64,000 nucleotides of DNA from Pseudoselenomonas ruminantium (GTDB lineage Bacteria > Bacillota > Negativicutes > Selenomonadales > Selenomonadaceae). How positions within the stretch are numbered: the first letter of the stretch is position 1; the number at the start of each line of letters is the position of its first letter. A model generated the notes under the pieces. That model made no database searches. It saw only the letters and a list, made by a program, of their open reading frames with translations, and was not told the DNA's origin. Below, one piece after another: positions 1 to 64,000 of this stretch. The stretch is taken from NCBI RefSeq assembly GCF_900142515.1, contig NZ_FRBC01000014.1, positions 1 to 64,000 of the forward strand. The letters are read 5' to 3'. The position numbers were made by a program, and so were the translations under genes.

Positions 1-318
1 CTGTAAGGTGCAAGCACATCGATGTTCTTGTTACAGGAGAACCGAGTTCGTGTCAATTGCCAAAATCGTGACAGGGGGCGAACGGGGGAGTGCTTTTTCT
101 GTGGGAGCGACCGTCTGAGCACAGCGAAGACCGGCCCGACGTAGGCAGCAGCTAAAGAGCACGCTGAAAGACGCGCCGCTGGCCTGCCCGGCGCAATCCA
201 GCTAAACAACTCTAACCTTACAGGGAGGGTCGTTTAGCGGAAACAGAAAAAGCACTCCCCCGTGAACCCCTGCTGCGTATGAACGGGATACCTTCAGCAC
301 GAACTAAACTACAAACTG
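1..318 (+). repeat. Structured intergenic repeat, type A, copy 1
   Basis: This stretch is repeated at 31068-31385 at the same length (318 bp) with about five substitutions. It contains a perfect 21-bp inverted repeat (ACGGGGGAGTGCTTTTTCTG plus one T on the left, its complement near 258-278) that would close a ~190-nt arm with GC-rich internal blocks. The copy begins at the window edge, so its true left end is unknown. No open reading frame in it looks like a protein. It could be a MITE-like element or a structured RNA; the sequence alone does not decide. Confidence 0.85.
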
Positions 319-326
319 TAATTTAT

Positions 327-360
327 AAAAACCCGCTGGCACTTTTCACCAACGGGTTTT
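327..360 (-). terminator. Intrinsic terminator of the molybdopterin operon
   Basis: AAACCCG and CGGGTTTT arms enclose a short loop, and on the minus strand the hairpin runs into a T-rich end. It lies about 40 bp after the stop codon of the MOSC-MogA gene, the last gene of the operon. Confidence 0.75.
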
Positions 361-401
361 ACGGTCAGGGAATATTCCACCTTCCCCAATACACACAATC
401 T

Positions 402-1343
402 TTATTTATGTTCATGCCTTGCGCATTCGCTATCTTCACCGCGCAGGATGTCGATACCGTGCTTGAGCGGCGGCAGGATGAATCCCAGGCATTCCTCCAC
501 GGCTTTTTTGCTGCCAGGCAGGTTCACGATCAGGCTGCGGCGGCAGATGCCGGCCTGGGCACGGCTGAGCATAGCTCTATCCGTTATTTTGAGCGACAAG
601 GCCCGCATGGCTTCGGGAATCCCCGGCGCCAATCTTTCGCAGACAGCCAGTGTCGCCTCCGGCGTAATGTCCCGAGGCGAAAAACCCGTACCGCCAGTGG
701 TGGCAATCAGGGCAATGCCTTTGGCCGTCAGTTCCTGCATCTTCGCTTCCAGCAGGGGCTGCTCATCAGGAAGAATGGTCTTTTCCACCACCGTATAGCC
801 CGCAGCCGTGAGCATTTCGGCCACCTTCGCACCGCTCTCATCCACGCGTTCCCCGCAGCTGCCCTTGTCGCTGGCCGTGATGACAGCCGCTTCCAAAGGC
901 AGTTTCTCCCCGGGCTGCAGGATTTCCAGTTCATCCCCCACTTTGACCTCGCCGCCGTGGAGGACCCGGCCAAAGATGCCTTCCCGAGGCATGATGCAAT
1001 CGCCGACCTGTTCGCGGATAGCACAGCCCTTATGGCATTCCTTGCCAATCTGGGTAATCTCAAAATAAGCCTCGCCGGCTTTCAGCCGCGTGCCCACAGG
1101 CAGTTCCTTGAAGCGGAAGCCCTCAGCTACGATATTTTCCCCGAAAGCACCGAACTCCACCTTGACACCGAGCTTGCGGAAATCCTCGATTTCCTGCAAG
1201 CCCAGGAAACTGACCTGCCGGTGCCACTTGCCCGCATGGGCATCACCCTTGATGCCCCATTCCGTTTCAAAAACAACTTTATCCACCTGCGTCTTGAGCG
1301 TGCCCTTCTTCTCGCTGGTACACAGTGCATGAATCTTGCCCAT
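402..1343 (-). CDS. MOSC domain - MogA/MoaB fusion protein (molybdenum cofactor)
   Basis: A 313-aa fusion. Residues ~1-143 form a MOSC domain, with GDAHAGKWHRQVSFL and the Cys-rich GKECHKGCAIREQVGDC block where family members hold a reactive Cys for sulfur or Mo cofactor handling. Residues ~150-313 form a MogA/MoaB-like molybdopterin adenylyltransferase domain (AAVITASDKGSCGERVD, TTGGTGFSPRDITPEAT, NLPGSKKAVEECL). MogA domains adenylylate molybdopterin before molybdate insertion, so the fusion couples cofactor maturation with a downstream handling domain. I chose the ATG at 1343, with GGGAGG 10 nt upstream; a TTG one codon earlier is also possible. It starts just after the moaA stop, so it is translated from the same operon. 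Confidence 0.9.
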   Translation of the reverse strand: MGKIHALCTSEKKGTLKTQVDKVVFETEWGIKGDAHAGKWHRQVSFLGLQEIEDFRKLGVKVEFGAFGENIVAEGFRFKELPVGTRLKAGEAYFEITQIGKECHKGCAIREQVGDCIMPREGIFGRVLHGGEVKVGDELEILQPGEKLPLEAAVITASDKGSCGERVDESGAKVAEMLTAAGYTVVEKTILPDEQPLLEAKMQELTAKGIALIATTGGTGFSPRDITPEATLAVCERLAPGIPEAMRALSLKITDRAMLSRAQAGICRRSLIVNLPGSKKAVEECLGFILPPLKHGIDILRGEDSECARHEHK

Positions 1344-1349
1344 CAAAAC

Positions 1350-2339
1350 TTAGCCTCCCACCTGATACATGGCGCGGCTGTCCCGCGCAGTATTCTCTCG
1401 ATCCGTAAATAAGTGCTCTGCGGGCTTGCGGTAGATCGCCTGCCGCAGAGCCAATTTCAAATTCTCATCGCTGATGCCATTCCTCAGAAGCGCCCGCAAA
1501 TCCAGCCCCGTCTTCTGGTTCAGGCAAAGCTTCAAAAAGCCTTCCGCCGTGAGCCGCACCCGGTTGCAGGTTGCACAGAACTTATGTTCCATGGCATCGA
1601 TAAAGCCCACCTGCCCCTTGAAACCAGGGACTTTATAATACTCGGCAGGCCCCTGCAGCCGGTCTATCTTCCGCCCTACAGGATGCAGTGATCCATAGGC
1701 TTTGGTCAGCCGCGCCCGTACTTCGTCCATGGGCACACCTTCATAGCCTACTTCATAAGCACAGCCAATCGGCATCAGCTCGATAAAGCGCACCTTGACT
1801 GAATAATCCTTCGCCAGTGCGGCCAATGCGGGGATTTCCTCATCATTGACCTCATAGATGGGCACGCAGTTGAACTTGATATCCGTCATGCCCAGAGACA
1901 ACATCTGTTCCAGCCCGGCCTGCACCCGCTCGAACAGCGGACGGCGGGTAATCTGGGCAAAGGTCTCCGGTCTTAACGTATCAAGGCTGATATTCAGGCC
2001 TGTCAGCCCGGCTTGCAACAAGTCAGCCCCCATTTCCGGCAGCAGTACGCCATTAGTGGTCAGCACCACCTGCTCGATACCGGGCACCTGCCGGATTTGG
2101 CGAATCAAATCCGTGATGCCCCGCCTGACCAATGGCTCCCCACCGGTCAGGCGCACTTTTTTCACGCCCAAAGCCGCCAGTCCCCGCACCACACGCAGGA
2201 TTTCAGCAAAGTTCAGGATATCTGCATGGCACAGCTTGGTCACGCCTTCCTCCGGCATGCAATAGCGGCAGCGCAGATTGCAGCGGTCGGTCAGGGAAAT
2301 GCGCACATATTCGATTTTCCGTTCGTATTGGTCCAGCAT
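1350..2339 (-). CDS. moaA: GTP 3',8-cyclase MoaA (radical SAM)
   Basis: This 329-aa radical SAM enzyme makes the first intermediate of molybdopterin synthesis from GTP. The N-terminal cluster motif is CNLRCRYC (CxxxCxxC), followed by a TGGEPLVRRG block. The second, MoaA-specific cluster is near the C-terminus (FCATCNRVRLTAEG and a later C in LKLCLN). Length matches the family. The ATG at 2339 has AAGGA nine bases upstream. The in-frame TTG at 2348 abuts the ribosome-binding site directly, so I rejected it. It sits between moeA and the MOSC-MogA fusion with short gaps, as expected of one operon. Confidence 0.96.
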   Translation of the reverse strand: MLDQYERKIEYVRISLTDRCNLRCRYCMPEEGVTKLCHADILNFAEILRVVRGLAALGVKKVRLTGGEPLVRRGITDLIRQIRQVPGIEQVVLTTNGVLLPEMGADLLQAGLTGLNISLDTLRPETFAQITRRPLFERVQAGLEQMLSLGMTDIKFNCVPIYEVNDEEIPALAALAKDYSVKVRFIELMPIGCAYEVGYEGVPMDEVRARLTKAYGSLHPVGRKIDRLQGPAEYYKVPGFKGQVGFIDAMEHKFCATCNRVRLTAEGFLKLCLNQKTGLDLRALLRNGISDENLKLALRQAIYRKPAEHLFTDRENTARDSRAMYQVGG

Positions 2340-2352
2340 AAAATCCAATCCT

Positions 2353-3564
2353 TCATTTCACGCGATATAAGCGGACAATGTCCACTTCCGTCTCCTTGGC
2401 CAGTTTCCCCGTGCCTGCGGGAATATCCACAAAGGCATTGCAGCCCACCACGGAAAAGAGACTTCCCGAAGCATGCTGCTCGGGCAAGCGCACCTTGCCA
2501 TTTTCATGATAAGCGCGAATAAAGCGCCGCCCGCGGCTTTCCTTGGGAAAGGCATCCGTCAGCACGGCCTGCATGCGTTCCGGCAAGATTTTCTCATTGC
2601 CGCTGATATGGGCCAGCACCGGCACTGCAATCAGCTCGAAGGTCGCATAGGCCGCAAAGGGATTACCCGACAAAGCGATGCCCAAAGTCTCACCCATGGT
2701 ATACGCCAGCGCCGGACCGCCGGGTTTCATGGATACCCGCCAGAACAGGCGATTCCCCACCTGTTCCACCACGCCGTGCATGATGTCCTTCTTGCCTACG
2801 GACACGCCGCCGGTCGTCAGGAATACATCCACCCTGTCCTTGTAGCCAGCAATGATCTTGGCCGCCTCATCCACCTCATCAGGCAGGATGCCCACGATTT
2901 CCGGCTTGAAGCCCAATTCCTGCAAGCGGCTGGCCAGCAGATAGAGATTGCTGTTATAGATCTTTCCGGGCGCCAGCGGCTGGCCAGGCTGCAACAGTTC
3001 ATCCCCGGTGCTCGCAATAGCGACCCGCACATTGCACAAAACTTTTACCGTTGCAAAGCCCATGCTTGCCAATACGCCAATATGGGCCGCCGTCAGCTTC
3101 GTGCCCTTCTTCGCCAGCTTCGTGCCCTGCTTGATATCTTCCCCGGCATAGCAATAATTCGTGTACGGTGCGATGCTGAAGGGCACCGTCAGCGTGTCCC
3201 CCTCGGCCTTGACATCTTCCTGCCGCACCACGCAGTTGCAGCCCTTCGGGATAGCTCCGCCGGTCATGATGCGCAGGGCAGAGCCTTCCGGCACAGGCTG
3301 GTCAAAGAAATCCCCCGCACATTCCTCGCCAATTATCTGGAACATTGCGGGATTTGCCGCATCATGGCCTTGCGTACGCTCTGCGGCAAAGGTATAGCCA
3401 TCCAGCGGGGAGCGGTCAAAGGGCGGATTGTCAAAAGCGGCCACATAGTCCTCGGCCAGAATCTTCCCCAAGGCGGAAAGCAGGGGCACTTCCTCCACCG
3501 CCGTTACCCTATGGCAATGTTCTTTCAGCAGCTCTACGGCTTTTTCCAACGATAAGTCCTGCAT
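2353..3564 (-). CDS. moeA: Molybdopterin molybdotransferase MoeA
   Basis: A 403-aa MoeA, which inserts molybdate into adenylylated molybdopterin. Typical blocks are visible: FDRSPLDGYTFAAE near residue 60, GGAIPKGCNCVVRQED, ATGDELL-like IASTGDELLQPG, and the MoCF-binding TTGGVSVGKKDIMHG. The C-terminal domain follows (RGRRFIRAYHENGKVRLP). The ATG at 3564 has GGGAG eight bases upstream and gives the usual MoeA start; the longer reading from TTG overlaps the upstream gene and is unlikely. It lies in the molybdopterin operon, directly after a second MoeA-like protein. Confidence 0.95.
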   Translation of the reverse strand: MQDLSLEKAVELLKEHCHRVTAVEEVPLLSALGKILAEDYVAAFDNPPFDRSPLDGYTFAAERTQGHDAANPAMFQIIGEECAGDFFDQPVPEGSALRIMTGGAIPKGCNCVVRQEDVKAEGDTLTVPFSIAPYTNYCYAGEDIKQGTKLAKKGTKLTAAHIGVLASMGFATVKVLCNVRVAIASTGDELLQPGQPLAPGKIYNSNLYLLASRLQELGFKPEIVGILPDEVDEAAKIIAGYKDRVDVFLTTGGVSVGKKDIMHGVVEQVGNRLFWRVSMKPGGPALAYTMGETLGIALSGNPFAAYATFELIAVPVLAHISGNEKILPERMQAVLTDAFPKESRGRRFIRAYHENGKVRLPEQHASGSLFSVVGCNAFVDIPAGTGKLAKETEVDIVRLYRVK

Positions 3565-3581
3565 GATTCTCACTCCCTCAC

Positions 3582-4613
3582 TCAATGCTGGAACCCGCAG
3601 ACGGGATAATGGCAGACCTTGCAGTTCATGCAGAGGCCGCCGATACCGAAATTGCGGATTTCCTTGCGCGTCAGTCTCTCACCCGTAATCACCCGCGGCA
3701 GAATCAAATCAAAGATTGTCCGGCCCGCATACATCACACAGCCCGGCAGACCCATGACGGGAATCTCCCGGCCATCTTTCTGCACATAGCCCAACAGGAA
3801 CATCGCGCCCGGAAGCGTCGGCGCCCCATAAGTGATGATTTCCGCCCCCGCATCGCGGATGGCCGCGGGCGTCCTGTCATCGGGGTCCACGCTCATGCCG
3901 CCAGTGCAGATGACCATATCCATCCCCAGGTCAATCAGTTCTTCAATGTGTTTCTGCGTATGCTCCGCCACATCATCGGACAGGCGGTGCTCGTCGATTT
4001 TAAGCCCAAAAGCCTTGAGCTTTCCCGCAATCACCGGCGTAAAGGTATCCTCGATGCGTCCCAGGAAAACCTCCGTGCCTGTAGTGACCACACCGACCTT
4101 GAGATTCTGCTGATAAGGTCTCAGGCGCAGCAGGGGCGTACCTCCGGCCACCTTTTTGACCTGCTCCATCTTATCCTTCTTGATGACCAGTGGAATCACC
4201 CGCATGCCCGCCAGTTTCTGCCCGGCCTTGACCGGCATGTTCTGGGGCAGGGTAGCGATTGTCACATCATCGAGCTCATTGACGGCATCAAATCTTGACT
4301 CGTCCACCTGAAAAACGCCGTCCACCGTGGCGGTCAGTTCAATCTTGCCCTCCTTTGGCGCCGAAGCCGTCATGTATTCATTCTGGCAAAGCTGCCGCAG
4401 GATTTCTGCCGCATCATTCTCATGGAGCACGGTATCATCATTTTCCCAGACAAAGATATGGTCCTTGCCCATGGACAGAAGCACCGGCACATCCTCTTCC
4501 TGTATCACATGCCCCTTGCGGAAGCGGGCATCCTTGGTCACTCCCTTGATGATCTGCGTCAGATCATGGCAGAGAATCTGCCCCACGGCTTCTTCGGTAC
4601 GCATTTCCTTCAT
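3582..4613 (-). CDS. MoeA-like molybdopterin-binding protein
   Basis: A 343-aa protein with the MoCF/MogA-type molybdopterin-binding fold in its C-terminal half (VGVVTTGTEVFLGRIED, VICTGGMSVDPDDRTP, LPGAMFLLGY, VMGLPGCVMYAGRT). It ends in a Cys-rich tail, GGLCMNCKVCHYPVCGF. The N-terminal half (KEMRTEEAVGQILCHDLTQI) is the type found in anaerobe MoeA relatives that lack the full MoeA architecture. It probably acts in cofactor synthesis or delivery, but its exact step is not clear from sequence. First gene of the operon; the ATG at 4613 has GGGGGAG eight bases upstream. The CxxC-rich tail could bind a metal. Confidence 0.8.
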   Translation of the reverse strand: MKEMRTEEAVGQILCHDLTQIIKGVTKDARFRKGHVIQEEDVPVLLSMGKDHIFVWENDDTVLHENDAAEILRQLCQNEYMTASAPKEGKIELTATVDGVFQVDESRFDAVNELDDVTIATLPQNMPVKAGQKLAGMRVIPLVIKKDKMEQVKKVAGGTPLLRLRPYQQNLKVGVVTTGTEVFLGRIEDTFTPVIAGKLKAFGLKIDEHRLSDDVAEHTQKHIEELIDLGMDMVICTGGMSVDPDDRTPAAIRDAGAEIITYGAPTLPGAMFLLGYVQKDGREIPVMGLPGCVMYAGRTIFDLILPRVITGERLTRKEIRNFGIGGLCMNCKVCHYPVCGFQH

Positions 4614-4810
4614 CGTATACGCTCCCCCAACTAAAAAAAGACTATCCTCTCCATACGAAAAGAATAGTCTTCGCCTAATACTCATTCAGAACGAAATACC
4701 CCTTTTCAAAATGGAAGGTCCTGCCGTTTCCCGCAGGGCCCCGGCGCAATATCATAGCTTTGTGCATCGCCTTAGATATTTTTGCTCGGAGTTTTATTTG
4801 TTTGCTCTTA
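4614..4810 (-). promoter_or_regulatory. Structured 5' leader of the molybdopterin operon (candidate riboswitch/attenuator)
   Basis: From the predicted start site near 4810 to the first ATG there are ~197 nt without a gene. The leader contains a GC-rich segment at 4717-4752 with a CCTGC/GCAGG hairpin. It ends in a strong intrinsic terminator (4633-4670) only ~15 nt before the ribosome-binding site, so no promoter fits between terminator and gene and transcription must pass through it. This is the layout of a riboswitch or attenuator. Given the operon, a molybdenum- or tungsten-cofactor sensor is the natural guess, but I could not match the known Moco RNA consensus by eye. Confidence 0.55.
4633..4670 (-). 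terminator. Intrinsic terminator in the molybdopterin operon leader
   Basis: On the minus strand AGACTATTCT pairs with AGAGGATAGTCT around a short loop, giving a ~12-bp stem followed by seven T residues. It also lies downstream of araD and could end that transcript, but its closeness to the next start codon suggests conditional termination. Confidence 0.85.
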
Positions 4811-4816
4811 TTAAGT

Positions 4817-4860
4817 ATTATACACTATTTTATTCATTTATGCTTGTGATTTTTATCACT
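4817..4860 (-). promoter_or_regulatory. Promoter with a Crp/Fnr-like box, molybdopterin operon
   Basis: A perfect -10 (TATAAT, 4817-4822) lacks a good -35. In its place TGTGATTTTTATCACT (4845-4860) matches the TGTGA-N6-TCACA pattern of Crp/Fnr-family sites at nine of ten positions. Its centre lies about 42 bp upstream of the predicted start site, where class II activators bind. The box overlaps the araD stop codon. Confidence 0.6.
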
Positions 4861-5554
4861 TCTTCTGCCCATAATACGCATTCGGTCCATGCTTGCGCAG
4901 GAAGTGCTTATCCATCAGCACCTGTGGCATCGCATCGCGGTCACCCGTCAGCATCTGCGTATGGAAAGCCATCATCGCCACTTCCTCCAACACCACAGCA
5001 TTATGTACGGCATTGAACGGATCTGTTCCCCAAGTGAACGGGCCATGATTCTTCACAAGAGCCGCCGGCACATAATCCGGATTGATCCCATGCTTTTCAA
5101 AGCGCTCCACAATCACTACACCCGTATTATATTCATAAGCATCCTTGATTTCTTCCGGCGTCATATCCCGCGTGCAAGGAATTTCCCCATAAAAATAATC
5201 CGCCTGCGTTGTACCATAAGGACGTATCCCCTGGCCAGCCTGTGCAAACGTTGTTGCCCAACGGGAATGCGTATGCACTACGCCACCAATGTTCTTGAAC
5301 TTCTGATAGAGCAGCCGATGCGTTTCCGTATCCGAAGAAGGATTTAGATCCCCTTCCACCTTATTGCCATCCAAATCCACCACTACCATATCCGACGGCT
5401 TCATCACATCATAATCCACTCCGGACGGTTTGATGACAAAAAGCCCCTTCTCCCGGTCAATCCCGGACACATTTCCCCAGGTAAAGGTAATCAGATGATG
5501 CTTCGGCAAAAGCATATTCGCTTCATAGACTTTTTCTTTCAGTTCTTCTAACAT
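4856..5554 (-). CDS. araD: L-ribulose-5-phosphate 4-epimerase
   Basis: A 232-aa class II aldolase-family protein whose best match by eye is AraD, which converts L-ribulose 5-phosphate to D-xylulose 5-phosphate. Visible marks are [20 protein letters not shown], the SSDTETH segment, the zinc-binding [16 protein letters not shown] (HxH), [16 protein letters not shown] and a late KNHGPFTWG with the third zinc His. L-fuculose-phosphate aldolase is the main alternative, but the EIPCTRDMT region favours AraD. The ATG at 5554 follows GGAGGGG by five bases. No other pentose gene is adjacent, so it stands alone behind its own promoter. Confidence 0.88.
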
Positions 5555-5629
5555 AAATTCCCCTCCACAAAGCTGTGCCACGCACAAGTTTTTTACAGAT
5601 TATTATTTTTTCCCTTTACTTACACTCAT

Positions 5630-5658
5630 ATCATACAACAACTATACTCACATTTCAA
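5630..5658 (-). promoter_or_regulatory. Promoter of araD
   Basis: On the minus strand TTGAAA and TATGAT are separated by exactly 17 bp, ~75 bp upstream of the araD start. Confidence 0.7.
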
Positions 5659-5674
5659 TAGGTTTAGAAAATTT

Positions 5675-5688
5675 TGTGCTCGAACACA
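5675..5688. promoter_or_regulatory. Palindromic candidate operator upstream of araD
   Basis: TGTGCTCGAACACA is a near-perfect palindrome just upstream of the araD -35 box. The position would suit an activator or a sugar-responsive regulator; the regulator is not in view. Confidence 0.4.
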
Positions 5689-5809
5689 TATTGAACGAGA
5701 GCAGACCACTAATCCCCCCACAGACCGTGCAAAACAGCAAAAATACTGCCCGAGAACCGGTGCTATCTCCACACCAGTCCCCCGGCCAGCCCCTATAACA
5801 CTAACCTGC

Positions 5810-6613
5810 TCAGCAAAGCCCCTGATCGATAAATGATTGGATCGTCTTCATGACACCATGTTCCGCATTGCTTGGCGCTACAAAACGTGCGGCCTCCTTC
5901 AGCGGCGGATACGCATTCTCCATGGCGTAACTATAATGCACGGCCCCCATCATTTCCAAATCATTCATATAATCGCCAAAAGCTGCACATTCTTCAGGCT
6001 GCAACCCCAACCGCTTCTGCAACTCCCGGACTGCCATGCCCTTATTGGCACCTTTATTGGTCACATCGACCCAATAAGCGCTGGCCAGCACGACCTGCAT
6101 GGAATCATAATAAGGCGCAAACAAGGGAAAAATCTTCTCCGCCGCATCAGCATTTGGCGTAAAGAAGGAAATCTTGATCGGCTCATCCACGATTGCATCA
6201 AAGCTATCCACAACCTCCACCGACCGGAAATATTTCATCAATTCTTCCATTTGCGGTTCCGGATTCTTACCTTTGAGCAAATATACCGTATCCTTGCCGC
6301 AAAACACATTATAGATACCATCGATCTCATTGACACTGTTAAAAATCTCTTTCGCCTTCTGACGCTCAATGATATCCGAAAACAACTCTTTTCCCTGATG
6401 ACGAACAATCGTGCCATTATCGCTGACAAAGACGAATTGGTCTTCATACTCCTTGAAAGTCTTCAGCAAGGAGTAATACTGACGCCCGCTGGCCGGCGCA
6501 AACATCACGCCCCGCGTCCGCAGCTCTTCCATGATTGCCGGGAATTCTACAGGCAGCTGCCCATTTTCGTCCAACAAAGTACCATCCATATCGGAAAAAA
6601 TCAACTTAATCAT
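5810..6613 (-). CDS. Cof-type HAD-IIB family sugar-phosphate phosphatase
   Basis: A 267-aa HAD hydrolase of the Cof/YidA group. Motif I is FSDMDGTLLDENG at the very N-terminus with both catalytic Asp residues. A PASGR-like APASGRQYYS follows, then a lysine-containing KGANKGMAVRELQKRLG and motif IV in FGDYMNDLEMM (GDxxND). Family members dephosphorylate small phosphorylated sugars or cofactors in the cytoplasm; the substrate cannot be told from sequence. The ATG at 6613 has AAAGGG five bases upstream. It is monocistronic, downstream of the tRNA-Thr pair and its terminator. Confidence 0.9.
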   Translation of the reverse strand: MIKLIFSDMDGTLLDENGQLPVEFPAIMEELRTRGVMFAPASGRQYYSLLKTFKEYEDQFVFVSDNGTIVRHQGKELFSDIIERQKAKEIFNSVNEIDGIYNVFCGKDTVYLLKGKNPEPQMEELMKYFRSVEVVDSFDAIVDEPIKISFFTPNADAAEKIFPLFAPYYDSMQVVLASAYWVDVTNKGANKGMAVRELQKRLGLQPEECAAFGDYMNDLEMMGAVHYSYAMENAYPPLKEAARFVAPSNAEHGVMKTIQSFIDQGLC

Positions 6614-6646
6614 AAATACCCTTTCATCCTCTAAAAATTTTGCAGC

Positions 6647-6671
6647 AAAAAAGGCTCCGCAATGCGAAGCC
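6647..6671 (-). terminator. Terminator after the tRNA-Thr pair
   Basis: GGCTTCGC and GCGGAGCC form a stem with a short loop followed by six T residues on the minus strand, directly after the second tRNA. Confidence 0.85.
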
Positions 6672-6682
6672 ATGAATCTCAA

Positions 6683-6758
6683 TGGAGCTGATTATAGGAT
6701 TCGAACCTACGACCTGCTCATTACGAATGAGCTGCTCTACCAACTGAGCTAAATCAGC
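6683..6758 (-). tRNA. tRNA-Thr (CGT), copy 2 of a tandem pair
   Basis: Read on the minus strand, a 76-nt cloverleaf: acceptor GCTGATT pairing with AATCAGC, D arm GCTC...GAGC, anticodon loop TTCGTAA (anticodon CGT), T loop GGTTCGAATCC and an encoded CCA end. Identical in sequence to the copy at 6765-6840. Confidence 0.96.
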
Positions 6759-6764
6759 AATATA

Positions 6765-6840
6765 TGGAGCTGATTATAGGATTCGAACCTACGACCTGCT
6801 CATTACGAATGAGCTGCTCTACCAACTGAGCTAAATCAGC
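6765..6840 (-). tRNA. tRNA-Thr (CGT), copy 1 of a tandem pair
   Basis: The same 76-nt cloverleaf as the copy at 6683-6758, with anticodon CGT reading the ACG threonine codon and an encoded CCA. The two genes are separated by only 6 bp, so they are almost surely one transcript from the promoter at 6873-6901. Confidence 0.96.
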
Positions 6841-6872
6841 ATCATCACGTCTCTGCGTGACTGACATCATAT

Positions 6873-6901
6873 ATTATAGGCGATAGCGCTAATCCTGTCA
6901 A
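6873..6901 (-). promoter_or_regulatory. Consensus sigma-70 type promoter of the tRNA-Thr pair
   Basis: TTGACA and TATAAT, both perfect, spaced 17 bp apart on the minus strand, ~33 bp upstream of the first tRNA. Confidence 0.92.
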
Positions 6902-6909
6902 CACCTTTT

Positions 6910-7479
6910 TTAAAATCTTTTCAAACCAAACCAGCCATCCTTGTCATTCCAAAAAACCTGTGCCCGCCAGTCCATATTCCCGCGGCCATTATAGCTGGTT
7001 ATCACAATCTGCTTATTCTCGATCGTCGACTTGATCTGATGCCACCTGTCTGTACGGAAACCGAGATTGGCAAAACTGTTCCAGGACACATAGGTCGTCC
7101 ACACACCGCTGCTATGCTTGCCCACCAGCCAGTAGCCACAGCTCTTGCCCTCGCGGGTAGCCTCAATCTCATACAGGCGCATTTCCGGCTCTGCTGTCTC
7201 CACAGCCCGCACACTAAAATCCACGCCAGTATAGATCCCATCAAAACTGTTGAAGGACAGATAATCCTGTGTTCCATCCGTGCTCATCATGCGCAGCACC
7301 TTGCCATCCGACACAAACTTTACCTTTTCCCCTGCTTTATCCGTGGCCGTAACCGTCTTTGTACCAATGGTCATAGACTGGCTCACACCAGTAATATTCA
7401 TGGCACTGGCTACAGAACCACCACTCACCATTGCCGAAGCCAACAACGCACAGGCCAGGGCCTTTCCAAATCGATTCAT
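6910..7479 (-). CDS. Secreted protein of unknown function
   Basis: A 189-aa protein with a clear Sec signal peptide (MNRFGKALACALLASAMVSG, cleavage likely after ASA near residue 27). The mature part is rich in aromatic residues and predicted beta strands. It has a repeated phrase shape, YLSFNSFDG near 75-83 and YVSWNSFANLG near 130-140, and ends in FWNDKDGWFGLKRF. No catalytic motif or lipobox is visible and I do not recognise a family. It is probably periplasmic or cell-surface. The start at 7479 has AGAAGGAG ten bases upstream. The tRNA promoter begins right after its stop codon. Confidence 0.75.
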   Translation of the reverse strand: MNRFGKALACALLASAMVSGGSVASAMNITGVSQSMTIGTKTVTATDKAGEKVKFVSDGKVLRMMSTDGTQDYLSFNSFDGIYTGVDFSVRAVETAEPEMRLYEIEATREGKSCGYWLVGKHSSGVWTTYVSWNSFANLGFRTDRWHQIKSTIENKQIVITSYNGRGNMDWRAQVFWNDKDGWFGLKRF

Positions 7480-7724
7480 AAAACGAACACTCCTTCTGCA
7501 ATCACCTTCTTGTAAATATTCTGTATGTCTTGCAAAATTCCTGCTATATCAACAAAAAATCATTCCTGCTGTGCAATCTTCCCCGCCAAATAAAGGTCAA
7601 TTCCGGCAATGAACTACAATATATCCCATCCTGTCCATCCCGCAAAGAAAAATTTAAGTTTCAACCAGATTATCCGATATACTGAATAGGATGGATGTAC
7701 AATTCACGGAAGGATGTGTAAACA

Positions 7725-8246
7725 ATGGATATGAGCATTGGCGCAACGAGCGGCTACAACTCTCCCTATAACCGCAACACGAGCTACGGAAATTATGGAA
7801 ATTACAACGATTCCCAATCCCCTTACAACACAAACGCCCCAACCGATGAAACCGAAACCGATGATATAGACGGGAAAAAATCCAGTCCCGGCGAATGCCA
7901 GACCTGCAAGAACCGCAAATACCAGGACGGCTCTGATGAAATGGTCTCCTTCAAAGCCGCTGGACATATCGACCCGAACAATGCCGCATCCGTCGTCATG
8001 AGCCACGAACAGGAACACGTTTCCAACGCCTACCAAAAGGCCGATGCCGGCAACGGCGAAGTAGTGCGAGCCAACGTCCGCCTCAAGACCGATGTCTGCC
8101 CCGAATGCGGCCGCACCTACATCTCCGGCGGTGAAACCACTACCCAGATCCGCTACGTCAACGAAACCAATCCCTACCAAAAAGACCTCAAAGAATCCGA
8201 TAAAAGCAAATACCAAGGTGCCAATGTGGACATTGACGCAGGTTAA
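7725..8246 (+). CDS. SprA-related putative metalloprotease family protein
   Basis: A 173-aa soluble protein without a signal peptide. A low-complexity N-terminal 60 residues rich in Tyr, Asn and Ser lead into GECQTCKNRKYQDGSDEMVS, then SHEQEHVSNAYQKA, which holds an HExxH zinc-protease signature (HEQEH). Further on is a second Cys pair, CPECGRTYISGGET. This Cys-HExxH-Cys layout is that of the family named after SprA/CJM1_0395-like proteins; that assignment is from memory. Zinc binding and proteolysis are inferences. The ATG at 7725 has GGAAGGA ten bases upstream. It is transcribed alone and shares a two-way terminator with the convergent gene. Confidence 0.72.
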   Translation: MDMSIGATSGYNSPYNRNTSYGNYGNYNDSQSPYNTNAPTDETETDDIDGKKSSPGECQTCKNRKYQDGSDEMVSFKAAGHIDPNNAASVVMSHEQEHVSNAYQKADAGNGEVVRANVRLKTDVCPECGRTYISGGETTTQIRYVNETNPYQKDLKESDKSKYQGANVDIDAG

Positions 8247-8288
8247 AAAAAGCAGGAGAATCCGCCAACCAGATTCTCCTGCTTTTTT
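8245..8288. terminator. Bidirectional terminator
   Basis: AGCAGGAGAATC and GATTCTCCTGCT form a perfect 12-bp stem flanked by A-runs on the left and T-runs on the right, so it can end both the gene at 7725 and the convergent operon ending at 8287. Confidence 0.92.
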
Positions 8289-9225
8289 ATTGCACGATTT
8301 CTTTGGACCAATACGCCCCTATCCGAGCAATAAATTTCAACGTCTCCAGATGCATCTCCCGTGGAAAAGCCGTCAGCACCGGTGCCGTCTCAAAATTCAG
8401 TACGCCCCTGTATTTTATATTCCGCAAGCCCCGCAGAAATCCTGCCCAGTCCGTAGAGGAAGTATTCTCCCGCGTGCGGGCAAAAGTATAGGGTACCTGA
8501 TGCAAATCCGTTATGCCATCATTGTCATGAATATGCAAGACCTTCAGCCCCGGCCCTAAAGTGGTAATGAACTCCTCCATGTCCAGCCCCACCAGGTTCG
8601 CATGCCCGGTATCAAAACAGAACCCCAGCACCTCGGCACCATACTGTTCATTTATCCGCTCAATCCGCTCCGCAGCCTTGCGGGCATTGCAGCAGGGCCC
8701 TTCCACCATATGTCCCCCCAGGCTGGTATAGAGATTCTCCACACATAAGGTAATGCCCATCTCCTTTGCCATAGGGGCCAGATAATGAATGAACTTCTCC
8801 GTCTGCGCCCATTCCAAATCCTCCCGCCCCAGCTCCCGGGCCAGCTTGAACCCGTGGATGACAATATAGTGGCAGCCAAGATAAGCACACAGTTCCATGC
8901 TCTTCGGTGCCATCTTCTGCCACAGATATTCATTAACCTCTCGTGTCCCGGAAGGCACATAGATGGGATAAGGCATATGCATCTGATGTATCCGTATCCC
9001 CGCTTTCTGCGCCCCGGCCTTATGAGGAGCAAAGAACGATTCCAATTCCGCTATGCTGGCATCAAAAAAACGGTTGAGCCGGTTCTCGTAAATATCCGTA
9101 TTCAGCAGATATCCATTCAGACTGAAGTCTACACAGGCAAAACCTGCCTCCCGCAGCATTTCAAACCCCGCCTGCGGATTTTCATCGGACACCGCCTCTT
9201 TGGTCTGCACTCCAATTTCCAGCAT
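8287..9225 (-). CDS. Sugar phosphate isomerase/epimerase family TIM-barrel protein
   Basis: A 312-aa member of the xylose-isomerase-like/AP-endonuclease-2 TIM-barrel superfamily. Characteristic pieces are IHQMHMPYPI near 95, YIVIHGFKL, a metal-ligand Glu in LCVENLY, GFCFDTGHANLVG (FDxGHA) and VLHIHDNDG (HxHD). These side chains form the divalent-metal site in family members. The substrate is unknown. The ATG at 9225 has GAGGGGG seven bases upstream and lies 2 nt after the stop of the preceding gene; a longer reading to 9276 would overlap that gene. Last gene of the three-gene cassette, so it likely acts with its two neighbours. Confidence 0.85.
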   Translation of the reverse strand: MLEIGVQTKEAVSDENPQAGFEMLREAGFACVDFSLNGYLLNTDIYENRLNRFFDASIAELESFFAPHKAGAQKAGIRIHQMHMPYPIYVPSGTREVNEYLWQKMAPKSMELCAYLGCHYIVIHGFKLARELGREDLEWAQTEKFIHYLAPMAKEMGITLCVENLYTSLGGHMVEGPCCNARKAAERIERINEQYGAEVLGFCFDTGHANLVGLDMEEFITTLGPGLKVLHIHDNDGITDLHQVPYTFARTRENTSSTDWAGFLRGLRNIKYRGVLNFETAPVLTAFPREMHLETLKFIARIGAYWSKEIVQ

Positions 9226-9227
9226 AT

Positions 9228-10466
9228 TCACGCCCCCTCTCCCAGCAAAGTCCCGGCGTACAGCGAGGACAAACACTCATCATTGAAAAATTCAATCGGG
9301 TTCTTCACCCCCATATCCCGCAGCTGTGCCTCGATCTCCCGATAATAAATATTGCAGATGAAAATCGCGCAATCTGGCGGCAAGGACAGCAAATCCTTTG
9401 GATCATGTACCACCAACCCCGCCACAGAACTCCCCCAAAGCCGGGAATTATTGTCACAGGTGAATAAGGGCGGATATTCTTTGCCATAATTGCTCATATA
9501 ATTACGGCACATCCGCCCTGCCCCGAATAAAACCCGCTTAGGATAGCTGGCCACTGTTTTTTCCATCTCAATCTGCCAGAGAATGTACTGCAGAACCGCT
9601 TGTGCCATTTCCATAAGCTTAGGCCTGAGCAGCGGCGGGAACGCCGCCGCCGTATCCCGCATATCGAGCACCAGCAAGCCATCAAAGGAAATCTCCCGCA
9701 AACTGCGGATGAGATTCAGCCAATCCGTCTCACAGGCCCCTTTGCTGGCACCGGTAAAAGGCAGCAGCTCCCGATCTCCCGTAGCATCGCTGTCACAGAG
9801 AATGACCGCCTTCAGCCTCCCGGACAGGGCATGTAGCAAATCATAAACATTCAGGCCGCAAGCACCACTGGCACCCATATGCAGGCAAAAACCAAAACGC
9901 TCCTCCCCGGCAAAGGCATTCAAACCATCAATAAAATCCACCGTCTCCTCAGCCGACGTAAAACGCCCTCTCACTAAATGGCCATTGATGCTCCGAGCCT
10001 GATTTTCCAACAAAATCACAACCTGCGCCTCCCGGGCCAGCGGAATCAGCCCCTGATAAAACTCGCGGTTCACCTCTATTAACTTATCCGTAGGCATTTC
10101 CGCCATAAAGGGACGCAAAACCAAATACCGGCTGCCCGCTACCTGGCAAAACCTGAGGCTGCGTTCCGCAAAATCCTGATAAACCGCCAGCGAAGGCCAA
10201 TCAGCTGCCCGATAGCCAAAATGCGGGGCATAGGCCAAAGGCAGGCCAAGCTTTTTCTGCTGAAATTTGGAAAGAAAGGTCTCCGCCGCCTGCCATCTTC
10301 CTGCCAGCCAGTTTTCCTCAGCCCCGTTGCGCCGAAATTCCTTAACCGGAAATAACAGCGCGATATCCAGCATGGCCTGTTCAAAAGCAGAACCTGCGAT
10401 ATCCAGTACTCCCTGCCCTGGATATTCCCACGCCGACAGCCCCGCCGGTGCACATAAGATTTCCAT
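9228..10466 (-). CDS. TIM-barrel isomerase-like protein fused to a Rossmann-like domain
   Basis: A 412-aa protein. Residues ~1-300 resemble the same xylose-isomerase-like barrel as its neighbour (ILLENQARSI, FGFCLHMGASGACG, VILCDSDATGD, LVLDMRD), but the metal-site motifs are degenerate: the FDxGHA region reads LHMGAS. Residues ~310-400 are a Rossmann-like domain (VLFGAGRMCRNYMSN, CDNNSRLWGSSVAG, REIEAQLRDMGV). That domain is clearly related to one inside the next upstream protein (VIFGSGLWAQQFMD, VDNQKSRWGKDLRG, VRQLREMGIEDYG). I infer a shared dinucleotide- or sugar-nucleotide-binding module that ties the cassette together. ATG 10466 follows AAGGAG by six bases. Confidence 0.7.
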   Translation of the reverse strand: MEILCAPAGLSAWEYPGQGVLDIAGSAFEQAMLDIALLFPVKEFRRNGAEENWLAGRWQAAETFLSKFQQKKLGLPLAYAPHFGYRAADWPSLAVYQDFAERSLRFCQVAGSRYLVLRPFMAEMPTDKLIEVNREFYQGLIPLAREAQVVILLENQARSINGHLVRGRFTSAEETVDFIDGLNAFAGEERFGFCLHMGASGACGLNVYDLLHALSGRLKAVILCDSDATGDRELLPFTGASKGACETDWLNLIRSLREISFDGLLVLDMRDTAAAFPPLLRPKLMEMAQAVLQYILWQIEMEKTVASYPKRVLFGAGRMCRNYMSNYGKEYPPLFTCDNNSRLWGSSVAGLVVHDPKDLLSLPPDCAIFICNIYYREIEAQLRDMGVKNPIEFFNDECLSSLYAGTLLGEGA

Positions 10467-10469
10467 CGC

Positions 10470-12704
10470 CTACTCCTTCCTGGCCAGCCGCTGATTGATC
10501 ACGGCCTTCAACTTGGTCGAACTGGTCTGCTCCGTATAGGGGAAAAACACCATCGTAGAACCATGCTTTTCCAAAAAATCCTTTTCACTAAGCCAGTACG
10601 GATCATTTTCATAATCACTGCCAGAAAACTGCACATCAAAATGGTACAGATTCCAAGCTTCCCGCGTCCCTGCATAAGTCAGGGGAATCTCATGAGCCTC
10701 ATCCACATATTGGCAGGCCCGCACCAATTCCACCCGCTCATTGAAGGGGATAAAGGGATCAACCCCTTTGTTCTTGCGCACCCCTTCATCGGACACTACG
10801 CCTACAATCAGATAATCACACTGCTCCTTGGCTCGCCGGAACATATTGAGATGACCAATATGATACAAATCGAAGACCCCGGCAATATAGCCGATATGAT
10901 ATTTTTTAGCCTTGGAATCCTTTTTCCCCTCCCCGGATATTGCCACGGTATTCGGCACCACAACCTGCCGAGGTTTCCGCGGATAACTGCGCTGAGGATC
11001 AAAAATGCCATAATCCTCAATCCCCATTTCCCGCAGCTGACGAACCACTGACTGATAGCCTTTGATGCAAATCAGCACTTTGAAGCTGCCAGGCTCCCAC
11101 TGCCGCAACTCGTCCGGAGAGACGATGGGAATGCCCCGCAAATCTTTCCCCCAACGTGATTTTTGATTATCTACCACCATTGACACTGGATGTTCGCGGC
11201 CAAAGCCATCCATAAACTGTTGCGCCCATAGCCCCGAGCCAAAGATCACCAGTTTTTTATCCTCCAGCCCCGCAAAAATATCCACAAACAGCCGCTGATA
11301 TTCCTCCTCGGGATAATTGATCCTCTGCCGATTGGCATAGACCTGCCGCAAATCCCGCTGATGAGGCGCATACACATCATGAAGCTTGCCCAGATTGCGC
11401 AAGTCATTCAGAAACTCATCCGACATCCTCAACCAACGGCCTAAATACTTTGTCAGCCCATAGCGATCGTACATTACCTCTATCGGCAATAACCGTTGCA
11501 TCTCCTTGTCGCTGCCATAAGTAATCCCCACCATCCTGGTCAACAAGACATTGGCAGGATAATTATCAATAGCAAACTCCTGATCGAAGAACATAAACTC
11601 CCCATCGGCAAAAAAAGAATTCAACGGCACCATATCAAAATAGCCCTTTTTCAAGAGCACACCTTCCCCATCCCCAGCATCCTCCCGCACATGCTCAGAA
11701 GAACGCAAGATAAGCTCCGCAAAATGATCCATGGCCCGCAGGAACTGCTCCTGGTCCCGTTTCAATAACTCCCGCAGATAAAAAGTTCCCACCTGTGCCG
11801 TTACAAAAGGCATCTCCAGACGTCCAGCCATAAACTGCGAAGGCACTACCTTGATACCTTGGGCAGACAACGCCTCCATATTGGCCTGTACTGCTCGCAG
11901 ACGCTCTTCTCCCGCCACCGACAAAGGCTTTTTCTCCACCAAATTTTCCGCGTGTATTATTGTATATAAACCATATTTCGGCCCCCGCTCCGCCGAACAA
12001 GTCACATGCTCCACATCCGACAACCGGCCATCCAGCGAACACTCCACCAGATAAGCATTGGCCATGGCATGAAACATCCCATTCTCCAGAAGCATCGGAT
12101 AGAGATTTTCCTCCTCCAAAAAAACTGACTCCGGATGATTGTAGAACGGAAACACTCGCCCCGTCAGATCCTCATTGGGCAGGAAATCCTCCTCAAACAA
12201 AAACGCCGGATGCTCCAGATCCGGTAACACCGAATAAAACCGCATAGCCGTAAAACCAGCAGCCTGCATCCATCGCCGCATCCTACCGCTGCCATACATA
12301 CGCCCTCGGAAAACATCCTCCCGCTTCCCGTAGGCCAGGCGATACCCCTCCAGCCCAGCAAAGGACTGTTCCGTATAAGGGTCTCTGTCCCCACAAAAAT
12401 ACCGCAGCCCGAAAGGATTATTCATAGCCAGAAGCATGCGTCCCTGCGGTACTAAATAACGGGGCAAAGCCACCAATACCGCTCCCGGCTCAGCCAATCG
12501 CTCAAACCCACAATCCGCCAGCAACAAATCAAAACCAGTCTCCTGAAACTGCCCATTCACTATCTGCTCCCAGCTGACACAGGTTACCGTAACACCATCC
12601 GGCCAACAAAACGCCTGTCCCTCTCCCACAAAGAGAATACGCCTGCATCCTGCCATATCATACCAAGCATACAAACTGCGCTTAATCTCATTATATAGGT
12701 CCAT
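10470..12704 (-). CDS. Multidomain protein: methyltransferase-like, kinase-like, Rossmann-like and cytidylyltransferase
   Basis: A 744-aa protein with at least four modules. Residues ~1-165 look like a class I SAM methyltransferase with a weak motif I (ILFVGEGQAF). Residues ~230-440 carry FDMVPLNSFF and FFDQEF near 350-375, which resemble the catalytic loop (DxxxxN) and metal-binding Asp/Glu of choline-kinase-like phosphotransferases. Residues ~479-590 are the Rossmann-like domain shared with the downstream gene. Residues ~604-740 are a nucleotidyltransferase of the glycerol-3-phosphate or phosphocholine cytidylyltransferase type (GVFDLYHIGHLNMF with HxGH, and a TEQTSSTKL end replacing RTxGISTT). 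Only the last assignment is firm. It could make a CDP-activated alcohol for surface decoration. Start ATG 12704 with AAGGTGGGAG upstream. Confidence 0.72.
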   Translation of the reverse strand: MDLYNEIKRSLYAWYDMAGCRRILFVGEGQAFCWPDGVTVTCVSWEQIVNGQFQETGFDLLLADCGFERLAEPGAVLVALPRYLVPQGRMLLAMNNPFGLRYFCGDRDPYTEQSFAGLEGYRLAYGKREDVFRGRMYGSGRMRRWMQAAGFTAMRFYSVLPDLEHPAFLFEEDFLPNEDLTGRVFPFYNHPESVFLEEENLYPMLLENGMFHAMANAYLVECSLDGRLSDVEHVTCSAERGPKYGLYTIIHAENLVEKKPLSVAGEERLRAVQANMEALSAQGIKVVPSQFMAGRLEMPFVTAQVGTFYLRELLKRDQEQFLRAMDHFAELILRSSEHVREDAGDGEGVLLKKGYFDMVPLNSFFADGEFMFFDQEFAIDNYPANVLLTRMVGITYGSDKEMQRLLPIEVMYDRYGLTKYLGRWLRMSDEFLNDLRNLGKLHDVYAPHQRDLRQVYANRQRINYPEEEYQRLFVDIFAGLEDKKLVIFGSGLWAQQFMDGFGREHPVSMVVDNQKSRWGKDLRGIPIVSPDELRQWEPGSFKVLICIKGYQSVVRQLREMGIEDYGIFDPQRSYPRKPRQVVVPNTVAISGEGKKDSKAKKYHIGYIAGVFDLYHIGHLNMFRRAKEQCDYLIVGVVSDEGVRKNKGVDPFIPFNERVELVRACQYVDEAHEIPLTYAGTREAWNLYHFDVQFSGSDYENDPYWLSEKDFLEKHGSTMVFFPYTEQTSSTKLKAVINQRLARKE

Positions 12705-12846
12705 AGCTCCCACCTTGCTTCCCACGTATCAAAAATAATACTCAATTGATAAAATACTTCTATTTTCTCCGCCAAAATCCTGCCAAACAAAGCTGGGAAC
12801 TCATTACATCTTTCATATTATATCTTATAAATATGTTTATTTTATT

Positions 12847-12874
12847 GATTTTATCAGTTATAAATGATAAAATC
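12847..12874. promoter_or_regulatory. Inverted repeat upstream of the DUF4143 ATPase
   Basis: GATTTTATCA and TGATAAAATC are perfect 10-bp arms separated by 8 bp in an AT-rich region ~50 bp before the start codon. The spacing fits a repressor operator overlapping a promoter. No T-run follows, so it is not a terminator. Confidence 0.45.
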
Positions 12875-12922
12875 ATATATAACAACCAATAATAAAAGTA
12901 TATCTAAAAGGATGGTGTTTTT

Positions 12923-14131
12923 ATGATACGTCGTGACTTATACCTGAAAAAAATACGTCCATTCATGAATAAAGAGCTAATAAAGGTCATAACTGGTATC
13001 CGACGTTGCGGAAAATCGGTTATGTTGGAAATCATCCAAAAAGAACTGCTAAAAAACGGTGTGGCCACCGAGGCCATACTTACCTACAATTTTGAATCCT
13101 TAACTTTAGCTCCACTCTGTACTGCCCAAGCCCTGCATCGAGATGTGATGGAAAAATCTAAAGCTATATCTGGGAAGGTCTATCTCTTCTTTGATGAAGT
13201 GCAGGAAGTCAAAGATTGGGAAAAGGCTATCAACTCCTTTCGGGTAGATCTTGATTGCGATATATACATAACTGGCTCAAACTCAAAACTCCTGTCTGGA
13301 GAACTTGCCTCCTATCTGGCAGGACGCTATGTGGAATTTGTTATGTATCCGCTATCATTCCGAGAATTTTTCGACATAATCCATGAGCAACAACCTAACC
13401 TAAACACTGCTGCCTGCTTTCAACAGTATATGATTTATGGCGGCATGCCTTATCTTTGGAACCTCCAGTATCAAGATGAACCTGTCAAGCAGTATCTTTA
13501 CGATCTATACAATGCCATAGAACTAAAGGACATTATCCGCAGGAAAAAATTCCGCGACGTAGACCTATTGGAACGTATTCTTGCCTATGTTACAGCCAAT
13601 ATCGGCAATACTTTCTCTGCCACCACAATCTCTAAGTATCTGAAAAGCGAAGGCCGCAAAGTAGCACCAGAAACCATCTTGAACTATCTCCACGCTGGAA
13701 ATGAGGCCTTCCTGTTCTATCCCGTGAAGCGGCAGGACATTGCCGGCAAGAAAATCCTCAGCGTACAGGAAAAATACTATCTGGCTGATCATGGCATCCG
13801 CGAAGCCGTCATTGGCGGTAATCTAAAGGATATTAACCTCATCCTGGAAAATATCATCTTTTTAGAGCTAAAGCGCCGGGGTTATAAAGTAACCGTAGGC
13901 AAATACGCCGACAAAGAAATCGATTTCATCGCCCAGCGCCAATCTGAACGAATCTACATACAGGTCTGCTACCTTTTGGCTACACCAGAAACTGCTGAAC
14001 GTGAATTTGGCGTATATCGCAATATTCGTGACAACTACCCCAAATATGTGCTTTCCATGGACGAATTTGACATGAGCCAAGATGGCATCATCCACCAGAA
14101 CATCAGAGATTTCCTTTTACAGGAGACTTGA
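12923..14131 (+). CDS. AAA-type ATPase with DUF4143 domain
   Basis: A 402-aa protein of the large family of ATPases often found next to mobile DNA in anaerobes. A Walker A motif, TGIRRCGKSVML, lies near residue 27, and a Walker B-like YLFFDEVQEV near 95 is followed by YITGSNSKLLSGELASYLAG. The C-terminal DUF4143 portion (IRRKKFRDVDLLERILAYV, ILNYLHAGNEAFLFY) ends with a nuclease-like stretch, GKYADKEIDFIAQ (ExDF). Substrate and role are unknown; defence, toxin-antitoxin or DNA-repair functions have been suggested for the family. The start codon is preceded by AAAGGATGG. Base composition is AT-richer than the cassette upstream, in keeping with acquisition. Confidence 0.85.
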   Translation: MIRRDLYLKKIRPFMNKELIKVITGIRRCGKSVMLEIIQKELLKNGVATEAILTYNFESLTLAPLCTAQALHRDVMEKSKAISGKVYLFFDEVQEVKDWEKAINSFRVDLDCDIYITGSNSKLLSGELASYLAGRYVEFVMYPLSFREFFDIIHEQQPNLNTAACFQQYMIYGGMPYLWNLQYQDEPVKQYLYDLYNAIELKDIIRRKKFRDVDLLERILAYVTANIGNTFSATTISKYLKSEGRKVAPETILNYLHAGNEAFLFYPVKRQDIAGKKILSVQEKYYLADHGIREAVIGGNLKDINLILENIIFLELKRRGYKVTVGKYADKEIDFIAQRQSERIYIQVCYLLATPETAEREFGVYRNIRDNYPKYVLSMDEFDMSQDGIIHQNIRDFLLQET

Positions 14132-14208
14132 TACGTAGACCATTTCTTGGTGGCTTCAAATGTTGTCAGGTACAGGGCTTTCAGCAATGCCTGCGAGCTG
14201 GGAAAAAC
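14132..14208 (-). pseudogene. IS256-family transposase fragment
   Basis: Read on the minus strand this encodes VFPSSQALLKALYLTTFEAT followed by KKWS. That is nearly the same as VFPGQQALLKALYLATFEAT in the longer IS256 remnant at 22688-23192. The fragment ends exactly where the IS66 end begins at 14209, which suggests the IS66 element jumped into, or recombined at, an IS256 copy. Confidence 0.75.
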
Positions 14209-14282
14209 GTAAGCGATAAACCATCCGGTGTTATCAATAGCTGAAACGAGCCTGACCATCTATACCTTGGTCAGGCTCATCT

Positions 14283-15765
14283 TTATTTGCAGTTCTGCTG
14301 AACTTCTTTGCTCCAGGGAAGAAAATCTTCCAGCAGTTCAGGATGTATCTTAAAATTTATATTGGGCAGTTTTTCAAACAGATAGGTCAGATAGCGGAAT
14401 GACTCAAGGCCGTTAGCCTTGCTCGTTTCTACAATGCTATACACGGCAGCGCTGGCGGCTGCCCCTTTGGGCGATGCGCTGAACAACCAGTTCTTGCGGC
14501 CAATAGTAAAGTTACGGATGGCGCGTTCGCAAATATTGTTGGATAAAGCAATATTACCGTCCTGCAGAAATACGCTGAGTCCTTTTCTGTGGTTGAGGGC
14601 ATAGTTTACTGCCTTGCCCAGTGCAGATTTTGGCAAGGTTTTGGGCTGGATTCCTTCCAGCCACTTGAAGAAAGCCTCCAGCTTGTCTTTTTCCAGCCGC
14701 AGACGCTCGGACTGCCGTTCTTCGGCAGTCTTATGGGAAAGATCCTTATCCAATGCAAATATTTCGTTGATTTTCCGGATAGCCTGCCCGCTTATGGATT
14801 CGGCTGCTTCTTCCTGAGAAATTCCTGCCGGAATGGCATCTACAAAGTAGCGGCGGGCATGCACCCAACAGAGGGCGTGTTTCTTACAGGAAATCTGCTC
14901 ATAACCGGCATAGCCGTCTGTCTGCAGGATACCCTCATATCCCTCAAGGAACTTTCCGGCAAAGCCGCCGTTCCGGCCGGGATGGTATTCGTAAATCCGG
15001 AGCTGCCGTCCGTCCTGCACGAACTCGCCATTGGTATACACCCACATGTAAGACCTGGTCTTATTCTTCCGTCCTTTTTCATTCAGTACCTGAACGGGCG
15101 TTTCATCTGCATGGATTACCGGCTGTTTCAAGAGTTCTGCATGCATGCAATCTACCAGTGGCATAAGCCAATCTTCTGCTGACCGGATTACCCAGTTGGC
15201 CAGTGTGGCCCGGGAAAGGGCTATTCCAATGGATTTCCATTCCTGTTCCTGACGGTAAAGGGGCATGGAAAACTGGTATTTGTTCTTTTTTCCGGCATTC
15301 CAGGCATTGGAAGGATTCCCGGTAGAAGTCAATGACTTTTACTGTATCAGGAATGAACTGCACCTCCGTACGGATTTTCTCCCGGCCCATGGATGTGAGC
15401 TGTGTCCCGCAACGTTTGCAGATACGCTCATCTTCCGGCAGGGTGATTACGCGTTCTTCATGCGGCATATCTTTCAGAATCTGCTCCAGATGGCCTTTCT
15501 GCTTCTTGCGCCGCTGATGCGCCGGGACTTCTATGACCGGCTCTGGGGCACTACCTTTTGCCTCGACCTCAGCTTCGTCGAAAAGATTGATCTCTTCGAG
15601 CTCGCCAAGAATCTTTTTGGTTTTCTCCGTGCGTGAGCCAAAAGCCATTTTCTTCAATTGAGCAATCTGTTCCTTGAGACAGTCTATTTCATAGCGGAGG
15701 TTTTCCTTCTCCAAGGTCAGTGAATCTATGCGGTTTTGCATTTCTTGTTCGCGGATGTCTGTCAT
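14283..15765 (-). pseudogene. IS66-family transposase TnpC, frameshifted and internally deleted
   Basis: The N-terminal part (15765 to ~15300) has the coiled leader, a QRRKKQKGHLEQIL stretch and zinc-ribbon Cys pairs (ICKRCGTQL, FQCLECRKK). The remainder (LYRQEQEWKSIGIALSRATL, HADETPVQVLNEKGRKN, TDGYAGYEQI, NYALNHRKGLSVFLQDG) is in another frame. At the join, the residues normally between the zinc ribbon and the PLYRQE segment are missing, so a deletion accompanies the frame change near an A-run at ~15298. The gene is inactive unless supplied in trans. Confidence 0.88.
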
Positions 15766-15771
15766 GGAAAA

Positions 15772-16420
15772 CCTCCTGATGACAGACGGCTATGCCGGTT
15801 ATGAGCAGATTCCCTGCAAGGAACATGCTCTCTGCTGGGTGCATGCCCGCCGCTACTTCGTGGATGCTATTCCGGCAGGAATTTCGCAGGAAGAAGCAGG
15901 CGAATCCATAAGTGGACAGGCTATCCGGAAAATCAATGAGCTGTTTGCCTTGGATAAAGAGCTTTCCCATAAGTCTGCTGAAGAACGGCAGGCAGAGCGT
16001 CTGCGGCTTGAAAAAGACAAGCTGGAGGCTTTCTTCGTGTGGCTGGAAAGGATCAAGCCCAAGACTTTGCCAAAATCTGCACTGGGCAAGGCTGTAAACT
16101 ATGCGCTCAACCACAGAAAAGGACTCAGTGTATTTCTGCAGGACGGTAATATTGCTTTATCCAACAATATTTGCGAACGCACCATCCGTAACTTTACTAT
16201 TGGCCGCAAGAACTGGTTGTTCAGCGCATCGCCCAAAGGGGCAACCGCCAGCGCTGCCGTTTACAGCATTGTAGAAACGAGCAAAGCTAACGGGTTAGAG
16301 CCATTCCTTTATCTGACCTATCTATTTGAAAAATTGCCCAATATAAATTTTAAGATACATCCTGAACTGCTGGAAGATTTCCTTCCCTGGAGCAAAGAAG
16401 TTCAGCAGAACTGCAAATAA
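15772..16420 (+). pseudogene. IS66-family transposase TnpC, C-terminal fragment
   Basis: Encodes TDGYAGYEQIPCKEHALCWV and everything downstream to the TnpC end (LPWSKEVQQNCK). It is about 90% alike to the matching part of the minus-strand copy next to it. It starts abruptly at the start codon region of that other copy, with the DDE domain lacking its first acidic residue. The head-to-head arrangement must come from an inversion or from two insertions followed by deletion. Confidence 0.88.
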
Positions 16421-16574
16421 AGATGAGCCTGACCATCTATATCGTGGTCAGGCTCGTTTCAGCTATCGATAACACCGGATGGTTTATCGCTTACTGAAAA
16501 TCGTCTTTGTTTCTTTCGCTTTTTGATTTTTAACTTTCCCTTTATGTCATTGAAAAAAATTGCAGTAAATAAAT

Positions 16575-19088
16575 CTACATAAGATTTTTCTTTTTCAGGA
16601 ACTTTACTGTATATTCTCTAATTAAATCGTCTTTTCTTAATCTATATTCTTTTAATAGTTTATCAATTTCCGTTGGAAACAGACTGATGCCACTTTGGCA
16701 TAATGCAGAATAAAAATCTCGTACATTTTTCCTTAATTTTTCTAATTCATTCTCTGTTACCACAACCATTTTTTCATGCGGTGAGGCAGCATCATCTATT
16801 ATCTTGGATGGATGTATGATAATTGGCCAACCAGTATTGTATTTTGAGTAATTCTCCCTGAACCAATTTACAGATCCTGATAATTGATTGCAATAATCTT
16901 TCGTTATAAAATCAACTTTCGACTCAGATTTGCATTCTATAATAAAATACGTATCAGCATCTATAGCCCATAAGTTATCTGGTCCATATCCTCCTGTACA
17001 CTTATCAGGCCTAGAACACGTAAAGCCTAATGCTTCTCCTACAGAATTACATGACATCTCAAATTTTTCATATTCACTGCCAATATATAAATTAGAAAGT
17101 ATTCCATCTATCTCTATTAACAGTTCATTAGGCGACAGTTTACATGAGTCTAAATATTTTTTTATCATTTGCGCTTGTGATATATTGTTTATTGTCTTAT
17201 CATATTGTATTCCACCAATAGGATTTAAAATCGCTCCACTAATTTTTTTCCCAGCTGTCAATATTTGTTGTGACATTACCGCATCATATTTATTTGTATA
17301 TTCGGCTTGCACTTGACACAAATAACCTTTCGTTGTAGAAATAGTTTCTATATCTTTTATTTTTTTCACGCATTCAGAAGCATCTTTCCACTGTCTATTA
17401 AGTGAGCACTCAAAAGCTTTTCTCAAAGCCACAATCTTGTAATCCACGTTTGCGACGCACGAATACCTTATAGCAGATAATCGCTCCTTACATTTAGATA
17501 TCCACACAGGATTCTTTTCCAATGAGTATCTAGCAAGTTCAAAAATATCATCCAAAGATGGTTTTCCCTCACTGTCCTCAACAAGTATATCCCATAATTC
17601 TTTTGATAAGTCGTACTGACATTTTGTAGCAGAACTAAAGAAGTCAACACCTTTATTTCTAGCCAACACATCAGTAAGTTCATCCCCCATAAGCACAACG
17701 CAACATTCATCATCATTAGATCGAATCCCTCTCCCCATCCCTTGTTCTATCCTTTGAATCTGTTCTCGTAACAAGATTATGCTTTTAGGTGCAACACTTT
17801 GTATATACCGATCTTTTATACTGTTAAGTGGAGGCAGTCCATCAATTACTAACATCCTACAGGTTTCATCAGGCAAATCAACTCCGTCATATCGATTTAC
17901 AAACACTACTTTTCCAAAGTGACCTCCTTTTTTCAAATTTCCTACTACATCACTAATATTATCTTTTTCCACAGTACATTTAGAGTCAGGATCCCAAAAC
18001 TTAGCTCTACTAAACGATGGAACAATTACTACAACATTATATTTTCTTGCTATCTCTTCAACTTTTTCTTTTATATCATTTTCTGTGATATCACTATTTA
18101 TGTACTTAGGAAAAATAATAAGCCTGTCACCTATATCATTAGCATTTTCTGGTGTCACAATATTTTGCATATCATCCATATCTAGTCCTAGCGAAGTAAC
18201 AAACACACTATCATCTGCTAGAGTTGCACTCATGAATATTCTACGCTCAGCACCCGCAAAACTTTCTATTTTATTTATATCTACCCCCTTGGGAGATATC
18301 TCTATACATCTGGGTGTTATTATACAATCACAAGTATCCAAACCTCCTTCTATTAAAGGCAACCCAAAAAAGATATCAGGATTATCTTCGTTACTGTGTT
18401 TTACCAAAATTCTATATACATCTTCTTGCTTTTTTTGCCATTCCCAAAAAGGTACCAATAGTATCTCTCTGGAATCCCTCATCTCTATCACATCTATGTA
18501 TTTTTTGGGATTATAATCCTTTAAATAAGCTCCAAACAATTTTATTAATTCGTCATATTGATTAGTTCCATATTTAATTTTAATCATAAATTGACCTGCA
18601 ATCTTATCTATACCAGCATGAACATCATCTATAACAAGACTTCCTATGGGATAATTATTATTTTTTCTCATACCGAAAGCACTATGTCCATTGACAATGG
18701 TTTGAATTGTCGTAATCAATATAGCTTTTGAATTTAAATAATTATAGTCATCTTTATCATCTGTAACAGTCACACCAAGCTTTTTAGCTTCTTCTAAAAC
18801 TTGATTTACCAAGAATTTATCCGGGACTGCATATACGGCAGGCCCCTTCCCCTCATTTAGACAACTTTGAAGAATTATCAATCCAACAGTTGTCTTACCA
18901 CTTCCAGTATTCATTTTTACAATTACATTTTTTTCATTTCTTAAATCGAACCATTTCTTCCAAACTTCACTTTGAACATCTCTAGGATATCCAAAACCAG
19001 GCGCCTTAGTAGGCAATGACATAAATATTTCTCTTGGCTTTATAGTTTTTACTTTTTCACGAGAATTCAGTCTTGACAAAATATTCAT
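16575..19088 (-). CDS. Superfamily 2 helicase with a C-terminal nuclease-like domain (putative defence)
   Basis: An 837-aa protein. Helicase motifs are in order: Walker A VKMNTGSGKTTVG near residue 60, motif II LVIDDVHAG near 155, motif III-like RRIFMSATLADD near 290, and motif VI QRIEQGMGRGIRSNDDE near 455. The C-terminal part holds DNLWAIDADTYFIIECKSES, which fits a PD-(D/E)xK nuclease core (D...ExK). The DNA is clearly AT-rich against its neighbours. The next gene upstream is a DUF4263 nuclease, a nuclease-helicase pairing that recalls anti-phage systems such as Hachiman. The start is the ATG at 19088 with GGAGAGGAG upstream. If the intron above it is spliced after AAT, an in-frame start at the ATGATG of exon 1 (20370-20375) is also possible. 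Confidence 0.82.
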   Translation of the reverse strand: MNILSRLNSREKVKTIKPREIFMSLPTKAPGFGYPRDVQSEVWKKWFDLRNEKNVIVKMNTGSGKTTVGLIILQSCLNEGKGPAVYAVPDKFLVNQVLEEAKKLGVTVTDDKDDYNYLNSKAILITTIQTIVNGHSAFGMRKNNNYPIGSLVIDDVHAGIDKIAGQFMIKIKYGTNQYDELIKLFGAYLKDYNPKKYIDVIEMRDSREILLVPFWEWQKKQEDVYRILVKHSNEDNPDIFFGLPLIEGGLDTCDCIITPRCIEISPKGVDINKIESFAGAERRIFMSATLADDSVFVTSLGLDMDDMQNIVTPENANDIGDRLIIFPKYINSDITENDIKEKVEEIARKYNVVVIVPSFSRAKFWDPDSKCTVEKDNISDVVGNLKKGGHFGKVVFVNRYDGVDLPDETCRMLVIDGLPPLNSIKDRYIQSVAPKSIILLREQIQRIEQGMGRGIRSNDDECCVVLMGDELTDVLARNKGVDFFSSATKCQYDLSKELWDILVEDSEGKPSLDDIFELARYSLEKNPVWISKCKERLSAIRYSCVANVDYKIVALRKAFECSLNRQWKDASECVKKIKDIETISTTKGYLCQVQAEYTNKYDAVMSQQILTAGKKISGAILNPIGGIQYDKTINNISQAQMIKKYLDSCKLSPNELLIEIDGILSNLYIGSEYEKFEMSCNSVGEALGFTCSRPDKCTGGYGPDNLWAIDADTYFIIECKSESKVDFITKDYCNQLSGSVNWFRENYSKYNTGWPIIIHPSKIIDDAASPHEKMVVVTENELEKLRKNVRDFYSALCQSGISLFPTEIDKLLKEYRLRKDDLIREYTVKFLKKKNLM

Positions 19089-19110
19089 AATTAAATTTAC
19101 TCCTCTCCAA

Positions 19111-20369
19111 GTAACATTCGAAGAAAACTCCTCCAAGAACCGTATGTGCAGTTTTCCCGCATACGGCTCCCCACATTCACTTCAAACATATATCAGTTAT
19201 AGATTATTCCGCCTCGTGCCCATATGTTTACATGGATATAAGGCTTCTTAATTTTCTCAGACCAGACTTCCGTAAACGTTTCCCATTTACATACAGAAAT
19301 CCAAGAAAATCAAACGTCGCCTTTGCTTTATTGTTCCTGCCAAACGGCAGGATTCTCGTCTTGTCTTCCGCTAATTCCAGTCCAAATTTTGCCATTCTCA
19401 CTTTTAGTGCTTCATAGACGGCTTAGGCTTCATTCTTATATTCTGTCATAATGATAAAATCATCTGCATATCTTACAAGATATGATTCCCCCTTCAACTG
19501 TCGCTTCCTGCACTTTTCAAACCATAAGTCCAGCACATAATGCAGGTGCACCTTTGCCAGTACTGGCGATATTATCCCGCCCTGTGGCGTTCCTACACGT
19601 GTGTTTTCATAATGGTTTGATTCCATGACTCCCGCTTTCAAAAATCTTACGATATACCTCAGAAAAATCTTGTCTGCGATGTCATGTTCCAGAAATTTCA
19701 TGAGCCATTTATGCTCTACTGTGTCAAAGAATCCTTTAATGTCACAGTCCAGTATGTAATTTACCTTCTTGAACATTATCAAATTGTCAACCTGCTTAAT
19801 GACATCATGGGCGCTTTTATTTGACCTGAAACCATAGGAACAATCAATAAATCTCGGCTCATATACTTCATTGAGTATTCTCGCCATTCCCCCTTGCACA
19901 AGTTTGTCTTCGTAGCTCGGTATCCCCAAAGGTCTTTTCTCTCCGTTGGCTTTTGGTATATATGCCCTGCGGACTAGTTGTGGCCTGTAGGAAAACCTTT
20001 TCATCCTGCGTAGCAGGTCGTTCAGATTTTCCCCATATTCCGCTCTCGTTACTTTATCCACTCCGACAGCTTTTACGTTTACCTGTCTCCTATGCTCCGC
20101 TGCAAGCGTTTCATAATTAATGCCCCATACCCAATTTGCTAGATAGTTTGTGCTGGTTGCGACCACGATGAGGGTATCACCCACCGTCTTGTCAGTATTA
20201 ACGACGCTAAATTGATTCAGGCTTACGCTTTAGAGCTCTACGTCTTTCCTGCCTACGCTTAACGTGTTGCCTCACGACAACACGCCCAAGGCTGGATAAT
20301 GACTCCTCGCTAGGGTTTGCCGTGGCAGGAGTTCCACCTACCTATACTTACTGCACCGAACTTGCGCAC
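19111..20369 (-). mobile_element. Degenerate group II intron
   Basis: The 5' end GTGCGCAAG matches the GUGCG consensus. Domain V is unmistakable near the 3' end (19137-19169): GAGCCGTATGCGGG, a four-A turn, CTGCACATACGGTTC. The exon before it ends in ATGATG. The segment CATCGT near 20165, about 200 nt into the intron, can pair with this, as EBS1 pairs with IBS1. The 3' end is at 19116 (AAT) or 19111 (GTTAC, which would place a branch-point A seven bases back). At ~1.25 kb it is about half the usual size because the encoded protein is truncated. It separates the DUF4263 gene from the helicase. Confidence 0.88.
19228..20184 (-). pseudogene. Group II intron reverse transcriptase (LtrA-like), truncated with a nonsense codon
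   Basis: Reverse-transcriptase blocks are present: RRAYIPKANGEKRPLGIPSY, a GFRSNKSAHDVI segment, DCDIKGFFDTVEH, GTPQGGIISPVLA and the catalytic YADD in LVRYADDFIIM. A TAA at 19423-19425 interrupts the frame just after YADD. Reading on recovers KTRILPFGRNN and FDFLGFLYVNG before a second stop at 19228. The maturase (X) and endonuclease domains are missing. Without a helper maturase this copy cannot move. The first ~15 residues of the longest reading overlap the EBS1 region, so the real start was probably further in. Confidence 0.88.
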
Positions 20370-20409
20370 CATCATAGCACCTCCTCTTCATCAAATATAA
20401 TCATTAAAA

Positions 20410-21048
20410 TTAAGGGACATTATCCATAGGATAATCAAAGTGAACAGACGTATCATTTATTAAAGTATCATAATGATACCTATCAAAAGGGAAATTATGA
20501 AACCTCATTTGTTCAATTCTTTTTTCACATTCAACCAATCTATCATATGTGATTATTTGAATTCGATTATCTTCTTCCTCCGCTATTCTAGCTCTATCCT
20601 CTTTACTCAAACTATTCCTTCTACCTATAATGATAACTTGACTAATAATAAATCTTCTGCAGAAATCAAATTTATCATAAAAATCACAATTCTGCTTACG
20701 TATTGAGTCATAAAGCAATTTACGAAAGCATTCCATATTTTCGTTTATCCATATCTTCCATTCTTTAACTTGGCGCATAGCTATATTTAAGTATTTCGCA
20801 TAACCCCCATTTTTTGTAAATATCACTCTTGTTGCTGCTTCTAATTCAACTAATGTGATCCAATAACTACTTGACTGTCCTGTAAACACTAAAAAGTCGC
20901 TTTGATATTTTCCACCAAAGCTAAACTTAGGAATTACAAAATTATAGGCATATTCAGGAACTCCTAATGTTGCCATCAGAATTTTGTTATGGTCTTCTAG
21001 ATACTTTTGTAAAGTCTCTTCATTTTTACCTAAAATTTCCTCTATCAT
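20410..21048 (-). CDS. DUF4263 (Shedu SduA C-terminal-like) nuclease domain protein
   Basis: A 212-aa protein matching the DUF4263 pattern: KYQSDFLVFTGQ...YWITLVELEAA (the D...ExE/ExK nuclease core, with Glu where Lys is usual), then AMRQVKEWKIWINEN and a C-terminal IIIGRRNSLSKEDR...IQIITYDRLVE. In Shedu defence proteins this domain cuts DNA; here there is no long N-terminal sensor domain. It is followed at once by the helicase gene (interrupted only by the group II intron), so I infer a two-gene nuclease-helicase system. The ELE form of the active site is seen in relatives but may matter for activity. Start ATG 21048 with AAAGGCGGGG upstream; 21066 is an alternative. Confidence 0.78.
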   Translation of the reverse strand: MIEEILGKNEETLQKYLEDHNKILMATLGVPEYAYNFVIPKFSFGGKYQSDFLVFTGQSSSYWITLVELEAATRVIFTKNGGYAKYLNIAMRQVKEWKIWINENMECFRKLLYDSIRKQNCDFYDKFDFCRRFIISQVIIIGRRNSLSKEDRARIAEEEDNRIQIITYDRLVECEKRIEQMRFHNFPFDRYHYDTLINDTSVHFDYPMDNVP

Positions 21049-21152
21049 GTTTCCCCGCCTTTCCATAATGTCAAGTCTTCAAACATTTATCACCTTTTTG
21101 CTTATCAATATAGTTGTCTACCTTATGACAGCCATATTGAATACCAGCAACA

Positions 21153-21450
21153 TCATATTATATATTCAAAATAAGCTATAGTTTTCTTCAATCCCTCAGC
21201 CAAGTAAACCTTCGGCTCCCAATCAAGTTCCTTCTTAGCCAAACCACTCAGGTACTTCCTCTGAGTGGGATCATTCTGCGGTAAAGACTGATATACTATC
21301 TTCGACTTGCTGCCTGTAATTGCCAGCACCTTCTTCGCCAGTTCCAACATGGTGCATTCGTCAGGATTGCCCAGATTCACCGACACAGTAAAATCCATCG
21401 CGGCTGTTCATCATGCGAACCATACTCTCTACCAGATCATCTACATAGCA
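21153..21450 (-). pseudogene. NDP-sugar epimerase/decarboxylase fragment (UDP-glucuronate decarboxylase-like C-terminus)
   Basis: The minus strand reads FCYVDDLVESMVRMMNSRDG, then after a one-base shift VSVNLGNPDECTMLELAKK, LPQNDPTQRKYLSG and KELDWEPKVYLAEGLKKT. These are the C-terminal hallmarks of short-chain NDP-sugar epimerases, most like UDP-glucuronate decarboxylase. Only the last ~100 residues survive and they are frameshifted. Confidence 0.8.
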
Positions 21451-21457
21451 GAACTAC

Positions 21458-21836
21458 CTATACTTCTATATATTCTCCAACTTGCCTTTCAATACATTCT
21501 ATCGCGTCTCCAAACTGCCATGCCCGTGTCCATTCTGCTATCATATTCACAGCCTCGTGAATATGTATTTTAGGCTTCCAACCAAGTTTGCTTTTTATTA
21601 GTTACGTATCAATCTTCAGAAAATTAGCCTCATGTGGTGCATCCAATTCCCTCGTTACCTTAAATTTAAATCCATCGCCCCAAGCGTTTGTAAAAATCTT
21701 TGCAAGCTCACCTGTAGATACACAATCGCAGTCATCCGGCCCCACATTATACCAGCCATATAAATTATAATTCTTCACCTGACAAGATTGCAATCATAAG
21801 ATATGCAAAAAGTGATTCCCAAACATGCTGATAGGC
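21458..21836 (-). pseudogene. CDP-glucose 4,6-dehydratase C-terminal remnant
   Basis: Scattered frames spell the RfbG C-terminus: YQHVWESLFAYLMIA, then YNVGPDDCDCVSTGELAKIF, a PHEANFLKID segment, an in-frame TAA, and LGWKPKIHIHEAVNMIAEWT. It is cut at its 5' side by the IS66 remnant and carries at least one frameshift and a nonsense codon. It would have made a CDP-6-deoxy-hexose precursor for O-antigen. Confidence 0.8.
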
Positions 21837-22175
21837 AGTGATTTTTTGTACGGCTTTGGGCTGCGAAATGGATAAGCCTTCGGTAAGCCAGCGAAGCTGC
21901 TGCTCGGAAATTTCCAGCAGGTCTTCCGGCGTGTCCGGCCATTGATACTGACCATTTTCTAAGCGCTTATAGAGAAGCAGAAATCCTGTCTCATCCCATA
22001 GCAGTCCCTTGATGCGGTCTTTACGGCGGCCGCAGAAAAGGAACAAAGCCGGCTGATGCGGATCTAGTTGAAATTTCGACAGCACCAGCGCGGCAAGACC
22101 GTCGATGGACTTACGCATATCTGTCCGGCCGCACGCCAGATAGACATGCTCTGCCGTAAGATTGCGGATTAGCAT
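21765..22175 (-). pseudogene. IS66-family TnpB, C-terminus replaced
   Basis: Residues 1-113 are a typical IS66 Orf2/TnpB (YLACGRTDMRKSIDGLAALV, LFLFCGRRKDRIKGLLWDET, FLLLYKRLENGQYQWP). After KAVQKIT at ~21837 the frame runs into the dehydratase remnant, so the last ~23 residues are foreign. The ATG at 22175 overlaps the tnpA stop. TnpB is an accessory protein of IS66 transposition whose biochemical role is not well defined. Confidence 0.85.
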
Positions 22176-22686
22176 ACCGGAAACACTTCCTTGATACAAA
22201 CTAGCGTTCTGGTAAGCAATTCGCTCGATGTTTGCTCATTGACTTCTAAGCTTACAGGACCACAGGCAAGTTTCAGCCTGGAGGGCAGCGTTGAGGCCTG
22301 AACTGTAGTCGTAACGGTAGCAGTTGCCAACGTAGCAAATTCAGGAGCAGGCTCATCCTTTGGGGTGATCTGGAGTGCAGCTGCCGCAAAATCTTCGCGG
22401 ATTTTGCGTTGCCAATAGTAAAAGGCATTGTACTTGATATTTTGCTGGCGGCAATATTCTGCGGCAGTAAGCCCGCTGTTCTGTTGGGCAAGGATGATCT
22501 GTTTCCAGGATGCTAGGGAATGTTGCTGCTTGAGCTATTGAATTTTGAGTCAAAACCAAAACCTCCCAGACAATTTTTGACTAAAATGGCTTTTTCACGT
22601 TTTTCAGCTTTTTCGTGTGGCTTCTTTTAGTCAATTATCTCATCTGGGAGGGAAATTTTAAATACACCGGATTATTGGGCGGTTAC
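21837..22686 (-). mobile_element. IS66-family element remnant (tnpA-tnpB part)
   Basis: The left end of the element is GTAACCGCCCAATAATCCGG on the minus strand (22667-22686), abutting an IS256 transposase fragment. It is followed by tnpA and tnpB and then stops inside the dehydratase remnant with no tnpC. An imperfect inverted repeat (CCTCCCAGA...TCTGGGAGG, 22562-22656) lies in the upstream region. Confidence 0.8.
22169..22534 (-). pseudogene. IS66-family TnpA (helix-turn-helix), start lost
   Basis: The frame reads LKQQHSLASWKQIILAQQNS, GLTAAEYCRQQNIKYNAFYY and WQRKIREDFA, then a Thr/Ala-rich linker to VCIKEVFPVC at the tnpB overlap. This is the usual TnpA DNA-binding protein. A TAG sits directly before the Leu codon at 22534 and there is no start codon, so the gene is broken at its 5' end. 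Confidence 0.82.
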
Positions 22687-22687
22687 G

Positions 22688-23192
22688 GCTTACCGGCCTG
22701 AAAGAGGCCATTTCTGCAGCATTTCCGAAAACGGAGCACCAGCGCTGCATTGTCCACATGGTGCGCAATACACTGAAATACGTCGCCAACAAAGACATGA
22801 AAAATTTTGCCAAAGATCTCCGCACCATCTATACCGCCCCTGATGAGAAGGCCGCCGTTAAGCGGCTGGAGGAAGTGGACAAAAAATGGACGCCCCATTA
22901 TCCAGCGGCACTGAAGCGTTGGTTTGACAATTGGGATGTAATAACGCCAATATTCAAGTTCTCAACAGACGTCCGTACCGCGTTTTACACGACCAATGCC
23001 ATTGAGAGCCTAAATTCCTCATACCGCCGTCTGAACAGCCAGAGAAGTGTTTTCCCCGGCCAACAGGCCCTGCTAAAGGCGTTGTATTTGGCAACGTTTG
23101 AAGCTACCAAGAAATGGTCCATACCCATCCGAAACTGGGGCAAAGTAAGGGGCGAACTGACCATTATGTACCCTGATAGATTACAACCGTAA
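22688..23192 (+). pseudogene. IS256-family transposase, C-terminal half
   Basis: The frame reads LTGLKEAISAAFPKTEHQRC, IVHMVRNTLKYVANKDMK, AFYTTNAIESLNSSYRRLNS and FPGQQALLKALYLATFEATK to the end of the protein. These are the IS256 (MULE-like DDE) transposase C-terminal blocks, including the last catalytic Glu in NAIESLN. The N-terminal half is missing; the left edge is the end of the neighbouring IS66 element, which therefore inserted into this gene. Confidence 0.88.
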
Positions 23193-23285
23193 AATACATC
23201 CATGCTGAAATCATAGAAGACCTTTTACAGACTTTTATTCACACCCTCGAAAAAGCATGACCTTGTTTGAGGCCATGCTTTTTCA

Positions 23286-24050
23286 TTTGCAGTTTTTCTG
23301 AAATTCTTCATTCCAAGGAAGCAGCTCCCGGCTCTTCAGGGTGGATTTTGAAATTCATGTTGGGCATCCGTTCAAACAGATATACCAGATTTTTGAACGG
23401 GGCAATGCCATTGGCTTGGCAGGTTTCAACCACGCTGTAGACGGCAGCGCTGGCCGCAGCTCCTTTCGGCGAGGCCGAAAATAGCCAGTTCTTGCGTCCG
23501 ATGGTGAAGCTTCGGATAGCACGTTCACAGATATTGTTGGACAGGGCGGCATTGCCGTCATTCAGATATATGCTGAGTCCTTCCCTATGGTTGAGGGCAT
23601 AATTCACGGCTTTGCCAAGTGCAGATTTCGGTAGCGTGCCGGGCTGTACCTTTTCAAGCCATACGAAAAAAGCCTCCAGCTTGTCTTTTTCAAGCCGTAG
23701 ACGTTCCTGCTGCCGTTCTTCGGGCGTTTTGTCTGCCAAGGTTTCCAGGGCAAGCAGCTCTTTTATTCTCTTGACGGCCTGGCCGCTGATGGAAGTGTCT
23801 GCTTCTTCCTGTTTCAGGTCAGGGGGCAGTGCCTCCACAAAGTACCTGCGGGCATGGGCCCAGCATAGTGCATGGGCACGGGGCAGGCAACCTGCTCATA
23901 GCCGGCATACCCATCTGTTAGGAGAGTTCCCTTGTATCCTTTCAGGTATGCATATGGTCCACCAGCGGCACAAGCCAATCTTGTGCAGATCGTATGACCC
24001 AGTTGGCTAAAGTGGCCCTGGGTAGTGCGATGCCGATGGACTTCCGTTAC
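23286..24050 (-). pseudogene. IS66-family transposase TnpC, deleted and frameshifted (second lineage)
   Basis: Matches to TnpC are spread over three frames: TDGYAGYEQV near 23900, SALGKAVNYALNHREGLSIY, a NNICERAIRSFTIGRKNWLF stretch and PWNEEFQKNCK at the end. A large internal deletion removes most of the DDE core between ~23940 and 24000. It differs enough from the copies at 14283-16420 to be a separate IS66 type. A GAAAAAGCATGRCC hairpin (23250-23284) follows the stop codon, as in other IS66 ends. Confidence 0.82.
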
Positions 24051-24052
24051 AA

Positions 24053-24424
24053 TTAACTGATTTGTTTGGCTAGTTCTGCAATTCGTTCAGGACTAGGGCG
24101 GGAGTATTTTATAATCTCATCCATAGGTTTGTTGTCGCGAAGCATATCAATAGCCATGGAAGTACGTTCTTCGAGACGACCTTCAAGTCGCTCTTCAGCG
24201 CGCCCCTCGGCACGCCCTTCCTCCTGTAATGTTTGCATTATTTTACACACAGTGTTACCCCCCTCTTTTTTATGCTTGAAAAAATCGGCTCGTTCAGTCA
24301 GTTCTGAATAGTGCATTTTTGCTGGATCAGCGCAGAAGAAATCTTGCATGAGCAACCCTAATGCATCTATTCCTCTGTAGGTTCCGTTTATATAGATGGT
24401 GTGAGCAGCATCGTCCTTTCTATA
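24053..24424 (-). pseudogene. Rpn/PD-(D/E)xK-type transposase-associated nuclease, C-terminal fragment
   Basis: The frame opens at YRKDDAAHTIYINGTYRGID, then ALGLLMQDFFCADPAKMHYS, ELTERADFFKHKKEGGNTVC, a Glu/Arg-rich repeat GRAEGRAEERLEGRLEER and a short C-terminal helix. This matches the C-terminal third of Rpn-family recombination-promoting nucleases (PDDEXK transposase family). The catalytic N-terminal part is absent, so the fragment is not expected to be active. Confidence 0.78.
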
Positions 24425-24548
24425 TTATGACAAGGGAGTTTGGTGATAAAAATATTATTCAGAAAAACATTTGTTTTTCATGGATATCATACCATAGATT
24501 TGAATTTTTGTATATTGAGAATGGATTTTATTACTGGGAGGTCTATAT

Positions 24549-24635
24549 ATGTATGATTATCTAATCGTTGGCAGTGGTTTTGCTGGCGTTTATAATATAA
24601 GTGAGAAAATGTTTGACTTTAGCCTAAATTTATAG
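24549..24635 (+). pseudogene. UDP-galactopyranose mutase, N-terminal stub
   Basis: After GGGAGG and a 7-nt spacer, ATG begins MYDYLIVGSGFAGVY, the dinucleotide-binding start of Glf (usual MYDYLIVGSGLFG). The frame leaves the family at residue ~16 and stops after 28 codons. Glf makes UDP-galactofuranose for O-antigen, so this stub supports the view that the island was once a surface-polysaccharide locus. Confidence 0.65.
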
Positions 24636-24675
24636 TGTCATAATAATTTCCTATTACGCCTTGTGCAATGCAACA

Positions 24676-24704
24676 TTGAGATTTTCTTCTATTTTCGCTA
24701 TAAT
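24676..24704 (+). promoter_or_regulatory. Promoter of the tat-ubi operon
   Basis: TTGAGA and TATAAT with a 17-bp spacer, 43 bp before the tatA start codon. Confidence 0.75.
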
Positions 24705-24746
24705 GTATAGGTGTGAAAAAGATTAACGGTTTTAGGAGGAATTATC

Positions 24747-24965
24747 ATGATTAGTCCATATACTGCAGGTGCGCTGGTGCTCGTTGCTTTGATCGTGTTT
24801 GGACCGAGCAAGCTGCCGGAGATTGGCAAGGCTTTGGGAAAGGGTATCAAGGAGTTCAAGTCCGGTGTGGTTGAGGAAAGCAAGAAGCCGGAAGAGCAGC
24901 AGATGATGAACGTGACCGAGCAGCCGAAAGAACTGCCTAAGGCTGACCAGCAGACGAAGCAGTAA
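24747..24965 (+). CDS. tatA: Twin-arginine translocase subunit TatA
   Basis: A 72-aa protein with one N-terminal membrane helix ([13 protein letters not shown]) followed by the conserved [20 protein letters not shown] amphipathic segment and a short charged tail. TatA subunits form the pore-like assembly that carries folded proteins across the inner membrane. It precedes tatC by 13 bp. The window encodes at least one likely client, the twin-arginine 5'-nucleotidase at 36115-37932. TatA versus TatE naming cannot be separated by sequence; no TatB is nearby, as in many Firmicutes that use a TatAC system. Confidence 0.95.
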
Positions 24966-24978
24966 GCTGGTGGTGTAG

Positions 24979-25752
24979 ATGGCAGAAGAACAAAAATATG
25001 AAGAAATCGAGGCGCCAAAACAGATTGGCGCCCCGGCAGATGCCGAAGTGGTGCTGGATGATGGCAGCATGTCCCTGATTGCCCATCTGACCGAACTTCG
25101 CAGCCGTCTCATCAAATGTCTGGTGGCTACGGCGCTGGGAAGTTGTGTCGGTTATTTCTATATTCAGGAAATCATGCACTACATCACCCTGCCCGCGGGC
25201 AAGCTTTACTATATGCAGCCTGCGGAAGCCTTCTTCACTTATCTGAAGGTGGCCTGTGTGGCCGGGTTCCTCTTGGCACTGCCCATTATCTTTTGGCAGG
25301 TATGGCGGTTTTTCCTGCCGGCCCTGACCACCAGGGAACGCATGGTGCTTGGTATCGTGGTACCGACATCAGTCGTTCTTTTTTTCTGTGGGCTGGCTTT
25401 TTCCTTTTTCCTGGTATTGCCAGCGGGCATCAAGTTTTTCTTGGGCTTCGGCAATACGGAGCTGGAGGCATTATTATCCGTAAACAAGTACTTTGACTTT
25501 GTCATCATGTTTGTGCTGCCCTTTGGCTTTATCTTTGAATTGCCTTTGGTCATGACCATCATGGGTAAGCTGGGGTTGATTACGTCTGCTTTCCTCAAGA
25601 AGTATCAGCGGATTATCATCTTCCTGTCTTTCGTGGTGGGGGCAATCATCACGCCGACACCGGATGTGTTCACTCAGTCCATGATTGCCTTGCCAATCAT
25701 TGTACTCTATGAAGTAGGTTATTTTATTGTTCGTTATATTTTACGCAGATAA
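24979..25752 (+). CDS. tatC: Twin-arginine translocase subunit TatC
   Basis: A 257-aa polytopic membrane protein, the receptor for twin-arginine signal peptides. Typical marks are SLIAHLTELRSRLIKCLVAT at ~35-55, several membrane helices, the FFLPALTTRERMVLG loop, FEFLPL-like GFIFELPLVMTIMGKLGL, and a conserved ending with ITPTPDVFTQSMIALPIIV. The ~30-residue charged N-terminal extension before the first helix is longer than in enteric TatC. The ribosome-binding site is weak (GGTGG), so it may depend on translation of tatA just upstream. Confidence 0.95.
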   Translation: MAEEQKYEEIEAPKQIGAPADAEVVLDDGSMSLIAHLTELRSRLIKCLVATALGSCVGYFYIQEIMHYITLPAGKLYYMQPAEAFFTYLKVACVAGFLLALPIIFWQVWRFFLPALTTRERMVLGIVVPTSVVLFFCGLAFSFFLVLPAGIKFFLGFGNTELEALLSVNKYFDFVIMFVLPFGFIFELPLVMTIMGKLGLITSAFLKKYQRIIIFLSFVVGAIITPTPDVFTQSMIALPIIVLYEVGYFIVRYILRR

Positions 25753-25775
25753 GCTGGTAAAGAGGAGGTAATTGC

Positions 25776-27236
25776 TTGGCTTACAAGGATTTGCGGGAGT
25801 TTATGGCGGATTTGGAGTCCAAGGGGCTCTTAAAACGCATTAAGACTGAAGTTGACCCGGAACTGGAGATTACGGAAATCACCGACCGGGTATCCAAGAT
25901 GGAGGGGGACAAGAATGTCGCCCTGCTCTTTGAGAATGTCAAGGGTTCCAAGATGCCCGTGCTCATGAATGCTTTTGGCAGCTATGAGCGTATGGCGATG
26001 GCGCTGGGGGTGGAAAAGCTTGATGATGTGGGGGACGAATTGCGGGAAATGCTGAAGCTTCCCTATGTGTCCCTGCAGAACAAGATGAGCGTTGTGACCA
26101 TGATCCCCATGATCAAGCGGGCCATCAACTTCCCAAAATATGTGAAGAATGCGCCCTGTCAGGAAGTGGTGGAGACGGAGAATCCGAATCTGGACGAAAT
26201 CCCCATCCTTAAATGCTGGCCGGATGATGGCGGCCCCTTCGTGACCCTGCCGCTGGTATTCACGAAGAACCCCAAGACGGGCAAGCGCAATGTGGGCATG
26301 TACCGCCTGCAGAAATACGACAGCCGCACCACGGGGATGCACTGGCATATCCATAAGAACGGCGCCGAGAACTTCCGGGATACGAAAGCCCAGGGTGGCG
26401 ACCGCATCGAGGCGGCTGTGGCCATCGGCACGGACCCGGTGGTGACTTATGCCGCTACGGCACCGTTGCCCCGGGATATTGACGAGATGGTCTTCGCCGG
26501 TTTCCTGCGGCATAAATCCGTGGAAATGGTCAAGTGCAAGACTGTGGATATCGAAGTACCTGCCCATGCGGAAATCATCTTGGAAGGTTATGTGCTGACG
26601 GACGAGAAGCGCCGGGAGGGTCCCTTTGGCGACCATACGGGCTACTACTCTCTGGCGGATGATTATCCCGTGTTCCATATCACGGCTATCACGCATCGCA
26701 AAGACCCGATTTATTTCTCCACGGTGGTGGGCAAGCCACCTATGGAAGACTGCTACCTGGCCAAGGCCACGGAACGCATCTTCCTGCCGCTGTTGCAGCA
26801 GATGCAGCCGGAAATCATCGACATCAACATGCCGTTGGAAGGCGTGTTCCATGATTGCTGTATCGTTTCCATCAAGAAGCAGTATCCCATGCAGGCCCGC
26901 AAGGTCATGCATGCGCTCTGGGGCATGGGGCAGATGATGAACGTCAAGATGATCATCGTGGTGGATGCCCATGTCAACGTGCAGGATTTGAAGGAAGTTT
27001 GGTGGCGGGTGTATAATAACATCGATGCCAAGCACGACCTGGAAATCGTGGAAGGCCCGCTGGATGTTCTCGACCATTCCTCGCCCATGGCAAAGTGGGG
27101 CTCCAAGATGGGCATTGATGCCACCAAGACCTGGCCGGAGGAGGGGCATACCCGCGAATGGCCGGAGGAAATCAATATGAGCGAGGAAATCAAGGCCAAG
27201 GTTGATGCCAAGTGGAAGGAGCTTGGTCTGGATTGA
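25776..27236 (+). CDS. UbiD-family decarboxylase (prenylated-FMN dependent)
   Basis: A 486-aa UbiD-fold enzyme. Visible marks are the N-terminal YKDLREFMADLE, GMHWHIHKNGAENF, the E...R catalytic region in REGPFGDHTGYYSLADDYPV (ExxR...E) and the C-terminal HALWGMGQMMNVKMIIVVD. UbiD enzymes decarboxylate aromatic acids using prenyl-FMN. The adjacent prenyltransferase points to quinone (menaquinone) synthesis, though a UbiX-type flavin prenyltransferase is not in the window. The start is a TTG at 25776 with AGAGGAGG seven bases upstream; there is no suitable ATG nearby. Confidence 0.9.
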   Translation: MAYKDLREFMADLESKGLLKRIKTEVDPELEITEITDRVSKMEGDKNVALLFENVKGSKMPVLMNAFGSYERMAMALGVEKLDDVGDELREMLKLPYVSLQNKMSVVTMIPMIKRAINFPKYVKNAPCQEVVETENPNLDEIPILKCWPDDGGPFVTLPLVFTKNPKTGKRNVGMYRLQKYDSRTTGMHWHIHKNGAENFRDTKAQGGDRIEAAVAIGTDPVVTYAATAPLPRDIDEMVFAGFLRHKSVEMVKCKTVDIEVPAHAEIILEGYVLTDEKRREGPFGDHTGYYSLADDYPVFHITAITHRKDPIYFSTVVGKPPMEDCYLAKATERIFLPLLQQMQPEIIDINMPLEGVFHDCCIVSIKKQYPMQARKVMHALWGMGQMMNVKMIIVVDAHVNVQDLKEVWWRVYNNIDAKHDLEIVEGPLDVLDHSSPMAKWGSKMGIDATKTWPEEGHTREWPEEINMSEEIKAKVDAKWKELGLD

Positions 27237-28081
27237 TAGATATTAAAGCCCATATCAACAACGTGGCCTTGCACCACACGATTTTTGACCTGCCCTTTGC
27301 CTTTATGGGGGCAGTGCTGGCGGGGGGGGGCAGCCCCAGCCTCCATGATTTGTTCTGGATTGCGCTGGCCATCACCACGGGGCGGGCGGCGGCGCTGGCG
27401 CTGGACAATCTGGCTGATCTGAAGTATGACAGCCAACAGCCTCGCATGAGCTACCGGGCCATGGTGCAGGGGCGCATCAGCAAGACGGAGGCCAAGGTCT
27501 TCATCGTGATCTGCCTGCTGCTGATGGTCCTGTCCGTGCTCCAGCTGCATCCCGTCTGCATTTACCTGCTGCCGTTGGCGGCGCTGCCGTTCCTGATTTA
27601 TCCCTTCACCAAGCGTTTTACCGGCTGGTGCCATCTGTTTTTGGGCGTGGCGATTGCCATGGCTCCGGCAGGCGGCTGGGTAGGTGTCAGCGGGGAAATC
27701 ACGACACCGATGGTGCTCCTGTGTATTGCTGTGGCGCTTTGGATTGGTGCCTTTGACGCCATGTATGGTGCGCAGGATGAGGAATTCGACAAGAGCCAGG
27801 GCCTGCATTCGTTGGCAGTCAGTTATGGAGCAAACAATGCGTTCAAGCTCTCGGCTGCGATGCATGTCATCTGCATAGCCTGCTTCTTTGCTGTGGGCGT
27901 GATGATGTCCTTAGGCCAGTTCTATTTCATTGGCGTAGGTATCGCCGCAGGTACCCTGATCTATCAGCATCGCATTGTAAGCCCTACAGACTTCAGTCAG
28001 GTGACACAACGCTATTTCATGCGTAACGGCATTGTATCCGTGGCTATCTTTGTCTGTACTTGGCTAAGTTTTTATTTATAG
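27233..28081 (+). CDS. UbiA-family prenyltransferase (quinone synthesis)
   Basis: A 282-aa polytopic protein with the two Asp-rich motifs of UbiA prenyltransferases, ALALDNLADLKYD (N/DxxxD) near residue 62 and IGAFDAMYGAQDEEFDKSQG near 180. These bind prenyl diphosphate through magnesium. It probably attaches the isoprenoid tail to an aromatic acid which the UbiD next door then decarboxylates, as in the futalosine route (MqnP) or the classical menaquinone/ubiquinone-like routes. The start is a TTG that overlaps the UbiD stop (ATTGATAG) with AAGGAG ten bases upstream, which implies coupled translation. Confidence 0.88.
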   Translation: MIDIKAHINNVALHHTIFDLPFAFMGAVLAGGGSPSLHDLFWIALAITTGRAAALALDNLADLKYDSQQPRMSYRAMVQGRISKTEAKVFIVICLLLMVLSVLQLHPVCIYLLPLAALPFLIYPFTKRFTGWCHLFLGVAIAMAPAGGWVGVSGEITTPMVLLCIAVALWIGAFDAMYGAQDEEFDKSQGLHSLAVSYGANNAFKLSAAMHVICIACFFAVGVMMSLGQFYFIGVGIAAGTLIYQHRIVSPTDFSQVTQRYFMRNGIVSVAIFVCTWLSFYL

Positions 28082-28104
28082 TATCCCAAAATTGAGGTGA
28101 CTCT

Positions 28105-28965
28105 ATGTCCGCAAAGATTCTTGAAGGTAAGTTTTTCGCACAGCAGTTAAAAGATGATGCCGGCAAACGGGCGGTGGCCTTGCAGGAAAAGTTTGGCCGT
28201 GCACCGGGGCTGGCGGTTATCCGTGTGGGTAATGACCCGGCTTCTGAAGTCTATGTCCGCAACAAGGACAAGGCGTGTGCTGCTCTGGGTATTTACTCGG
28301 AGGTCATTGCCCTGCCGGAAGAGACGACGAAAGACGAACTCATTGCCCGTATTGATGCATTGAATGCTGATGATAAGATTGACGGTATTCTCGTGCAGTT
28401 GCCGCTTCCTGCCCAGATTGCGCAGTTTGAGGCGGAAATCCTCAACCGCATTGACCCGTCAAAAGATGTGGATGGTTTCCATCCTGTCAATGTGGGCAAG
28501 ATGGTGACGGGCGAGCCAGCCCTTTTGCCCTGCACGCCGGCAGGCTGTATCCGCATGCTGGAAATGGCGGGCATTGAGATTGCGGGCAAGCGTGCCGTGG
28601 TCATTGGCCGCAGCAATATCGTGGGCAAACCTATGTTCCATTTGCTCATGGGCAAGAATGCCACGGTGACGGTGTGCCATTCCCGCACGGAGAATCTGGC
28701 GGAAATCACCCGTCAGGCGGATATTCTCGTGGCGGCCATCGGCAAGCCTCAATTTGTAAAAAAAGATATGGTAAAACCAGGTGCGACGGTCATTGACGTG
28801 GGCATCAACCGCATTGCCCCCAAGAAATTGGTGGGGGATGTGGATTTTGACCCCGTCAGCGAAGTGGCAGGCGCCATTACGCCGGTACCGGGAGGCGTAG
28901 GCCTCCTGACCGTAGCCATGCTGATGCAGAATGTCGTGCAGGCGGCAGAAGCGCACCTGAGATAG
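28105..28965 (+). CDS. folD: Bifunctional methylenetetrahydrofolate dehydrogenase/cyclohydrolase FolD
   Basis: A 286-aa FolD. It oxidises methylene-THF to methenyl-THF and hydrolyses it to 10-formyl-THF. Marks: YVRNKDKACAALGI with the catalytic Lys, DGILVQLPLP, KDVDGFHPVNVGKM, PCTPAGCIRML, VVIGRSNIVGKPM for the NADP site, and TPVPGGVGLLTVAML at the end. It is placed just before formate-THF ligase, so the pair interconverts formate, 10-formyl-THF and methylene-THF. Start ATG 28105 with GAGGTGA upstream. Confidence 0.97.
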   Translation: MSAKILEGKFFAQQLKDDAGKRAVALQEKFGRAPGLAVIRVGNDPASEVYVRNKDKACAALGIYSEVIALPEETTKDELIARIDALNADDKIDGILVQLPLPAQIAQFEAEILNRIDPSKDVDGFHPVNVGKMVTGEPALLPCTPAGCIRMLEMAGIEIAGKRAVVIGRSNIVGKPMFHLLMGKNATVTVCHSRTENLAEITRQADILVAAIGKPQFVKKDMVKPGATVIDVGINRIAPKKLVGDVDFDPVSEVAGAITPVPGGVGLLTVAMLMQNVVQAAEAHLR

Positions 28966-28993
28966 GTAGATAGAGACCATAAAGGACTCCTAT

Positions 28994-29035
28994 CTTCCCC
29001 CTCGGGGGAAGTGGTGCGCAGCACCAAAAGGGGCA
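28994..29035. repeat. REP-like palindromic repeat, unit 1
   Basis: The unit reads CTTCCCCCTCGGGGGAAG followed by GTGGTGCGCAGCACC and AAAAGGGGC: two adjoining hairpins in the folD-fhs gap. Two related units lie at 41808-41850 and 41884-41925. The flanks (GACC...GGTC) extend the palindrome and end in CTTTTTCTT, so it may also terminate folD transcription. Confidence 0.75.
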
Positions 29036-29096
29036 CCCTTATCGGTCTTTTTCTTATATAAGCTTTATGTTTTATTGCAGAGGAGAAGAAAGCTCA

Positions 29097-30764
29097 ATGA
29101 AAACCGATGTGGAAATTGCGCAGAGCGCAGAAATGCAGGACATTCGCCGTATTGCTGAGAAACTTTCCATCTCAGAAGACGAACTGGAACTCTACGGCAA
29201 ATACAAGGCCAAAATCAGTCTCGATGCCTGGCAGCGGGTGAAAGACCGGGAAAACGGCAAATTGGTGCTGGTAACGGCTATCAACCCCACGCCGGCTGGT
29301 GAAGGCAAGACCACGACCAGCGTAGGTCTCGCCGATGCCTTCCATAAACAAGGGAAAAAAGTAGCTGTGGCCCTGCGTGAACCTTCTTTAGGCCCCTGCT
29401 TTGGTCTCAAGGGTGGCGCTGCCGGCGGTGGTTATGCGCAGGTCGTGCCCATGGAAGACATCAACCTGCACTTCACGGGTGACTTCCATGCCATCACGAC
29501 GGCTCATAACCTGCTGGCAGCTGTGATTGACAATCATATCCAGCAGGGTAATGCCCTCGATATCGACGTGCGCCGGGTGGTCTGGAAGCGCGTCCTCGAC
29601 CTTAATGACCGCGCCCTGCGTCATGTGGTGATCGGCATGGGCGGCAAGGCTCATGGCGTGCCCCGGGAAACCGGCTTTGATATCACGGTAGCTTCGGAAA
29701 TGATGGCGATTCTCTGTCTGGCGTCTGACCTCGAGGATATGAAGAAGCGTCTGGGCGAGATCGTGGTGGCCTATACCCGTGATGGCCGTGCGGTCAGAGC
29801 CAAGGAACTCAATGTAACCGGTGCTTTGACCCTGCTCTTCAAGGATGCCATCAAACCGAACCTCGTACAGACTCTGGAAGGCACGCCGGCCTTTATCCAT
29901 GGCGGCCCCTTTGCCAATATCGCGCATGGCTGCAACAGCGTCATGGCGACGAAGTTTGCGCTGAAATTTGCCGATGTGGTAGTGACGGAAGCTGGTTTCG
30001 GTGCGGACTTGGGCGCTGAGAAATTCCTCAATATCAAGTGCCGCTTCGCGGGTATCCATCCCGATGCAGTGGTCATCGTGGCCACGGTGCGCGCCCTCAA
30101 GATGCACGGCGGCATGGACAAGAAAGACCTCGGTCAGGTCAATATGGAAGCCTTGGAAAAAGGCATGCAGAACCTCGAGAAGCACATCGAGAACATCCAG
30201 AAGTTCGGCCTGCCGGCAGTAGTGGCCATCAATGCCTTCCCGACGGATACGAAAGAGGAACTGGACTTTGTGGAAGCTGCCTGCAACAAGCGTGGCGCCG
30301 AAGTGGCTCTGTCCGAAGTCTGGGCAAAAGGCGGCGAAGGTGGCCTGAAGCTGGCCGAAAAAGTCGAAGCAGCTATGCAGAAGGAAAACAACTTCCACTT
30401 TATCTACGAGACAGAACAAAGCGTGGAGGAGAAGATCACCGCCATTGCCAAGGAAATCTATGGTGCTGATGGCATTGCTTTCACCGCTGCAGCCAAGAAG
30501 CAGCTGGCAGAGATCAAAGAACTGGGCTTTGACAAGATGCCAATCTGCATGGCCAAGACGCAGTATTCCCTGTCTGATGATGCCACGAAGATTGGCCGTC
30601 CAGAAGGCTTCACGGTTACGGTGCGCGAACTGCGGATTTCCGCTGGTGCCGGCTTTATCGTGGCTTTGACGGGCAATATCCTGACCATGCCGGGCCTGCC
30701 CAAGAAGCCCGCCGCTGAGAATATGGACATTGATAACGACGGTAAGATTACCGGCTTGTTCTAA
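29097..30764 (+). CDS. fhs: Formate-tetrahydrofolate ligase
   Basis: A 555-aa FTHFS, which joins formate to THF with ATP to make 10-formyl-THF in the cytoplasm. The nucleotide-binding loop is [20 protein letters not shown]. Further marks are [38 protein letters not shown], a [18 protein letters not shown] stretch and [15 protein letters not shown]. Length is that of the family when the ATG at 29097 is used, with GAGGAG upstream; the earlier ATG at 29067 has no ribosome-binding site. It may serve purine synthesis or a reductive acetyl-CoA branch; the sequence does not say which. Confidence 0.97.
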
Positions 30765-30793
30765 GTTAAGTCAATAAAAGGCTGTGAAAATAG

Positions 30794-31067
30794 CAGTTTG
30801 TTGGTGCGAGCTGGAACACAATTCGTTACAAAGCAGTGGGGCGGCGGTGGGAATACTTTTTCGCCGCTCCACTAAATGACCCGCCAGCAGAAGTACGCAT
30901 CTTCCAGCTACCTGCGCCGGGCAGGCCGGCGGCGCTCCTGTCAACGAAGCGCCAAGCATATACTGTTTGCGGGCCAGCCCTCACTTCGTTCGGACAGTCG
31001 TTCCGTCGGCGAAAAAGCATCCCCACCGCCACCCACCGTTACGTTTGAGTATATTGCTATGTTCCGG
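30794..31067 (-). repeat. Structured intergenic repeat, type B (divergent, inverted relative to type A)
   Basis: Compared with the reverse complement of type A, the same blocks appear in the same order: CAGTTTGT at the edge, the GGTGGGAATACTTTTTCGCC arm, CTAAATGACCCGCC, the core TGCGCCGGGCAGGCCGGCGG, GCGGGCCAGCCCT, GGACAGTCGTTCC and the closing GGCGAAAAAGCATCCCCACC. Its two arms (30839-30870 and 31005-31037) are complementary to each other, as in type A. It lies head to head with a type A copy. Confidence 0.75.
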
Positions 31068-31385
31068 CTGTAAGGTGCAAGCACATCGATGTTCTTGTTA
31101 CAGGAGAACCGAGTTCGTGTCAATTGCCAAAATCGTGACAGGGGGCGAACGGGGGAGTGCTTTTTCTGTGGGAGCGACCGTCTAAGCGCAGCGAAGACCG
31201 GCCCGACGTAGGCAGCAGCTAAAGAGCACACTGAAAGACGCGCCGCTGGCCTGCCCGGCGCAATCTAGCTAAACATCTCTAACCTTACAGGGAGGGTCGT
31301 TTAGCGGAAACAGAAAAAGCACTCCCCCGTGAACCCCTGCTGCGTATGAACGGGATACCTTCAGCACGAACTAAACTACAAACTG
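31068..31385 (+). repeat. Structured intergenic repeat, type A, copy 2
   Basis: Same length as the copy at 1-318, with about five substitutions. It has the same perfect 21-bp inverted arms around a GC-rich centre (CGCCGCTGGCCTGCCCGGCG). It sits between fhs and the fhs terminator, so it would be transcribed at the 3' end of the fhs message. Confidence 0.9.
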
Positions 31386-31390
31386 CAATA

Positions 31391-31437
31391 AGGCAGTCCG
31401 CCGACTCAGTCGAGTCAGCGGGCTGCCTTTGTTATTC
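31391..31437 (+). terminator. Terminator after fhs and the repeat pair
   Basis: AGGCAGTCCGCCGACTC pairs with GAGTCAGCGGGCTGCCT (17 bp, two non-Watson-Crick positions), followed by TTTGTTATT. Confidence 0.75.
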
Positions 31438-31452
31438 GGTCTGGTGAAGCAT

Positions 31453-31478
31453 AAAAAAGAGGCTCCGAAAGGAGCCTC
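31453..31478 (-). terminator. Terminator of fba
   Basis: GAGGCTCC and GGAGCCTC enclose a four-base loop and run into six T residues on the minus strand, ~24 bp after the fba stop codon. Confidence 0.92.
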
Positions 31479-31501
31479 CTTCTTTTATGCCGATCAGGCA
31501 A

Positions 31502-32497
31502 TTATTTTGCGTTGATGAGCGCCATGATTTCGTCTGCACGACCATCGGAACCGAGAACTTCTTTGATTTTGTGTTCAACGAGTTCCTTGATGTAAGCGCG
31601 GCCATCAGCAACATACTGACGCGGGTCGAAGTGGCCCGGGTTAGCCATGAAGTGCTCACGGATACCAGCCGTAAGAGCCAGACGCAGGTCGGAGTCGATG
31701 TTGATCTTGCAAACTGCGGATTTAGCAGCTTTGCGGAGCTGATCTTCAGGAATACCGATAGCATCGTCCAGTTTGCCGCCGTTAGCGTTGATGATCTGAA
31801 CGTACTTTGGAATAACGGAAGAAGCACCATGAAGAACGATCGGGAATTCCGGAATCTTCTTCTCGATTTCAGCCAGGATATCGAAACGCAGTTCGGGCGG
31901 TACGAGAACGCCTTCAGCGTTGCGCGTGCACTGTTCCGGCTTGAACTTGAATGCGCCATGGGAAGTACCGATAGCGATAGCCAGGGAGTCTACGCCAGTT
32001 TCTCTGACGAACTCTTCAACTTCTTCCGGCTGCGTGTAAGCTGCTTCATGAGCAGCAACCTTAACATCATCCTCGATACCAGCCAATTTGCCCAGCTCAG
32101 CTTCTACGCAAACGCCATGTTCATGTGCGTAAGCAACAACTTCCTGCGTACGTTTGATGTTCTCTTTGAAATCATAATGAGAACCATCGAACATTACAGA
32201 CGTGAAACCGTCATCGATGCAAGCTTTGCAGGTTTCGAAATCTGCGCCATGGTCGAGGTGCAGAGCAACAGGAATGTCGTTGACTTCCAGAGCAGCCTCA
32301 ACGAGGTGACGGAGATACGGGCCCTTTGCATATTTGCGGGCACCAGCGGATGCCTGCAGGATAACCGGGGAATTCAGCTCAGCAGCTGCTTCCGTGATAC
32401 CCTGTACGATTTCCATGTTGTTGACGTTGAAAGCACCGATAGCGTAGCCGCCTTCGTAAGCTTTCTTGAACATTTCTTTAGTTCCAACTAATGGCAT
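31502..32497 (-). CDS. fba: Class II fructose-1,6-bisphosphate aldolase
   Basis: A 331-aa zinc-dependent aldolase that splits fructose 1,6-bisphosphate into the two triose phosphates. Visible marks are AIGAFNVNNMEIVQGI, the zinc-ligand segment VALHLDHGADFE, SVMFDGSHYDFKENI, VEAELGKLAGIED, AIAIGTSHGAFK (second zinc His), PIVLHGASSVIP with the third zinc His, and KINIDSDLRLALT near the substrate phosphate site. Start ATG 32497 with a GGGGG ribosome-binding site. It is monocistronic between two terminators and a divergent metal-ATPase promoter region. Confidence 0.97.
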   Translation of the reverse strand: MPLVGTKEMFKKAYEGGYAIGAFNVNNMEIVQGITEAAAELNSPVILQASAGARKYAKGPYLRHLVEAALEVNDIPVALHLDHGADFETCKACIDDGFTSVMFDGSHYDFKENIKRTQEVVAYAHEHGVCVEAELGKLAGIEDDVKVAAHEAAYTQPEEVEEFVRETGVDSLAIAIGTSHGAFKFKPEQCTRNAEGVLVPPELRFDILAEIEKKIPEFPIVLHGASSVIPKYVQIINANGGKLDDAIGIPEDQLRKAAKSAVCKINIDSDLRLALTAGIREHFMANPGHFDPRQYVADGRAYIKELVEHKIKEVLGSDGRADEIMALINAK

Positions 32498-32712
32498 TTT
32501 TCATTACCCCCTAAGAATACTGTTCAATATTTTTTGTTGAACCTTGATTATTATATCATAGAAAATACTTCTCGTATAGGCTCTGAAAAAAAAATGCATG
32601 ATTTTATATAACAAATGTGAATAATCCATTTGGTTTATTTTTACTCCAAATAGTTCATTCTTTCGTTTTTTTCTGTTATCTGTTCCAGAAAATGCTATAA
32701 TCTATTCAACAA

Positions 32713-32728
32713 ATGAATGATTGTTCAT
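32713..32728. promoter_or_regulatory. Candidate ArsR/SmtB-type metal operator
   Basis: ATGAATGATTGTTCAT is an inverted repeat (ATGAA/TTCAT, six-base spacer) of the kind bound by ArsR/SmtB metal sensors. It lies between a TATAAT at 32696 and the start of the metal P-type ATPase gene. No such regulator is in the window. Confidence 0.5.
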
Positions 32729-32774
32729 ATATAATAATGACTGGCTGCAACAGCTGGTTCAGGGAGGAATGCTT

Positions 32775-34709
32775 ATGAATCAGAAGCAGAAGAAAAATCT
32801 TGTGCGCATTGTCGTGGCTGCTGTCCTGATGATTGCCCTGGCTTATGCGCCTTTGGCGGGACTGCCTCGTTTTATGGCTTATCTCGTGCCTTATTTCATC
32901 ATTGGTTATGATATTTTATATAAGGCAGGCAAGGGAATCAGGAACCGCCGTGCTTTTGATGAAAGCCTGCTCATGGCCATTGCCACTATCGGTGCTATAG
33001 CACTGGCTGTTTATGAGGATGGTGATTACACGGAAGCGATTGCCGTCATGCTTTTCTATCAGGTAGGGGAGTGGTTCCAATCTTATGCTGTGAACCGCAG
33101 TCGCCGGGATATCAGCGATCTGATGGACATTCGTCCAGACTATGCGAATCTGCAGCAGGCAGATGGTGTGATTGAGCGGGTCGATCCATATGAAGTAGAG
33201 ATTGGCAGTGTCATCGTAGTCAAGCCCGGCGAAAAGATTCCTCTGGACGGTGTGGTAGTAGAAGGTACTTCCAGTTTGAACACGGTAGCTTTGACTGGTG
33301 AATCCTTGCCACGGGAGGCCAGGGAAGGCGATGAAGTCATCAGTGGCTGTGTCAATATCAATGGTCTTTTGAAAATCAAGACTACCAAGGAATTTGATGA
33401 GTCAACGGCTTCCAAGATCTTGGAGATGGTGGAAGATGCCAGCTCCAGGAAGTCCCGATCGGAGGACTTTATCAGTAAATTTGCCAGAGTTTATACACCG
33501 ATTGTTGTATATGCGGCTTTGGCTTTGGCCTTTTTGCCGCCGCTGGTGCGTTGGTTTGGCATGGGCATGGCCCCTGAGTGGGGAACCTGGATTTACCGCG
33601 CTTTGACGTTCCTGGTTATCAGCTGTCCTTGTGCATTGGTGGTCAGCATACCGCTCAGTTTCTTTGCCGGTATCGGCGGTGCCAGCCGTCAGGGGGTGCT
33701 GGTAAAGGGATCGAATTATCTGGAAACCTTGTCGGAAGTGGATACGGTGGTCTTTGATAAGACTGGTACATTGACAAAAGGTGTTTTTCAGGTCAATGCC
33801 ATCCATACGGATAAGTTAGATCAAAATGAGCTGTTGCATCTTGCTGCTCATGTGGAGCGCTATTCTACCCATCCTATTGCCGAATCCCTGCGCAATGCCT
33901 TTGGCAACGAGGCCGATGGCTGCCAGGTGGAAAAGGTAGAGGAAATTGCTGGGCATGGTATCCGTGCTTTGGTCAATGGCAGGATCGTCTGTGTAGGCAA
34001 TGCCAAGATGATGGATGCCATCGGTGCCAAATGGCATGAATGTGATGAAGTGGGCACGATGGTTCATGTGGCTGTGGATGGAGAGTATGCCGGCCATATC
34101 ATCATTGCGGATGTGGTGAAAGACCATGCTCATGAAGCAATTCGTGCACTTAAACGCAATGGCATCAAAAAAACGGTCATGCTCACTGGTGACAGCCGCA
34201 GGACAGCGGATAAGGTGGCGGCAGATTTGCAGCTGGATACGGTATACAGCCAGCTGTTGCCGCAGGATAAAGTGGCCAAGGTCGAAGAGCTGCTGCAGCA
34301 GAAAAAGACTGGCAAACTGGCCTTTGTGGGAGATGGCATCAATGATGCCCCGGTACTCTCCCGTGCTGATGTGGGGATTGCCATGGGAGCTTTGGGTTCA
34401 GATGCAGCCATAGAAGCTGCTGATATAGTGCTGATGGATGATGATCCATTAAAGATTTCAGTGGCGAAGCGTATTGCCCGTAAGACTTTGCGGATTGTCA
34501 AACAGAATATTTGGTTCTCTGTTGGAGTCAAGGTACTGGTGCTGATTTTAGGCGCTCTGGGCTTTGCTAATATGTGGGCGGCTATTTTCGCTGATGTGGG
34601 AGTTATGGTTCTGGCTGTTTTGAACGCTGTACGGGCAATGTTTGTCCCTAAGTCTGTCTGGCAGGTAAAAGAAAACAGCCGCAACCTTCCGGATGCGACT
34701 GTAGCGTGA
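32775..34709 (+). CDS. Heavy-metal translocating P-type ATPase (Zn/Cd/Co class)
   Basis: A 644-aa P1B-type ATPase. Membrane helices precede the actuator motif TGESLPREA. The metal-binding CPC is in TFLVISCPCALVVSIPLSF, followed by phosphorylation motif DKTGTLTKG, the HP locus in YSTHPIAESL, and hinge motif VGDGINDAPVLSRADVGIAM. CPC with the last-helix region AAIFADVGVMVL is that of ZntA/CadA-like exporters of Zn, Cd or Pb. It lacks the usual N-terminal HMA domain; a stand-alone HMA protein is encoded right after it. The ATG at 32775 has GGGAGG seven bases upstream. Confidence 0.93.
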   Translation: MNQKQKKNLVRIVVAAVLMIALAYAPLAGLPRFMAYLVPYFIIGYDILYKAGKGIRNRRAFDESLLMAIATIGAIALAVYEDGDYTEAIAVMLFYQVGEWFQSYAVNRSRRDISDLMDIRPDYANLQQADGVIERVDPYEVEIGSVIVVKPGEKIPLDGVVVEGTSSLNTVALTGESLPREAREGDEVISGCVNINGLLKIKTTKEFDESTASKILEMVEDASSRKSRSEDFISKFARVYTPIVVYAALALAFLPPLVRWFGMGMAPEWGTWIYRALTFLVISCPCALVVSIPLSFFAGIGGASRQGVLVKGSNYLETLSEVDTVVFDKTGTLTKGVFQVNAIHTDKLDQNELLHLAAHVERYSTHPIAESLRNAFGNEADGCQVEKVEEIAGHGIRALVNGRIVCVGNAKMMDAIGAKWHECDEVGTMVHVAVDGEYAGHIIIADVVKDHAHEAIRALKRNGIKKTVMLTGDSRRTADKVAADLQLDTVYSQLLPQDKVAKVEELLQQKKTGKLAFVGDGINDAPVLSRADVGIAMGALGSDAAIEAADIVLMDDDPLKISVAKRIARKTLRIVKQNIWFSVGVKVLVLILGALGFANMWAAIFADVGVMVLAVLNAVRAMFVPKSVWQVKENSRNLPDATVA

Positions 34710-34747
34710 GACCATTCCTGTAGGATACAAGAAAGGATGTAGTTTTT

Positions 34748-34966
34748 ATGAAAAAAGTTTATAAAATCGATGTGGACTGTGCTGCATGTGCGAATCTGAT
34801 GGAAGAGGCTGCCAAGAATACACCGGGAGTCAAAGATGCAACGGTCAATTTCATGGGGCTGAAGATGAAGGTAGAATTTGAAGAGGGACATGATGTCAAG
34901 ACGGTCATGGAAAATGTCCGCAATAACTGCAAACGTGTAGAAGACGATTGCGAAGTATACCTCTAA
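34748..34966 (+). CDS. Stand-alone heavy-metal-associated (HMA) domain protein
   Basis: A 72-aa ferredoxin-like HMA domain with the metal-binding DCAACAN (CxxC) in its first loop and the typical TPGVKDATVNFMGLKMKVEF pattern. The position just after a P1B-ATPase that lacks an HMA domain suggests that it is the missing domain supplied as a separate metallochaperone. AAC in place of the common GMTC turn fits Zn/Cd-type rather than Cu-type partners, though this is only suggestive. Start ATG 34748 with AAGGATG upstream; a strong terminator follows. Confidence 0.92.
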   Translation: MKKVYKIDVDCAACANLMEEAAKNTPGVKDATVNFMGLKMKVEFEEGHDVKTVMENVRNNCKRVEDDCEVYL

Positions 34967-34993
34967 TCAAAGTCAATCTGAAAATCATCTAGA

Positions 34994-35063
34994 AAGAGGC
35001 TGTGAAAAAGTCAAAAGCTGTCCCCTGTAGGGGGAAGCATAAGACTTCTTCACAGCCTCTTTT
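34994..35063. terminator. Terminator after the metal-ATPase operon
   Basis: AAGAGGCTGTGAA and TTCACAGCCTCTT form a 13-bp stem around a ~42-nt insert that itself contains a REP-like CCCCTGTAGGGGGAAG hairpin. T-runs in both directions may serve the convergent AraC gene too. Confidence 0.75.
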
Positions 35064-35076
35064 GGGATAGCGGTGG

Positions 35077-36066
35077 TTATGATTGTCTGCGGTACGCTGA
35101 GGGCAATTTTCCTGTAATCTTTTTGAAGACTTCAGCAAACTTGCTTTGGTTGGCATAGCCAACCTCCTGAGCGATGACAGACAGAGGGGTATCTGTTTCG
35201 CGTATGCGTTTCATGGCCTGCTGCATGCGGTATTCTTGCATGAATTGGGCAATTGGCAGCCCGTAAGTTTGTTTGAATTCGCGTTTCAAGGTGGTGGGAT
35301 TGATATGGAATCTTTGTGCCAGCTGGGCTATGGTATGGCGGGCGGAGAGGTCGTTGGTCAAAAAGGTATAGATTTCCTGCAGGCGTCCGGCCTGTTCTGT
35401 ATGATATTGCAGGCGGTCAGGTGCTGCATTGGGCTTCCAGACAGAAAGCAGCAGCAGGATTTCCTGAACTTTCAGCTGATAATATGGCAGGCGGATGCTG
35501 TCAGGAATATTGTAGAGTGGTGTCAAAAGCCGGTCCAGGGAACTTCCGCTGGGAAGCAGCAAAGGGCTGTCAGGCATACAAAAATCCTGATAAAGCTGTT
35601 CGGTGCTCAGATGCGCTTCCTGCAGGATAGCCGGCAGTTTTTTGCCGAAGATATTGAGATCCAGGGAGATGGTGATACCTTCATAGAAACCCGCGGAAAA
35701 TTCCTGACGGGAATCGGCACAACAGTCTGTCGTATGGATGTCGATATCACCGGCCTTCAGCGTGAGAAGTCTTTCTCCCTGCAGATGCCAGCTGGAGCGG
35801 CCACGGCGGCAGTGATTGATTTCGATGACCATGTCGGAAGCCGGATGCTGGTAGCGGACTTCCGGAGCCAGAAAGCGGACATGGGATAAATGCAGGCCGG
35901 GGAACAGGTGAAAATTATCGATAAGCCCTTTGCCCTGGGGAAGTATGGGATGCCATTGATCCAGGCGGCCGTGGTCTTTTTGCTGAGGATAGTGGGCGTT
36001 TATTTCCAATGTGCCAGATGATATTTGCGGCAGGAAATCTGCTATATTGGGTGAAGCGATGGACAT
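35077..36066 (-). CDS. AraC-family transcriptional regulator
   Basis: A 329-aa regulator. The C-terminal ~100 residues hold two helix-turn-helix motifs typical of AraC proteins (TIAQLAQRFHINPTTLKREF and PLSVIAQEVGYANQSKFAEV, ending FKKITGKLPSAYRR). The N-terminal part (~1-210) is a divergent sensing domain; its layout resembles the PchR/siderophore-type group, but this is a weak impression. No ligand can be named. Start ATG 36066 with AAGGAG eight bases upstream. It follows the 5'-nucleotidase gene in the same direction with a ~50-bp gap, so the two may be co-transcribed. Confidence 0.9.
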   Translation of the reverse strand: MSIASPNIADFLPQISSGTLEINAHYPQQKDHGRLDQWHPILPQGKGLIDNFHLFPGLHLSHVRFLAPEVRYQHPASDMVIEINHCRRGRSSWHLQGERLLTLKAGDIDIHTTDCCADSRQEFSAGFYEGITISLDLNIFGKKLPAILQEAHLSTEQLYQDFCMPDSPLLLPSGSSLDRLLTPLYNIPDSIRLPYYQLKVQEILLLLSVWKPNAAPDRLQYHTEQAGRLQEIYTFLTNDLSARHTIAQLAQRFHINPTTLKREFKQTYGLPIAQFMQEYRMQQAMKRIRETDTPLSVIAQEVGYANQSKFAEVFKKITGKLPSAYRRQS

Positions 36067-36114
36067 GACAAGTTCTCCTTTCCCCATATCTTTCCAGGGG
36101 ATGATCTTTTTGTA

Positions 36115-37932
36115 TTACAGCTGCGAGATATCCTGCTCATTCAGGGACGCGATGTTCGTGTATTTCCCATCAGCAGAATTGTGCAGCGTGATCTTCCCTG
36201 CGCGCAACAGCTGGGCCGCTTTTTGATACGATGCATTCTTTCGGTCAAAGCCGCTGATATGCCAGTCGTTTACTGGCTTGACGGCCAGAACGCCATTTTT
36301 TACTTCTTTTATGTAGCGGATGGACATATTGCGGATGGTTCCTTCGTTCTCACCGAAAGCTTCAAGGCTGGTCCAGATCTGAGGGAATTGCTGGCCGGCA
36401 AAGATACCGTCTTTTGCCGTAAGTTGGTTCATGCGATAGGCGTTCATACCCAATTTGATCTTGTCGGTATCTTTGATTCGCTTCCCGGTGCGTTTGAGGC
36501 GCAGATCCTTGATACGGCTGCCAGCAGGCTCGGTGAGATCGATTACATAGTTCACGCCGCCGAAAATATCATTGGTGCTGTATTTGGATGCGCGACGGAC
36601 AGGATTGTAGCTGGGGGCAATATCTCCTGGCTGTTTTTGGTTGAAATAGGCTGCTGACCATTCCATATAAGTGCGCAGATCCTTGCCCGTGATCTCATAT
36701 ACAGTAGTCTCACCGCCGGTGTACTGATAATTGAAGGCAATATCCTTACGTCGTACCGGGCCTGCAGCCATTTGGGCGTTGTCCCGGCTGATCATGACAG
36801 AGGTCACATCAGCGCCGCTGTAGTGGAGCTGTACTTCATTGAAGAAATTGGTCAGTGGGGTATCGGCTACCTGTACTTCACTGATACCTGGAATGGTGTC
36901 TTCCGGAACCATGTTCATGCCAGTGACTGTACCGATTTCCTCATTGGCTGTTTTACGGGCTTCCAGATGGAAGGGGGCGAGGATTTCGACTAATTTACCG
37001 TCGCTGTCATAATTTTTCATGGGAATGGTCTGGGCTTTTTTCTCTGTAACTTCCCAGCGGTTGTCCTTGCGGGAAAGGGTCAGATCGATACGCGTGAGGG
37101 CCTGGCCGTATTTGTAAGGTTCGGAAATCAGTACGCCGTTTACGGTAGCACTGCTGACATTTTTGTGCATATGGCCGGCTACAATGGCCGTAAGTTCCGG
37201 ATTGGCCTTGGCAACATCTGTGACACTGGTATCCGGATGATTGTTCTCGTTTTCCAGCCCCATGTGCATGACGCCAATCAAAATGTCGGCTTTGCCTTTC
37301 AATTCTTCGATGATCTTGCGGGTTTCTGTCGTGGGATTCGTTACCGTTACGCCTTTCAGATGGTCGGTATCTTTTTCGAACTCCGCGATCATGGGCGTGT
37401 TCAGGCCGATGATACCGATCTTGATGCCCGCTTTTTCTACGATGGCGGAGGCGGGCAGGTAACGGCGTCCGTCTTCATAGTACACGTTGCCGCAGAGGTT
37501 CTTGCCCTTGAATTGGTCGGTTACGTGTTTGAGCACATCCAGGCCGAAGTTGAATTCGTGGTTGCCCATGGTCCATGTATCATAGTTCATTTCGTTCATG
37601 GCGACAATCATGGGCTGATGGGGCTTGGTATTGAATTGTTCCACACTGTTGTCCTGGATGGAGTCGCCGCAGTCCACTAAGATGACATTCGGTGTTTCCT
37701 GCCGGATCTGTTTGATGGCGGTATATAGCTGTACTAAGCTGCCGGAACGATCCTCCGTATCCGTAGCATAGTCCCAGGGCATAAAACGGCCATGCACATC
37801 GCTGGTGCCTAAAATAGTAAGTTGTACCGTATCGCCTGCTGAAGCCAGGGCTTTTACGCCGGAAATCCCTTCAACGGCTGCTGTTACGCCGCCTGCCAGT
37901 AGTAGCTGTAAAAAGTTTCTTCTGCTTAACAT
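36115..37932 (-). CDS. Tat-exported 5'-nucleotidase / 2',3'-cyclic phosphodiesterase family protein
   Basis: A 605-aa secreted metallophosphatase. The start MLSRRNFLQLLLAGG is a twin-arginine signal (SRRNFLQ) with a hydrophobic stretch and an Ala-rich cleavage site. The metallophosphatase domain follows: TILGTSDVHGRFMP (DxH), DCGDSIQDN (GDxxxD-like), GNHEFNFGLD (GNHE) and VAGHMHKNVS (GHxH). The C-terminal 5'-nucleotidase domain has FNYQYTGGETTVYEITGKDL. Such enzymes strip phosphate from nucleotides in the periplasm, which fits the nearby uracil permease. Tat export fits the tatAC genes in this window. Confidence 0.92.
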   Translation of the reverse strand: MLSRRNFLQLLLAGGVTAAVEGISGVKALASAGDTVQLTILGTSDVHGRFMPWDYATDTEDRSGSLVQLYTAIKQIRQETPNVILVDCGDSIQDNSVEQFNTKPHQPMIVAMNEMNYDTWTMGNHEFNFGLDVLKHVTDQFKGKNLCGNVYYEDGRRYLPASAIVEKAGIKIGIIGLNTPMIAEFEKDTDHLKGVTVTNPTTETRKIIEELKGKADILIGVMHMGLENENNHPDTSVTDVAKANPELTAIVAGHMHKNVSSATVNGVLISEPYKYGQALTRIDLTLSRKDNRWEVTEKKAQTIPMKNYDSDGKLVEILAPFHLEARKTANEEIGTVTGMNMVPEDTIPGISEVQVADTPLTNFFNEVQLHYSGADVTSVMISRDNAQMAAGPVRRKDIAFNYQYTGGETTVYEITGKDLRTYMEWSAAYFNQKQPGDIAPSYNPVRRASKYSTNDIFGGVNYVIDLTEPAGSRIKDLRLKRTGKRIKDTDKIKLGMNAYRMNQLTAKDGIFAGQQFPQIWTSLEAFGENEGTIRNMSIRYIKEVKNGVLAVKPVNDWHISGFDRKNASYQKAAQLLRAGKITLHNSADGKYTNIASLNEQDISQL

Positions 37933-38056
37933 GAAATAAAAACCTCCAGTGGATTGGATTTGAGTGTACAGTCTTACTCATATCTGCGGGGGATTGCAGA
38001 TACAGGTGAATATTTATTATTTTAGCATATTTTCATCTTAATGTCTCCTAAATAAT

Positions 38057-38090
38057 AACAACCGCCCTCTTATATCTGAGGGCGGTTGTT
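38057..38090 (-). terminator. Terminator of the uraA-rluA operon
   Basis: AACAACCGCCCTC and GAGGGCGGTTGTT form a perfect 13-bp stem overlapping the end of the rluA-like gene; the T-run on the minus strand is interrupted (TTGTTATTATTT). Confidence 0.7.
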
Positions 38091-38968
38091 TAGATACCCG
38101 CTGAGATTTGCTGAAAGTCTTCCGGCGGCGGGGCTGTGATGACTAGGTCTTTGTTGCTCATAGGATGTCTGAAGCTCAGGCGGAAAGCGTGCAGCGCCTG
38201 ATGCTGAATCCATTCCATATTGCCGCCGTAGAGGTCATCTCCCAATAACGGATGGCCCATGTGCGCCATATGGACGCGGATCTGGTGTGTACGCCCGGTT
38301 TCCAGTTCCAATTCAAGCAAAGAGAACTGGCCATTGGTTTTGCTGGTTCGGTAATGGGTACGGGCCGGCTGGCCCTCCGGGTCAACCTTGCGCAGGATGA
38401 TGCTGGGCAGGGCTCGGGCAATGGGGGCATCGATAGTGCCTGCCGAAGGCGTTAACTGTCCTTCGATAATGGCCTGATATTCCCGCTTGAAATTCTTGCA
38501 GCCCTTGGGCGAGAGCAGGTATTGTATCTGCGGTTCCTTGGCGACAAGCAGCAGGCCGCTGGTATCCCGGTCCAGACGGTGGACAGGATGGAACGCATGG
38601 GATTCGCCTTTGGCAGCGAAATAATGCATCAGGGCATTGCCCACAGTTCCATGACTTTCCTTCGTGGTGGGATGTACGAGTTGTCCTGCGGGCTTGTTGA
38701 TGACCAGCAGCCATTCATCCTCATAGCGGATATCCAGCGGCAATTCCTCGGCTTCGATATCGGAAGGCCGCAGGATATCATAGGTGATGATATCGCCGTC
38801 CTTTACCTCGGAACGGGCAGCGTTGGCATTTACGCCATTGATGGCAAAGGTGCCGGAATTCTTGATGCGCTTCCAGATGGTATTGGATATGCCTGTCTGC
38901 GCTTTCAAAAACGCCCTGACCGGCATAGAGGTCAAGGCGTTATCAAGCGTTACTTCAATACGGGTCAT
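38090..38968 (-). CDS. RluA-family pseudouridine synthase
   Basis: A 292-aa RNA pseudouridine synthase. Catalytic motif II is HPVHRLDRDTSGLLLVAK with its Asp in RLDRDTSG. Other blocks are WLLVINKPAGQLVHP, an FKREYQAIIEG segment, ELETGRTHQIRVHMAHMGHP and LLGDDLYGG. The first ~90 residues carry an S4-like RNA-binding part (KRIKNSGTFAINGVNA). Whether it acts on rRNA or tRNA cannot be told. Its ATG overlaps the uraA stop (ATGA), so translation is coupled to the permease, an arrangement without an obvious functional link. Confidence 0.93.
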   Translation of the reverse strand: MTRIEVTLDNALTSMPVRAFLKAQTGISNTIWKRIKNSGTFAINGVNANAARSEVKDGDIITYDILRPSDIEAEELPLDIRYEDEWLLVINKPAGQLVHPTTKESHGTVGNALMHYFAAKGESHAFHPVHRLDRDTSGLLLVAKEPQIQYLLSPKGCKNFKREYQAIIEGQLTPSAGTIDAPIARALPSIILRKVDPEGQPARTHYRTSKTNGQFSLLELELETGRTHQIRVHMAHMGHPLLGDDLYGGNMEWIQHQALHAFRLSFRHPMSNKDLVITAPPPEDFQQISAGI

Positions 38969-40236
38969 TCTTTCACGGTTTCGGGCTCGTCATCGGTCAC
39001 AGACTTATGGAGTTTGCCGATAAGCTGGAAAGACAGAGACAGGATGATGGCCACCACCGTGGCCAGGGACATGCCTTTGAGCGTGATGGTGCCGATGGTG
39101 ATGCTGGCTGTGGAAACGCCCAGTCCCAGCACGATAGCCGTCAGCATCAGGTTAAGCGGATTGTTGTAGTCGATATTGCTTTCGGCCAGCACGCGGATAC
39201 CGGAGGCGGCAATAACACCGAAAAGCAGCAGGGAAACGCCACCCATGACCGGTGTCGGGATGCTCTGAATCAGGGCCGCCAGCTTGCCCAGGCAGGACAG
39301 GATGATGGCAAAGATAGCAGCGCCGCCGATAACCCAGGTAGAGAATACTTTCGTGATGGCGAGGACGCCGATATTTTCGCCATAGGTGGTATTCGGCGTG
39401 GAACCGAAGAAGCCGGAGATAACGGTAGAGATACCGTTGCCCAGAATGGAACGGTCAAGGCCTGGGTCCTTGGCAAAATCTGCGCCGACGATATTGCCTG
39501 TGACAATCAGATGGCCCACATGCTCAGCGATGACCACGAGTGCAGCCGGCAGGATGATCAGGATGGCATCGAGGTTGAATTCCGGCGTATAGAAGGTGGG
39601 CAGGGCAAACCAGGGGGCTGCTTCCACGCTGGCCAGATCCACCAGACCACAAAGAGCAGCGATGATATAACCGCCCACGACACCAAGCAGGATGGGGATG
39701 ATGGCTAGGAAGCCGCGGCAGGCTACCGAAGCAAATACCGTAATGGCCAGTGTAATCAGGGATACGAAGATGGTCGTGCTGTCGCCCTTACCAGTCAGAC
39801 CAGCCATTCCTGCGGCTGTAGGCATCAGCTCCAGGCCGATGACGGCTACGATGGCACCCATGGAAGCGGGCGGGAAGAGCACGTCAATCCAGTGGGTACC
39901 CACGGCCTTGATGATGAGACCGACAATACAGAAAACCAGGCCAACGGCGATAAAGCCGCCTAAAGCAGCTTCATAGCTGTACTGGCCCAGTACCAGGAAT
40001 ACCGGGGACAGGAAGGCGAAGCTGGAACCGAGATAAGCAGGAATCTTTCCCTTACATAAGGTCAGATACAGCAATGTGCCAATGCCATTGAAGAGCAGGA
40101 CAGTAGCCGGATTCACATGGAAGAGAATGGGCACTAGCACCGTGGAGCCGAACATGGCGAAGAGATGCTGCAGGGAAAGCGGCAGGGTTTCGAGCAGTGG
40201 CAGGCGCTCACTGACACCGATTGTACGGTTTTGCAA
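38965..40236 (-). CDS. uraA: Uracil permease (NCS2 family)
   Basis: A 423-aa polytopic NCS2 transporter that imports uracil with protons. Visible marks are LPLSLQHLFAMFGSTVLVPI near 18-37, IPAYLGSSFAFLSPVFLV near 65-82, the signature region VVIAEHVGHLIVTGNIVG with a functional Glu, and GFFGSTPNTTYGENIGVLAI. These match UraA more than xanthine permeases. It is first in a two-gene operon with an RluA-type gene, behind its own promoter. ATG 40236 has AAGGAG upstream. Confidence 0.93.
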   Translation of the reverse strand: MQNRTIGVSERLPLLETLPLSLQHLFAMFGSTVLVPILFHVNPATVLLFNGIGTLLYLTLCKGKIPAYLGSSFAFLSPVFLVLGQYSYEAALGGFIAVGLVFCIVGLIIKAVGTHWIDVLFPPASMGAIVAVIGLELMPTAAGMAGLTGKGDSTTIFVSLITLAITVFASVACRGFLAIIPILLGVVGGYIIAALCGLVDLASVEAAPWFALPTFYTPEFNLDAILIILPAALVVIAEHVGHLIVTGNIVGADFAKDPGLDRSILGNGISTVISGFFGSTPNTTYGENIGVLAITKVFSTWVIGGAAIFAIILSCLGKLAALIQSIPTPVMGGVSLLLFGVIAASGIRVLAESNIDYNNPLNLMLTAIVLGLGVSTASITIGTITLKGMSLATVVAIILSLSFQLIGKLHKSVTDDEPETVKE

Positions 40237-40280
40237 AATGATACACTCCTTAAAATAAATGGGTAAATAAAATCTCTAAT

Positions 40281-40309
40281 ACTATAGCACAAAAGGGACT
40301 TATGTCCAA
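40281..40309 (-). promoter_or_regulatory. Promoter of uraA
   Basis: TTGGAC and TATAGT spaced 17 bp on the minus strand, ~45 bp before the uraA start. Confidence 0.65.
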
Positions 40310-40450
40310 TAATGGATTGCTTGCAATTAAAAATGGAAAATATTTATCATTTTACGTCCGGATTTTTCTGTAAAACTGTATCTTTGTAACATGAAAAGTA
40401 AAATATGTTTCTTGCAAATGAACAATTTTACATAAATTGATGAAAATTTA

Positions 40451-40479
40451 TAGACAGGTGACCTTTTTTAGGTTATAAT
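40451..40479 (+). promoter_or_regulatory. Promoter of the aspartate kinase gene
   Basis: TAGACA and TATAAT spaced 17 bp, leaving an ~80-nt leader before the start codon. Together with the uraA promoter this accounts for the 328-bp divergent gap at 40237-40564, in which I see no gene. The leader is too short for a lysine riboswitch. Confidence 0.7.
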
Positions 40480-40564
40480 ATGTTTCGATTAAACATCAAG
40501 TATACAAAAAGAAGCGTTCCGTGGCCTGCGGATTTGTTTCTTATGAAAGTTTAGGGGGAGAGTT

Positions 40565-41794
40565 ATGGCACTTATTGTAAAGAAATTCGGTGGCAGCTCG
40601 GTCGCGACCACGGAAAAAATCATGAATATTGCCAAGCGCGTCTTAGGCGAGAAAAAGCCTGGGGACAAAATCGTGCTGGTGGTTTCCGCTATGGGCGATA
40701 CCACGGATGATCTGATTGAGCTGGCGGAAGGGATCACGAAGAATCCTTATCAATATACAAGAGAGATGGATATGCTCCTGACCACCGGTGAGCAGCAGTC
40801 CGCTTCGCTCATGGCGATGGCTTTCAAGACCTTGGGCCAGGATGCGGTATCTCTTACCGGGCCGATGGCTGGCGTGCAGACCAATGATGTCTATACGAAG
40901 GGGCGTATCAAGGATATCCAGCCGGAACGCGTGCATAAGGAGCTGGATGCGGGCAAGGTCGTCGTGATCACGGGCTTCCAGGGAGCGAACTCTCTGGGCG
41001 ACTATGTAACGTTGGGGCGTGGCGGTTCGGATACATCTGCCGTGGCTATCGCCGGTGCCTTGAAGGCGGACTCCTGCGAAATCTTTACGGACGTGGATGG
41101 CGTGTATTCTGCTGATCCGCGCATTGTCAAAGGTGCCCGCAAGATGCGTGAGATCACCTATCATGAAATGCTCGAAATGGCCCGCCTTGGTGCTGGTGTC
41201 ATGCAGCCGCGCTCCGTGGAAATGGGTGAGTACTTCGGCATCCCCATTCATGTACGTTCTACTTTTACGACTGATATTGGTACCTTTATTAGGGAGGATT
41301 ACACGATGGAAGATAAAGATTTTGTGATTCGGGGCGTAGCCCATGATGAAAAAGTAGCTAAGATTGCTGTCCTTGGCATCCCCAATACGCCGGGTATTGC
41401 CCATGAGATTTTCTCTGCGCTGGCTGATGCCAATATCGACGTGGATATGATCGTGCAGAGTATCCGCAATATCGAAAAGAATGTCACGGACATGGTATTC
41501 ACTGTAGCCGCTGGCGATCTGGCTCAGGCCAAAAAGGTCGTAGACGGTGTAGCGGACAAACTCAGTGCTGTGGCTGTGCTGATTGAAGAAGACGTGGCCA
41601 AGGTTTCCATCGTTGGTGCTGGTATGCTGGGCAATCCGGGTACTGCTGCCCGCATGTTCGGTGCATTGTCCCAGAAGGGCATCAACATCGATATCATCAG
41701 CACTTCCGAGATCAGTATTTCCTGTCTGGTGAAGGGGTCTGTGCTGAAAGAGGCTGTCAACGCTATCCATGACGAATTTTTCCCGAAGAACTGA
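40565..41794 (+). CDS. lysC: Aspartate kinase (monofunctional, ACT-regulated)
   Basis: A 409-aa aspartokinase, the first step to lysine, threonine and methionine. Marks are the N-terminal ALIVKKFGGSSVATTEKI, the ATP/Asp site in YVTLGRGGSDTSAVAIAGAL, IFTDVDGVYSADPRI, a HEMLEMARLGAGVMQPRSVE block and two C-terminal ACT domains (IPNTPGIAHEIFSALADANI and VGAGMLGNPGTAARMFGALS), which bind the feedback amino acid. It is the common short form without homoserine dehydrogenase. ATG 40565 follows AGGGGGAGAG. A GTG or ATG inside could give a separate regulatory subunit as in some Bacillus genes, but nothing shows this. Confidence 0.95.
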   Translation: MALIVKKFGGSSVATTEKIMNIAKRVLGEKKPGDKIVLVVSAMGDTTDDLIELAEGITKNPYQYTREMDMLLTTGEQQSASLMAMAFKTLGQDAVSLTGPMAGVQTNDVYTKGRIKDIQPERVHKELDAGKVVVITGFQGANSLGDYVTLGRGGSDTSAVAIAGALKADSCEIFTDVDGVYSADPRIVKGARKMREITYHEMLEMARLGAGVMQPRSVEMGEYFGIPIHVRSTFTTDIGTFIREDYTMEDKDFVIRGVAHDEKVAKIAVLGIPNTPGIAHEIFSALADANIDVDMIVQSIRNIEKNVTDMVFTVAAGDLAQAKKVVDGVADKLSAVAVLIEEDVAKVSIVGAGMLGNPGTAARMFGALSQKGINIDIISTSEISISCLVKGSVLKEAVNAIHDEFFPKN

Positions 41795-41807
41795 TTGACA
41801 TATGACC

Positions 41808-41850
41808 GCCCCCTTTAGGGGGAGGTAGTCACGAAGTGACTGGAAGGGGC
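41808..41850. repeat. REP-like palindromic repeat, unit 2
   Basis: The unit is CCCCCTTTAGGGGGAGG, then TAGTCACGAAGTGACTG, then GAAGGGGC: the same two-hairpin layout as the unit at 28994. It lies 14 bp after the aspartate kinase stop codon. Confidence 0.8.
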
Positions 41851-41883
41851 TTTTGCCAGGTAGAACTGGCCGGTCAATGAGCT

Positions 41884-41925
41884 GCCCCTTTCGTGTCCTG
41901 CGGACTCACTTCCTCTGAAGGGGGC
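41884..41925. repeat. REP-like palindromic repeat, unit 3 (inverted relative to unit 2)
   Basis: Its reverse complement is CCCCCTTCAGAGGAAGTGAG, TCCGCAGGAC, ACGAAAGGGGC, matching unit 2 in order. Together units 2 and 3 make a large imperfect palindrome ending in GCAGCTTTT that could stop transcription. Confidence 0.7.
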
Positions 41926-42080
41926 AGCTTTTGATGTGCATTTGTCGTCAATTTCACAAAAATATTGTATACATACACTTGTGTGGGTAGACAGGACAGG
42001 CGGAAACAGTTATTATATTACCTGTGAGTAGATTTTTAGTTTTAGTAAATGTTTATGGAGTTTGAGAGGAGAGCTTGTTT

Positions 42081-43322
42081 ATGACAATGGCAGCCAGCCA
42101 TGCGGCGGATAAGAAGTTACGGGATGCGATTTTTGGAGCCACGGCGGCTTGTAACAAAGCAGCGGAAAAACATGGTTTGGATAAGGTAACCAACGCCACC
42201 ATCGGCATGATGATGAATGATGAAGGCGGTTTGGCCGTTCTGCCTACGGTGGAGAAAGTTTACCGCAGCCTGAAGACGGAGGAGATGTTCCGTTATGCTC
42301 CGATTGCCGGTCTGCCGGCGTATCTGGCTGAAGTGGAGAAGCTGGTCTTTGCGGATAACCGTCCGGAGGGCTTCATCGCTTCCTGCGCTACGGCGGGCGG
42401 CACGGGGGCTATCCATCACGCTGTAGCCAACTATGCAGAACGCGGTACGAAGGTGCTGACCTCTGACTGGTTCTGGGGCACTTATAACGTCATTTGCAAC
42501 GAATGTGGCTGCAAGCTGGTCAATTACAAGCTCTTTGATGCAAACAATAATTTCAATATCTCTGCTTATGCAGATAAGGTAGCCGAAATCTTCCAGGAGC
42601 AGGACAGCCTGCTGGTCATCATCAACACGCCGGTTCATAATCCTACGGGCTTCAGCCTGACGGAAGAGGATTGGGATCAGGTGCTGGCTCTGGCGAAGAA
42701 ATACGCGGCTCAGGGCAAGAAGATGAGCATCCTGGTGGACATCGCCTATATCGATTTCGCTGGTGAAAAGAATGCAACCCGCCGTTTCATGCGCAAGTTC
42801 AGCAATCTGCCGGAAAATGTCTTCATCATGTTTGCCTTCTCCATGTCCAAGGGCTATACGGCTTATGGCCAGCGCACGGGCGCTTTGGTGGGCGTATCTT
42901 CCAGCGAAGCGGTCATCACGGAATTCCAGGATATCAACAAGTACACGAGCCGTGCTACCTGGTCCAATATCAACCGCGCTGCTATGACCACGCTGGTGAA
43001 GATCCAGCAGGATGATGCTTTGCGCACGGAGTATGAGAACGAACGCGATAGCTTCTATCAAACCATCCAGAAGCGCGCTGAAGTCTTCATGAAAGAAGCC
43101 AAGGAATGTGGCCTCAATGCCCTGCCTTACAACGGCGGTTTCTTCCTGTCTGTACCGGCTGCTGATCCGCAGGCCGTCTGCAACAAGCTCCATGATGATC
43201 TGATTTTCGCTGTGCCTTTGAAGATGGGTGTACGCGTGGCCGCCTGCTGTGTGCCGGAAGAGAAGATGCATGGCGTAGCCGCCAAGGTTCTCAAGGCTTT
43301 GAAGGCTGTAGAGAATTGGTAA
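42081..43322 (+). CDS. Class I/II aminotransferase (aromatic/aspartate type)
   Basis: A 413-aa PLP-dependent aminotransferase. The FRYAPIAGLPAYLAEVEKLV opening, CATAGGTGAIHHAVANYAER for cofactor phosphate binding, NTPVHNPTGFSLTEEDW (NPTG), the AYIDFAG-like DIAYIDFAGEKN and the PLP-lysine segment FAFSMSKGYTAYGQRTGALV are all present. The last has SMSKGYTAYGQR, as in tyrosine/aromatic aminotransferases related to TyrB. The preferred amino acid is not certain. ATG 42081 has GAGGAG nine bases upstream. It is followed by a strong terminator, so it is a single-gene unit. Confidence 0.9.
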   Translation: MTMAASHAADKKLRDAIFGATAACNKAAEKHGLDKVTNATIGMMMNDEGGLAVLPTVEKVYRSLKTEEMFRYAPIAGLPAYLAEVEKLVFADNRPEGFIASCATAGGTGAIHHAVANYAERGTKVLTSDWFWGTYNVICNECGCKLVNYKLFDANNNFNISAYADKVAEIFQEQDSLLVIINTPVHNPTGFSLTEEDWDQVLALAKKYAAQGKKMSILVDIAYIDFAGEKNATRRFMRKFSNLPENVFIMFAFSMSKGYTAYGQRTGALVGVSSSEAVITEFQDINKYTSRATWSNINRAAMTTLVKIQQDDALRTEYENERDSFYQTIQKRAEVFMKEAKECGLNALPYNGGFFLSVPAADPQAVCNKLHDDLIFAVPLKMGVRVAACCVPEEKMHGVAAKVLKALKAVENW

Positions 43323-43394
43323 GTCTTCCGTTTGATTGGTCAGATTGAACCGTCATCTGTGTGAATTTTTCCGAACGAAAATATTTTTTTACGA

Positions 43395-43438
43395 AGGTCA
43401 ACTCTTCTATATAATAGTAGGAGTTGACCTGTTTTTTT
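43395..43438 (+). terminator. Terminator after the aminotransferase gene
   Basis: AGGTCAACTC and GAGTTGACCT form a perfect 10-bp stem followed by GTTTTTTTAT. Confidence 0.9.
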
Positions 43439-43458
43439 ATATACGTGAAAATTTGCGG

Positions 43459-43487
43459 TTGAACCATAGGGCAAATGATGTTATAGT
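43459..43487 (+). promoter_or_regulatory. Promoter of the phosphate transport operon
   Basis: TTGAAC and TATAGT with a 17-bp spacer, ~47 bp before the DUF47 start codon. Confidence 0.7.
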
Positions 43488-43533
43488 TAACTTGTGTGTA
43501 TGTGATATTTCTTTCGGGAGGACGCAGAACAGT

Positions 43534-44160
43534 ATGTTTAAATTCAAAAAAAAGGACAGCGAGTTCTTTGATTTGTTCGTGGAAAGCGCCAATTATTTCT
43601 ATAAGGGTGCGCTGATGATGGACGAAGTAATGCTTGATTACAGCAAGGCTACGGACAAGGTCAAGGAAATCATGGATCTTGAACATGAGGCAGATCGCAT
43701 CAACGATGCCATTATTGACAAGCTTAATCTCACCTTTATCACCCCCATTGACCGGGAAGACATCTATGCACTGGCTAACGGCCTTGATGATGGCGTGGAT
43801 TACCTGCAGGGCACGCTCCAGCGCATCGTGATGTACCGCACAGGCAAGGCTATGACCGGTGCTGTTTCCCTGACAAAACTCTTGATTGAAGCGACGGAGG
43901 AAATCATCCGTGCGTTCTCCCTGTTGAAGGACATTCGGAAAAACCAGGCACAGATTCTTGATGCCACCCATAAGATTGCCCAGCTCGAAAGCGAAGGTGA
44001 CCGGGTGTATCGTCATGAAGTAGCCTATCTCTTTGACAAGGAAAAAGACCCCATTGAGTTGATCAAATGGAAGGATATACTGGAAAAACTCGAAGACACA
44101 CTGGATCATTGCGAGAAGCTGTCGGATATGATTCGGGGAGTGGTAATGAAGTATGCATGA
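43534..44160 (+). CDS. DUF47/PhoU-like phosphate transport accessory protein
   Basis: A 208-aa all-helical protein of the DUF47 (TIGR00153) group, PhoU-like partners of Pit transporters. Marks are FFDLFVESANYFYKGA, DLEHEADRINDAIIDKL (the E...D...D metal-binding repeat), TFITPIDREDIYALANGLDD and a second ExxxD segment in QLESEGDRVYRHEVAYLFD. Such proteins are thought to modulate the transporter or signal phosphate status. The start ATG 43534 follows GGGAGG at a rather long spacing (12 nt). It overlaps the transporter gene by 8 bp, so both are translated together. Confidence 0.92.
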   Translation: MFKFKKKDSEFFDLFVESANYFYKGALMMDEVMLDYSKATDKVKEIMDLEHEADRINDAIIDKLNLTFITPIDREDIYALANGLDDGVDYLQGTLQRIVMYRTGKAMTGAVSLTKLLIEATEEIIRAFSLLKDIRKNQAQILDATHKIAQLESEGDRVYRHEVAYLFDKEKDPIELIKWKDILEKLEDTLDHCEKLSDMIRGVVMKYA

Positions 44161-45148
44161 GTTACAGCTTTTAATCTTTACAGTCATTATACTGGCCTTG
44201 CTCTTTGACTTCATCAACGGCTTCCACGATACGGCCAATGCTATTGCTACGGCAGTGTCTACACGGGCTATTCATCCCAGCCATGCCATTATGATGGCGG
44301 CAGGCCTGAATTTCATTGGTGCTATGTACAGTACTGGCGTAGCCAAGACTATTGGTGCGGATATCGTAAGTTCAGCCCAGATGGTAGATGAGCATGTATT
44401 GATTGCAGCACTGGCCGGTTCCATTATCTGGAACATCCTGACCTGGTGGTTTGCGGTGCCATCCAGTTCATCCCATGCATTAGTAGGCGGTATTATCGGT
44501 GCTGTGCTCGTATCCGTGGGTGAGCAGGGGCTGAATTTCTGGGGCATCGGCAAGATTGTCCTGTCCCTGATTGGCTCCCCAATCATTGCCATCTGTACCG
44601 GCTGCATCGTGATGTTGCTGCTTTTCCGGATTTTTGGTGGATTCAGCCCTTCGGCTATCAACCATAAGTTCAAGAAGATGCAGATCCTTTCGGCAGCGAT
44701 GATGGCATTCTCCCATGGTTCCAATGATGCGCAGAAGTCCATGGGTATCATCACGCTGGCCCTGCTGGCTGGTGGTTATATCGGCGAGTTTGAAGTGCCG
44801 ACTTATGTAAAGGTGCTCTGCGCTACGGCGATGGCGCTTGGCACGGCGATGGGCGGACGGAGGATCATCCGCACCATTGGCGGCAAGATTTTCAAATTGG
44901 AACCCATTTCCGGCTTTGCGGCTGACCTCAATTCCTCGACGGTCATCTTCGGCGCAACGCTCCTGCATCTGCCGGTAAGTACCACGCATGTGGTGTCTGG
45001 TTCCATCATGGGCGTTGGCACGGCGAAGCGTGTCAATGCGGTAAGATGGGGCGTGGCCCAACAGATGGTCATGGCCTGGGTACTCACAATCCCGTGTACG
45101 GCGCTTATGGGAGCGTTGTTCTACAAGATTGTTTGTATGTTCATGTAA
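44153..45148 (+). CDS. pit: Inorganic phosphate transporter, Pit family
   Basis: A 331-aa membrane protein of the PiT family. The two signature repeats are FDFINGFHDTANAIATAVST near residue 20 and FSHGSNDAQKSMGIITLALL near 183. The phrases WWFAVPSSSSHALVGGIIGA and LPVSTTHVVSGSIMGVG are also diagnostic. It carries phosphate, or metal phosphate, with protons across the inner membrane at low affinity. It follows its DUF47 partner with overlapping frames. Confidence 0.94.
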   Translation: MHELQLLIFTVIILALLFDFINGFHDTANAIATAVSTRAIHPSHAIMMAAGLNFIGAMYSTGVAKTIGADIVSSAQMVDEHVLIAALAGSIIWNILTWWFAVPSSSSHALVGGIIGAVLVSVGEQGLNFWGIGKIVLSLIGSPIIAICTGCIVMLLLFRIFGGFSPSAINHKFKKMQILSAAMMAFSHGSNDAQKSMGIITLALLAGGYIGEFEVPTYVKVLCATAMALGTAMGGRRIIRTIGGKIFKLEPISGFAADLNSSTVIFGATLLHLPVSTTHVVSGSIMGVGTAKRVNAVRWGVAQQMVMAWVLTIPCTALMGALFYKIVCMFM

Positions 45149-45435
45149 TATCGCATAATTTTATACCATGCTGAAGGATGCCCGGCTGTTGGGCGTATAT
45201 GGTGCAATAGAGGATATTGTGGTGGAATATATACGAAGTCATGGTGTATCGGATATTGAAGTGGGAAGGATAGGGAAAAACGAACATACGAATTAAATAA
45301 AGTGCCCATTTTTGATGAGGGCATAAGGTCATAGGGGTAACTCTTTTGCAAGCTGGAGAATATTCAGCAGTCAAAGAGTTACCTCTTTTGATATGGTGTA
45401 CGCTTTCTTTAAAAGAGATAGTGTTTATTTTGGTA
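45149..45435. other. Non-coding gap before the heme locus
   Basis: No convincing gene. A 42-codon frame (45168-45296, plus) has no ribosome-binding site. A strong terminator lies at 45333-45389. The region may hold a decayed gene but nothing recognisable remains. Confidence 0.6.
45333..45389 (+). terminator. Terminator of the phosphate transport operon
   Basis: AGGGGTAACTCTTTTG pairs with CAAAGAGTTACCTCT across a ~23-nt loop, followed by TTTTG. Confidence 0.75.
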
Positions 45436-45498
45436 TTGACAATAATAATCAATGCTGATATTATAAACAGCGTGCAATTGATAATGATTATTGATTGC
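45436..45498 (+). promoter_or_regulatory. Promoter with Fur box, heme/iron locus
   Basis: A TTGACA and TATTAT pair with 17-bp spacing (45436-45464) is followed at 45474-45498 by a near-perfect palindrome containing TTGATAATGATTATTGA, which fits the Fur consensus of GATAATGATTATCATTATC. A second A/T-rich half-site (AATAATAATCAATG) overlaps the -35. Iron-replete repression of the downstream locus is expected. Confidence 0.85.
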
Positions 45499-45526
45499 GA
45501 ATGAGATTCAAATATGAATCTCATTC
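45499..45526 (+). promoter_or_regulatory. Perfect hairpin between Fur box and ribosome-binding site
   Basis: GAATGAGATTCA, a four-base loop AATA, then TGAATCTCATTC: a 12-bp stem seven bases before the AGGAGG of the first receptor gene. It has no T-run. It could be an operator for a second regulator or an RNA element that affects translation or stability. Confidence 0.6.
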
Positions 45527-45549
45527 ATATTTAGGAGGATGATCAGAGA

Positions 45550-47643
45550 ATGACAGACAGAAAAAAGTTGGCAGGATGGGTTATGCTGGGAATTTTAGCA
45601 GGAGGCAATGTATGGACGACAGATGTGGGAACTGTTGCCGCTGCGGAGAGGACAGCGCAGGAGAGCATCCGCTTAAGTGACAGCTATGTGCGGCCTGACT
45701 ATGTGGAGGTAGAAAAGCTGCGGGATACCAAGCAGATTATCGTTATTACCAAGAAGGACATGGAGGAAAAAGGCTATAAGAGCATTTCCGATGTGCTCAA
45801 GGACCAGCCCAGCATCAATGTGGGGGCAACGGGTTGGGGGCAGGTGGATATCCGGGGCCAGGGCAGCGAGCAGGCCACCCGTAACATTCAGGTTTTGGTG
45901 GATGGTGCGCCCATCACCACCATGGTGAATCATCCTCTGCCCAATAATTATGATTATGTGCCGATGGAGCAGATTGAAAAAATCGAGATCATCCCCGGTG
46001 GTGGCTCTGTCATCTATGGCAGTGGGGCAGCTGGCGGTATCATCAATATCACCACCAACCTGCGTTCCCTGCAGAAGCCCCGCAGCAGCGTGAATACGGA
46101 GTGGAACTCCGATGGCTATCGGGCCAGCGTGAATTATGGCACGAAGGTGGGAGATAAGGCAGCAGTTCAGGCGGGCTTTGCACGGCTGGACCGGGATCTG
46201 TTTTTCGTGAACACTTATCGCAAGAGCAACTACGCCTATGGTGGCTTCCGTTATGATGCGGATCTGGATCACAGCCTGACCTTCCGTTACAGCCATCTGG
46301 AGGAGGACAGCAAATTCCTGCAGAACGTGAGCCGCTGGAAAATCGATGCCTATGGTCATAGCTATCGTCCGGACAAAGACAGCGATTACCTGAACGGTGA
46401 CCGGGAACTGGATACATACAATCTGAGCTATAATCAGAATTTCGGGGCGAAACTGAAGTACAGCGGGGACTTCTTCTATACGGACGGTTATTATACCAAT
46501 ACGAAATTCTTTGATGGAAAGATGAAGACCAAATCTTATGGTTCTCGTATGCGTCTGGATTGGAGCTATGGCAGCAGTGATTCCCTGCTCATGGGTGTGG
46601 ACATCTTTGAGCAGGAGTCTCATCTGAAATATAAGACCAGTGTCCGTGGCAAGCTGATGGATTTCAATTATGACAAGACCACAGAGGCCTTGTATCTGCT
46701 GAACAAGATGAAGCGGGGACGATTGACGTACACTCAGGGCCTGCGTCGGGAAAAGCTCATCTGGAAGTTTGACAAAGACGGCGGCACGGCAGCCCGGCCA
46801 ATTGGCGGCGTGGATTCCTCGAATCGTTGGAATACCGCTGGGGAGCTTTCTGTCGGTTACCAATACAGTGACTTAGGGAAGGTTTTCCTGCGCTATGAGC
46901 GGGGCTATACCAGTCCCGACGGTCTGCAGATCTGTGATGAAGTGTATTCGGACCGGAGCAGGAAAGTCTACGCCGCCACAGATGCACAGGAGGAACGTTA
47001 CAATTTGTGGGAAATGGGATTGCGGGACAAATGGGGGGCTTCTACAGTGAGCCTGACGCTGTTTGCTTCGGAAACCAACAATGAGCTGGAGCGTCCCTAT
47101 TTCCGAGGGGCTTATGGCTGGGAATATAGGACATACAATATGTATAACACCAAGCGTCGAGGTGTAGAGACCAGCTTCTCCCAGCGGTTGGGCAAGCTGC
47201 GTTTGCAGGAAGGCTATACGTATCTTCATGGGCGCCGGGATTACACGGCCCAAGGCCGGGCCCTGATGGCTGCCCACGGGGAAGATGAGATTGATTTCAC
47301 GAACAGCGGATTGAAGGCTGTGCCACAGCACAAAGTCCTGCTGACAGCGGATTATAAATTCGACAAGCAGTGGAGTGTCAATGCCAAGTATACGTTCTTT
47401 GGCAAGTATAACAACTTCATCAAGGAAAGCGATCGCCATGAAGATGGCAATATCGTCCATTCCTATGGATTGCTGGATCTGGGCTTCAAGTTCCAGCAGA
47501 ACAAGGATCTGACTTGGTATGGCGGGGTCACCAATGTGCTGGGCAAGGACTACTATGAGTACGATTCTGCTGGCGGGGCCACTGCGACGTTGGTGCCCGG
47601 TGCGGAACGCACATATTTTGTAGGTATGAATTATAAATTCTAA
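45550..47643 (+). CDS. TonB-dependent outer-membrane receptor (heme/iron, first of two)
   Basis: A 697-aa receptor. A signal peptide (MTDRKKLAGWVMLGILAGGN, cleavage near AAA at ~32) leads to a plug domain with QIIVITKKDMEEKGYKSISD, DIRGQGSEQATRNIQVLVDG and MEQIEKIEIIPGGGSVIYGS. A beta-barrel follows, ending in the aromatic TYFVGMNYKF expected for outer-membrane insertion. The ligand is inferred from the operon (heme degradation and heme-type ABC genes downstream); a siderophore is possible. It is first in the locus, directly under the Fur box. Confidence 0.92.
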   Translation: MTDRKKLAGWVMLGILAGGNVWTTDVGTVAAAERTAQESIRLSDSYVRPDYVEVEKLRDTKQIIVITKKDMEEKGYKSISDVLKDQPSINVGATGWGQVDIRGQGSEQATRNIQVLVDGAPITTMVNHPLPNNYDYVPMEQIEKIEIIPGGGSVIYGSGAAGGIINITTNLRSLQKPRSSVNTEWNSDGYRASVNYGTKVGDKAAVQAGFARLDRDLFFVNTYRKSNYAYGGFRYDADLDHSLTFRYSHLEEDSKFLQNVSRWKIDAYGHSYRPDKDSDYLNGDRELDTYNLSYNQNFGAKLKYSGDFFYTDGYYTNTKFFDGKMKTKSYGSRMRLDWSYGSSDSLLMGVDIFEQESHLKYKTSVRGKLMDFNYDKTTEALYLLNKMKRGRLTYTQGLRREKLIWKFDKDGGTAARPIGGVDSSNRWNTAGELSVGYQYSDLGKVFLRYERGYTSPDGLQICDEVYSDRSRKVYAATDAQEERYNLWEMGLRDKWGASTVSLTLFASETNNELERPYFRGAYGWEYRTYNMYNTKRRGVETSFSQRLGKLRLQEGYTYLHGRRDYTAQGRALMAAHGEDEIDFTNSGLKAVPQHKVLLTADYKFDKQWSVNAKYTFFGKYNNFIKESDRHEDGNIVHSYGLLDLGFKFQQNKDLTWYGGVTNVLGKDYYEYDSAGGATATLVPGAERTYFVGMNYKF

Positions 47644-47658
47644 AGGAAAGAAAGGAAA

Positions 47659-48270
47659 ATGACCATGGAATTTTTTGCATTGTTTCAAAAAGGCGGGCTT
47701 GTCATGTACCCTATCATGCTGGCTTCCATCATCGCACTGACCATTGCTTTTGAGCGTTTTGCCTATTACCGCAGGGAAACGTTGAAAATGGAAGATTTCT
47801 CTGCTCAGGTCAATAAGTATCTGCAGGCTGGAGAACAGGAAAAAGCAGAGTCGCTCTGTCAGGAAGGCGGGGCCCCGGGAGAGGTGCTGCTCACGGCCAT
47901 GGCTGAGGAAAAATATGGCAGCCGGGAGGAAGTCGTGCTGGCTGCGGCTAAACGCAAGGCCTTGGAATTGCGCCAGTATCTGGAGTATCTTAGCGTCATC
48001 GTCACGATGGCACCGTTGCTGGGGCTTTTGGGCACGGTGACAGGCATGATCCAGTCCTTTTCCGTGTTGAATGTGGCGGATGGAGAACCCTTTGCCATCA
48101 CCGGCGGCGTCGGGGAAGCCCTGATTGCTACGGCTACAGGTTTGCTGGTGGCTATACTGTCCTTGTGCCTCTATGCTTATCTTTCCCATCGGGCCAATGC
48201 CATCATTGCGGATGTGGAATATGTGTCCACCATGTATATAGCGGCAGGGGGCGAGAATGATGCGCATTGA
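47659..48270 (+). CDS. exbB: ExbB/TolQ-type proton channel protein
   Basis: A 203-aa MotA/TolQ/ExbB family protein with three membrane helices: GGLVMYPIMLASIIALTIAF near the N-terminus and VIVTMAPLLGLLGTVTGMIQ and GEALIATATGLLVAILSLCL in the second half. Together with ExbD it uses the proton gradient to drive TonB. The start is ATG 47659, with another two codons later (47665) better spaced from the GGAAAGAAAGGAAA ribosome-binding region. The gene overlaps exbD by 14 bp, so their products are made together. Confidence 0.94.
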   Translation: MTMEFFALFQKGGLVMYPIMLASIIALTIAFERFAYYRRETLKMEDFSAQVNKYLQAGEQEKAESLCQEGGAPGEVLLTAMAEEKYGSREEVVLAAAKRKALELRQYLEYLSVIVTMAPLLGLLGTVTGMIQSFSVLNVADGEPFAITGGVGEALIATATGLLVAILSLCLYAYLSHRANAIIADVEYVSTMYIAAGGENDAH

Positions 48271-48664
48271 TTTGACTGCTCGGGAGGAAAAGCCCCGGCT
48301 GATGATCATTCCTATGATTGATATCATCTTTTTCCTGCTGGTGTTCTTCATGATGAGCATGCTCACCATGGTGGTGCAGAAAAGTGTGCCGCTGACTCTG
48401 CCGCAGGCCAGCACGGCCAAAGTCAGCATGGTGGAGAACATCCCCATTACCGTCACGGCAGACGGGGCGGTGTACTACGAGCAGGAGAAGATGAGCCTGG
48501 CAGATCTGGAAAGCCGCCTGTGGCACCAGAAACAGCAGGGCGAAGTATCCGTCATCCTGCGAGGGGATGCAGCAGCGGATTATGGCAAGGTGGTACAGGT
48601 CATGGATATGATAAAGAATCTGGGCATCAGTAAGGTCTATATCGCCACAGATACAAAGGGATAA
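48257..48664 (+). CDS. exbD: ExbD/TolR-type energy-transducing protein
   Basis: A 135-aa protein with one membrane helix. The family signature RLMIIPMIDIIFFLLVFFMM contains the essential Asp (MIDIIFF) in the membrane, followed by a periplasmic domain (VTADGAVYYEQEKMSLADLE and VILRGDAAADYGKVVQVMDM). It works with the overlapping exbB product to energise TonB. Its start lies within the end of exbB; TonB follows 15 bp downstream. Confidence 0.94.
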   Translation: MMRIDLTAREEKPRLMIIPMIDIIFFLLVFFMMSMLTMVVQKSVPLTLPQASTAKVSMVENIPITVTADGAVYYEQEKMSLADLESRLWHQKQQGEVSVILRGDAAADYGKVVQVMDMIKNLGISKVYIATDTKG

Positions 48665-48679
48665 TGGGATGAGATCAGG

Positions 48680-49510
48680 ATGAGAATGCGAAGCTGGAAG
48701 GTTTATTTTGGTATGGCTGCCGGTGTTCATGGACTTTTATTGGCACTATTGGCGTTGGCTGGGCTCAACTGGCTGGCCGGGGAGCAGGAGGAAAAGCCTG
48801 CCATCGAGGTGGGGTTTGTGGCGGAAGCCGCTGTGTCCGGCATGGCTGGTGGCAGTGAAGCCACTGGCAACAGTGGCAGCAAGACAGGTCCGGTCATCAG
48901 GACCGCATCGGTGGCAGCAGTAGAAAAACTCCAAAATTTGCGGGGGCATTCCCCAGAAGTGTCTGCGCAAAAGCAGGAAATGAAAACAGCGGATAGTGAA
49001 GCCGCTATTGCAGAAGCGGCAGCGGCCCTGGATGCTCCTGCCGGCAGTGATTCGGCTGAGTCCGGGGAGAATGTTGGCAGTCCGGGCAATGGCAATAGCA
49101 GCGACGGTAATGGTGGCGATGGTGGTGAGGCTGGTGCAGCCACAGGTTCTGGCGGCAGTGGTACGGGAACCTCGACAGGTCTTGGCGATGGTTTCACGCC
49201 TAATGGGGATGGTACCTATACAGCGGCCAGTGCGGCGGGAATCAGCTATCAGCTGCTGAGGGATGCCAATGCGGTGTATCCGGAGGAAGCCCGCAGCATC
49301 GGTTATAGCAATGTGGTGGAAGTGGTGGCCCAAATCATGGTGGGGCTGGATGGCAGCGTGGAAAGCGTCACCATCCTGAACAGTCCGCCCAAATTGGGCT
49401 TCTGGGAAGCTGCTCAGGAAGCTTTGTGGAGCATGCGCTTTGCGCCTATTTATTATCAAGGGGTAAATATCCGGGTGCCCTTTGAAAAACATTTGATTTT
49501 TCAGCCATGA
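48680..49510 (+). CDS. tonB: TonB energy transducer, first copy (glycine-rich linker)
   Basis: A 276-aa protein anchored by one N-terminal helix (FGMAAGVHGLLLALLALAGL). The periplasmic spanning region is rich in Gly, Ser and Ala (GNGNSSDGNGGDGGEAGA) rather than the Pro-Lys/Pro-Glu repeats of enteric TonB. The C-terminal ~85 residues form the TonB fold (VYPEEARSIGYSNVVEVVAQ, VGLDGSVESVTILNSPP, ALWSMRFAPIYYQGVNI). It passes energy from ExbB/ExbD to the receptors. A flexible Gly-rich linker is unusual and may suit a different periplasmic width. Confidence 0.88.
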   Translation: MRMRSWKVYFGMAAGVHGLLLALLALAGLNWLAGEQEEKPAIEVGFVAEAAVSGMAGGSEATGNSGSKTGPVIRTASVAAVEKLQNLRGHSPEVSAQKQEMKTADSEAAIAEAAAALDAPAGSDSAESGENVGSPGNGNSSDGNGGDGGEAGAATGSGGSGTGTSTGLGDGFTPNGDGTYTAASAAGISYQLLRDANAVYPEEARSIGYSNVVEVVAQIMVGLDGSVESVTILNSPPKLGFWEAAQEALWSMRFAPIYYQGVNIRVPFEKHLIFQP

Positions 49511-49538
49511 TGGGTGAGGAAGATGGAGAAAGAATGTT

Positions 49539-51131
49539 ATGAAGTTAGATCAATATTTACAGGAATTGACAGCAGCCAAGCGGGAAGTGTTATTGGGCAG
49601 AGATACTGCTGATCCGCTGCATGAAGCTTTTGCCAGCAAGCGGGTGGTGCATGCGGGGCTGATTGGCGGGCCAATTCCCCAAGCGGAGCAACAGAGGGCC
49701 TATCAGAAGGCTTTGGGCAGGCCGGCGGACTTGAATCGTCAGCATGCCCTCTATATCCACATTCCCTTCTGCCAGACTAAATGCCTCTATTGTGGCTTTT
49801 ACCAGAATGCCAGCAGGCAGGACGTAGAGGATGCTTATGTAAAGGCATTGTTAGGCGAAATTCAGGTGGAAGCGAAGAGTTCCCAGATGGAGAAAACTGC
49901 TATTGATTGCGTCTTTATCGGCGGGGGCACGCCTACGTCCCTGTCAGCGGCCAATGCTGCGGCTCTGCTCAAGACCATACAGCAATCCTTCAAGTTGACG
50001 CAAAATTGCGAGGTGACCCTGGAAGGACGGATTCATGATTTGGTGCCGGAGAAAATAGAGACCTGGCTGCAATATGGCGTCAACCGCATTTCCTTGGGGG
50101 TGCAGTCATTTGATACGACTTTGCGCCAACGCATTGGCCGCATTGATACCCGGGAGGAGGTCCTGAAACGGTTACAGCTTCTAAAGTCCTATGATGTGAC
50201 CGTCATTGTGGATTTGATCTACGGCCTGCCGGGGCAGACTATGGATATGTGGATGCGCGACGTGCAGACTTTGGCGGAAGCTGATGTGGATGGCATGGAT
50301 CTTTACCAGCTCAATATCTTCCCCGGAGGTCCCTTGGACAAAGCAGTGAAGAATGGAGTGGTACCTCCCTGTGCTGATATCGGTGGGCAGGCGGATATGT
50401 ATGTGGCAGCCCGGGATTATCTGTTAAGTGAAGGTGTGGAGCGCTTGAGTCTCTGCCATTGGCGGCGCACGAAGCGGGAGCGCAGTCTCTATAACACCAT
50501 GGCCAAGGCTGGTGCCGATGTTTACGCCTTTGGCTGCGGAGCTGGTGGCCATTTTGGTGGCATCAGCTGGATGAACCAGCGGAATCTGACCGATTATCAG
50601 CAGGATTGGGAAAAGGGGCAGAAACCCATCATGATGGCTGGTCATCAGGTAGAGGCAGAATTAGGCCGGGTTTGTGATGGCATCATCAGTGATCTGGAAA
50701 AGGGTTTTGTGGATTTTCGGCGGCTGTTGATTGCTGACAGCCGTTTGGAAGAAGTGGAACAGGTGCTTTCGTTGTGGCAGGAAAGAGGACTGTTAGTGGA
50801 GGATCTGGGCATTTACCGGCTGACCAGGTCTGGTGAGTTCTGGTATATCAGCCTGACGCAGAGTCTGGTAGAATGCGTGCAGGTACTGTTGGACGAGGAG
50901 GCGGAAGCTCCAGCTGAAGAAATAAATGGCAGGACGACAGATGCGCTGGATGAAGTATTAGCGGAAATGCTGCCGGAGGCCAATGCTGCCAAGCGTCAGG
51001 AGTTGGCCAGTAAGATCCCTGCTGCCGTGCGCATGATGTTGCGTCGGTCCAGTAAAGAAAAACTGCGGAATATGTTGGCTGGCATGCCTGCGGCGATGCG
51101 GGAAAAAATGCTGGCTAAGGCAGGCGTATGA
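49539..51131 (+). CDS. hmuW: Radical SAM heme-degradation protein (HmuW/ChuW/HutW family)
   Basis: A 530-aa member of the HemN-like radical SAM group used for oxygen-independent heme breakdown (anaerobilin synthase, ChuW/HutW/HmuW). The cluster motif is HIPFCQTKCLYCGFYQNA (CxxxCxxC). It is followed by FIGGGTPTSLSAANAAALL, the GVNRISLGVQSFDTTLRQRI block, DLIYGLPGQTMDMWMRDVQ and a YAFGCGAGGHFGG segment typical of the ChuW subgroup rather than HemN/HemW. Residues ~455-530 form a charged C-terminal extension that I cannot assign. Its neighbours, including a flavodoxin and heme-type uptake genes, support a role in opening heme to release iron. ATG 49539. Confidence 0.88.
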   Translation: MKLDQYLQELTAAKREVLLGRDTADPLHEAFASKRVVHAGLIGGPIPQAEQQRAYQKALGRPADLNRQHALYIHIPFCQTKCLYCGFYQNASRQDVEDAYVKALLGEIQVEAKSSQMEKTAIDCVFIGGGTPTSLSAANAAALLKTIQQSFKLTQNCEVTLEGRIHDLVPEKIETWLQYGVNRISLGVQSFDTTLRQRIGRIDTREEVLKRLQLLKSYDVTVIVDLIYGLPGQTMDMWMRDVQTLAEADVDGMDLYQLNIFPGGPLDKAVKNGVVPPCADIGGQADMYVAARDYLLSEGVERLSLCHWRRTKRERSLYNTMAKAGADVYAFGCGAGGHFGGISWMNQRNLTDYQQDWEKGQKPIMMAGHQVEAELGRVCDGIISDLEKGFVDFRRLLIADSRLEEVEQVLSLWQERGLLVEDLGIYRLTRSGEFWYISLTQSLVECVQVLLDEEAEAPAEEINGRTTDALDEVLAEMLPEANAAKRQELASKIPAAVRMMLRRSSKEKLRNMLAGMPAAMREKMLAKAGV

Positions 51132-51145
51132 TTTTTTATTTTAAA

Positions 51146-51164
51146 AATGATAATGCGTATTGAT
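51146..51164. promoter_or_regulatory. Weak candidate internal Fur box
   Basis: AATGATAATGCGTATTGAT resembles a Fur half-site pair and lies just before the second tonB gene. No clear promoter accompanies it. Confidence 0.35.
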
Positions 51165-51181
51165 ATGAAAGGGGGATGAGC

Positions 51182-51958
51182 ATGGAGTTTGTGATGGCGT
51201 TCAGAGCCAGACGGCAAGGGCGGAACTTATTTTTACGTCCTTTGCCGCTAGCCTGCATCTGTCATATAGTGGGGATAGGGGGCGCTTGCCTGTTATTCAC
51301 CTTTTTGACGCCTCCGGAGCCTGTGCAGACTTCACCAGACATTCAGGTGGAAATGGTGGCAGCCGGGCAGCTGGAAAGCGGCAGCAATCTGCAGGGAGCA
51401 AAATCCATACCCGCCATCAGAAATCCTGCGGCTGCTCCTGTGTCCGACATTCGCAGGCAGATAGCCAGCGGAGAAAAAACGCAGGAGGATGCCACTCCTG
51501 TCAGCGCTGAGGCTGCCGGGGAGCCCGGTGGTGCAGGTTCAGCGGTGGCAGCAGATGCTGGGAGTGGGGGCGAGAGCGGCAGCAATAGTCAAGCTGGTGG
51601 TTCTGATGCATCTGGCCCTGCTGCTTCCTCAGCAGGCGACAGGGGGGAAGCTGTGACAGCCAGTGAGCCAGTTCCCACGGAAAGTCTGGGCAGCATTGCT
51701 GCCCGCTTCGCGGCCCGGGTGGAGGCTAACAAGGAATATCCCTATATGGCCATCAAGCGGGGACAGAGCGGGGTAGTCCGTGTAACGATCACCCTGTCTG
51801 CAGAGGGAATTCTGGAGAGTGCCTATGTCAGCGATTCATCCGGCGTGGGCGTTCTGGATAATGCGGCCCTGCAGGCCGTGCACAGCTCCTGTCCCTTTTC
51901 CCACGGTGCCGGCCGCAGCATAACATTGACAGTGCCGATACATTATGACTTGCAATAG
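51182..51958 (+). CDS. TonB energy transducer, second copy
   Basis: A 258-aa protein with one N-terminal helix (LPLACICHIVGIGGACLLFT), a Gly/Ala/Ser-rich periplasmic linker (SGGESGSNSQAGGSDASG) and a C-terminal TonB-like domain (IAARFAARVEANKEYPYMAI, GVVRVTITLSAEGILESAYV, VPIHYDLQ). It is shorter in its C-terminal domain and little like the first TonB, so the two may serve different receptors. A start at 51182 leaves six bases to the GGGGG ribosome-binding site; 51176 is an alternative. Confidence 0.85.
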   Translation: MEFVMAFRARRQGRNLFLRPLPLACICHIVGIGGACLLFTFLTPPEPVQTSPDIQVEMVAAGQLESGSNLQGAKSIPAIRNPAAAPVSDIRRQIASGEKTQEDATPVSAEAAGEPGGAGSAVAADAGSGGESGSNSQAGGSDASGPAASSAGDRGEAVTASEPVPTESLGSIAARFAARVEANKEYPYMAIKRGQSGVVRVTITLSAEGILESAYVSDSSGVGVLDNAALQAVHSSCPFSHGAGRSITLTVPIHYDLQ

Positions 51959-51974
51959 AGATAGGGAGGACAAG

Positions 51975-52481
51975 ATGAAAATATTACTGACGTATTCCAG
52001 CAAGACGGGCAATACAAAGAAAGTGGCAGAGGCCATTGGCGAGGCCTTGCAGCTCAGGGCTGTTCCCGTAGAGGAAAATCCCAGTCCTGCCGGTTATGAT
52101 ATGGTTATTGCCGGTTACTGGGTGGACCGGGGCACAGCTGATGCCAAAATGAAGGATTATCTCAGCCGTCTGGCTGGCCAGAAAGTGGCGCTTTTTGCTA
52201 CGTTGGGCGCCGAAGCTGATTCGGAGCACGCCGCCAACTGCTTGGAAAATGGTGCTGCGCTGTTAGGCGAGGGATGCGAAGTGGCAGGCAGGTTTATCTG
52301 TCAGGGCAAGGTGGCGGAGGAAATGGTGGAAATGATGAAAAAGATGTTCCCCAAGGGCCACCCTCATGCCATGACTCCGGAACGGCTGGCCCGCATCGAA
52401 AAGGCTGCCAGCCATCCGGACGATGCAGACCTGGCAGCGGCCAGGGAATACTTCAGCCAGCTTTGTCTGGGGGTACAGTAA
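51975..52481 (+). CDS. Flavodoxin (HmuF-like electron donor)
   Basis: A 168-aa flavodoxin-fold protein. The FMN phosphate loop is TYSSKTGNTKKVAEAIGEAL at the N-terminus; YDMVIAGYWVDRGTADAKMK and KVALFATLGAEADSEHA supply the flavin-ring loops. In anaerobic heme degradation a flavodoxin (HmuF in Fusobacterium) partners the radical SAM enzyme, supplying electrons. The location one gene away from the HmuW-type gene makes the same role likely here. ATG 51975 has GGGAGG five bases upstream. Confidence 0.85.
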   Translation: MKILLTYSSKTGNTKKVAEAIGEALQLRAVPVEENPSPAGYDMVIAGYWVDRGTADAKMKDYLSRLAGQKVALFATLGAEADSEHAANCLENGAALLGEGCEVAGRFICQGKVAEEMVEMMKKMFPKGHPHAMTPERLARIEKAASHPDDADLAAAREYFSQLCLGVQ

Positions 52482-52565
52482 TATGGAAGCAGCAATGAAA
52501 AGCTGCGCCCTGAGTACCCGCCATCCCCGCAGTCGCAAGCGTCTGCTAGCGCTGGCATTGGGGGG

Positions 52566-53513
52566 ATGATGCTGGTGCTGGCTATCCTGGCCGGTATCTG
52601 TCAGGGCGTGGCCGTGTTTTCACCCGGAGAGGTCCTGCGGATATTGTTGGAGGGCGGGGCCAGTGAATATTATAATATTCTCTATCACATCCGCCTGCCC
52701 CGCCTGCTTACGGGAGTCCTGACCGGCATAAATCTGGCTTTGGCCGGCTGCATCCTTCAGGGCATCCTGCGCAATCCCCTGGCCGACCCCGGGATTATCG
52801 GGGTCTCGGCAGGAGCTGGTCTGGCAGCCATGGTGGTGATGATCATCTTCCCGGATAGCACATCGCTGGTGCCTCTGGTGGCCTTTATCGGAGCCATGGC
52901 TTCTGTGGCATTGGTCTTTTCCCTGTCCTGGGAAAACGGCGTACAGCCCCTGCGCATGGTGCTGGCCGGTGTGGCGGTGGCCGTCTTTTTCGGCGGAGCC
53001 ATGACTGCTTTGATGGTCTTTTATTCTGACCGGGTGCAGGGGACGGTGAACTGGATGGCGGGAGGCTTTGCTGGCCGCAGTTGGAGTCATGTCCATATGG
53101 TGCTGCCTTATACCCTCCTGGGACTGGCGGGTACTTTTCTGGGCAGCCGTTGGCTCAATGCCTTGCAGATGGGGGAGGATACTGCCCGCAGCTTGGGGGT
53201 AAAAGTGGAGCAGGTGCGCTTGTGCCTGCTCGTGCTGGCAGCCCTGCTGGCGGCTTCGGCAGTCAGTGCTGCCGGTATGCTGGGCTTTGTGGGATTGGTC
53301 ATTCCCCATATGGTGCGGCTGGTGACAGGGTCAGACTTCGACTACCTGCTGCCTGCCTCGGCTCTTTGGGGAGCGGCGCTGGTGGCAGGTGCCGATGTGG
53401 CAGCCCGGGTCGCTTTTGCTCCGATTGAGATTCCCGTGGGAGTATTCATGTCCTTCATCGGTGCGCCCTTTTTCCTCTATCTGCTGAAAAAAGGTATGAA
53501 AGGAGGGCGATAG
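52566..53513 (+). CDS. hmuU: FecCD-type heme/iron ABC permease, N-terminus possibly frameshifted
   Basis: A 315-aa FecCD permease with about eight to ten membrane helices. Marks are LPRLLTGVLTGINLALAGCI, LQGILRNPLADPGIIGVSAG, LVIPHMVRLVTGSDFDYLLP and the IEIPVGVFMSFIGAPFFLYL end. Family members usually have ~25 more residues before the first helix. These are encoded in another frame from ATG 52484 (MKSCALSTRHPRSRKRLLAL and ALGG), which runs to a TGA at a six-G tract (52560-52565). One more G would join the frames. It could be a real mutation, phase variation or a sequencing error. The listed start needs internal initiation next to the G-run. Confidence 0.85.
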   Translation: MMLVLAILAGICQGVAVFSPGEVLRILLEGGASEYYNILYHIRLPRLLTGVLTGINLALAGCILQGILRNPLADPGIIGVSAGAGLAAMVVMIIFPDSTSLVPLVAFIGAMASVALVFSLSWENGVQPLRMVLAGVAVAVFFGGAMTALMVFYSDRVQGTVNWMAGGFAGRSWSHVHMVLPYTLLGLAGTFLGSRWLNALQMGEDTARSLGVKVEQVRLCLLVLAALLAASAVSAAGMLGFVGLVIPHMVRLVTGSDFDYLLPASALWGAALVAGADVAARVAFAPIEIPVGVFMSFIGAPFFLYLLKKGMKGGR

Positions 53514-53514
53514 G

Positions 53515-54324
53515 ATGAAGGTACAGGAAATCATCTTGCAGGCTGACCACCTGCGTCTGGAATATGGCCGACAGCTGGTGGCAGAGGATTTGAACCTGAC
53601 TGTCCGGCGGGCGGAAATAGCCGCCATCATCGGGCCCAATGGTTCCGGCAAGTCCACTTTGCTGAAGGCTATGGCCCGGTTGTTGCCTCCAGCGGCAGGC
53701 CGGCTGACCCTGCTGGGAAGAGATTTATGGCAGCTGCCGGAGAAAGAAGCAGCACGGAAGATTGCCTTCATGCCCCAGAGCGCCATGCTGCCGCCGGATC
53801 TGACGGTGGCGGAAGTAGTGCGCATGGGCCGGCTGCCACATCGCAGTTTCTGGAGTTCCTTTCAGGCGGCGGATGAGGAAATCTGCCGGCAGGTCATGGA
53901 ACTTACCGGCTTGCTGTCATATGCCCGGCGTCCGCTGGGCTCCTTGTCCGGAGGTGAACGGCAGCGGGCCCGTCTGGCTCTGGCCTTGGCTCAGCAGCCG
54001 GAAATCCTGTTGCTGGATGAACCCACTACCTATCTGCACGATATTCATCAGCTGGAGTTGATGAATATCGTGCAGGAACTCCATCAGAGGCTGGGGCTGA
54101 CGGTGTTGATGGTATTGCATGACCTCAATCAGGCTGTTCGTTACAGCCAGCGGCTTGTGGCCTTGCAAAGAGGATGCATTATCGCCGATGGCCCGGTAGC
54201 AGATGTGTTTGACAGTGATCTGGTGCGGGATCTTTACGGTGTGGAAAATGAAATCAAGGCGGTGGAGGTCAATGGCCATGTCGAGCAGGTCTTTTTCCCC
54301 GCTGCTGTATGTGGAGAGGTTTAA
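53515..54324 (+). CDS. hmuV: Heme/iron ABC transporter ATP-binding protein
   Basis: A 269-aa ATPase of the FecE/HmuV/BtuD group. Walker A is IGPNGSGKSTLLKAMARL. The Q loop (AFMPQSAMLPPDLTVAEVV), signature LSGGERQRARLALALAQQ, Walker B EILLLDEPTTYLHD and switch VLMVLHDLNQAVRYSQRL follow. It powers the adjacent FecCD permease; its ATG lies one base after the permease stop codon. The periplasmic partner is likely the protein at 57851. Confidence 0.94.
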   Translation: MKVQEIILQADHLRLEYGRQLVAEDLNLTVRRAEIAAIIGPNGSGKSTLLKAMARLLPPAAGRLTLLGRDLWQLPEKEAARKIAFMPQSAMLPPDLTVAEVVRMGRLPHRSFWSSFQAADEEICRQVMELTGLLSYARRPLGSLSGGERQRARLALALAQQPEILLLDEPTTYLHDIHQLELMNIVQELHQRLGLTVLMVLHDLNQAVRYSQRLVALQRGCIIADGPVADVFDSDLVRDLYGVENEIKAVEVNGHVEQVFFPAAVCGEV

Positions 54325-55068
54325 ATGTCCATTGTCGTTGAGAATGTAAATTGTTCTCGCAAAGGACGGAGCATCCTGCACAATGTTTCCTTGCAGGTAC
54401 TGGCAGGGGAAGTCATGGGGCTCTTGGGGCCGAATGGCGCCGGGAAAACCACCCTGATCCGTCTGCTGTCCGGTCTGGCTCGTCCCGATAAAGGGCAGAT
54501 CACGATACAGGGGGAGGATGCTGCCGCACGCAGTGTGGCCTTTCGCCGTCTGCTGGGGCTGGTTCCGCAGGAGAACAATTTTGAAAGCGAGCTGACCATT
54601 GAGCAGAGCATGCTTTGTTATGCCAGGCTCTATGGCCTGCCTGAGCCAGCCGGACAGGTGAAGGCAATCTGTGAACGTTTCCGCATCGGGGAGTGGCGGC
54701 AGAAAAAGCCGGACAAGCTTTCCGGAGGCATGAAGCGGCGGGCCATGATTGCCCGGGCCATGCTGCCTGATCCGCAGGTGCTGCTGCTGGATGAGCCCAG
54801 CGTGGGGCTTGATCCGGATATGCGCCAGGAAATCTGGCAGCTGTTGAAAGGTTTGCAGGCAGAGGGAAAGACCATCCTGCTCACCACTCACTATATGGAG
54901 GAAGCAGAGGCGCTTTGCAGCCGTATTGCTTTTTTGCGTGGGGGGCAGCTGCTCTATACGGGCACTTGCGCGGATATGCGTCACTGGCTTTCTCCACAAA
55001 AGGCAATCAGTCTGGAAGATGCTTTTGTGGAACTCAGCCACGGACAGCTGGCACAGGAGGTGGGCTGA
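54325..55068 (+). CDS. ABC transporter ATP-binding protein (ABC-2 type, putative exporter)
   Basis: A 247-aa ATPase unlike the HmuV neighbour and of the CcmA/drug-export type. Walker A LLGPNGAGKTTLIRLLSGLA, Q loop GLVPQENNFESELTIEQSML, signature LSGGMKRRAMIARAMLPD, Walker B LLLDEPSVGLDPDMRQEIWQ, and a His switch in LLTTHYMEEAEAL. It overlaps the following permease by three bases (TGATG), so both are a unit. Within a heme locus it could export a breakdown product or excess porphyrin; this is inference only. Confidence 0.92.
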   Translation: MSIVVENVNCSRKGRSILHNVSLQVLAGEVMGLLGPNGAGKTTLIRLLSGLARPDKGQITIQGEDAAARSVAFRRLLGLVPQENNFESELTIEQSMLCYARLYGLPEPAGQVKAICERFRIGEWRQKKPDKLSGGMKRRAMIARAMLPDPQVLLLDEPSVGLDPDMRQEIWQLLKGLQAEGKTILLTTHYMEEAEALCSRIAFLRGGQLLYTGTCADMRHWLSPQKAISLEDAFVELSHGQLAQEVG

Positions 55069-55811
55069 TGCTTAGAGGCTTTTCTGCGGTGTTTTATCGG
55101 GAAATGCAGATGCTCATCAGCCGGATCGGTGGTTTGGGCTATCTGTTTTCCGGTCTGCTCTTTCCCATGATCTACCTGTTGGCCTTTGGCTGGGGACTGG
55201 GAGACCGAGTGGCGGTGGCCGGTGGCTACTTTGCTTATCTGGCCAAGGGGATGCTGGCCATCACTGTCATGATGAACGGGTTCCAGCAGACGGCGCTGTC
55301 CGTCAGTGCTGCCCGTTTCTATTACCGCAACTTTTCCACGCTGCGCCTGAGTCCCATCAGCGACAGTGCCCTGGTTTTCGGCATCGCCCTGGCGGGGACG
55401 GTGCGGGCGTTGGCCGCAGCGGCGGTGATCTTCCTGACGGCGCGTTTGTTTTTTGGCTTGGAAATCTTATCCCTGCCCGGGCTGGGAGGACTGGTGTTGA
55501 CCGCCTTTGCCTTTGCGGCCTTCGGAGTGGCGGTGGGGTTGTCCATCAAAGGACAGGAGCAATTTTCCATTATCATCAATTTTTTTATCACCCCGATGAC
55601 TTTTTTCTGCGGCTCTTTTTTCCCCGTGGCCAATCTGCCGGAAGCTGTGCGGCAGGTGGTGCAGTTCCTGCCCTTGTCTTTGACCAACCAGTTGCTGCGG
55701 GCGGACAGCTTCGGGGAAAGCAGCTTGTGGGAAGCCGGCTTGCTGCTGGCCATAACCCTATGTACTTACGCTTATGGCGTATATCGTGTGCATGGTTACC
55801 GTGAATTTTAA
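55068..55811 (+). CDS. ABC-2 type transporter permease
   Basis: A 247-aa membrane protein with about six helices. LRGFSAVFYREMQMLISRIG at the start, GYLFSGLLFPMIYLLAFGWG, and the ABC-2 signature region INFFITPMTFFCGSFFPVANLPEAVRQVVQFLPLSL (split here as INFFITPMTFFCGSFFPVAN then LPEAVRQVVQFLPLSL) are those of ABC-2 permeases such as CcmB- or NodJ-like exporters. Translation is coupled to the ATPase through TGATG. Start ATG 55068. The substrate is unknown; its position in the heme locus suggests a link to heme or tetrapyrrole handling. Confidence 0.88.
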   Translation: MLRGFSAVFYREMQMLISRIGGLGYLFSGLLFPMIYLLAFGWGLGDRVAVAGGYFAYLAKGMLAITVMMNGFQQTALSVSAARFYYRNFSTLRLSPISDSALVFGIALAGTVRALAAAAVIFLTARLFFGLEILSLPGLGGLVLTAFAFAAFGVAVGLSIKGQEQFSIIINFFITPMTFFCGSFFPVANLPEAVRQVVQFLPLSLTNQLLRADSFGESSLWEAGLLLAITLCTYAYGVYRVHGYREF

Positions 55812-55884
55812 GTTCAGCAATTTGGGACGGAAAGTCCCTTGCAATAGTCGTATTTCTGGATATTTTTAGAGAAAGAGGATTTGC

Positions 55885-57840
55885 ATGATCAGAAAACTTG
55901 CCAAGAAGAAACATATGTTGTTAGTTGCTGCCGTTATCGGCACGTCTGCCTGTGGTCAGGCTGATGCAGCCGACAGCATCCAGACCCGGGATGTGGTGGT
56001 GACGGCTTCCCGCACGGAACAGGAAGTGAAGGAGACCCCGGCTGCCGTGGAGGTCATCACCCAAGAGGATATCGAAAAGATGGGGGCTGAGAACTTAGCC
56101 CAGGCGCTGCAGCTGGCTACGGGCATCAATGTGCTGGAAAATGGCATGGTGGGCAACCAGTCCTCCCTGCGGGGCATGAATACCAACCAGACCCTCATTC
56201 TCATTGACGGCCGCCGGGTGCGCACGGAAAACACCAGTGAGACCCAGAACTATTATGAGCTCCAGCGGGTGAATATGGACAGAGTGGAGCGCATCGAGAT
56301 TGTCCGGGGGGCAGTGAGTTCTCTCTATGGCTCGGAGGCTCTCGGAGGTGTAATCAATATCATCACGAAAAAACCGGGCACCCAGGGTGGTACGGTGAGT
56401 GCCGATTGGACTTCCCGCCAGAAGGATGCAGGGTTCCGTTACGATTTGGGCAAGAATGGCAAATGGGCCTGGGCACTGAATGGCAAGGTCAGTGACATCC
56501 GGCGGCGCATGAGTGGAGCTTCCTCCAATCAGTACGGGAAAAAGTATTTCTTTGGTCTGGATGGACGTATGGATGTGGCAGACAACAAGCAGCTGGATTT
56601 CTTCGCGGATTTCCTGGATGAAGACCTCTATATGATTGATTCGGCTGCTGCCGGTACGGATTATGATCATCGCCGGGCATCCACAGGACTGAAATATTCC
56701 GGCAAGGATAAGCAGGGGGACTACGAGATGCAGGTCTACTACACCTATTTTGACAAGGACCAGCGTACTCGCAATCGCAATACCCATGTACTGACCAGTT
56801 TTGATGATATGACCTTCAACTCCTATGTGGCAGATGGCAGACGCACCTTCAATCTGGGAGATCAGCATATTCTCACGGTGGGGGGCGAGTACCGGCAGGA
56901 GGATTATGAAAGTACCCGTATCAAAAAAGGCAATGCCAGCACCATCACCCGAGAAGGTATTACCAATAATATTTCCAAAGTGACCATGAATCATGGTGCC
57001 CTGTATTTGCAGGATGAGTTCATGGCTACGGATAAATGGCTGTTGATTCCATCGGTGCGCTGGGATCACAACAATGACTTCGGTGATGAAGTGACAGGCA
57101 AACTGGGAACTACCTACAAGTTCAGCAAAAATGCCCGTTTCAAGGCTAACGTAGGTTCTGCATACCGTGCGCCTACAGCTTCGGAACTCTATTTCAATTG
57201 GCAGCATACACCAACCGCTATTATGACGGTGAATATCCAGGGAAATCCTGACCTGAAGCCAGAAAAATCCCTGAACTTCGATTTGGGACTGGAAGCGGAG
57301 CATGGGAATACTTCTGGTAAATTCACGTATTTCCATAATAAGGTAGATGATCTCATCAATCTCAACACTACGATAACCCGGGCTATGGTGCCCGGTGCCG
57401 GTATACGCATTACGGCCAACGGCCGGTATGAAAACGTGGACAAGGCGACGGTGCAAGGTCTGGAACTGGAGGCCAGACAGAAGTTGGGCAAGTTCTTTAC
57501 CCTGCGGAGCACTTATACCTATCTCGATGCCCGGGATGATAGCACGAATGCCTTCCTGACAGGTCGTGCACGCCATAAGACATCTCTGCAGCTGATGTAT
57601 GCTGATACACAACATGGCTGGGATGCCACACTCTGGAATGATTGGCTGACGGGCTATCATTATACGGAAAGCAGCACAGCGAAGGAAACTGGCGAAAGCA
57701 TCATGAATCTGGTTGTGAACAAGAAGTTCAATAAGACCGTCAGTGCTTACTTCGGCATCAGCAATCTCACCAACCGCAAGAATGATGTGCTCTATTATGA
57801 TGGGCGCATCTGGCGCGGGGGCGTGAAGGTGAATTTCTAA
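55885..57840 (+). CDS. TonB-dependent outer-membrane receptor, second copy
   Basis: A 651-aa receptor of the BtuB/heme-receptor type. The signal peptide is MIRKLAKKKHMLLVAAVIGT with Cys in SACGQADA, so it might also be lipid-modified, though cleavage after ADA is more likely. The TonB-box-like IQTRDVVVTASRTEQEV leads to the plug (ETPAAVEVITQEDIEKMGAE, LRGMNTNQTLILIDGRRVRT, MDRVERIEIVRGAVSSLYGS, ALGGVINIITKKPG). The barrel includes SAYRAPTASELYFNW and ends in RIWRGGVKVNF. It is the usual partner of the periplasmic binding protein that follows 10 bp later. Confidence 0.94.
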   Translation: MIRKLAKKKHMLLVAAVIGTSACGQADAADSIQTRDVVVTASRTEQEVKETPAAVEVITQEDIEKMGAENLAQALQLATGINVLENGMVGNQSSLRGMNTNQTLILIDGRRVRTENTSETQNYYELQRVNMDRVERIEIVRGAVSSLYGSEALGGVINIITKKPGTQGGTVSADWTSRQKDAGFRYDLGKNGKWAWALNGKVSDIRRRMSGASSNQYGKKYFFGLDGRMDVADNKQLDFFADFLDEDLYMIDSAAAGTDYDHRRASTGLKYSGKDKQGDYEMQVYYTYFDKDQRTRNRNTHVLTSFDDMTFNSYVADGRRTFNLGDQHILTVGGEYRQEDYESTRIKKGNASTITREGITNNISKVTMNHGALYLQDEFMATDKWLLIPSVRWDHNNDFGDEVTGKLGTTYKFSKNARFKANVGSAYRAPTASELYFNWQHTPTAIMTVNIQGNPDLKPEKSLNFDLGLEAEHGNTSGKFTYFHNKVDDLINLNTTITRAMVPGAGIRITANGRYENVDKATVQGLELEARQKLGKFFTLRSTYTYLDARDDSTNAFLTGRARHKTSLQLMYADTQHGWDATLWNDWLTGYHYTESSTAKETGESIMNLVVNKKFNKTVSAYFGISNLTNRKNDVLYYDGRIWRGGVKVNF

Positions 57841-57850
57841 AGGAGAGATC

Positions 57851-58795
57851 ATGCGTAAATTCATGGCGATTTTCGCCTGTCTTTGCCTGCTGGGGGCGGC
57901 AGCTGTTTTCTTGCTGCCTCAGGCGGGGATGGCAGGCAATCAGGAAAATATCCGGCTGGTGACGGACAGTACGGGCCGGGAGGTCAGGATCCCCCAGCAT
58001 CCCAAACGCGTGGTTATCCTGAACGCGTCCAATATCGATTTGTATGTGGCCGCTGGCGGTGAGGATACCATTGTGGGCAAGGCCTCGTCTAAGGCACTTT
58101 CGCCAGAGGTCGTGAAGGCCACGGAAAAGGCTGCCGAAGTGGGCATCATCCATTCCCCGGACGTGGAAAAGATATTGAGTCTCAAGCCGGATCTGGTTAT
58201 CGGCACCAATGTGCCCTTCCATACCAATTTGGCCGATACTTTGGCGCAGGCAGGGATCCCACTTTATATCCAGTCTTTGGACAGCATGGAGGAACTGACG
58301 ACTGCCTTGCAGTTTTATGGCACGCTGACAGGCGAAGAAGCGAAAGCGCAGGCTGCCGTGGCGAAAATGGCAGCATCTATGGCGGCGGTCAAGGGCCGGA
58401 CGGCAGGGAAAAATCCTCCTAAAAGCCTTATTGTCTTCGGTTCGCCGGATAGTTTCAACATGGGAACCGGCAAATGTTTTACCGGCAGTCTCCTGAATGA
58501 GCTGGGTGGCGGCAATATCGCTGACCAGGCGCAGGGCGAGGGCGGCTATCTGCCCATCAGCATGGAATTTGTCGCTCGGGAAAACCCTGAGGTCATATTC
58601 ATCATCATGCACGGTCAGGCTGAGGAGCTGGAAGCCAAGATGCGTCAGGAACTGGCTTCCAGCGAGGCATGGCAGAATATCGCTGCCGTCCAGCAGGGAA
58701 GGGTCTATATCCTGCCCTATGAGCTGTTCGCCGTCAATCCCGGTGTAAGGACTGCCGAAGCTTTACAGGTGCTGGCTGAAGATATGTACCGATGA
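57851..58795 (+). CDS. Periplasmic heme/iron-binding protein (HmuT-like)
   Basis: A 314-aa periplasmic binding protein of the FecB/HmuT/BtuF type. An N-terminal hydrophobic segment (MAIFACLCLLGAAAVFLL) acts as signal or anchor. The first lobe opens with LVTDSTGREVRIPQHPKRVV, a classic start, and has the PDVEKILSLKPDLVIGTN segment; the second lobe has GGYLPISMEFVARENPEVIF. It delivers ligand to the FecCD permease and ATPase encoded upstream. Last gene in the locus; a gap and a terminator follow. Heme versus a siderophore or corrinoid cannot be fixed from sequence alone, but operon content favours heme. Confidence 0.9.
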   Translation: MRKFMAIFACLCLLGAAAVFLLPQAGMAGNQENIRLVTDSTGREVRIPQHPKRVVILNASNIDLYVAAGGEDTIVGKASSKALSPEVVKATEKAAEVGIIHSPDVEKILSLKPDLVIGTNVPFHTNLADTLAQAGIPLYIQSLDSMEELTTALQFYGTLTGEEAKAQAAVAKMAASMAAVKGRTAGKNPPKSLIVFGSPDSFNMGTGKCFTGSLLNELGGGNIADQAQGEGGYLPISMEFVARENPEVIFIIMHGQAEELEAKMRQELASSEAWQNIAAVQQGRVYILPYELFAVNPGVRTAEALQVLAEDMYR

Positions 58796-58883
58796 AAGGG
58801 CTTGTGGAATCATAAAGACAAGGGAATTCCCTGAAGACTGCATGTTTATGTAAAATTCTAACAATTTCATAGCCAAAATCAGG

Positions 58884-58923
58884 CTTAGATGTTACAATAT
58901 ATAGTAATATCTAAGTCTTTTTG
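58884..58923 (+). terminator. Terminator after the heme locus
   Basis: CTTAGATGTTAC and GTAATATCTAAG (imperfect) enclose an AT loop followed by TCTTTTTG. Confidence 0.7.
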
Positions 58924-58959
58924 TCTTTGGAATTATTATGCAGGGATGAGGTGAGCGAT

Positions 58960-60576
58960 ATGGCAATGGTTGAATTAAAAGATCTGGCAGAAGCGGCGCA
59001 GCAGAAATATGCGTCGGAAATCGTGGCAGGATTGGTCAATAATGAAATCCGGGATTTGCAGAGCGAGATCGATCCGTCAGGCAAGATTGACTTCATCGAA
59101 CTGGACAGCAGCCGGGGCTGGAAGATTTATCGGCGCACGGTGCTGTTTGTCTTGTTCACGGCTGTGCATGAGTTGTTTCCGTCTGTGGAAGTAGTGGCTC
59201 AGTTCAGTGCCAATAAGGGGCTCTTCTGTGAGCTGCGTCATTTCCATGACCTGAGTGAAAATGGTGTGGGCCTGATTGAGACGCGGATGCGGGAAATCAT
59301 TGCTGAAGACCGTCCTATCATCAAGATGAAGATGGAAAAAGCGCAGGCTGTGCGGATTTTCAAGAATAATCGGCAGATTGAGAAAGCCAACCTCGTTTCC
59401 TCGCTGAAAATGGAGATGGTGAGCCTTTATCAGTGTGGGGAATTCTATGATTACCTCTATGGCGTGATGATTGGCCACACGGGGAGCCTGGGCCGCTTTG
59501 CCCTCGATTTTGAGGCGGGCGGGATCTTGCTGCGGATTCCGGATCTGGATACTGGAGGGGAAGTGAGAGAACGGCTGCCACAACCGAAACTGAGCCAGGT
59601 GCTCGCTGAATCCCGGGAATGGGCGGCAGCTCTCAGGTGCAATTTCGTGCCGGATCTCAATCGGATCAACCGTCATGGAGGAATCGGTGAGCTGATCCGC
59701 GTTTCTGAGGCCTTGCAGGAGAAAAGCATTGCCCATATTGCTGACCATATTGCAGCGCACAAGAAAACGATGCGCCTGATTTTGATTGCCGGGCCGTCAT
59801 CTTCGGGCAAGACTTCCTTTGCCCAGCGTCTGCGGGTGCAGCTGCTGGCTGACAAATTGATGCCTGTATCGATTTCGTTGGATGATTATTTTGTGAATCG
59901 GGAGGATACCCCCCGAAAGCCAACGGGGGAATATGATTACGAATGTCTGGATGCATTGGATGTGGAACTTTTTAATCAGCATATGCTGGCGTTGCTGGCT
60001 GGCGAGGAAATCATCCTGCCGCGTTATAATTTCCTCACAGGGTACCGGGAATGGGATGAGACACGGCGGCTGGCGGTGAGCCGGGAGCAGCCAATCATTG
60101 TGGAGGGGATACATGGGCTTAATGAACGGCTCAGTGAGTATGTGCCACATAGCCGTAAGTTCAAGATCTACATCAGCGCCTTGACGCAGCTCAATATTGA
60201 TGCGCATAATCGTATTGCAACTACCGATGCACGTTTGATCCGCCGTTTGGTGCGTGATTATCAGTTTAGGGGCTCAGGGGCACTCAAGACATTGAAGCAG
60301 TGGAAGGATGTGCGGGAAGGGGAGGAGAAGAATATTTTCCCCTTCCAGGAAGAAGCGGATGTGATGTTCAATTCCGCTTTGATTTATGAACTGGGAATTT
60401 TGAAGCGTTATGCTTATCCATTGCTGCAGAATGTGCCGCAGGATATTCCGGAACATGCAGAAGCCAAACGTTTGCTGGACATTTTGCAATACTTTGATGA
60501 TATTGATGAAGAGGAAGAGGTCCCGAATAATTCTCTTCTCAGGGAGTTTATCGGAAAATCTGTGTTCTTCAAATAA
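58960..60576 (+). CDS. Uridine kinase-family nucleoside kinase with a ThrRS-like N-terminal domain
   Basis: A 538-aa fusion common in Firmicutes. Residues ~1-270 resemble the second additional domain of threonyl-tRNA synthetases (ALDFEAGGILLRI-like GRFALDFEAGGILLRIPDL). Residues ~280-538 are a uridine kinase/phosphoribulokinase-type P-loop kinase: LIAGPSSSGKTSFAQRLRVQ, SLDDYFVNREDTPRKPTGEY, IILPRYNFLTGYREWDETRR, VEGIHGLNERLSEY, and the lid RIATTDARLIRRLVRDYQFR. Substrate unknown; the family includes poorly studied kinases. The ATG at 58960 has GAGGTGAG upstream; a longer reading from 58921 lies within the preceding terminator. Confidence 0.88.
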   Translation: MAMVELKDLAEAAQQKYASEIVAGLVNNEIRDLQSEIDPSGKIDFIELDSSRGWKIYRRTVLFVLFTAVHELFPSVEVVAQFSANKGLFCELRHFHDLSENGVGLIETRMREIIAEDRPIIKMKMEKAQAVRIFKNNRQIEKANLVSSLKMEMVSLYQCGEFYDYLYGVMIGHTGSLGRFALDFEAGGILLRIPDLDTGGEVRERLPQPKLSQVLAESREWAAALRCNFVPDLNRINRHGGIGELIRVSEALQEKSIAHIADHIAAHKKTMRLILIAGPSSSGKTSFAQRLRVQLLADKLMPVSISLDDYFVNREDTPRKPTGEYDYECLDALDVELFNQHMLALLAGEEIILPRYNFLTGYREWDETRRLAVSREQPIIVEGIHGLNERLSEYVPHSRKFKIYISALTQLNIDAHNRIATTDARLIRRLVRDYQFRGSGALKTLKQWKDVREGEEKNIFPFQEEADVMFNSALIYELGILKRYAYPLLQNVPQDIPEHAEAKRLLDILQYFDDIDEEEEVPNNSLLREFIGKSVFFK

Positions 60577-60796
60577 GTCTGAAAATATTGTGATAATTGA
60601 AGAGTTTCGAAGAAAAATGCTGAAAATCGTCATTTTTGTGAAACAGATGCATTGTTTGTTGTTTGCTAAACAGGCGATATCTTAGTATCATAAAGATAGT
60701 TAGGTGTATTGTCTGGTAACAGGAAACATGGACACTGTATTGGATGATGCTCCTGACAATAAGAATTTCATATTTTTATTGAAGGAGGAGTTTCTT

Positions 60797-62065
60797 ATGA
60801 AAAAGACTCTCGTATCCGCTTTGACGGCAGCTTTGGTTGTCGGTGCTGCCAGCACGACGTTTGCTGCCAGCAATCCATTCTCCGATGTACCGGAGGGACA
60901 TTGGGCCTATGAATCCATCCAGAAGCTGGTGGATGACAATGTCATTGACGGTTATGGCGATGGCACCTTCCGCGGTGACCGCACCATCACGCGTTATGAA
61001 GCAGCTCAGATGGTAGCAAAGGCTATGGCCAAGAACCCCACGGGTGAGGACAAAACTGTTGTGGACAAGCTGCGTGCTGAATTTGCTGATGAACTCAACA
61101 ATCTGGGCGTACGTGTCAGCGACTTGGAGCGCAATGCCGACAAGGTGAAATGGAATGGCGAAGCTCGTTTCACTTATACTAGCGACCGCAATAAGAACAC
61201 GGCTGTTGGTACCAACACTAAGGTAAACAGTGCGCCGTTGCTTTTCCGTTTGGAACCCTCGGCAGAAGTCAATGATCATTGGCATGTAAAAGCTCGTCTC
61301 GATGCTACGACCCATCTGAATACTGATGCTGCTAATAATAATTCCGATAGGGTTAAGCTGGTTCGTGCCTGGGCGCAGGGTGACTACGATAAATTCCAGG
61401 TCAAGCTCGGTAAATTCGGTTCCCTCAATGGTGACAGCATTGCTGATACCCAGTTCTCCGGTGCTGAAGTATCCTTCGGCAAGGAGGTAAAGGGTATTGT
61501 TGCAGCTGGCCGTTTGAGCACGAATGTTTATGGCGGTAATTATGCAAAGGCTGCTAATTATCAGTATCTCGGTGTAGAGGGTGCGGTGGACAGATTGTCC
61601 GGTGGTCTCTATCTGCATCGTCTGAATACGAAGAGCCTTTCCGCTGCTGGTACGAGAACGGCGAAGTTCTTCAAGAACAACACGGAAGATACTTCCAATA
61701 TCATTGCTGTCAAGGGTTCCTACAAGATTGGCAATAATGTGAAACTGAATGGTTTCTATTCCAACAACCCTGAAGCTGACAACTATAAGCAGGCTGCCAG
61801 TGCAGAAGTGAGCTACAAGGGTGCACAGAAAGCCAACCAGGGCACTTGGGGTGCATGGGTAGCATATCGTCATCTGGGCAGTGCAGCCATGGTTAAGTCC
61901 ACCTATGATGTAATCAAACCGGACTTCAAGGGCTGGGAAATCGGCGCCAACTATGCTCCGTTCAAGAACGTAGTGGCTACCGCCCGCTATGGTGATGCTA
62001 AGGAAATCTCCAACAGCAACCAGAAGGAAAAGATTCTCTTCGGTCGTGTGCAGTTCTTCTTCTAA
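60797..62065 (+). CDS. SLH-domain outer-membrane porin (OmpM/Mep45 type)
   Basis: A 422-aa porin of the Negativicutes kind. Signal peptide MKKTLVSALTAALVVGAAST with cleavage after FAA near residue 24, then an SLH domain (NPFSDVPEGHWAYESIQKLV, DGYGDGTFRGDRTITRYEAA) that binds polyamine-modified peptidoglycan. A short coiled segment (ADELNNLGVRVSDLERNADK) leads into a beta-barrel ending GRVQFFF, with a terminal Phe. It both forms a pore and ties the outer membrane to the cell wall, replacing lipoprotein or OmpA anchors. The start has GGAGGAG six bases upstream and a strong terminator follows: a highly expressed single gene. Confidence 0.93.
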   Translation: MKKTLVSALTAALVVGAASTTFAASNPFSDVPEGHWAYESIQKLVDDNVIDGYGDGTFRGDRTITRYEAAQMVAKAMAKNPTGEDKTVVDKLRAEFADELNNLGVRVSDLERNADKVKWNGEARFTYTSDRNKNTAVGTNTKVNSAPLLFRLEPSAEVNDHWHVKARLDATTHLNTDAANNNSDRVKLVRAWAQGDYDKFQVKLGKFGSLNGDSIADTQFSGAEVSFGKEVKGIVAAGRLSTNVYGGNYAKAANYQYLGVEGAVDRLSGGLYLHRLNTKSLSAAGTRTAKFFKNNTEDTSNIIAVKGSYKIGNNVKLNGFYSNNPEADNYKQAASAEVSYKGAQKANQGTWGAWVAYRHLGSAAMVKSTYDVIKPDFKGWEIGANYAPFKNVVATARYGDAKEISNSNQKEKILFGRVQFFF

Positions 62066-62087
62066 GAGTTGAACCTTCATAATATGA

Positions 62088-62127
62088 ACCACCAGCAGAG
62101 CATATGCTGCTCTGTTGGTGGTTTTTT
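62088..62127 (+). terminator. Terminator of the SLH porin gene
   Basis: ACCACCAGCAGAGCA and TGCTCTGTTGGTGGT form a 15-bp stem with one mismatch, then TTTTTTG. Confidence 0.93.
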
Positions 62128-62230
62128 GTTTAGGTTGCAGGAAATAGCAGATTTATAACGAATTTTATCATGGTGAATTAAATTTTATGATAATAGTGCT
62201 ATTGTGTACTATTGAAAGGATGGAATTATA

Positions 62231-62611
62231 ATGCAGACTATTGCACTGATTGCTCATGACAAAAAGAAAGAAGACATGTTGGATTTTGCTTCACATCATA
62301 AGGAGCTTTTGTCCAGATTTCATTTGGTGGCAACCCGCACTACAGGAACGCTGCTGAAAGATAAGCTGGGGCTGGATGTGGAAACCATGATGTCAGGACC
62401 GTTGGGAGGGGATCAGCAGATTGGTGCATTGGTGGCTACGGAAAAGGTTCAGTATGTCATTTTTCTGCGTGATCCACTGACGTCCCAGCCTCATGAGCCA
62501 GATATCAATGCATTGTTGAGATTGTGTGATGTCCATAATGTTCCTTTAGCCACGAATCGTAAGAGTGGCCATATCTTGTTGGAATATGCAGCGAAGAAGC
62601 TGGATGCATGA
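62231..62611 (+). CDS. mgsA: Methylglyoxal synthase
   Basis: A 126-aa MgsA, which turns dihydroxyacetone phosphate into methylglyoxal and phosphate, a bypass of lower glycolysis. Marks are the N-terminal [17 protein letters not shown], a phosphate-binding [10 protein letters not shown], the [15 protein letters not shown] segment with its catalytic Asp, [20 protein letters not shown], and [12 protein letters not shown]. Length is typical. ATG 62231 follows AAAGGATGG. It is a single gene between a terminator and an independent promoter region. Confidence 0.96.
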
Positions 62612-62721
62612 TTTGCTGAAATTCAAGTAGCACAATAAATTGTATACGAAATTTATTTTATATTGTATAATATGAGTGGTGTTTCAAGCGATATTTTTTG
62701 TGGACAGGGAGGTTGAAGGCT

Positions 62722-63813
62722 GTGCTGAAGGTATATGCGGTAGAGAGCCTGCGGTCAGGTCTGATAGTAGGCCGTGATATTATGGATGAGCAGGGCAAGG
62801 CACTGATTTCTGCAGGAACGGCATTGACCAAGGAAATGATTTACGGGCTGTTGGATAGACCGATTTTTTCCGTATATATTGAAGAGACAGAGCCTGTTGA
62901 AGAACTTCCTGGGCAGGAGCATTTACTGGATGATGAATACATCAGCTGTTATAACGATGCTTATGCCAAACTGGAAAAGATATTCAATACATTGGTCGAG
63001 CAGGGGCAGTTTGATGCTGCTGACTTACAGGCGCTGATGGATGAAAGGACCTTTACCATGCTGAGTGATGGGGCAAAGGCTGTGTCCCAGATCCATAATA
63101 TGGAATATAAAGAACCCTATCTGATACATCATTGCCTGCATGTAGGGATCTTTGCCGGATTGATGGCTAAGTGGCTGGGCTTGTCTATATTGGATCAGTA
63201 TAATCTGGTCATAGCTGGCTTGTTCTTGGATATCGGTAAGTTGCGGATTCCCTCAGAAGTACTGGATAAAAAGGGAAAGCTTACGGATGAGGAGTTTGAA
63301 CTGGTGAAGAAACATGCGCAGTTCGGCCATGATATGATCAGCATGACCACGCTGAATGCCAATCAGGATATCATGAATGGCGTCTTGCAGCATCATGAAC
63401 GCTGCGATGGTTCTGGCTATCCTCGGCAGCTGACTGCAGAGAATATCTCCAGCTTCGGCAAGATCCTGGCTATCCTGGATATATATGATGCCATGGCCAG
63501 TGACCGCGTCTTTGCCAAGCGCCGCTCGCCCTTTGATGTGTTTGCCACCCTTTATGATGATATCCTCGATGGCAAGCTGGATACGGAGTACGGGGTGCAG
63601 TTCATCAAGCATCTCTGCCATTCATTGAATGGCAACTGGGTAGGATTGAGCAATGGGGAAAAGGCGCGCATCGTATATCTGGATGAGAGCCGTATCCGCT
63701 CGTTGCCTGTGGTGCAGACGCTAGGCGGTGAGTTCATCGATCTGGGCAAGAATCGGGATATCAAGGTGACGTGTATACTGACTGCCAATGAAGTAAGGGA
63801 TAACAATAGCTAA
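62722..63813 (+). CDS. HD-GYP domain protein with a substituted HD motif
   Basis: A 363-aa protein with an N-terminal ~110 residues of unknown role (YAVESLRSGLIVGRDIMDEQ) and a C-terminal HD-GYP domain. The GYP motif is intact (LQHHERCDGSGYPRQL) and the first His is present in HHCLHVGIFAG. The usual HDIGK, however, reads LFLDIGKLRIP, so the metal-binding His is Leu. HD-GYP proteins hydrolyse cyclic di-GMP using a metal centre of these residues, so this copy may be inactive or act as a sensor. The start is GTG 62722 with GGGAGG nine bases upstream. Confidence 0.85.
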   Translation: MLKVYAVESLRSGLIVGRDIMDEQGKALISAGTALTKEMIYGLLDRPIFSVYIEETEPVEELPGQEHLLDDEYISCYNDAYAKLEKIFNTLVEQGQFDAADLQALMDERTFTMLSDGAKAVSQIHNMEYKEPYLIHHCLHVGIFAGLMAKWLGLSILDQYNLVIAGLFLDIGKLRIPSEVLDKKGKLTDEEFELVKKHAQFGHDMISMTTLNANQDIMNGVLQHHERCDGSGYPRQLTAENISSFGKILAILDIYDAMASDRVFAKRRSPFDVFATLYDDILDGKLDTEYGVQFIKHLCHSLNGNWVGLSNGEKARIVYLDESRIRSLPVVQTLGGEFIDLGKNRDIKVTCILTANEVRDNNS

Positions 63814-63823
63814 GATGATAGGG

Positions 63824-63850
63824 GAGCTATGAATTTTTCGTAGCTCTTTT
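63824..63850 (+). terminator. Terminator before uvrB
   Basis: GAGCTA and TAGCTC (loop of 11) followed by TTTTATT, just after the HD-GYP stop codon. Confidence 0.7.
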
Positions 63851-63873
63851 ATTGCTTGTAAGGAGGAATGACC

Positions 63874-64000
63874 ATGGCCATGGTGCCAAAGTTGAATACG
63901 ATGCAGTTTGATAAAGAAATACCCTTTAAGGTCGTAGCGCCTTTTGAGCCCATGGGGGATCAGCCCAAAGCCATTGAAGATCTGGCAGCAGGCATTGAAA
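63874..64000 (+). CDS. uvrB: Excinuclease ABC subunit B, N-terminal part (cut by window end)
   Basis: Only 42 codons are in view. They read FKVVAPFEPMGDQPKAIEDL near the start, the diagnostic opening of UvrB (F.V.SPFEP.GDQP.AI..L), which with UvrA and UvrC carries out nucleotide excision repair. The start is the ATG at 63874 with AAGGAGG seven bases upstream; the ATG at 63868 is too close to the ribosome-binding site. The P-loop and later domains lie beyond the window. Confidence 0.9.
   Translation, partial: MAMVPKLNTMQFDKEIPFKVVAPFEPMGDQPKAIEDLAAGIE

What the first reader, a model, noticed from the sequence alone, without database searches (positions are those of the whole stretch)
16575..21048. 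Putative two-gene nuclease-helicase defence system, DUF4263 plus SF2 helicase/nuclease
A short Shedu-like DUF4263 nuclease with an ELE core is followed by an 837-aa SF2 helicase carrying its own ECK nuclease-like motif. The pair is AT-rich, sits in an island of broken mobile elements, and is spaced as an operon if the group II intron is ignored. Pairings of a small nuclease with a large helicase occur in Hachiman-like defence, but the DUF4263-helicase combination with two potential nuclease sites is not one I recognise.
Basis: partly seen in the sequence, partly recalled or inferred. Interest (0 to 1): 0.68.

Follow-up and report, generated by a model that had tools for sequence, protein, structure and literature searches.

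The report
Hna phage-defence gene beside a mini-Shedu
The supposed new two-gene nuclease-helicase defence system looks like an ordinary copy of the known single-gene anti-phage protein Hna lying next to a small Shedu-type nuclease gene, with a damaged group II intron between them; the two genes were not found paired elsewhere.

Summary
On the minus strand lie a 212-218 aa SduA-domain (DUF4263) protein, a degenerate group II intron, and an 837-aa SF2 helicase with a C-terminal ECK motif, in an AT-rich island of transposase pieces. The two-gene interpretation fails. The helicase is Hna, a known single-gene abortive-infection helicase-nuclease: full-length match to the solved Hna chain (E 3e-115) and to PADLOC PDC-S28 (E 5e-287); Hna structures are its top fold matches. 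Its ECK lysine (K720) aligns with Hna K729, needed for the exonuclease. The small protein belongs to the Shedu SduA family, in a subgroup with ExE instead of ExK. No SduA was found beside Hna in 29 other Hna loci; 1 of those 29 genomes or replicons has SduA_C at all. In a 397-genome sample 9 have Hna, 9 SduA_C and 1 both, on different contigs. Best reading: two independent, horizontally acquired defence genes side by side. Interest is low. Leftovers: an intron in the hna leader and a conserved ExE Shedu subgroup.

The parts
16575..19088 (-). hna: 837-aa SF2 helicase with C-terminal PD-(D/E)xK nuclease (Hna, PADLOC PDC-S28)
   Evidence: PDC-S28 E 5.3e-287 over 20-849; solved chain 10uj/9yhn/9ykj E 3.2e-115 over 19-846; numbering of the 853-aa ORF. 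10UJ and 9YKJ are named as Hna in PMC13381803, 9yhn and 9ykj in the fold library
18891..18905 (-). Walker A (GSGKT) of Hna, residues 62-66
   Evidence: GKT kept in 28 of 28 aligned rows
16929..16937 (-). ECK (E718-K720) of the Hna nuclease domain; K720 aligns with S. meliloti K729
   Evidence: ExK kept in 28 of 28 rows; mapping; K729A abolishes exonuclease activity in PMC13381803
19111..20369 (-). group II intron, about 1259 nt, between the two genes and upstream of the hna start
   Evidence: RF02005 at 20085-20334, RF00029 at 19059-19171 just below its gathering score. The 3' end ...GTTAC is where a second remnant at G000:C26 stops matching. The 5' end GTGCG is read by eye against the recalled group II consensus
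19423..20184 (-). broken reverse transcriptase of the intron
   Evidence: RVT_1 E 7.2e-27; one TAA inside, the only RVT_1 match in the genome at E <= 0.001
20410..21066 (-). short SduA_C (DUF4263) protein, 218 aa; 212 aa if it starts at ATG 21048, as a G-rich ribosome-binding-like stretch suggests
   Evidence: Pfam SduA_C E 3.7e-19 over 14-178; PADLOC SduA best E 8e-27
20839..20847 (-). ELE (E74-E76, 218-aa numbering) at the place of the PD-(D/E)xK E-x-K
   Evidence: aligned with A-I-K of the solved SduA chain 8ti9 (weak profile match, E 0.0018); ExE in 14 of 17 SduA_C rows aligned
14283..16420 (.). IS66 transposase pieces on the hna side (14283-15332 minus, 15728-16420 plus)
   Evidence: DDE_Tnp_IS66 E 1.5e-89 and 4e-45
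21765..23838 (.). IS66 Orf2, Mutator-family transposase piece, IS66 piece on the sduA side

Best explanation
Two independent phage-defence genes acquired horizontally and parked side by side. (1) The helicase is Hna. By homology it is kept inactive as an ATP-bound dimer. A phage single-stranded-DNA-binding protein, or a similar phage factor, releases it. Its C-terminal nuclease (PD, ECK) then degrades single-stranded DNA 3' to 5', and the infected cell dies or stops before phage are released. (2) The small protein is a Shedu-family nuclease with an ExE variant site, needing no helicase partner. The group II intron inserted between them, in the leader of hna, and its reverse transcriptase has decayed; hna keeps its own ribosome-binding-like site and start. 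Shown here: family membership, motif conservation, lack of pairing in the samples, intron position. Inferred from published Hna work: trigger, ATP control, exonuclease, abortive infection. Inferred only: that the SduA is active and independent, and that the island was acquired horizontally.
For: Hna: full-length PDC-S28 match E 5.3e-287; phmmer to the solved Hna chain E 3.2e-115 over 828 residues; PDB codes tied to Hna; the model's first three fold matches are Hna monomer E 1.7e-56 and dimer chains E 1.2e-39 and 2e-21. Motifs across 28 rows: GKT 28, DDxH 27, PD 28, ExK 28. Pairing not found: 0 of 29 Hna loci and 0 of 8 SduA loci; 1 of 29 Hna-bearing genomes or replicons has SduA_C; in a 397-genome family sample 9 Hna, 9 SduA_C (8 over the cut-off), 1 with both, on different contigs and with an ExK-type SduA; 0.2 expected by chance. 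Hna is described as a single-effector system. Foreign origin: GC 32-40% against 42-57% around; in 100 relatives, own included, a full-length Hna occurs in 2 (own, and one of the same class), plus one 130-residue general helicase match at E 2e-5.
Against: The two genes are on one strand with a 62-nt gap once the intron is discounted, so co-transcription is plausible. No relative of the small protein above 34% identity was seen, so whether its closest relatives sit beside hna could not be tested. Two replicons or genomes do hold both families: a Niallia plasmid, 21 kb apart, and genome G516, on different contigs. Of the five 67-68% homologues, L005 has only 0.6 kb upstream. The S. meliloti dimer-loop residues T30, D31, P34 are A29, P30, Y34 here, so the same autoinhibitory contact cannot be assumed. 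Nothing was tested at the bench.
Confidence: 0.9

Rival explanations
1. A true two-component operon: the short SduA, which has no sensor domain of its own, is recruited by Hna, which senses phage SSB or ssDNA and brings a second nuclease.
For: Same strand, 62-nt gap without the intron; the SduA has no separate N-terminal domain (SduA_C covers 14-178 of 218); the two genes lie in one AT-rich stretch.
Against: 0 of 29 Hna loci carry an SduA neighbour and 0 of 8 SduA loci carry Hna; Hna is described as acting as a single protein in S. meliloti; short SduA genes without a helicase neighbour are on a Vibrio plasmid (214 aa) and a Sebaldella plasmid (248 aa).
Confidence: 0.05
2. Hachiman-like HamA-HamB system.
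For: Small nuclease followed by a large SF2 helicase; weak HamB hits.
Against: HamB models cover only 65-67 residues at E 3e-4 to 0.03, against 5e-287 full length for PDC-S28; no HamA match for the small protein up to E 1; the helicase has its own nuclease domain.
Confidence: 0.01
3. Dead relics: one or both genes are no longer functional, the broken elements and the intron marking decay.
For: The transposases around are pieces and the intron RT is broken; the SduA lacks the lysine of ExK, and a lysine change (K557A) in the nuclease of V. cholerae SduA abolished protection (passage of PMC12137116).
Against: Both reading frames are open; the Hna motifs inspected are kept; ExE is conserved in 14 of 17 aligned SduA_C proteins, with D57, Q99 and W103 kept in those 14, so it is not a private mutation.
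Confidence: 0.04

Closest known systems
Hna of Sinorhizobium meliloti (PDB 10UJ, 9YHN, 9YKJ; PADLOC PDC-S28)
   Same: Full-length collinear, helicase motifs, C-terminal PD/ECK nuclease, no SduA beside it in the relatives examined
   Different: 30% identity; dimer-loop residues T30, D31, P34 not kept; a group II intron in the leader; an SduA gene upstream
Shedu SduA (DUF4263, Pfam SduA_C)
   Same: SduA_C nuclease domain; D57, E74 and Q99 invariant in the eight sequences aligned, this one included
   Different: Short, without a separate N-terminal sensor domain; ExE in place of ExK, shared by a subgroup
Hachiman HamAB
   Same: Small nuclease gene plus large SF2 helicase gene, in gene order only
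   Different: Neither protein is a HamA or HamB by the PADLOC models

Membership tests
Hna (helicase-nuclease abortive infection) | full-length homology to Hna, about 845 aa | tested here: met
   E 3.2e-115 over 19-846; PDC-S28 E 5.3e-287; first three fold matches are Hna chains, though the model is only moderate (mean pLDDT 65.7, pTM 0.39; TM-score 0.54 to the monomer)
Hna (helicase-nuclease abortive infection) | SF2 helicase motifs (GKT, DDxH, QxxGR) | tested here: met
   window protein and 27 homologues: GKT 28 of 28, QxxGR 28 of 28, DDxH 27 of 28, the exception being L051
Hna (helicase-nuclease abortive infection) | C-terminal PD-(D/E)xK nuclease with the catalytic lysine K729 | tested here: met
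   P703-D704, E718-C-K720; K720 aligns with K729
Hna (helicase-nuclease abortive infection) | single-gene system, no obligate partner | tested here: met
   for SduA only: 0 of 29 Hna loci have one in the stretch; annotated or listed neighbours differ between loci (whose output was cut in the middle, and 40-49, 51; one search had no annotation)
Hna (helicase-nuclease abortive infection) | homodimer loop T30/D31/P34 | tested here: not met
   A29, P30, Y34 in this protein; the loop is variable in the 28 rows. A contact of the S. meliloti protein, not used to define the family
Hna (helicase-nuclease abortive infection) | 3'-5' ssDNA exonuclease, ATP inhibition, SSB-triggered abortive infection | not testable with these tools
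   bench work
Hna (helicase-nuclease abortive infection) | no iron-sulphur cluster, reduced Arch domain | not tested
   stated for S. meliloti Hna in PMC13381803
Shedu (SduA) | SduA_C / DUF4263 nuclease domain | tested here: met
   69.9 bits against cut-off 27
Shedu (SduA) | canonical E-x-K catalytic motif | tested here: not met
   E74-L-E76; ExE in 14 of 17 aligned SduA_C rows, ExK in 3. Nine of the 17 are this protein or were picked by similarity to it; of the other eight, picked by the Pfam model, 5 are ExE
Shedu (SduA) | N-terminal sensor or clamp domain | tested here: not met
   SduA_C begins at residue 14 of 218; N-terminal clamp of EcSduA from a passage of PMC12904381. Other short forms exist
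Hachiman | HamA and HamB | tested here: not met

The most novel reading that the evidence does not exclude
A group II intron in the leader of hna makes expression of this dose-sensitive defence gene depend on intron folding or splicing, and the upstream sensor-less ExE-type SduA works as an accessory nuclease of Hna in one operon.
Probability: 0.04. Interest if true: 0.5.

Novelty: new member of a known kind. Interest (0 to 1): 0.15.

Why it matters
It removes a false lead: the helicase belongs to a published single-gene system and the pairing looks local. It adds an Hna whose closest kin found here are in Lachnospiraceae to a lineage where Hna is rare (full length in 2 of 100 relatives, own included). 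It also shows that many SduA_C proteins carry a conserved ExE site, which bears on how those Shedu nucleases cut.

Tried and rejected
Hachiman and a conserved SduA-Hna pair were considered and rejected. Searches that gave nothing: viral contigs with either protein; phage records with the SduA (Hna had one match there, in a 501-kb Salmonella record). The fold of the SduA from its single sequence failed (mean pLDDT 33.3), so its fold rests on sequence profiles alone. The scan for promoters and terminators found about what shuffled sequence gives. The Shedu paper PMC11805627 is not held, so whether its authors describe the ExE subgroup is not known to me.

Rows dropped: the motif table leaves out 2 of the 29 Hna loci, L008 (reading frame broken, a near copy of L006) and L042 (cut by an IS3 transposase). 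One of the 29, L064, is a distant Hna-like protein (22.5% identity). The Hna and SduA loci were checked with at most about 1.5 kb of flank (0 of 9 Hna loci with SduA; 0 of 8 SduA loci with Hna); one, L072, is the same gene as L006; they are not added to the 29 and 8. L089 (below the Pfam cut-off) is not in the 17 rows.

Full report
What is there. On the minus strand, in the order of transcription: a 218-aa ORF (20410-21066; 212 aa from the better-placed ATG at 21048), a group II intron (19111-20369), and an 837-aa ORF (19088-16575). In 1-kb steps GC is 32-40% from 16000 to 20999, against 44-52% from 9000 to 15999 and 42-57% from 22000 to 27999. IS66 and Mutator-family transposase pieces lie on both sides.

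The helicase. PADLOC model PDC-S28 matches the whole protein at E 5.3e-287. A search of solved structures gives one strong chain, E 3.2e-115 over 828 residues; the other two matches are general helicases at E 0.005 and 0.15. The data-availability passage of PMC13381803 gives 10UJ and 9YKJ as Hna monomer and dimer. Of that paper I saw the abstract and outline, that passage, the introduction, part 1 of 3 of the results, and the discussion. A model built with nine homologues is only moderate (mean pLDDT 65.7, pTM 0.39; the nuclease end is the best part), yet its first three fold matches are Hna chains (TM-score to the monomer 0.54, rmsd 14.7), ahead of XPD and DinG helicases. In an alignment of 28 rows (the window protein and 27 homologues, from 27 of the 29 loci below), GKT, QxxGR, the PD of the nuclease and ExK are kept in all 28 and DDxH in 27; K720 aligns with S. 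meliloti K729, whose change to alanine abolishes the exonuclease. The residues of the S. meliloti dimer contact (T30, D31, P34) are A29, P30 and Y34 here, in a loop that varies over the 28 rows, so that contact may differ.

The small protein. It matches Pfam SduA_C at 69.9 bits (cut-off 27) over residues 14-178, and PADLOC SduA models. It has no room for a separate N-terminal sensor domain of the kind described for EcSduA (passage of PMC12904381). Relatives found are 20-34% identical: 13 plasmid records, of which I opened those of Vibrio, Sebaldella, Niallia and Rhodococcus (one record each), and four genes of the same phylum. None of these eight opened loci has an Hna. In 17 aligned SduA_C rows, 14 have E-x-E with Q-x-x-[DE]-W and 3 have E-x-K without that W. 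Nine of the 17 are this protein or were picked by similarity to it; of the eight picked by the Pfam model alone in another family of bacteria, five have ExE and three ExK. In the solved SduA chain (8ti9, a weak profile match, E 0.0018) the aligned place reads A-I-K. In V. cholerae SduA, K557A in the nuclease abolished protection (passage of PMC12137116), so ExE is a real departure; but it is a conserved variant, not a private decay. BamHI has an ExE site too (recalled, not from a call). Whether this is in print for Shedu I could not check: the main paper is not held, and one full-text search on SduA/Shedu/BamHI terms showed nothing to the point in its listing of 8 of 512 papers.

Do they form a pair? 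None of the 29 has an SduA in the stretch, by a profile of nine SduA sequences and by the window SduA itself, up to E 1. Flanks were mostly 4-7 kb, but L005 and L009 have only 0.6 and 1.6 kb upstream, and L010 and L007 only 0.4 and 2.8 kb downstream. At the level of whole genomes (17) or plasmid records (12), 1 of the 29 has SduA_C: a Niallia plasmid, 21 kb from its hna and with the SduA split over two frames. In 397 genomes of the family of the Lachnoanaerobaculum locus L006, 9 have Hna at E up to 1e-30 (two of them distant, about 1e-35, and two with stops inside) and 9 have SduA_C (8 over the cut-off). One, G516, has both, on different contigs, its Hna being one of the distant two and its SduA of the ExK type; chance gives 0.2. 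In 398 genomes of the phylum, 5 (own included) have a relative of the small protein and 17 match the helicase at E up to 0.001, of which 7 (own included) below 1e-30. Only the window's own genome is on both lists at that level; G102 has an SduA relative and a weak, 74-residue helicase match (E 5e-4). The two draws bear the same handles where shown; the unlisted genomes could not be compared. The limit of this test: no close relative (above 34%; identities of the proteins were not computed) of the small protein was found, so a pairing confined to its near kin would be missed.

The intron. RF02005 scores 74.9 bits; RF00029 matches domain 5 well and scores 39.7 bits, 0.3 below the gathering score. 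The 3' end, GTTAC, is fixed by a second remnant elsewhere in the genome that stops matching just there. The RT has an in-frame TAA, and no other RVT_1 match at E up to 0.001 is in the genome, so the intron is probably immobile; whether it still splices is open. It lies 22 nt upstream of the hna start and leaves the ribosome-binding-like stretch with hna. An abstract passage of PMC12445080 says that a moderate difference in hna expression is enough to change resistance in S. meliloti (passages only seen), so the insertion could matter for dose.

How it most likely works. By homology Hna is held as an ATP-bound dimer; a phage SSB releases it; the nuclease removes single-stranded DNA from 3' ends; the cell aborts the infection (PMC13381803). 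The SduA is a separate nuclease, probably also against phage. Their neighbourhood fits the known gathering of defence genes in islands (general knowledge).

Verdict. Observation confirmed; the new two-gene system is not supported. Known kinds, new members; low interest.

Noticed in passing
window 19111-20369 (-): Group II intron between two defence genes, 22 nt upstream of the hna start, with a broken RT; the only RVT_1 match in the genome, plus a short 3' remnant on another contig (G000:C26:13695-13778).
   Followed up: partly
window 20839-20847 (-); L081-L088: SduA_C proteins split into an ExE type with Q-x-x-[DE]-W and an ExK type without that W (14 and 3 of 17 rows); the active site of the ExE type is worth a structural look.
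   Followed up: partly
L045 / L054 (Niallia circulans plasmid NZ_CP053316.1): hna and an SduA gene split over two frames, 21 kb apart on one plasmid.
   Followed up: partly
L048 (Lactococcus lactis plasmid pMRC01): Full-length Hna homologue (about 30% identity) on pMRC01, a plasmid long known for an abortive-infection trait (recalled); might be the gene behind it.
   Followed up: no
L052 (Vibrio diabolicus plasmid NZ_CP014093.1): Short SduA gene of 214 aa lying between two copies of the IS30-family element ISVa6, like a composite transposon.
   Followed up: no
L006 4222-4890 (+): 222-aa ORF of unknown kind just upstream of hna in a Lachnoanaerobaculum genome; not an SduA by the profile.
   Followed up: no
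window 6683-6840 (-): Two identical tandem tRNA-Thr(CGT) genes.
   Followed up: no
window 4685-4803 (-): Molybdenum/tungsten cofactor riboswitch (RF01055, 57.4 bits).
   Followed up: no
window 12923-14131 (+): AAA_14/DUF4143 ATPase gene of 402 aa at the edge of the island.
   Followed up: no
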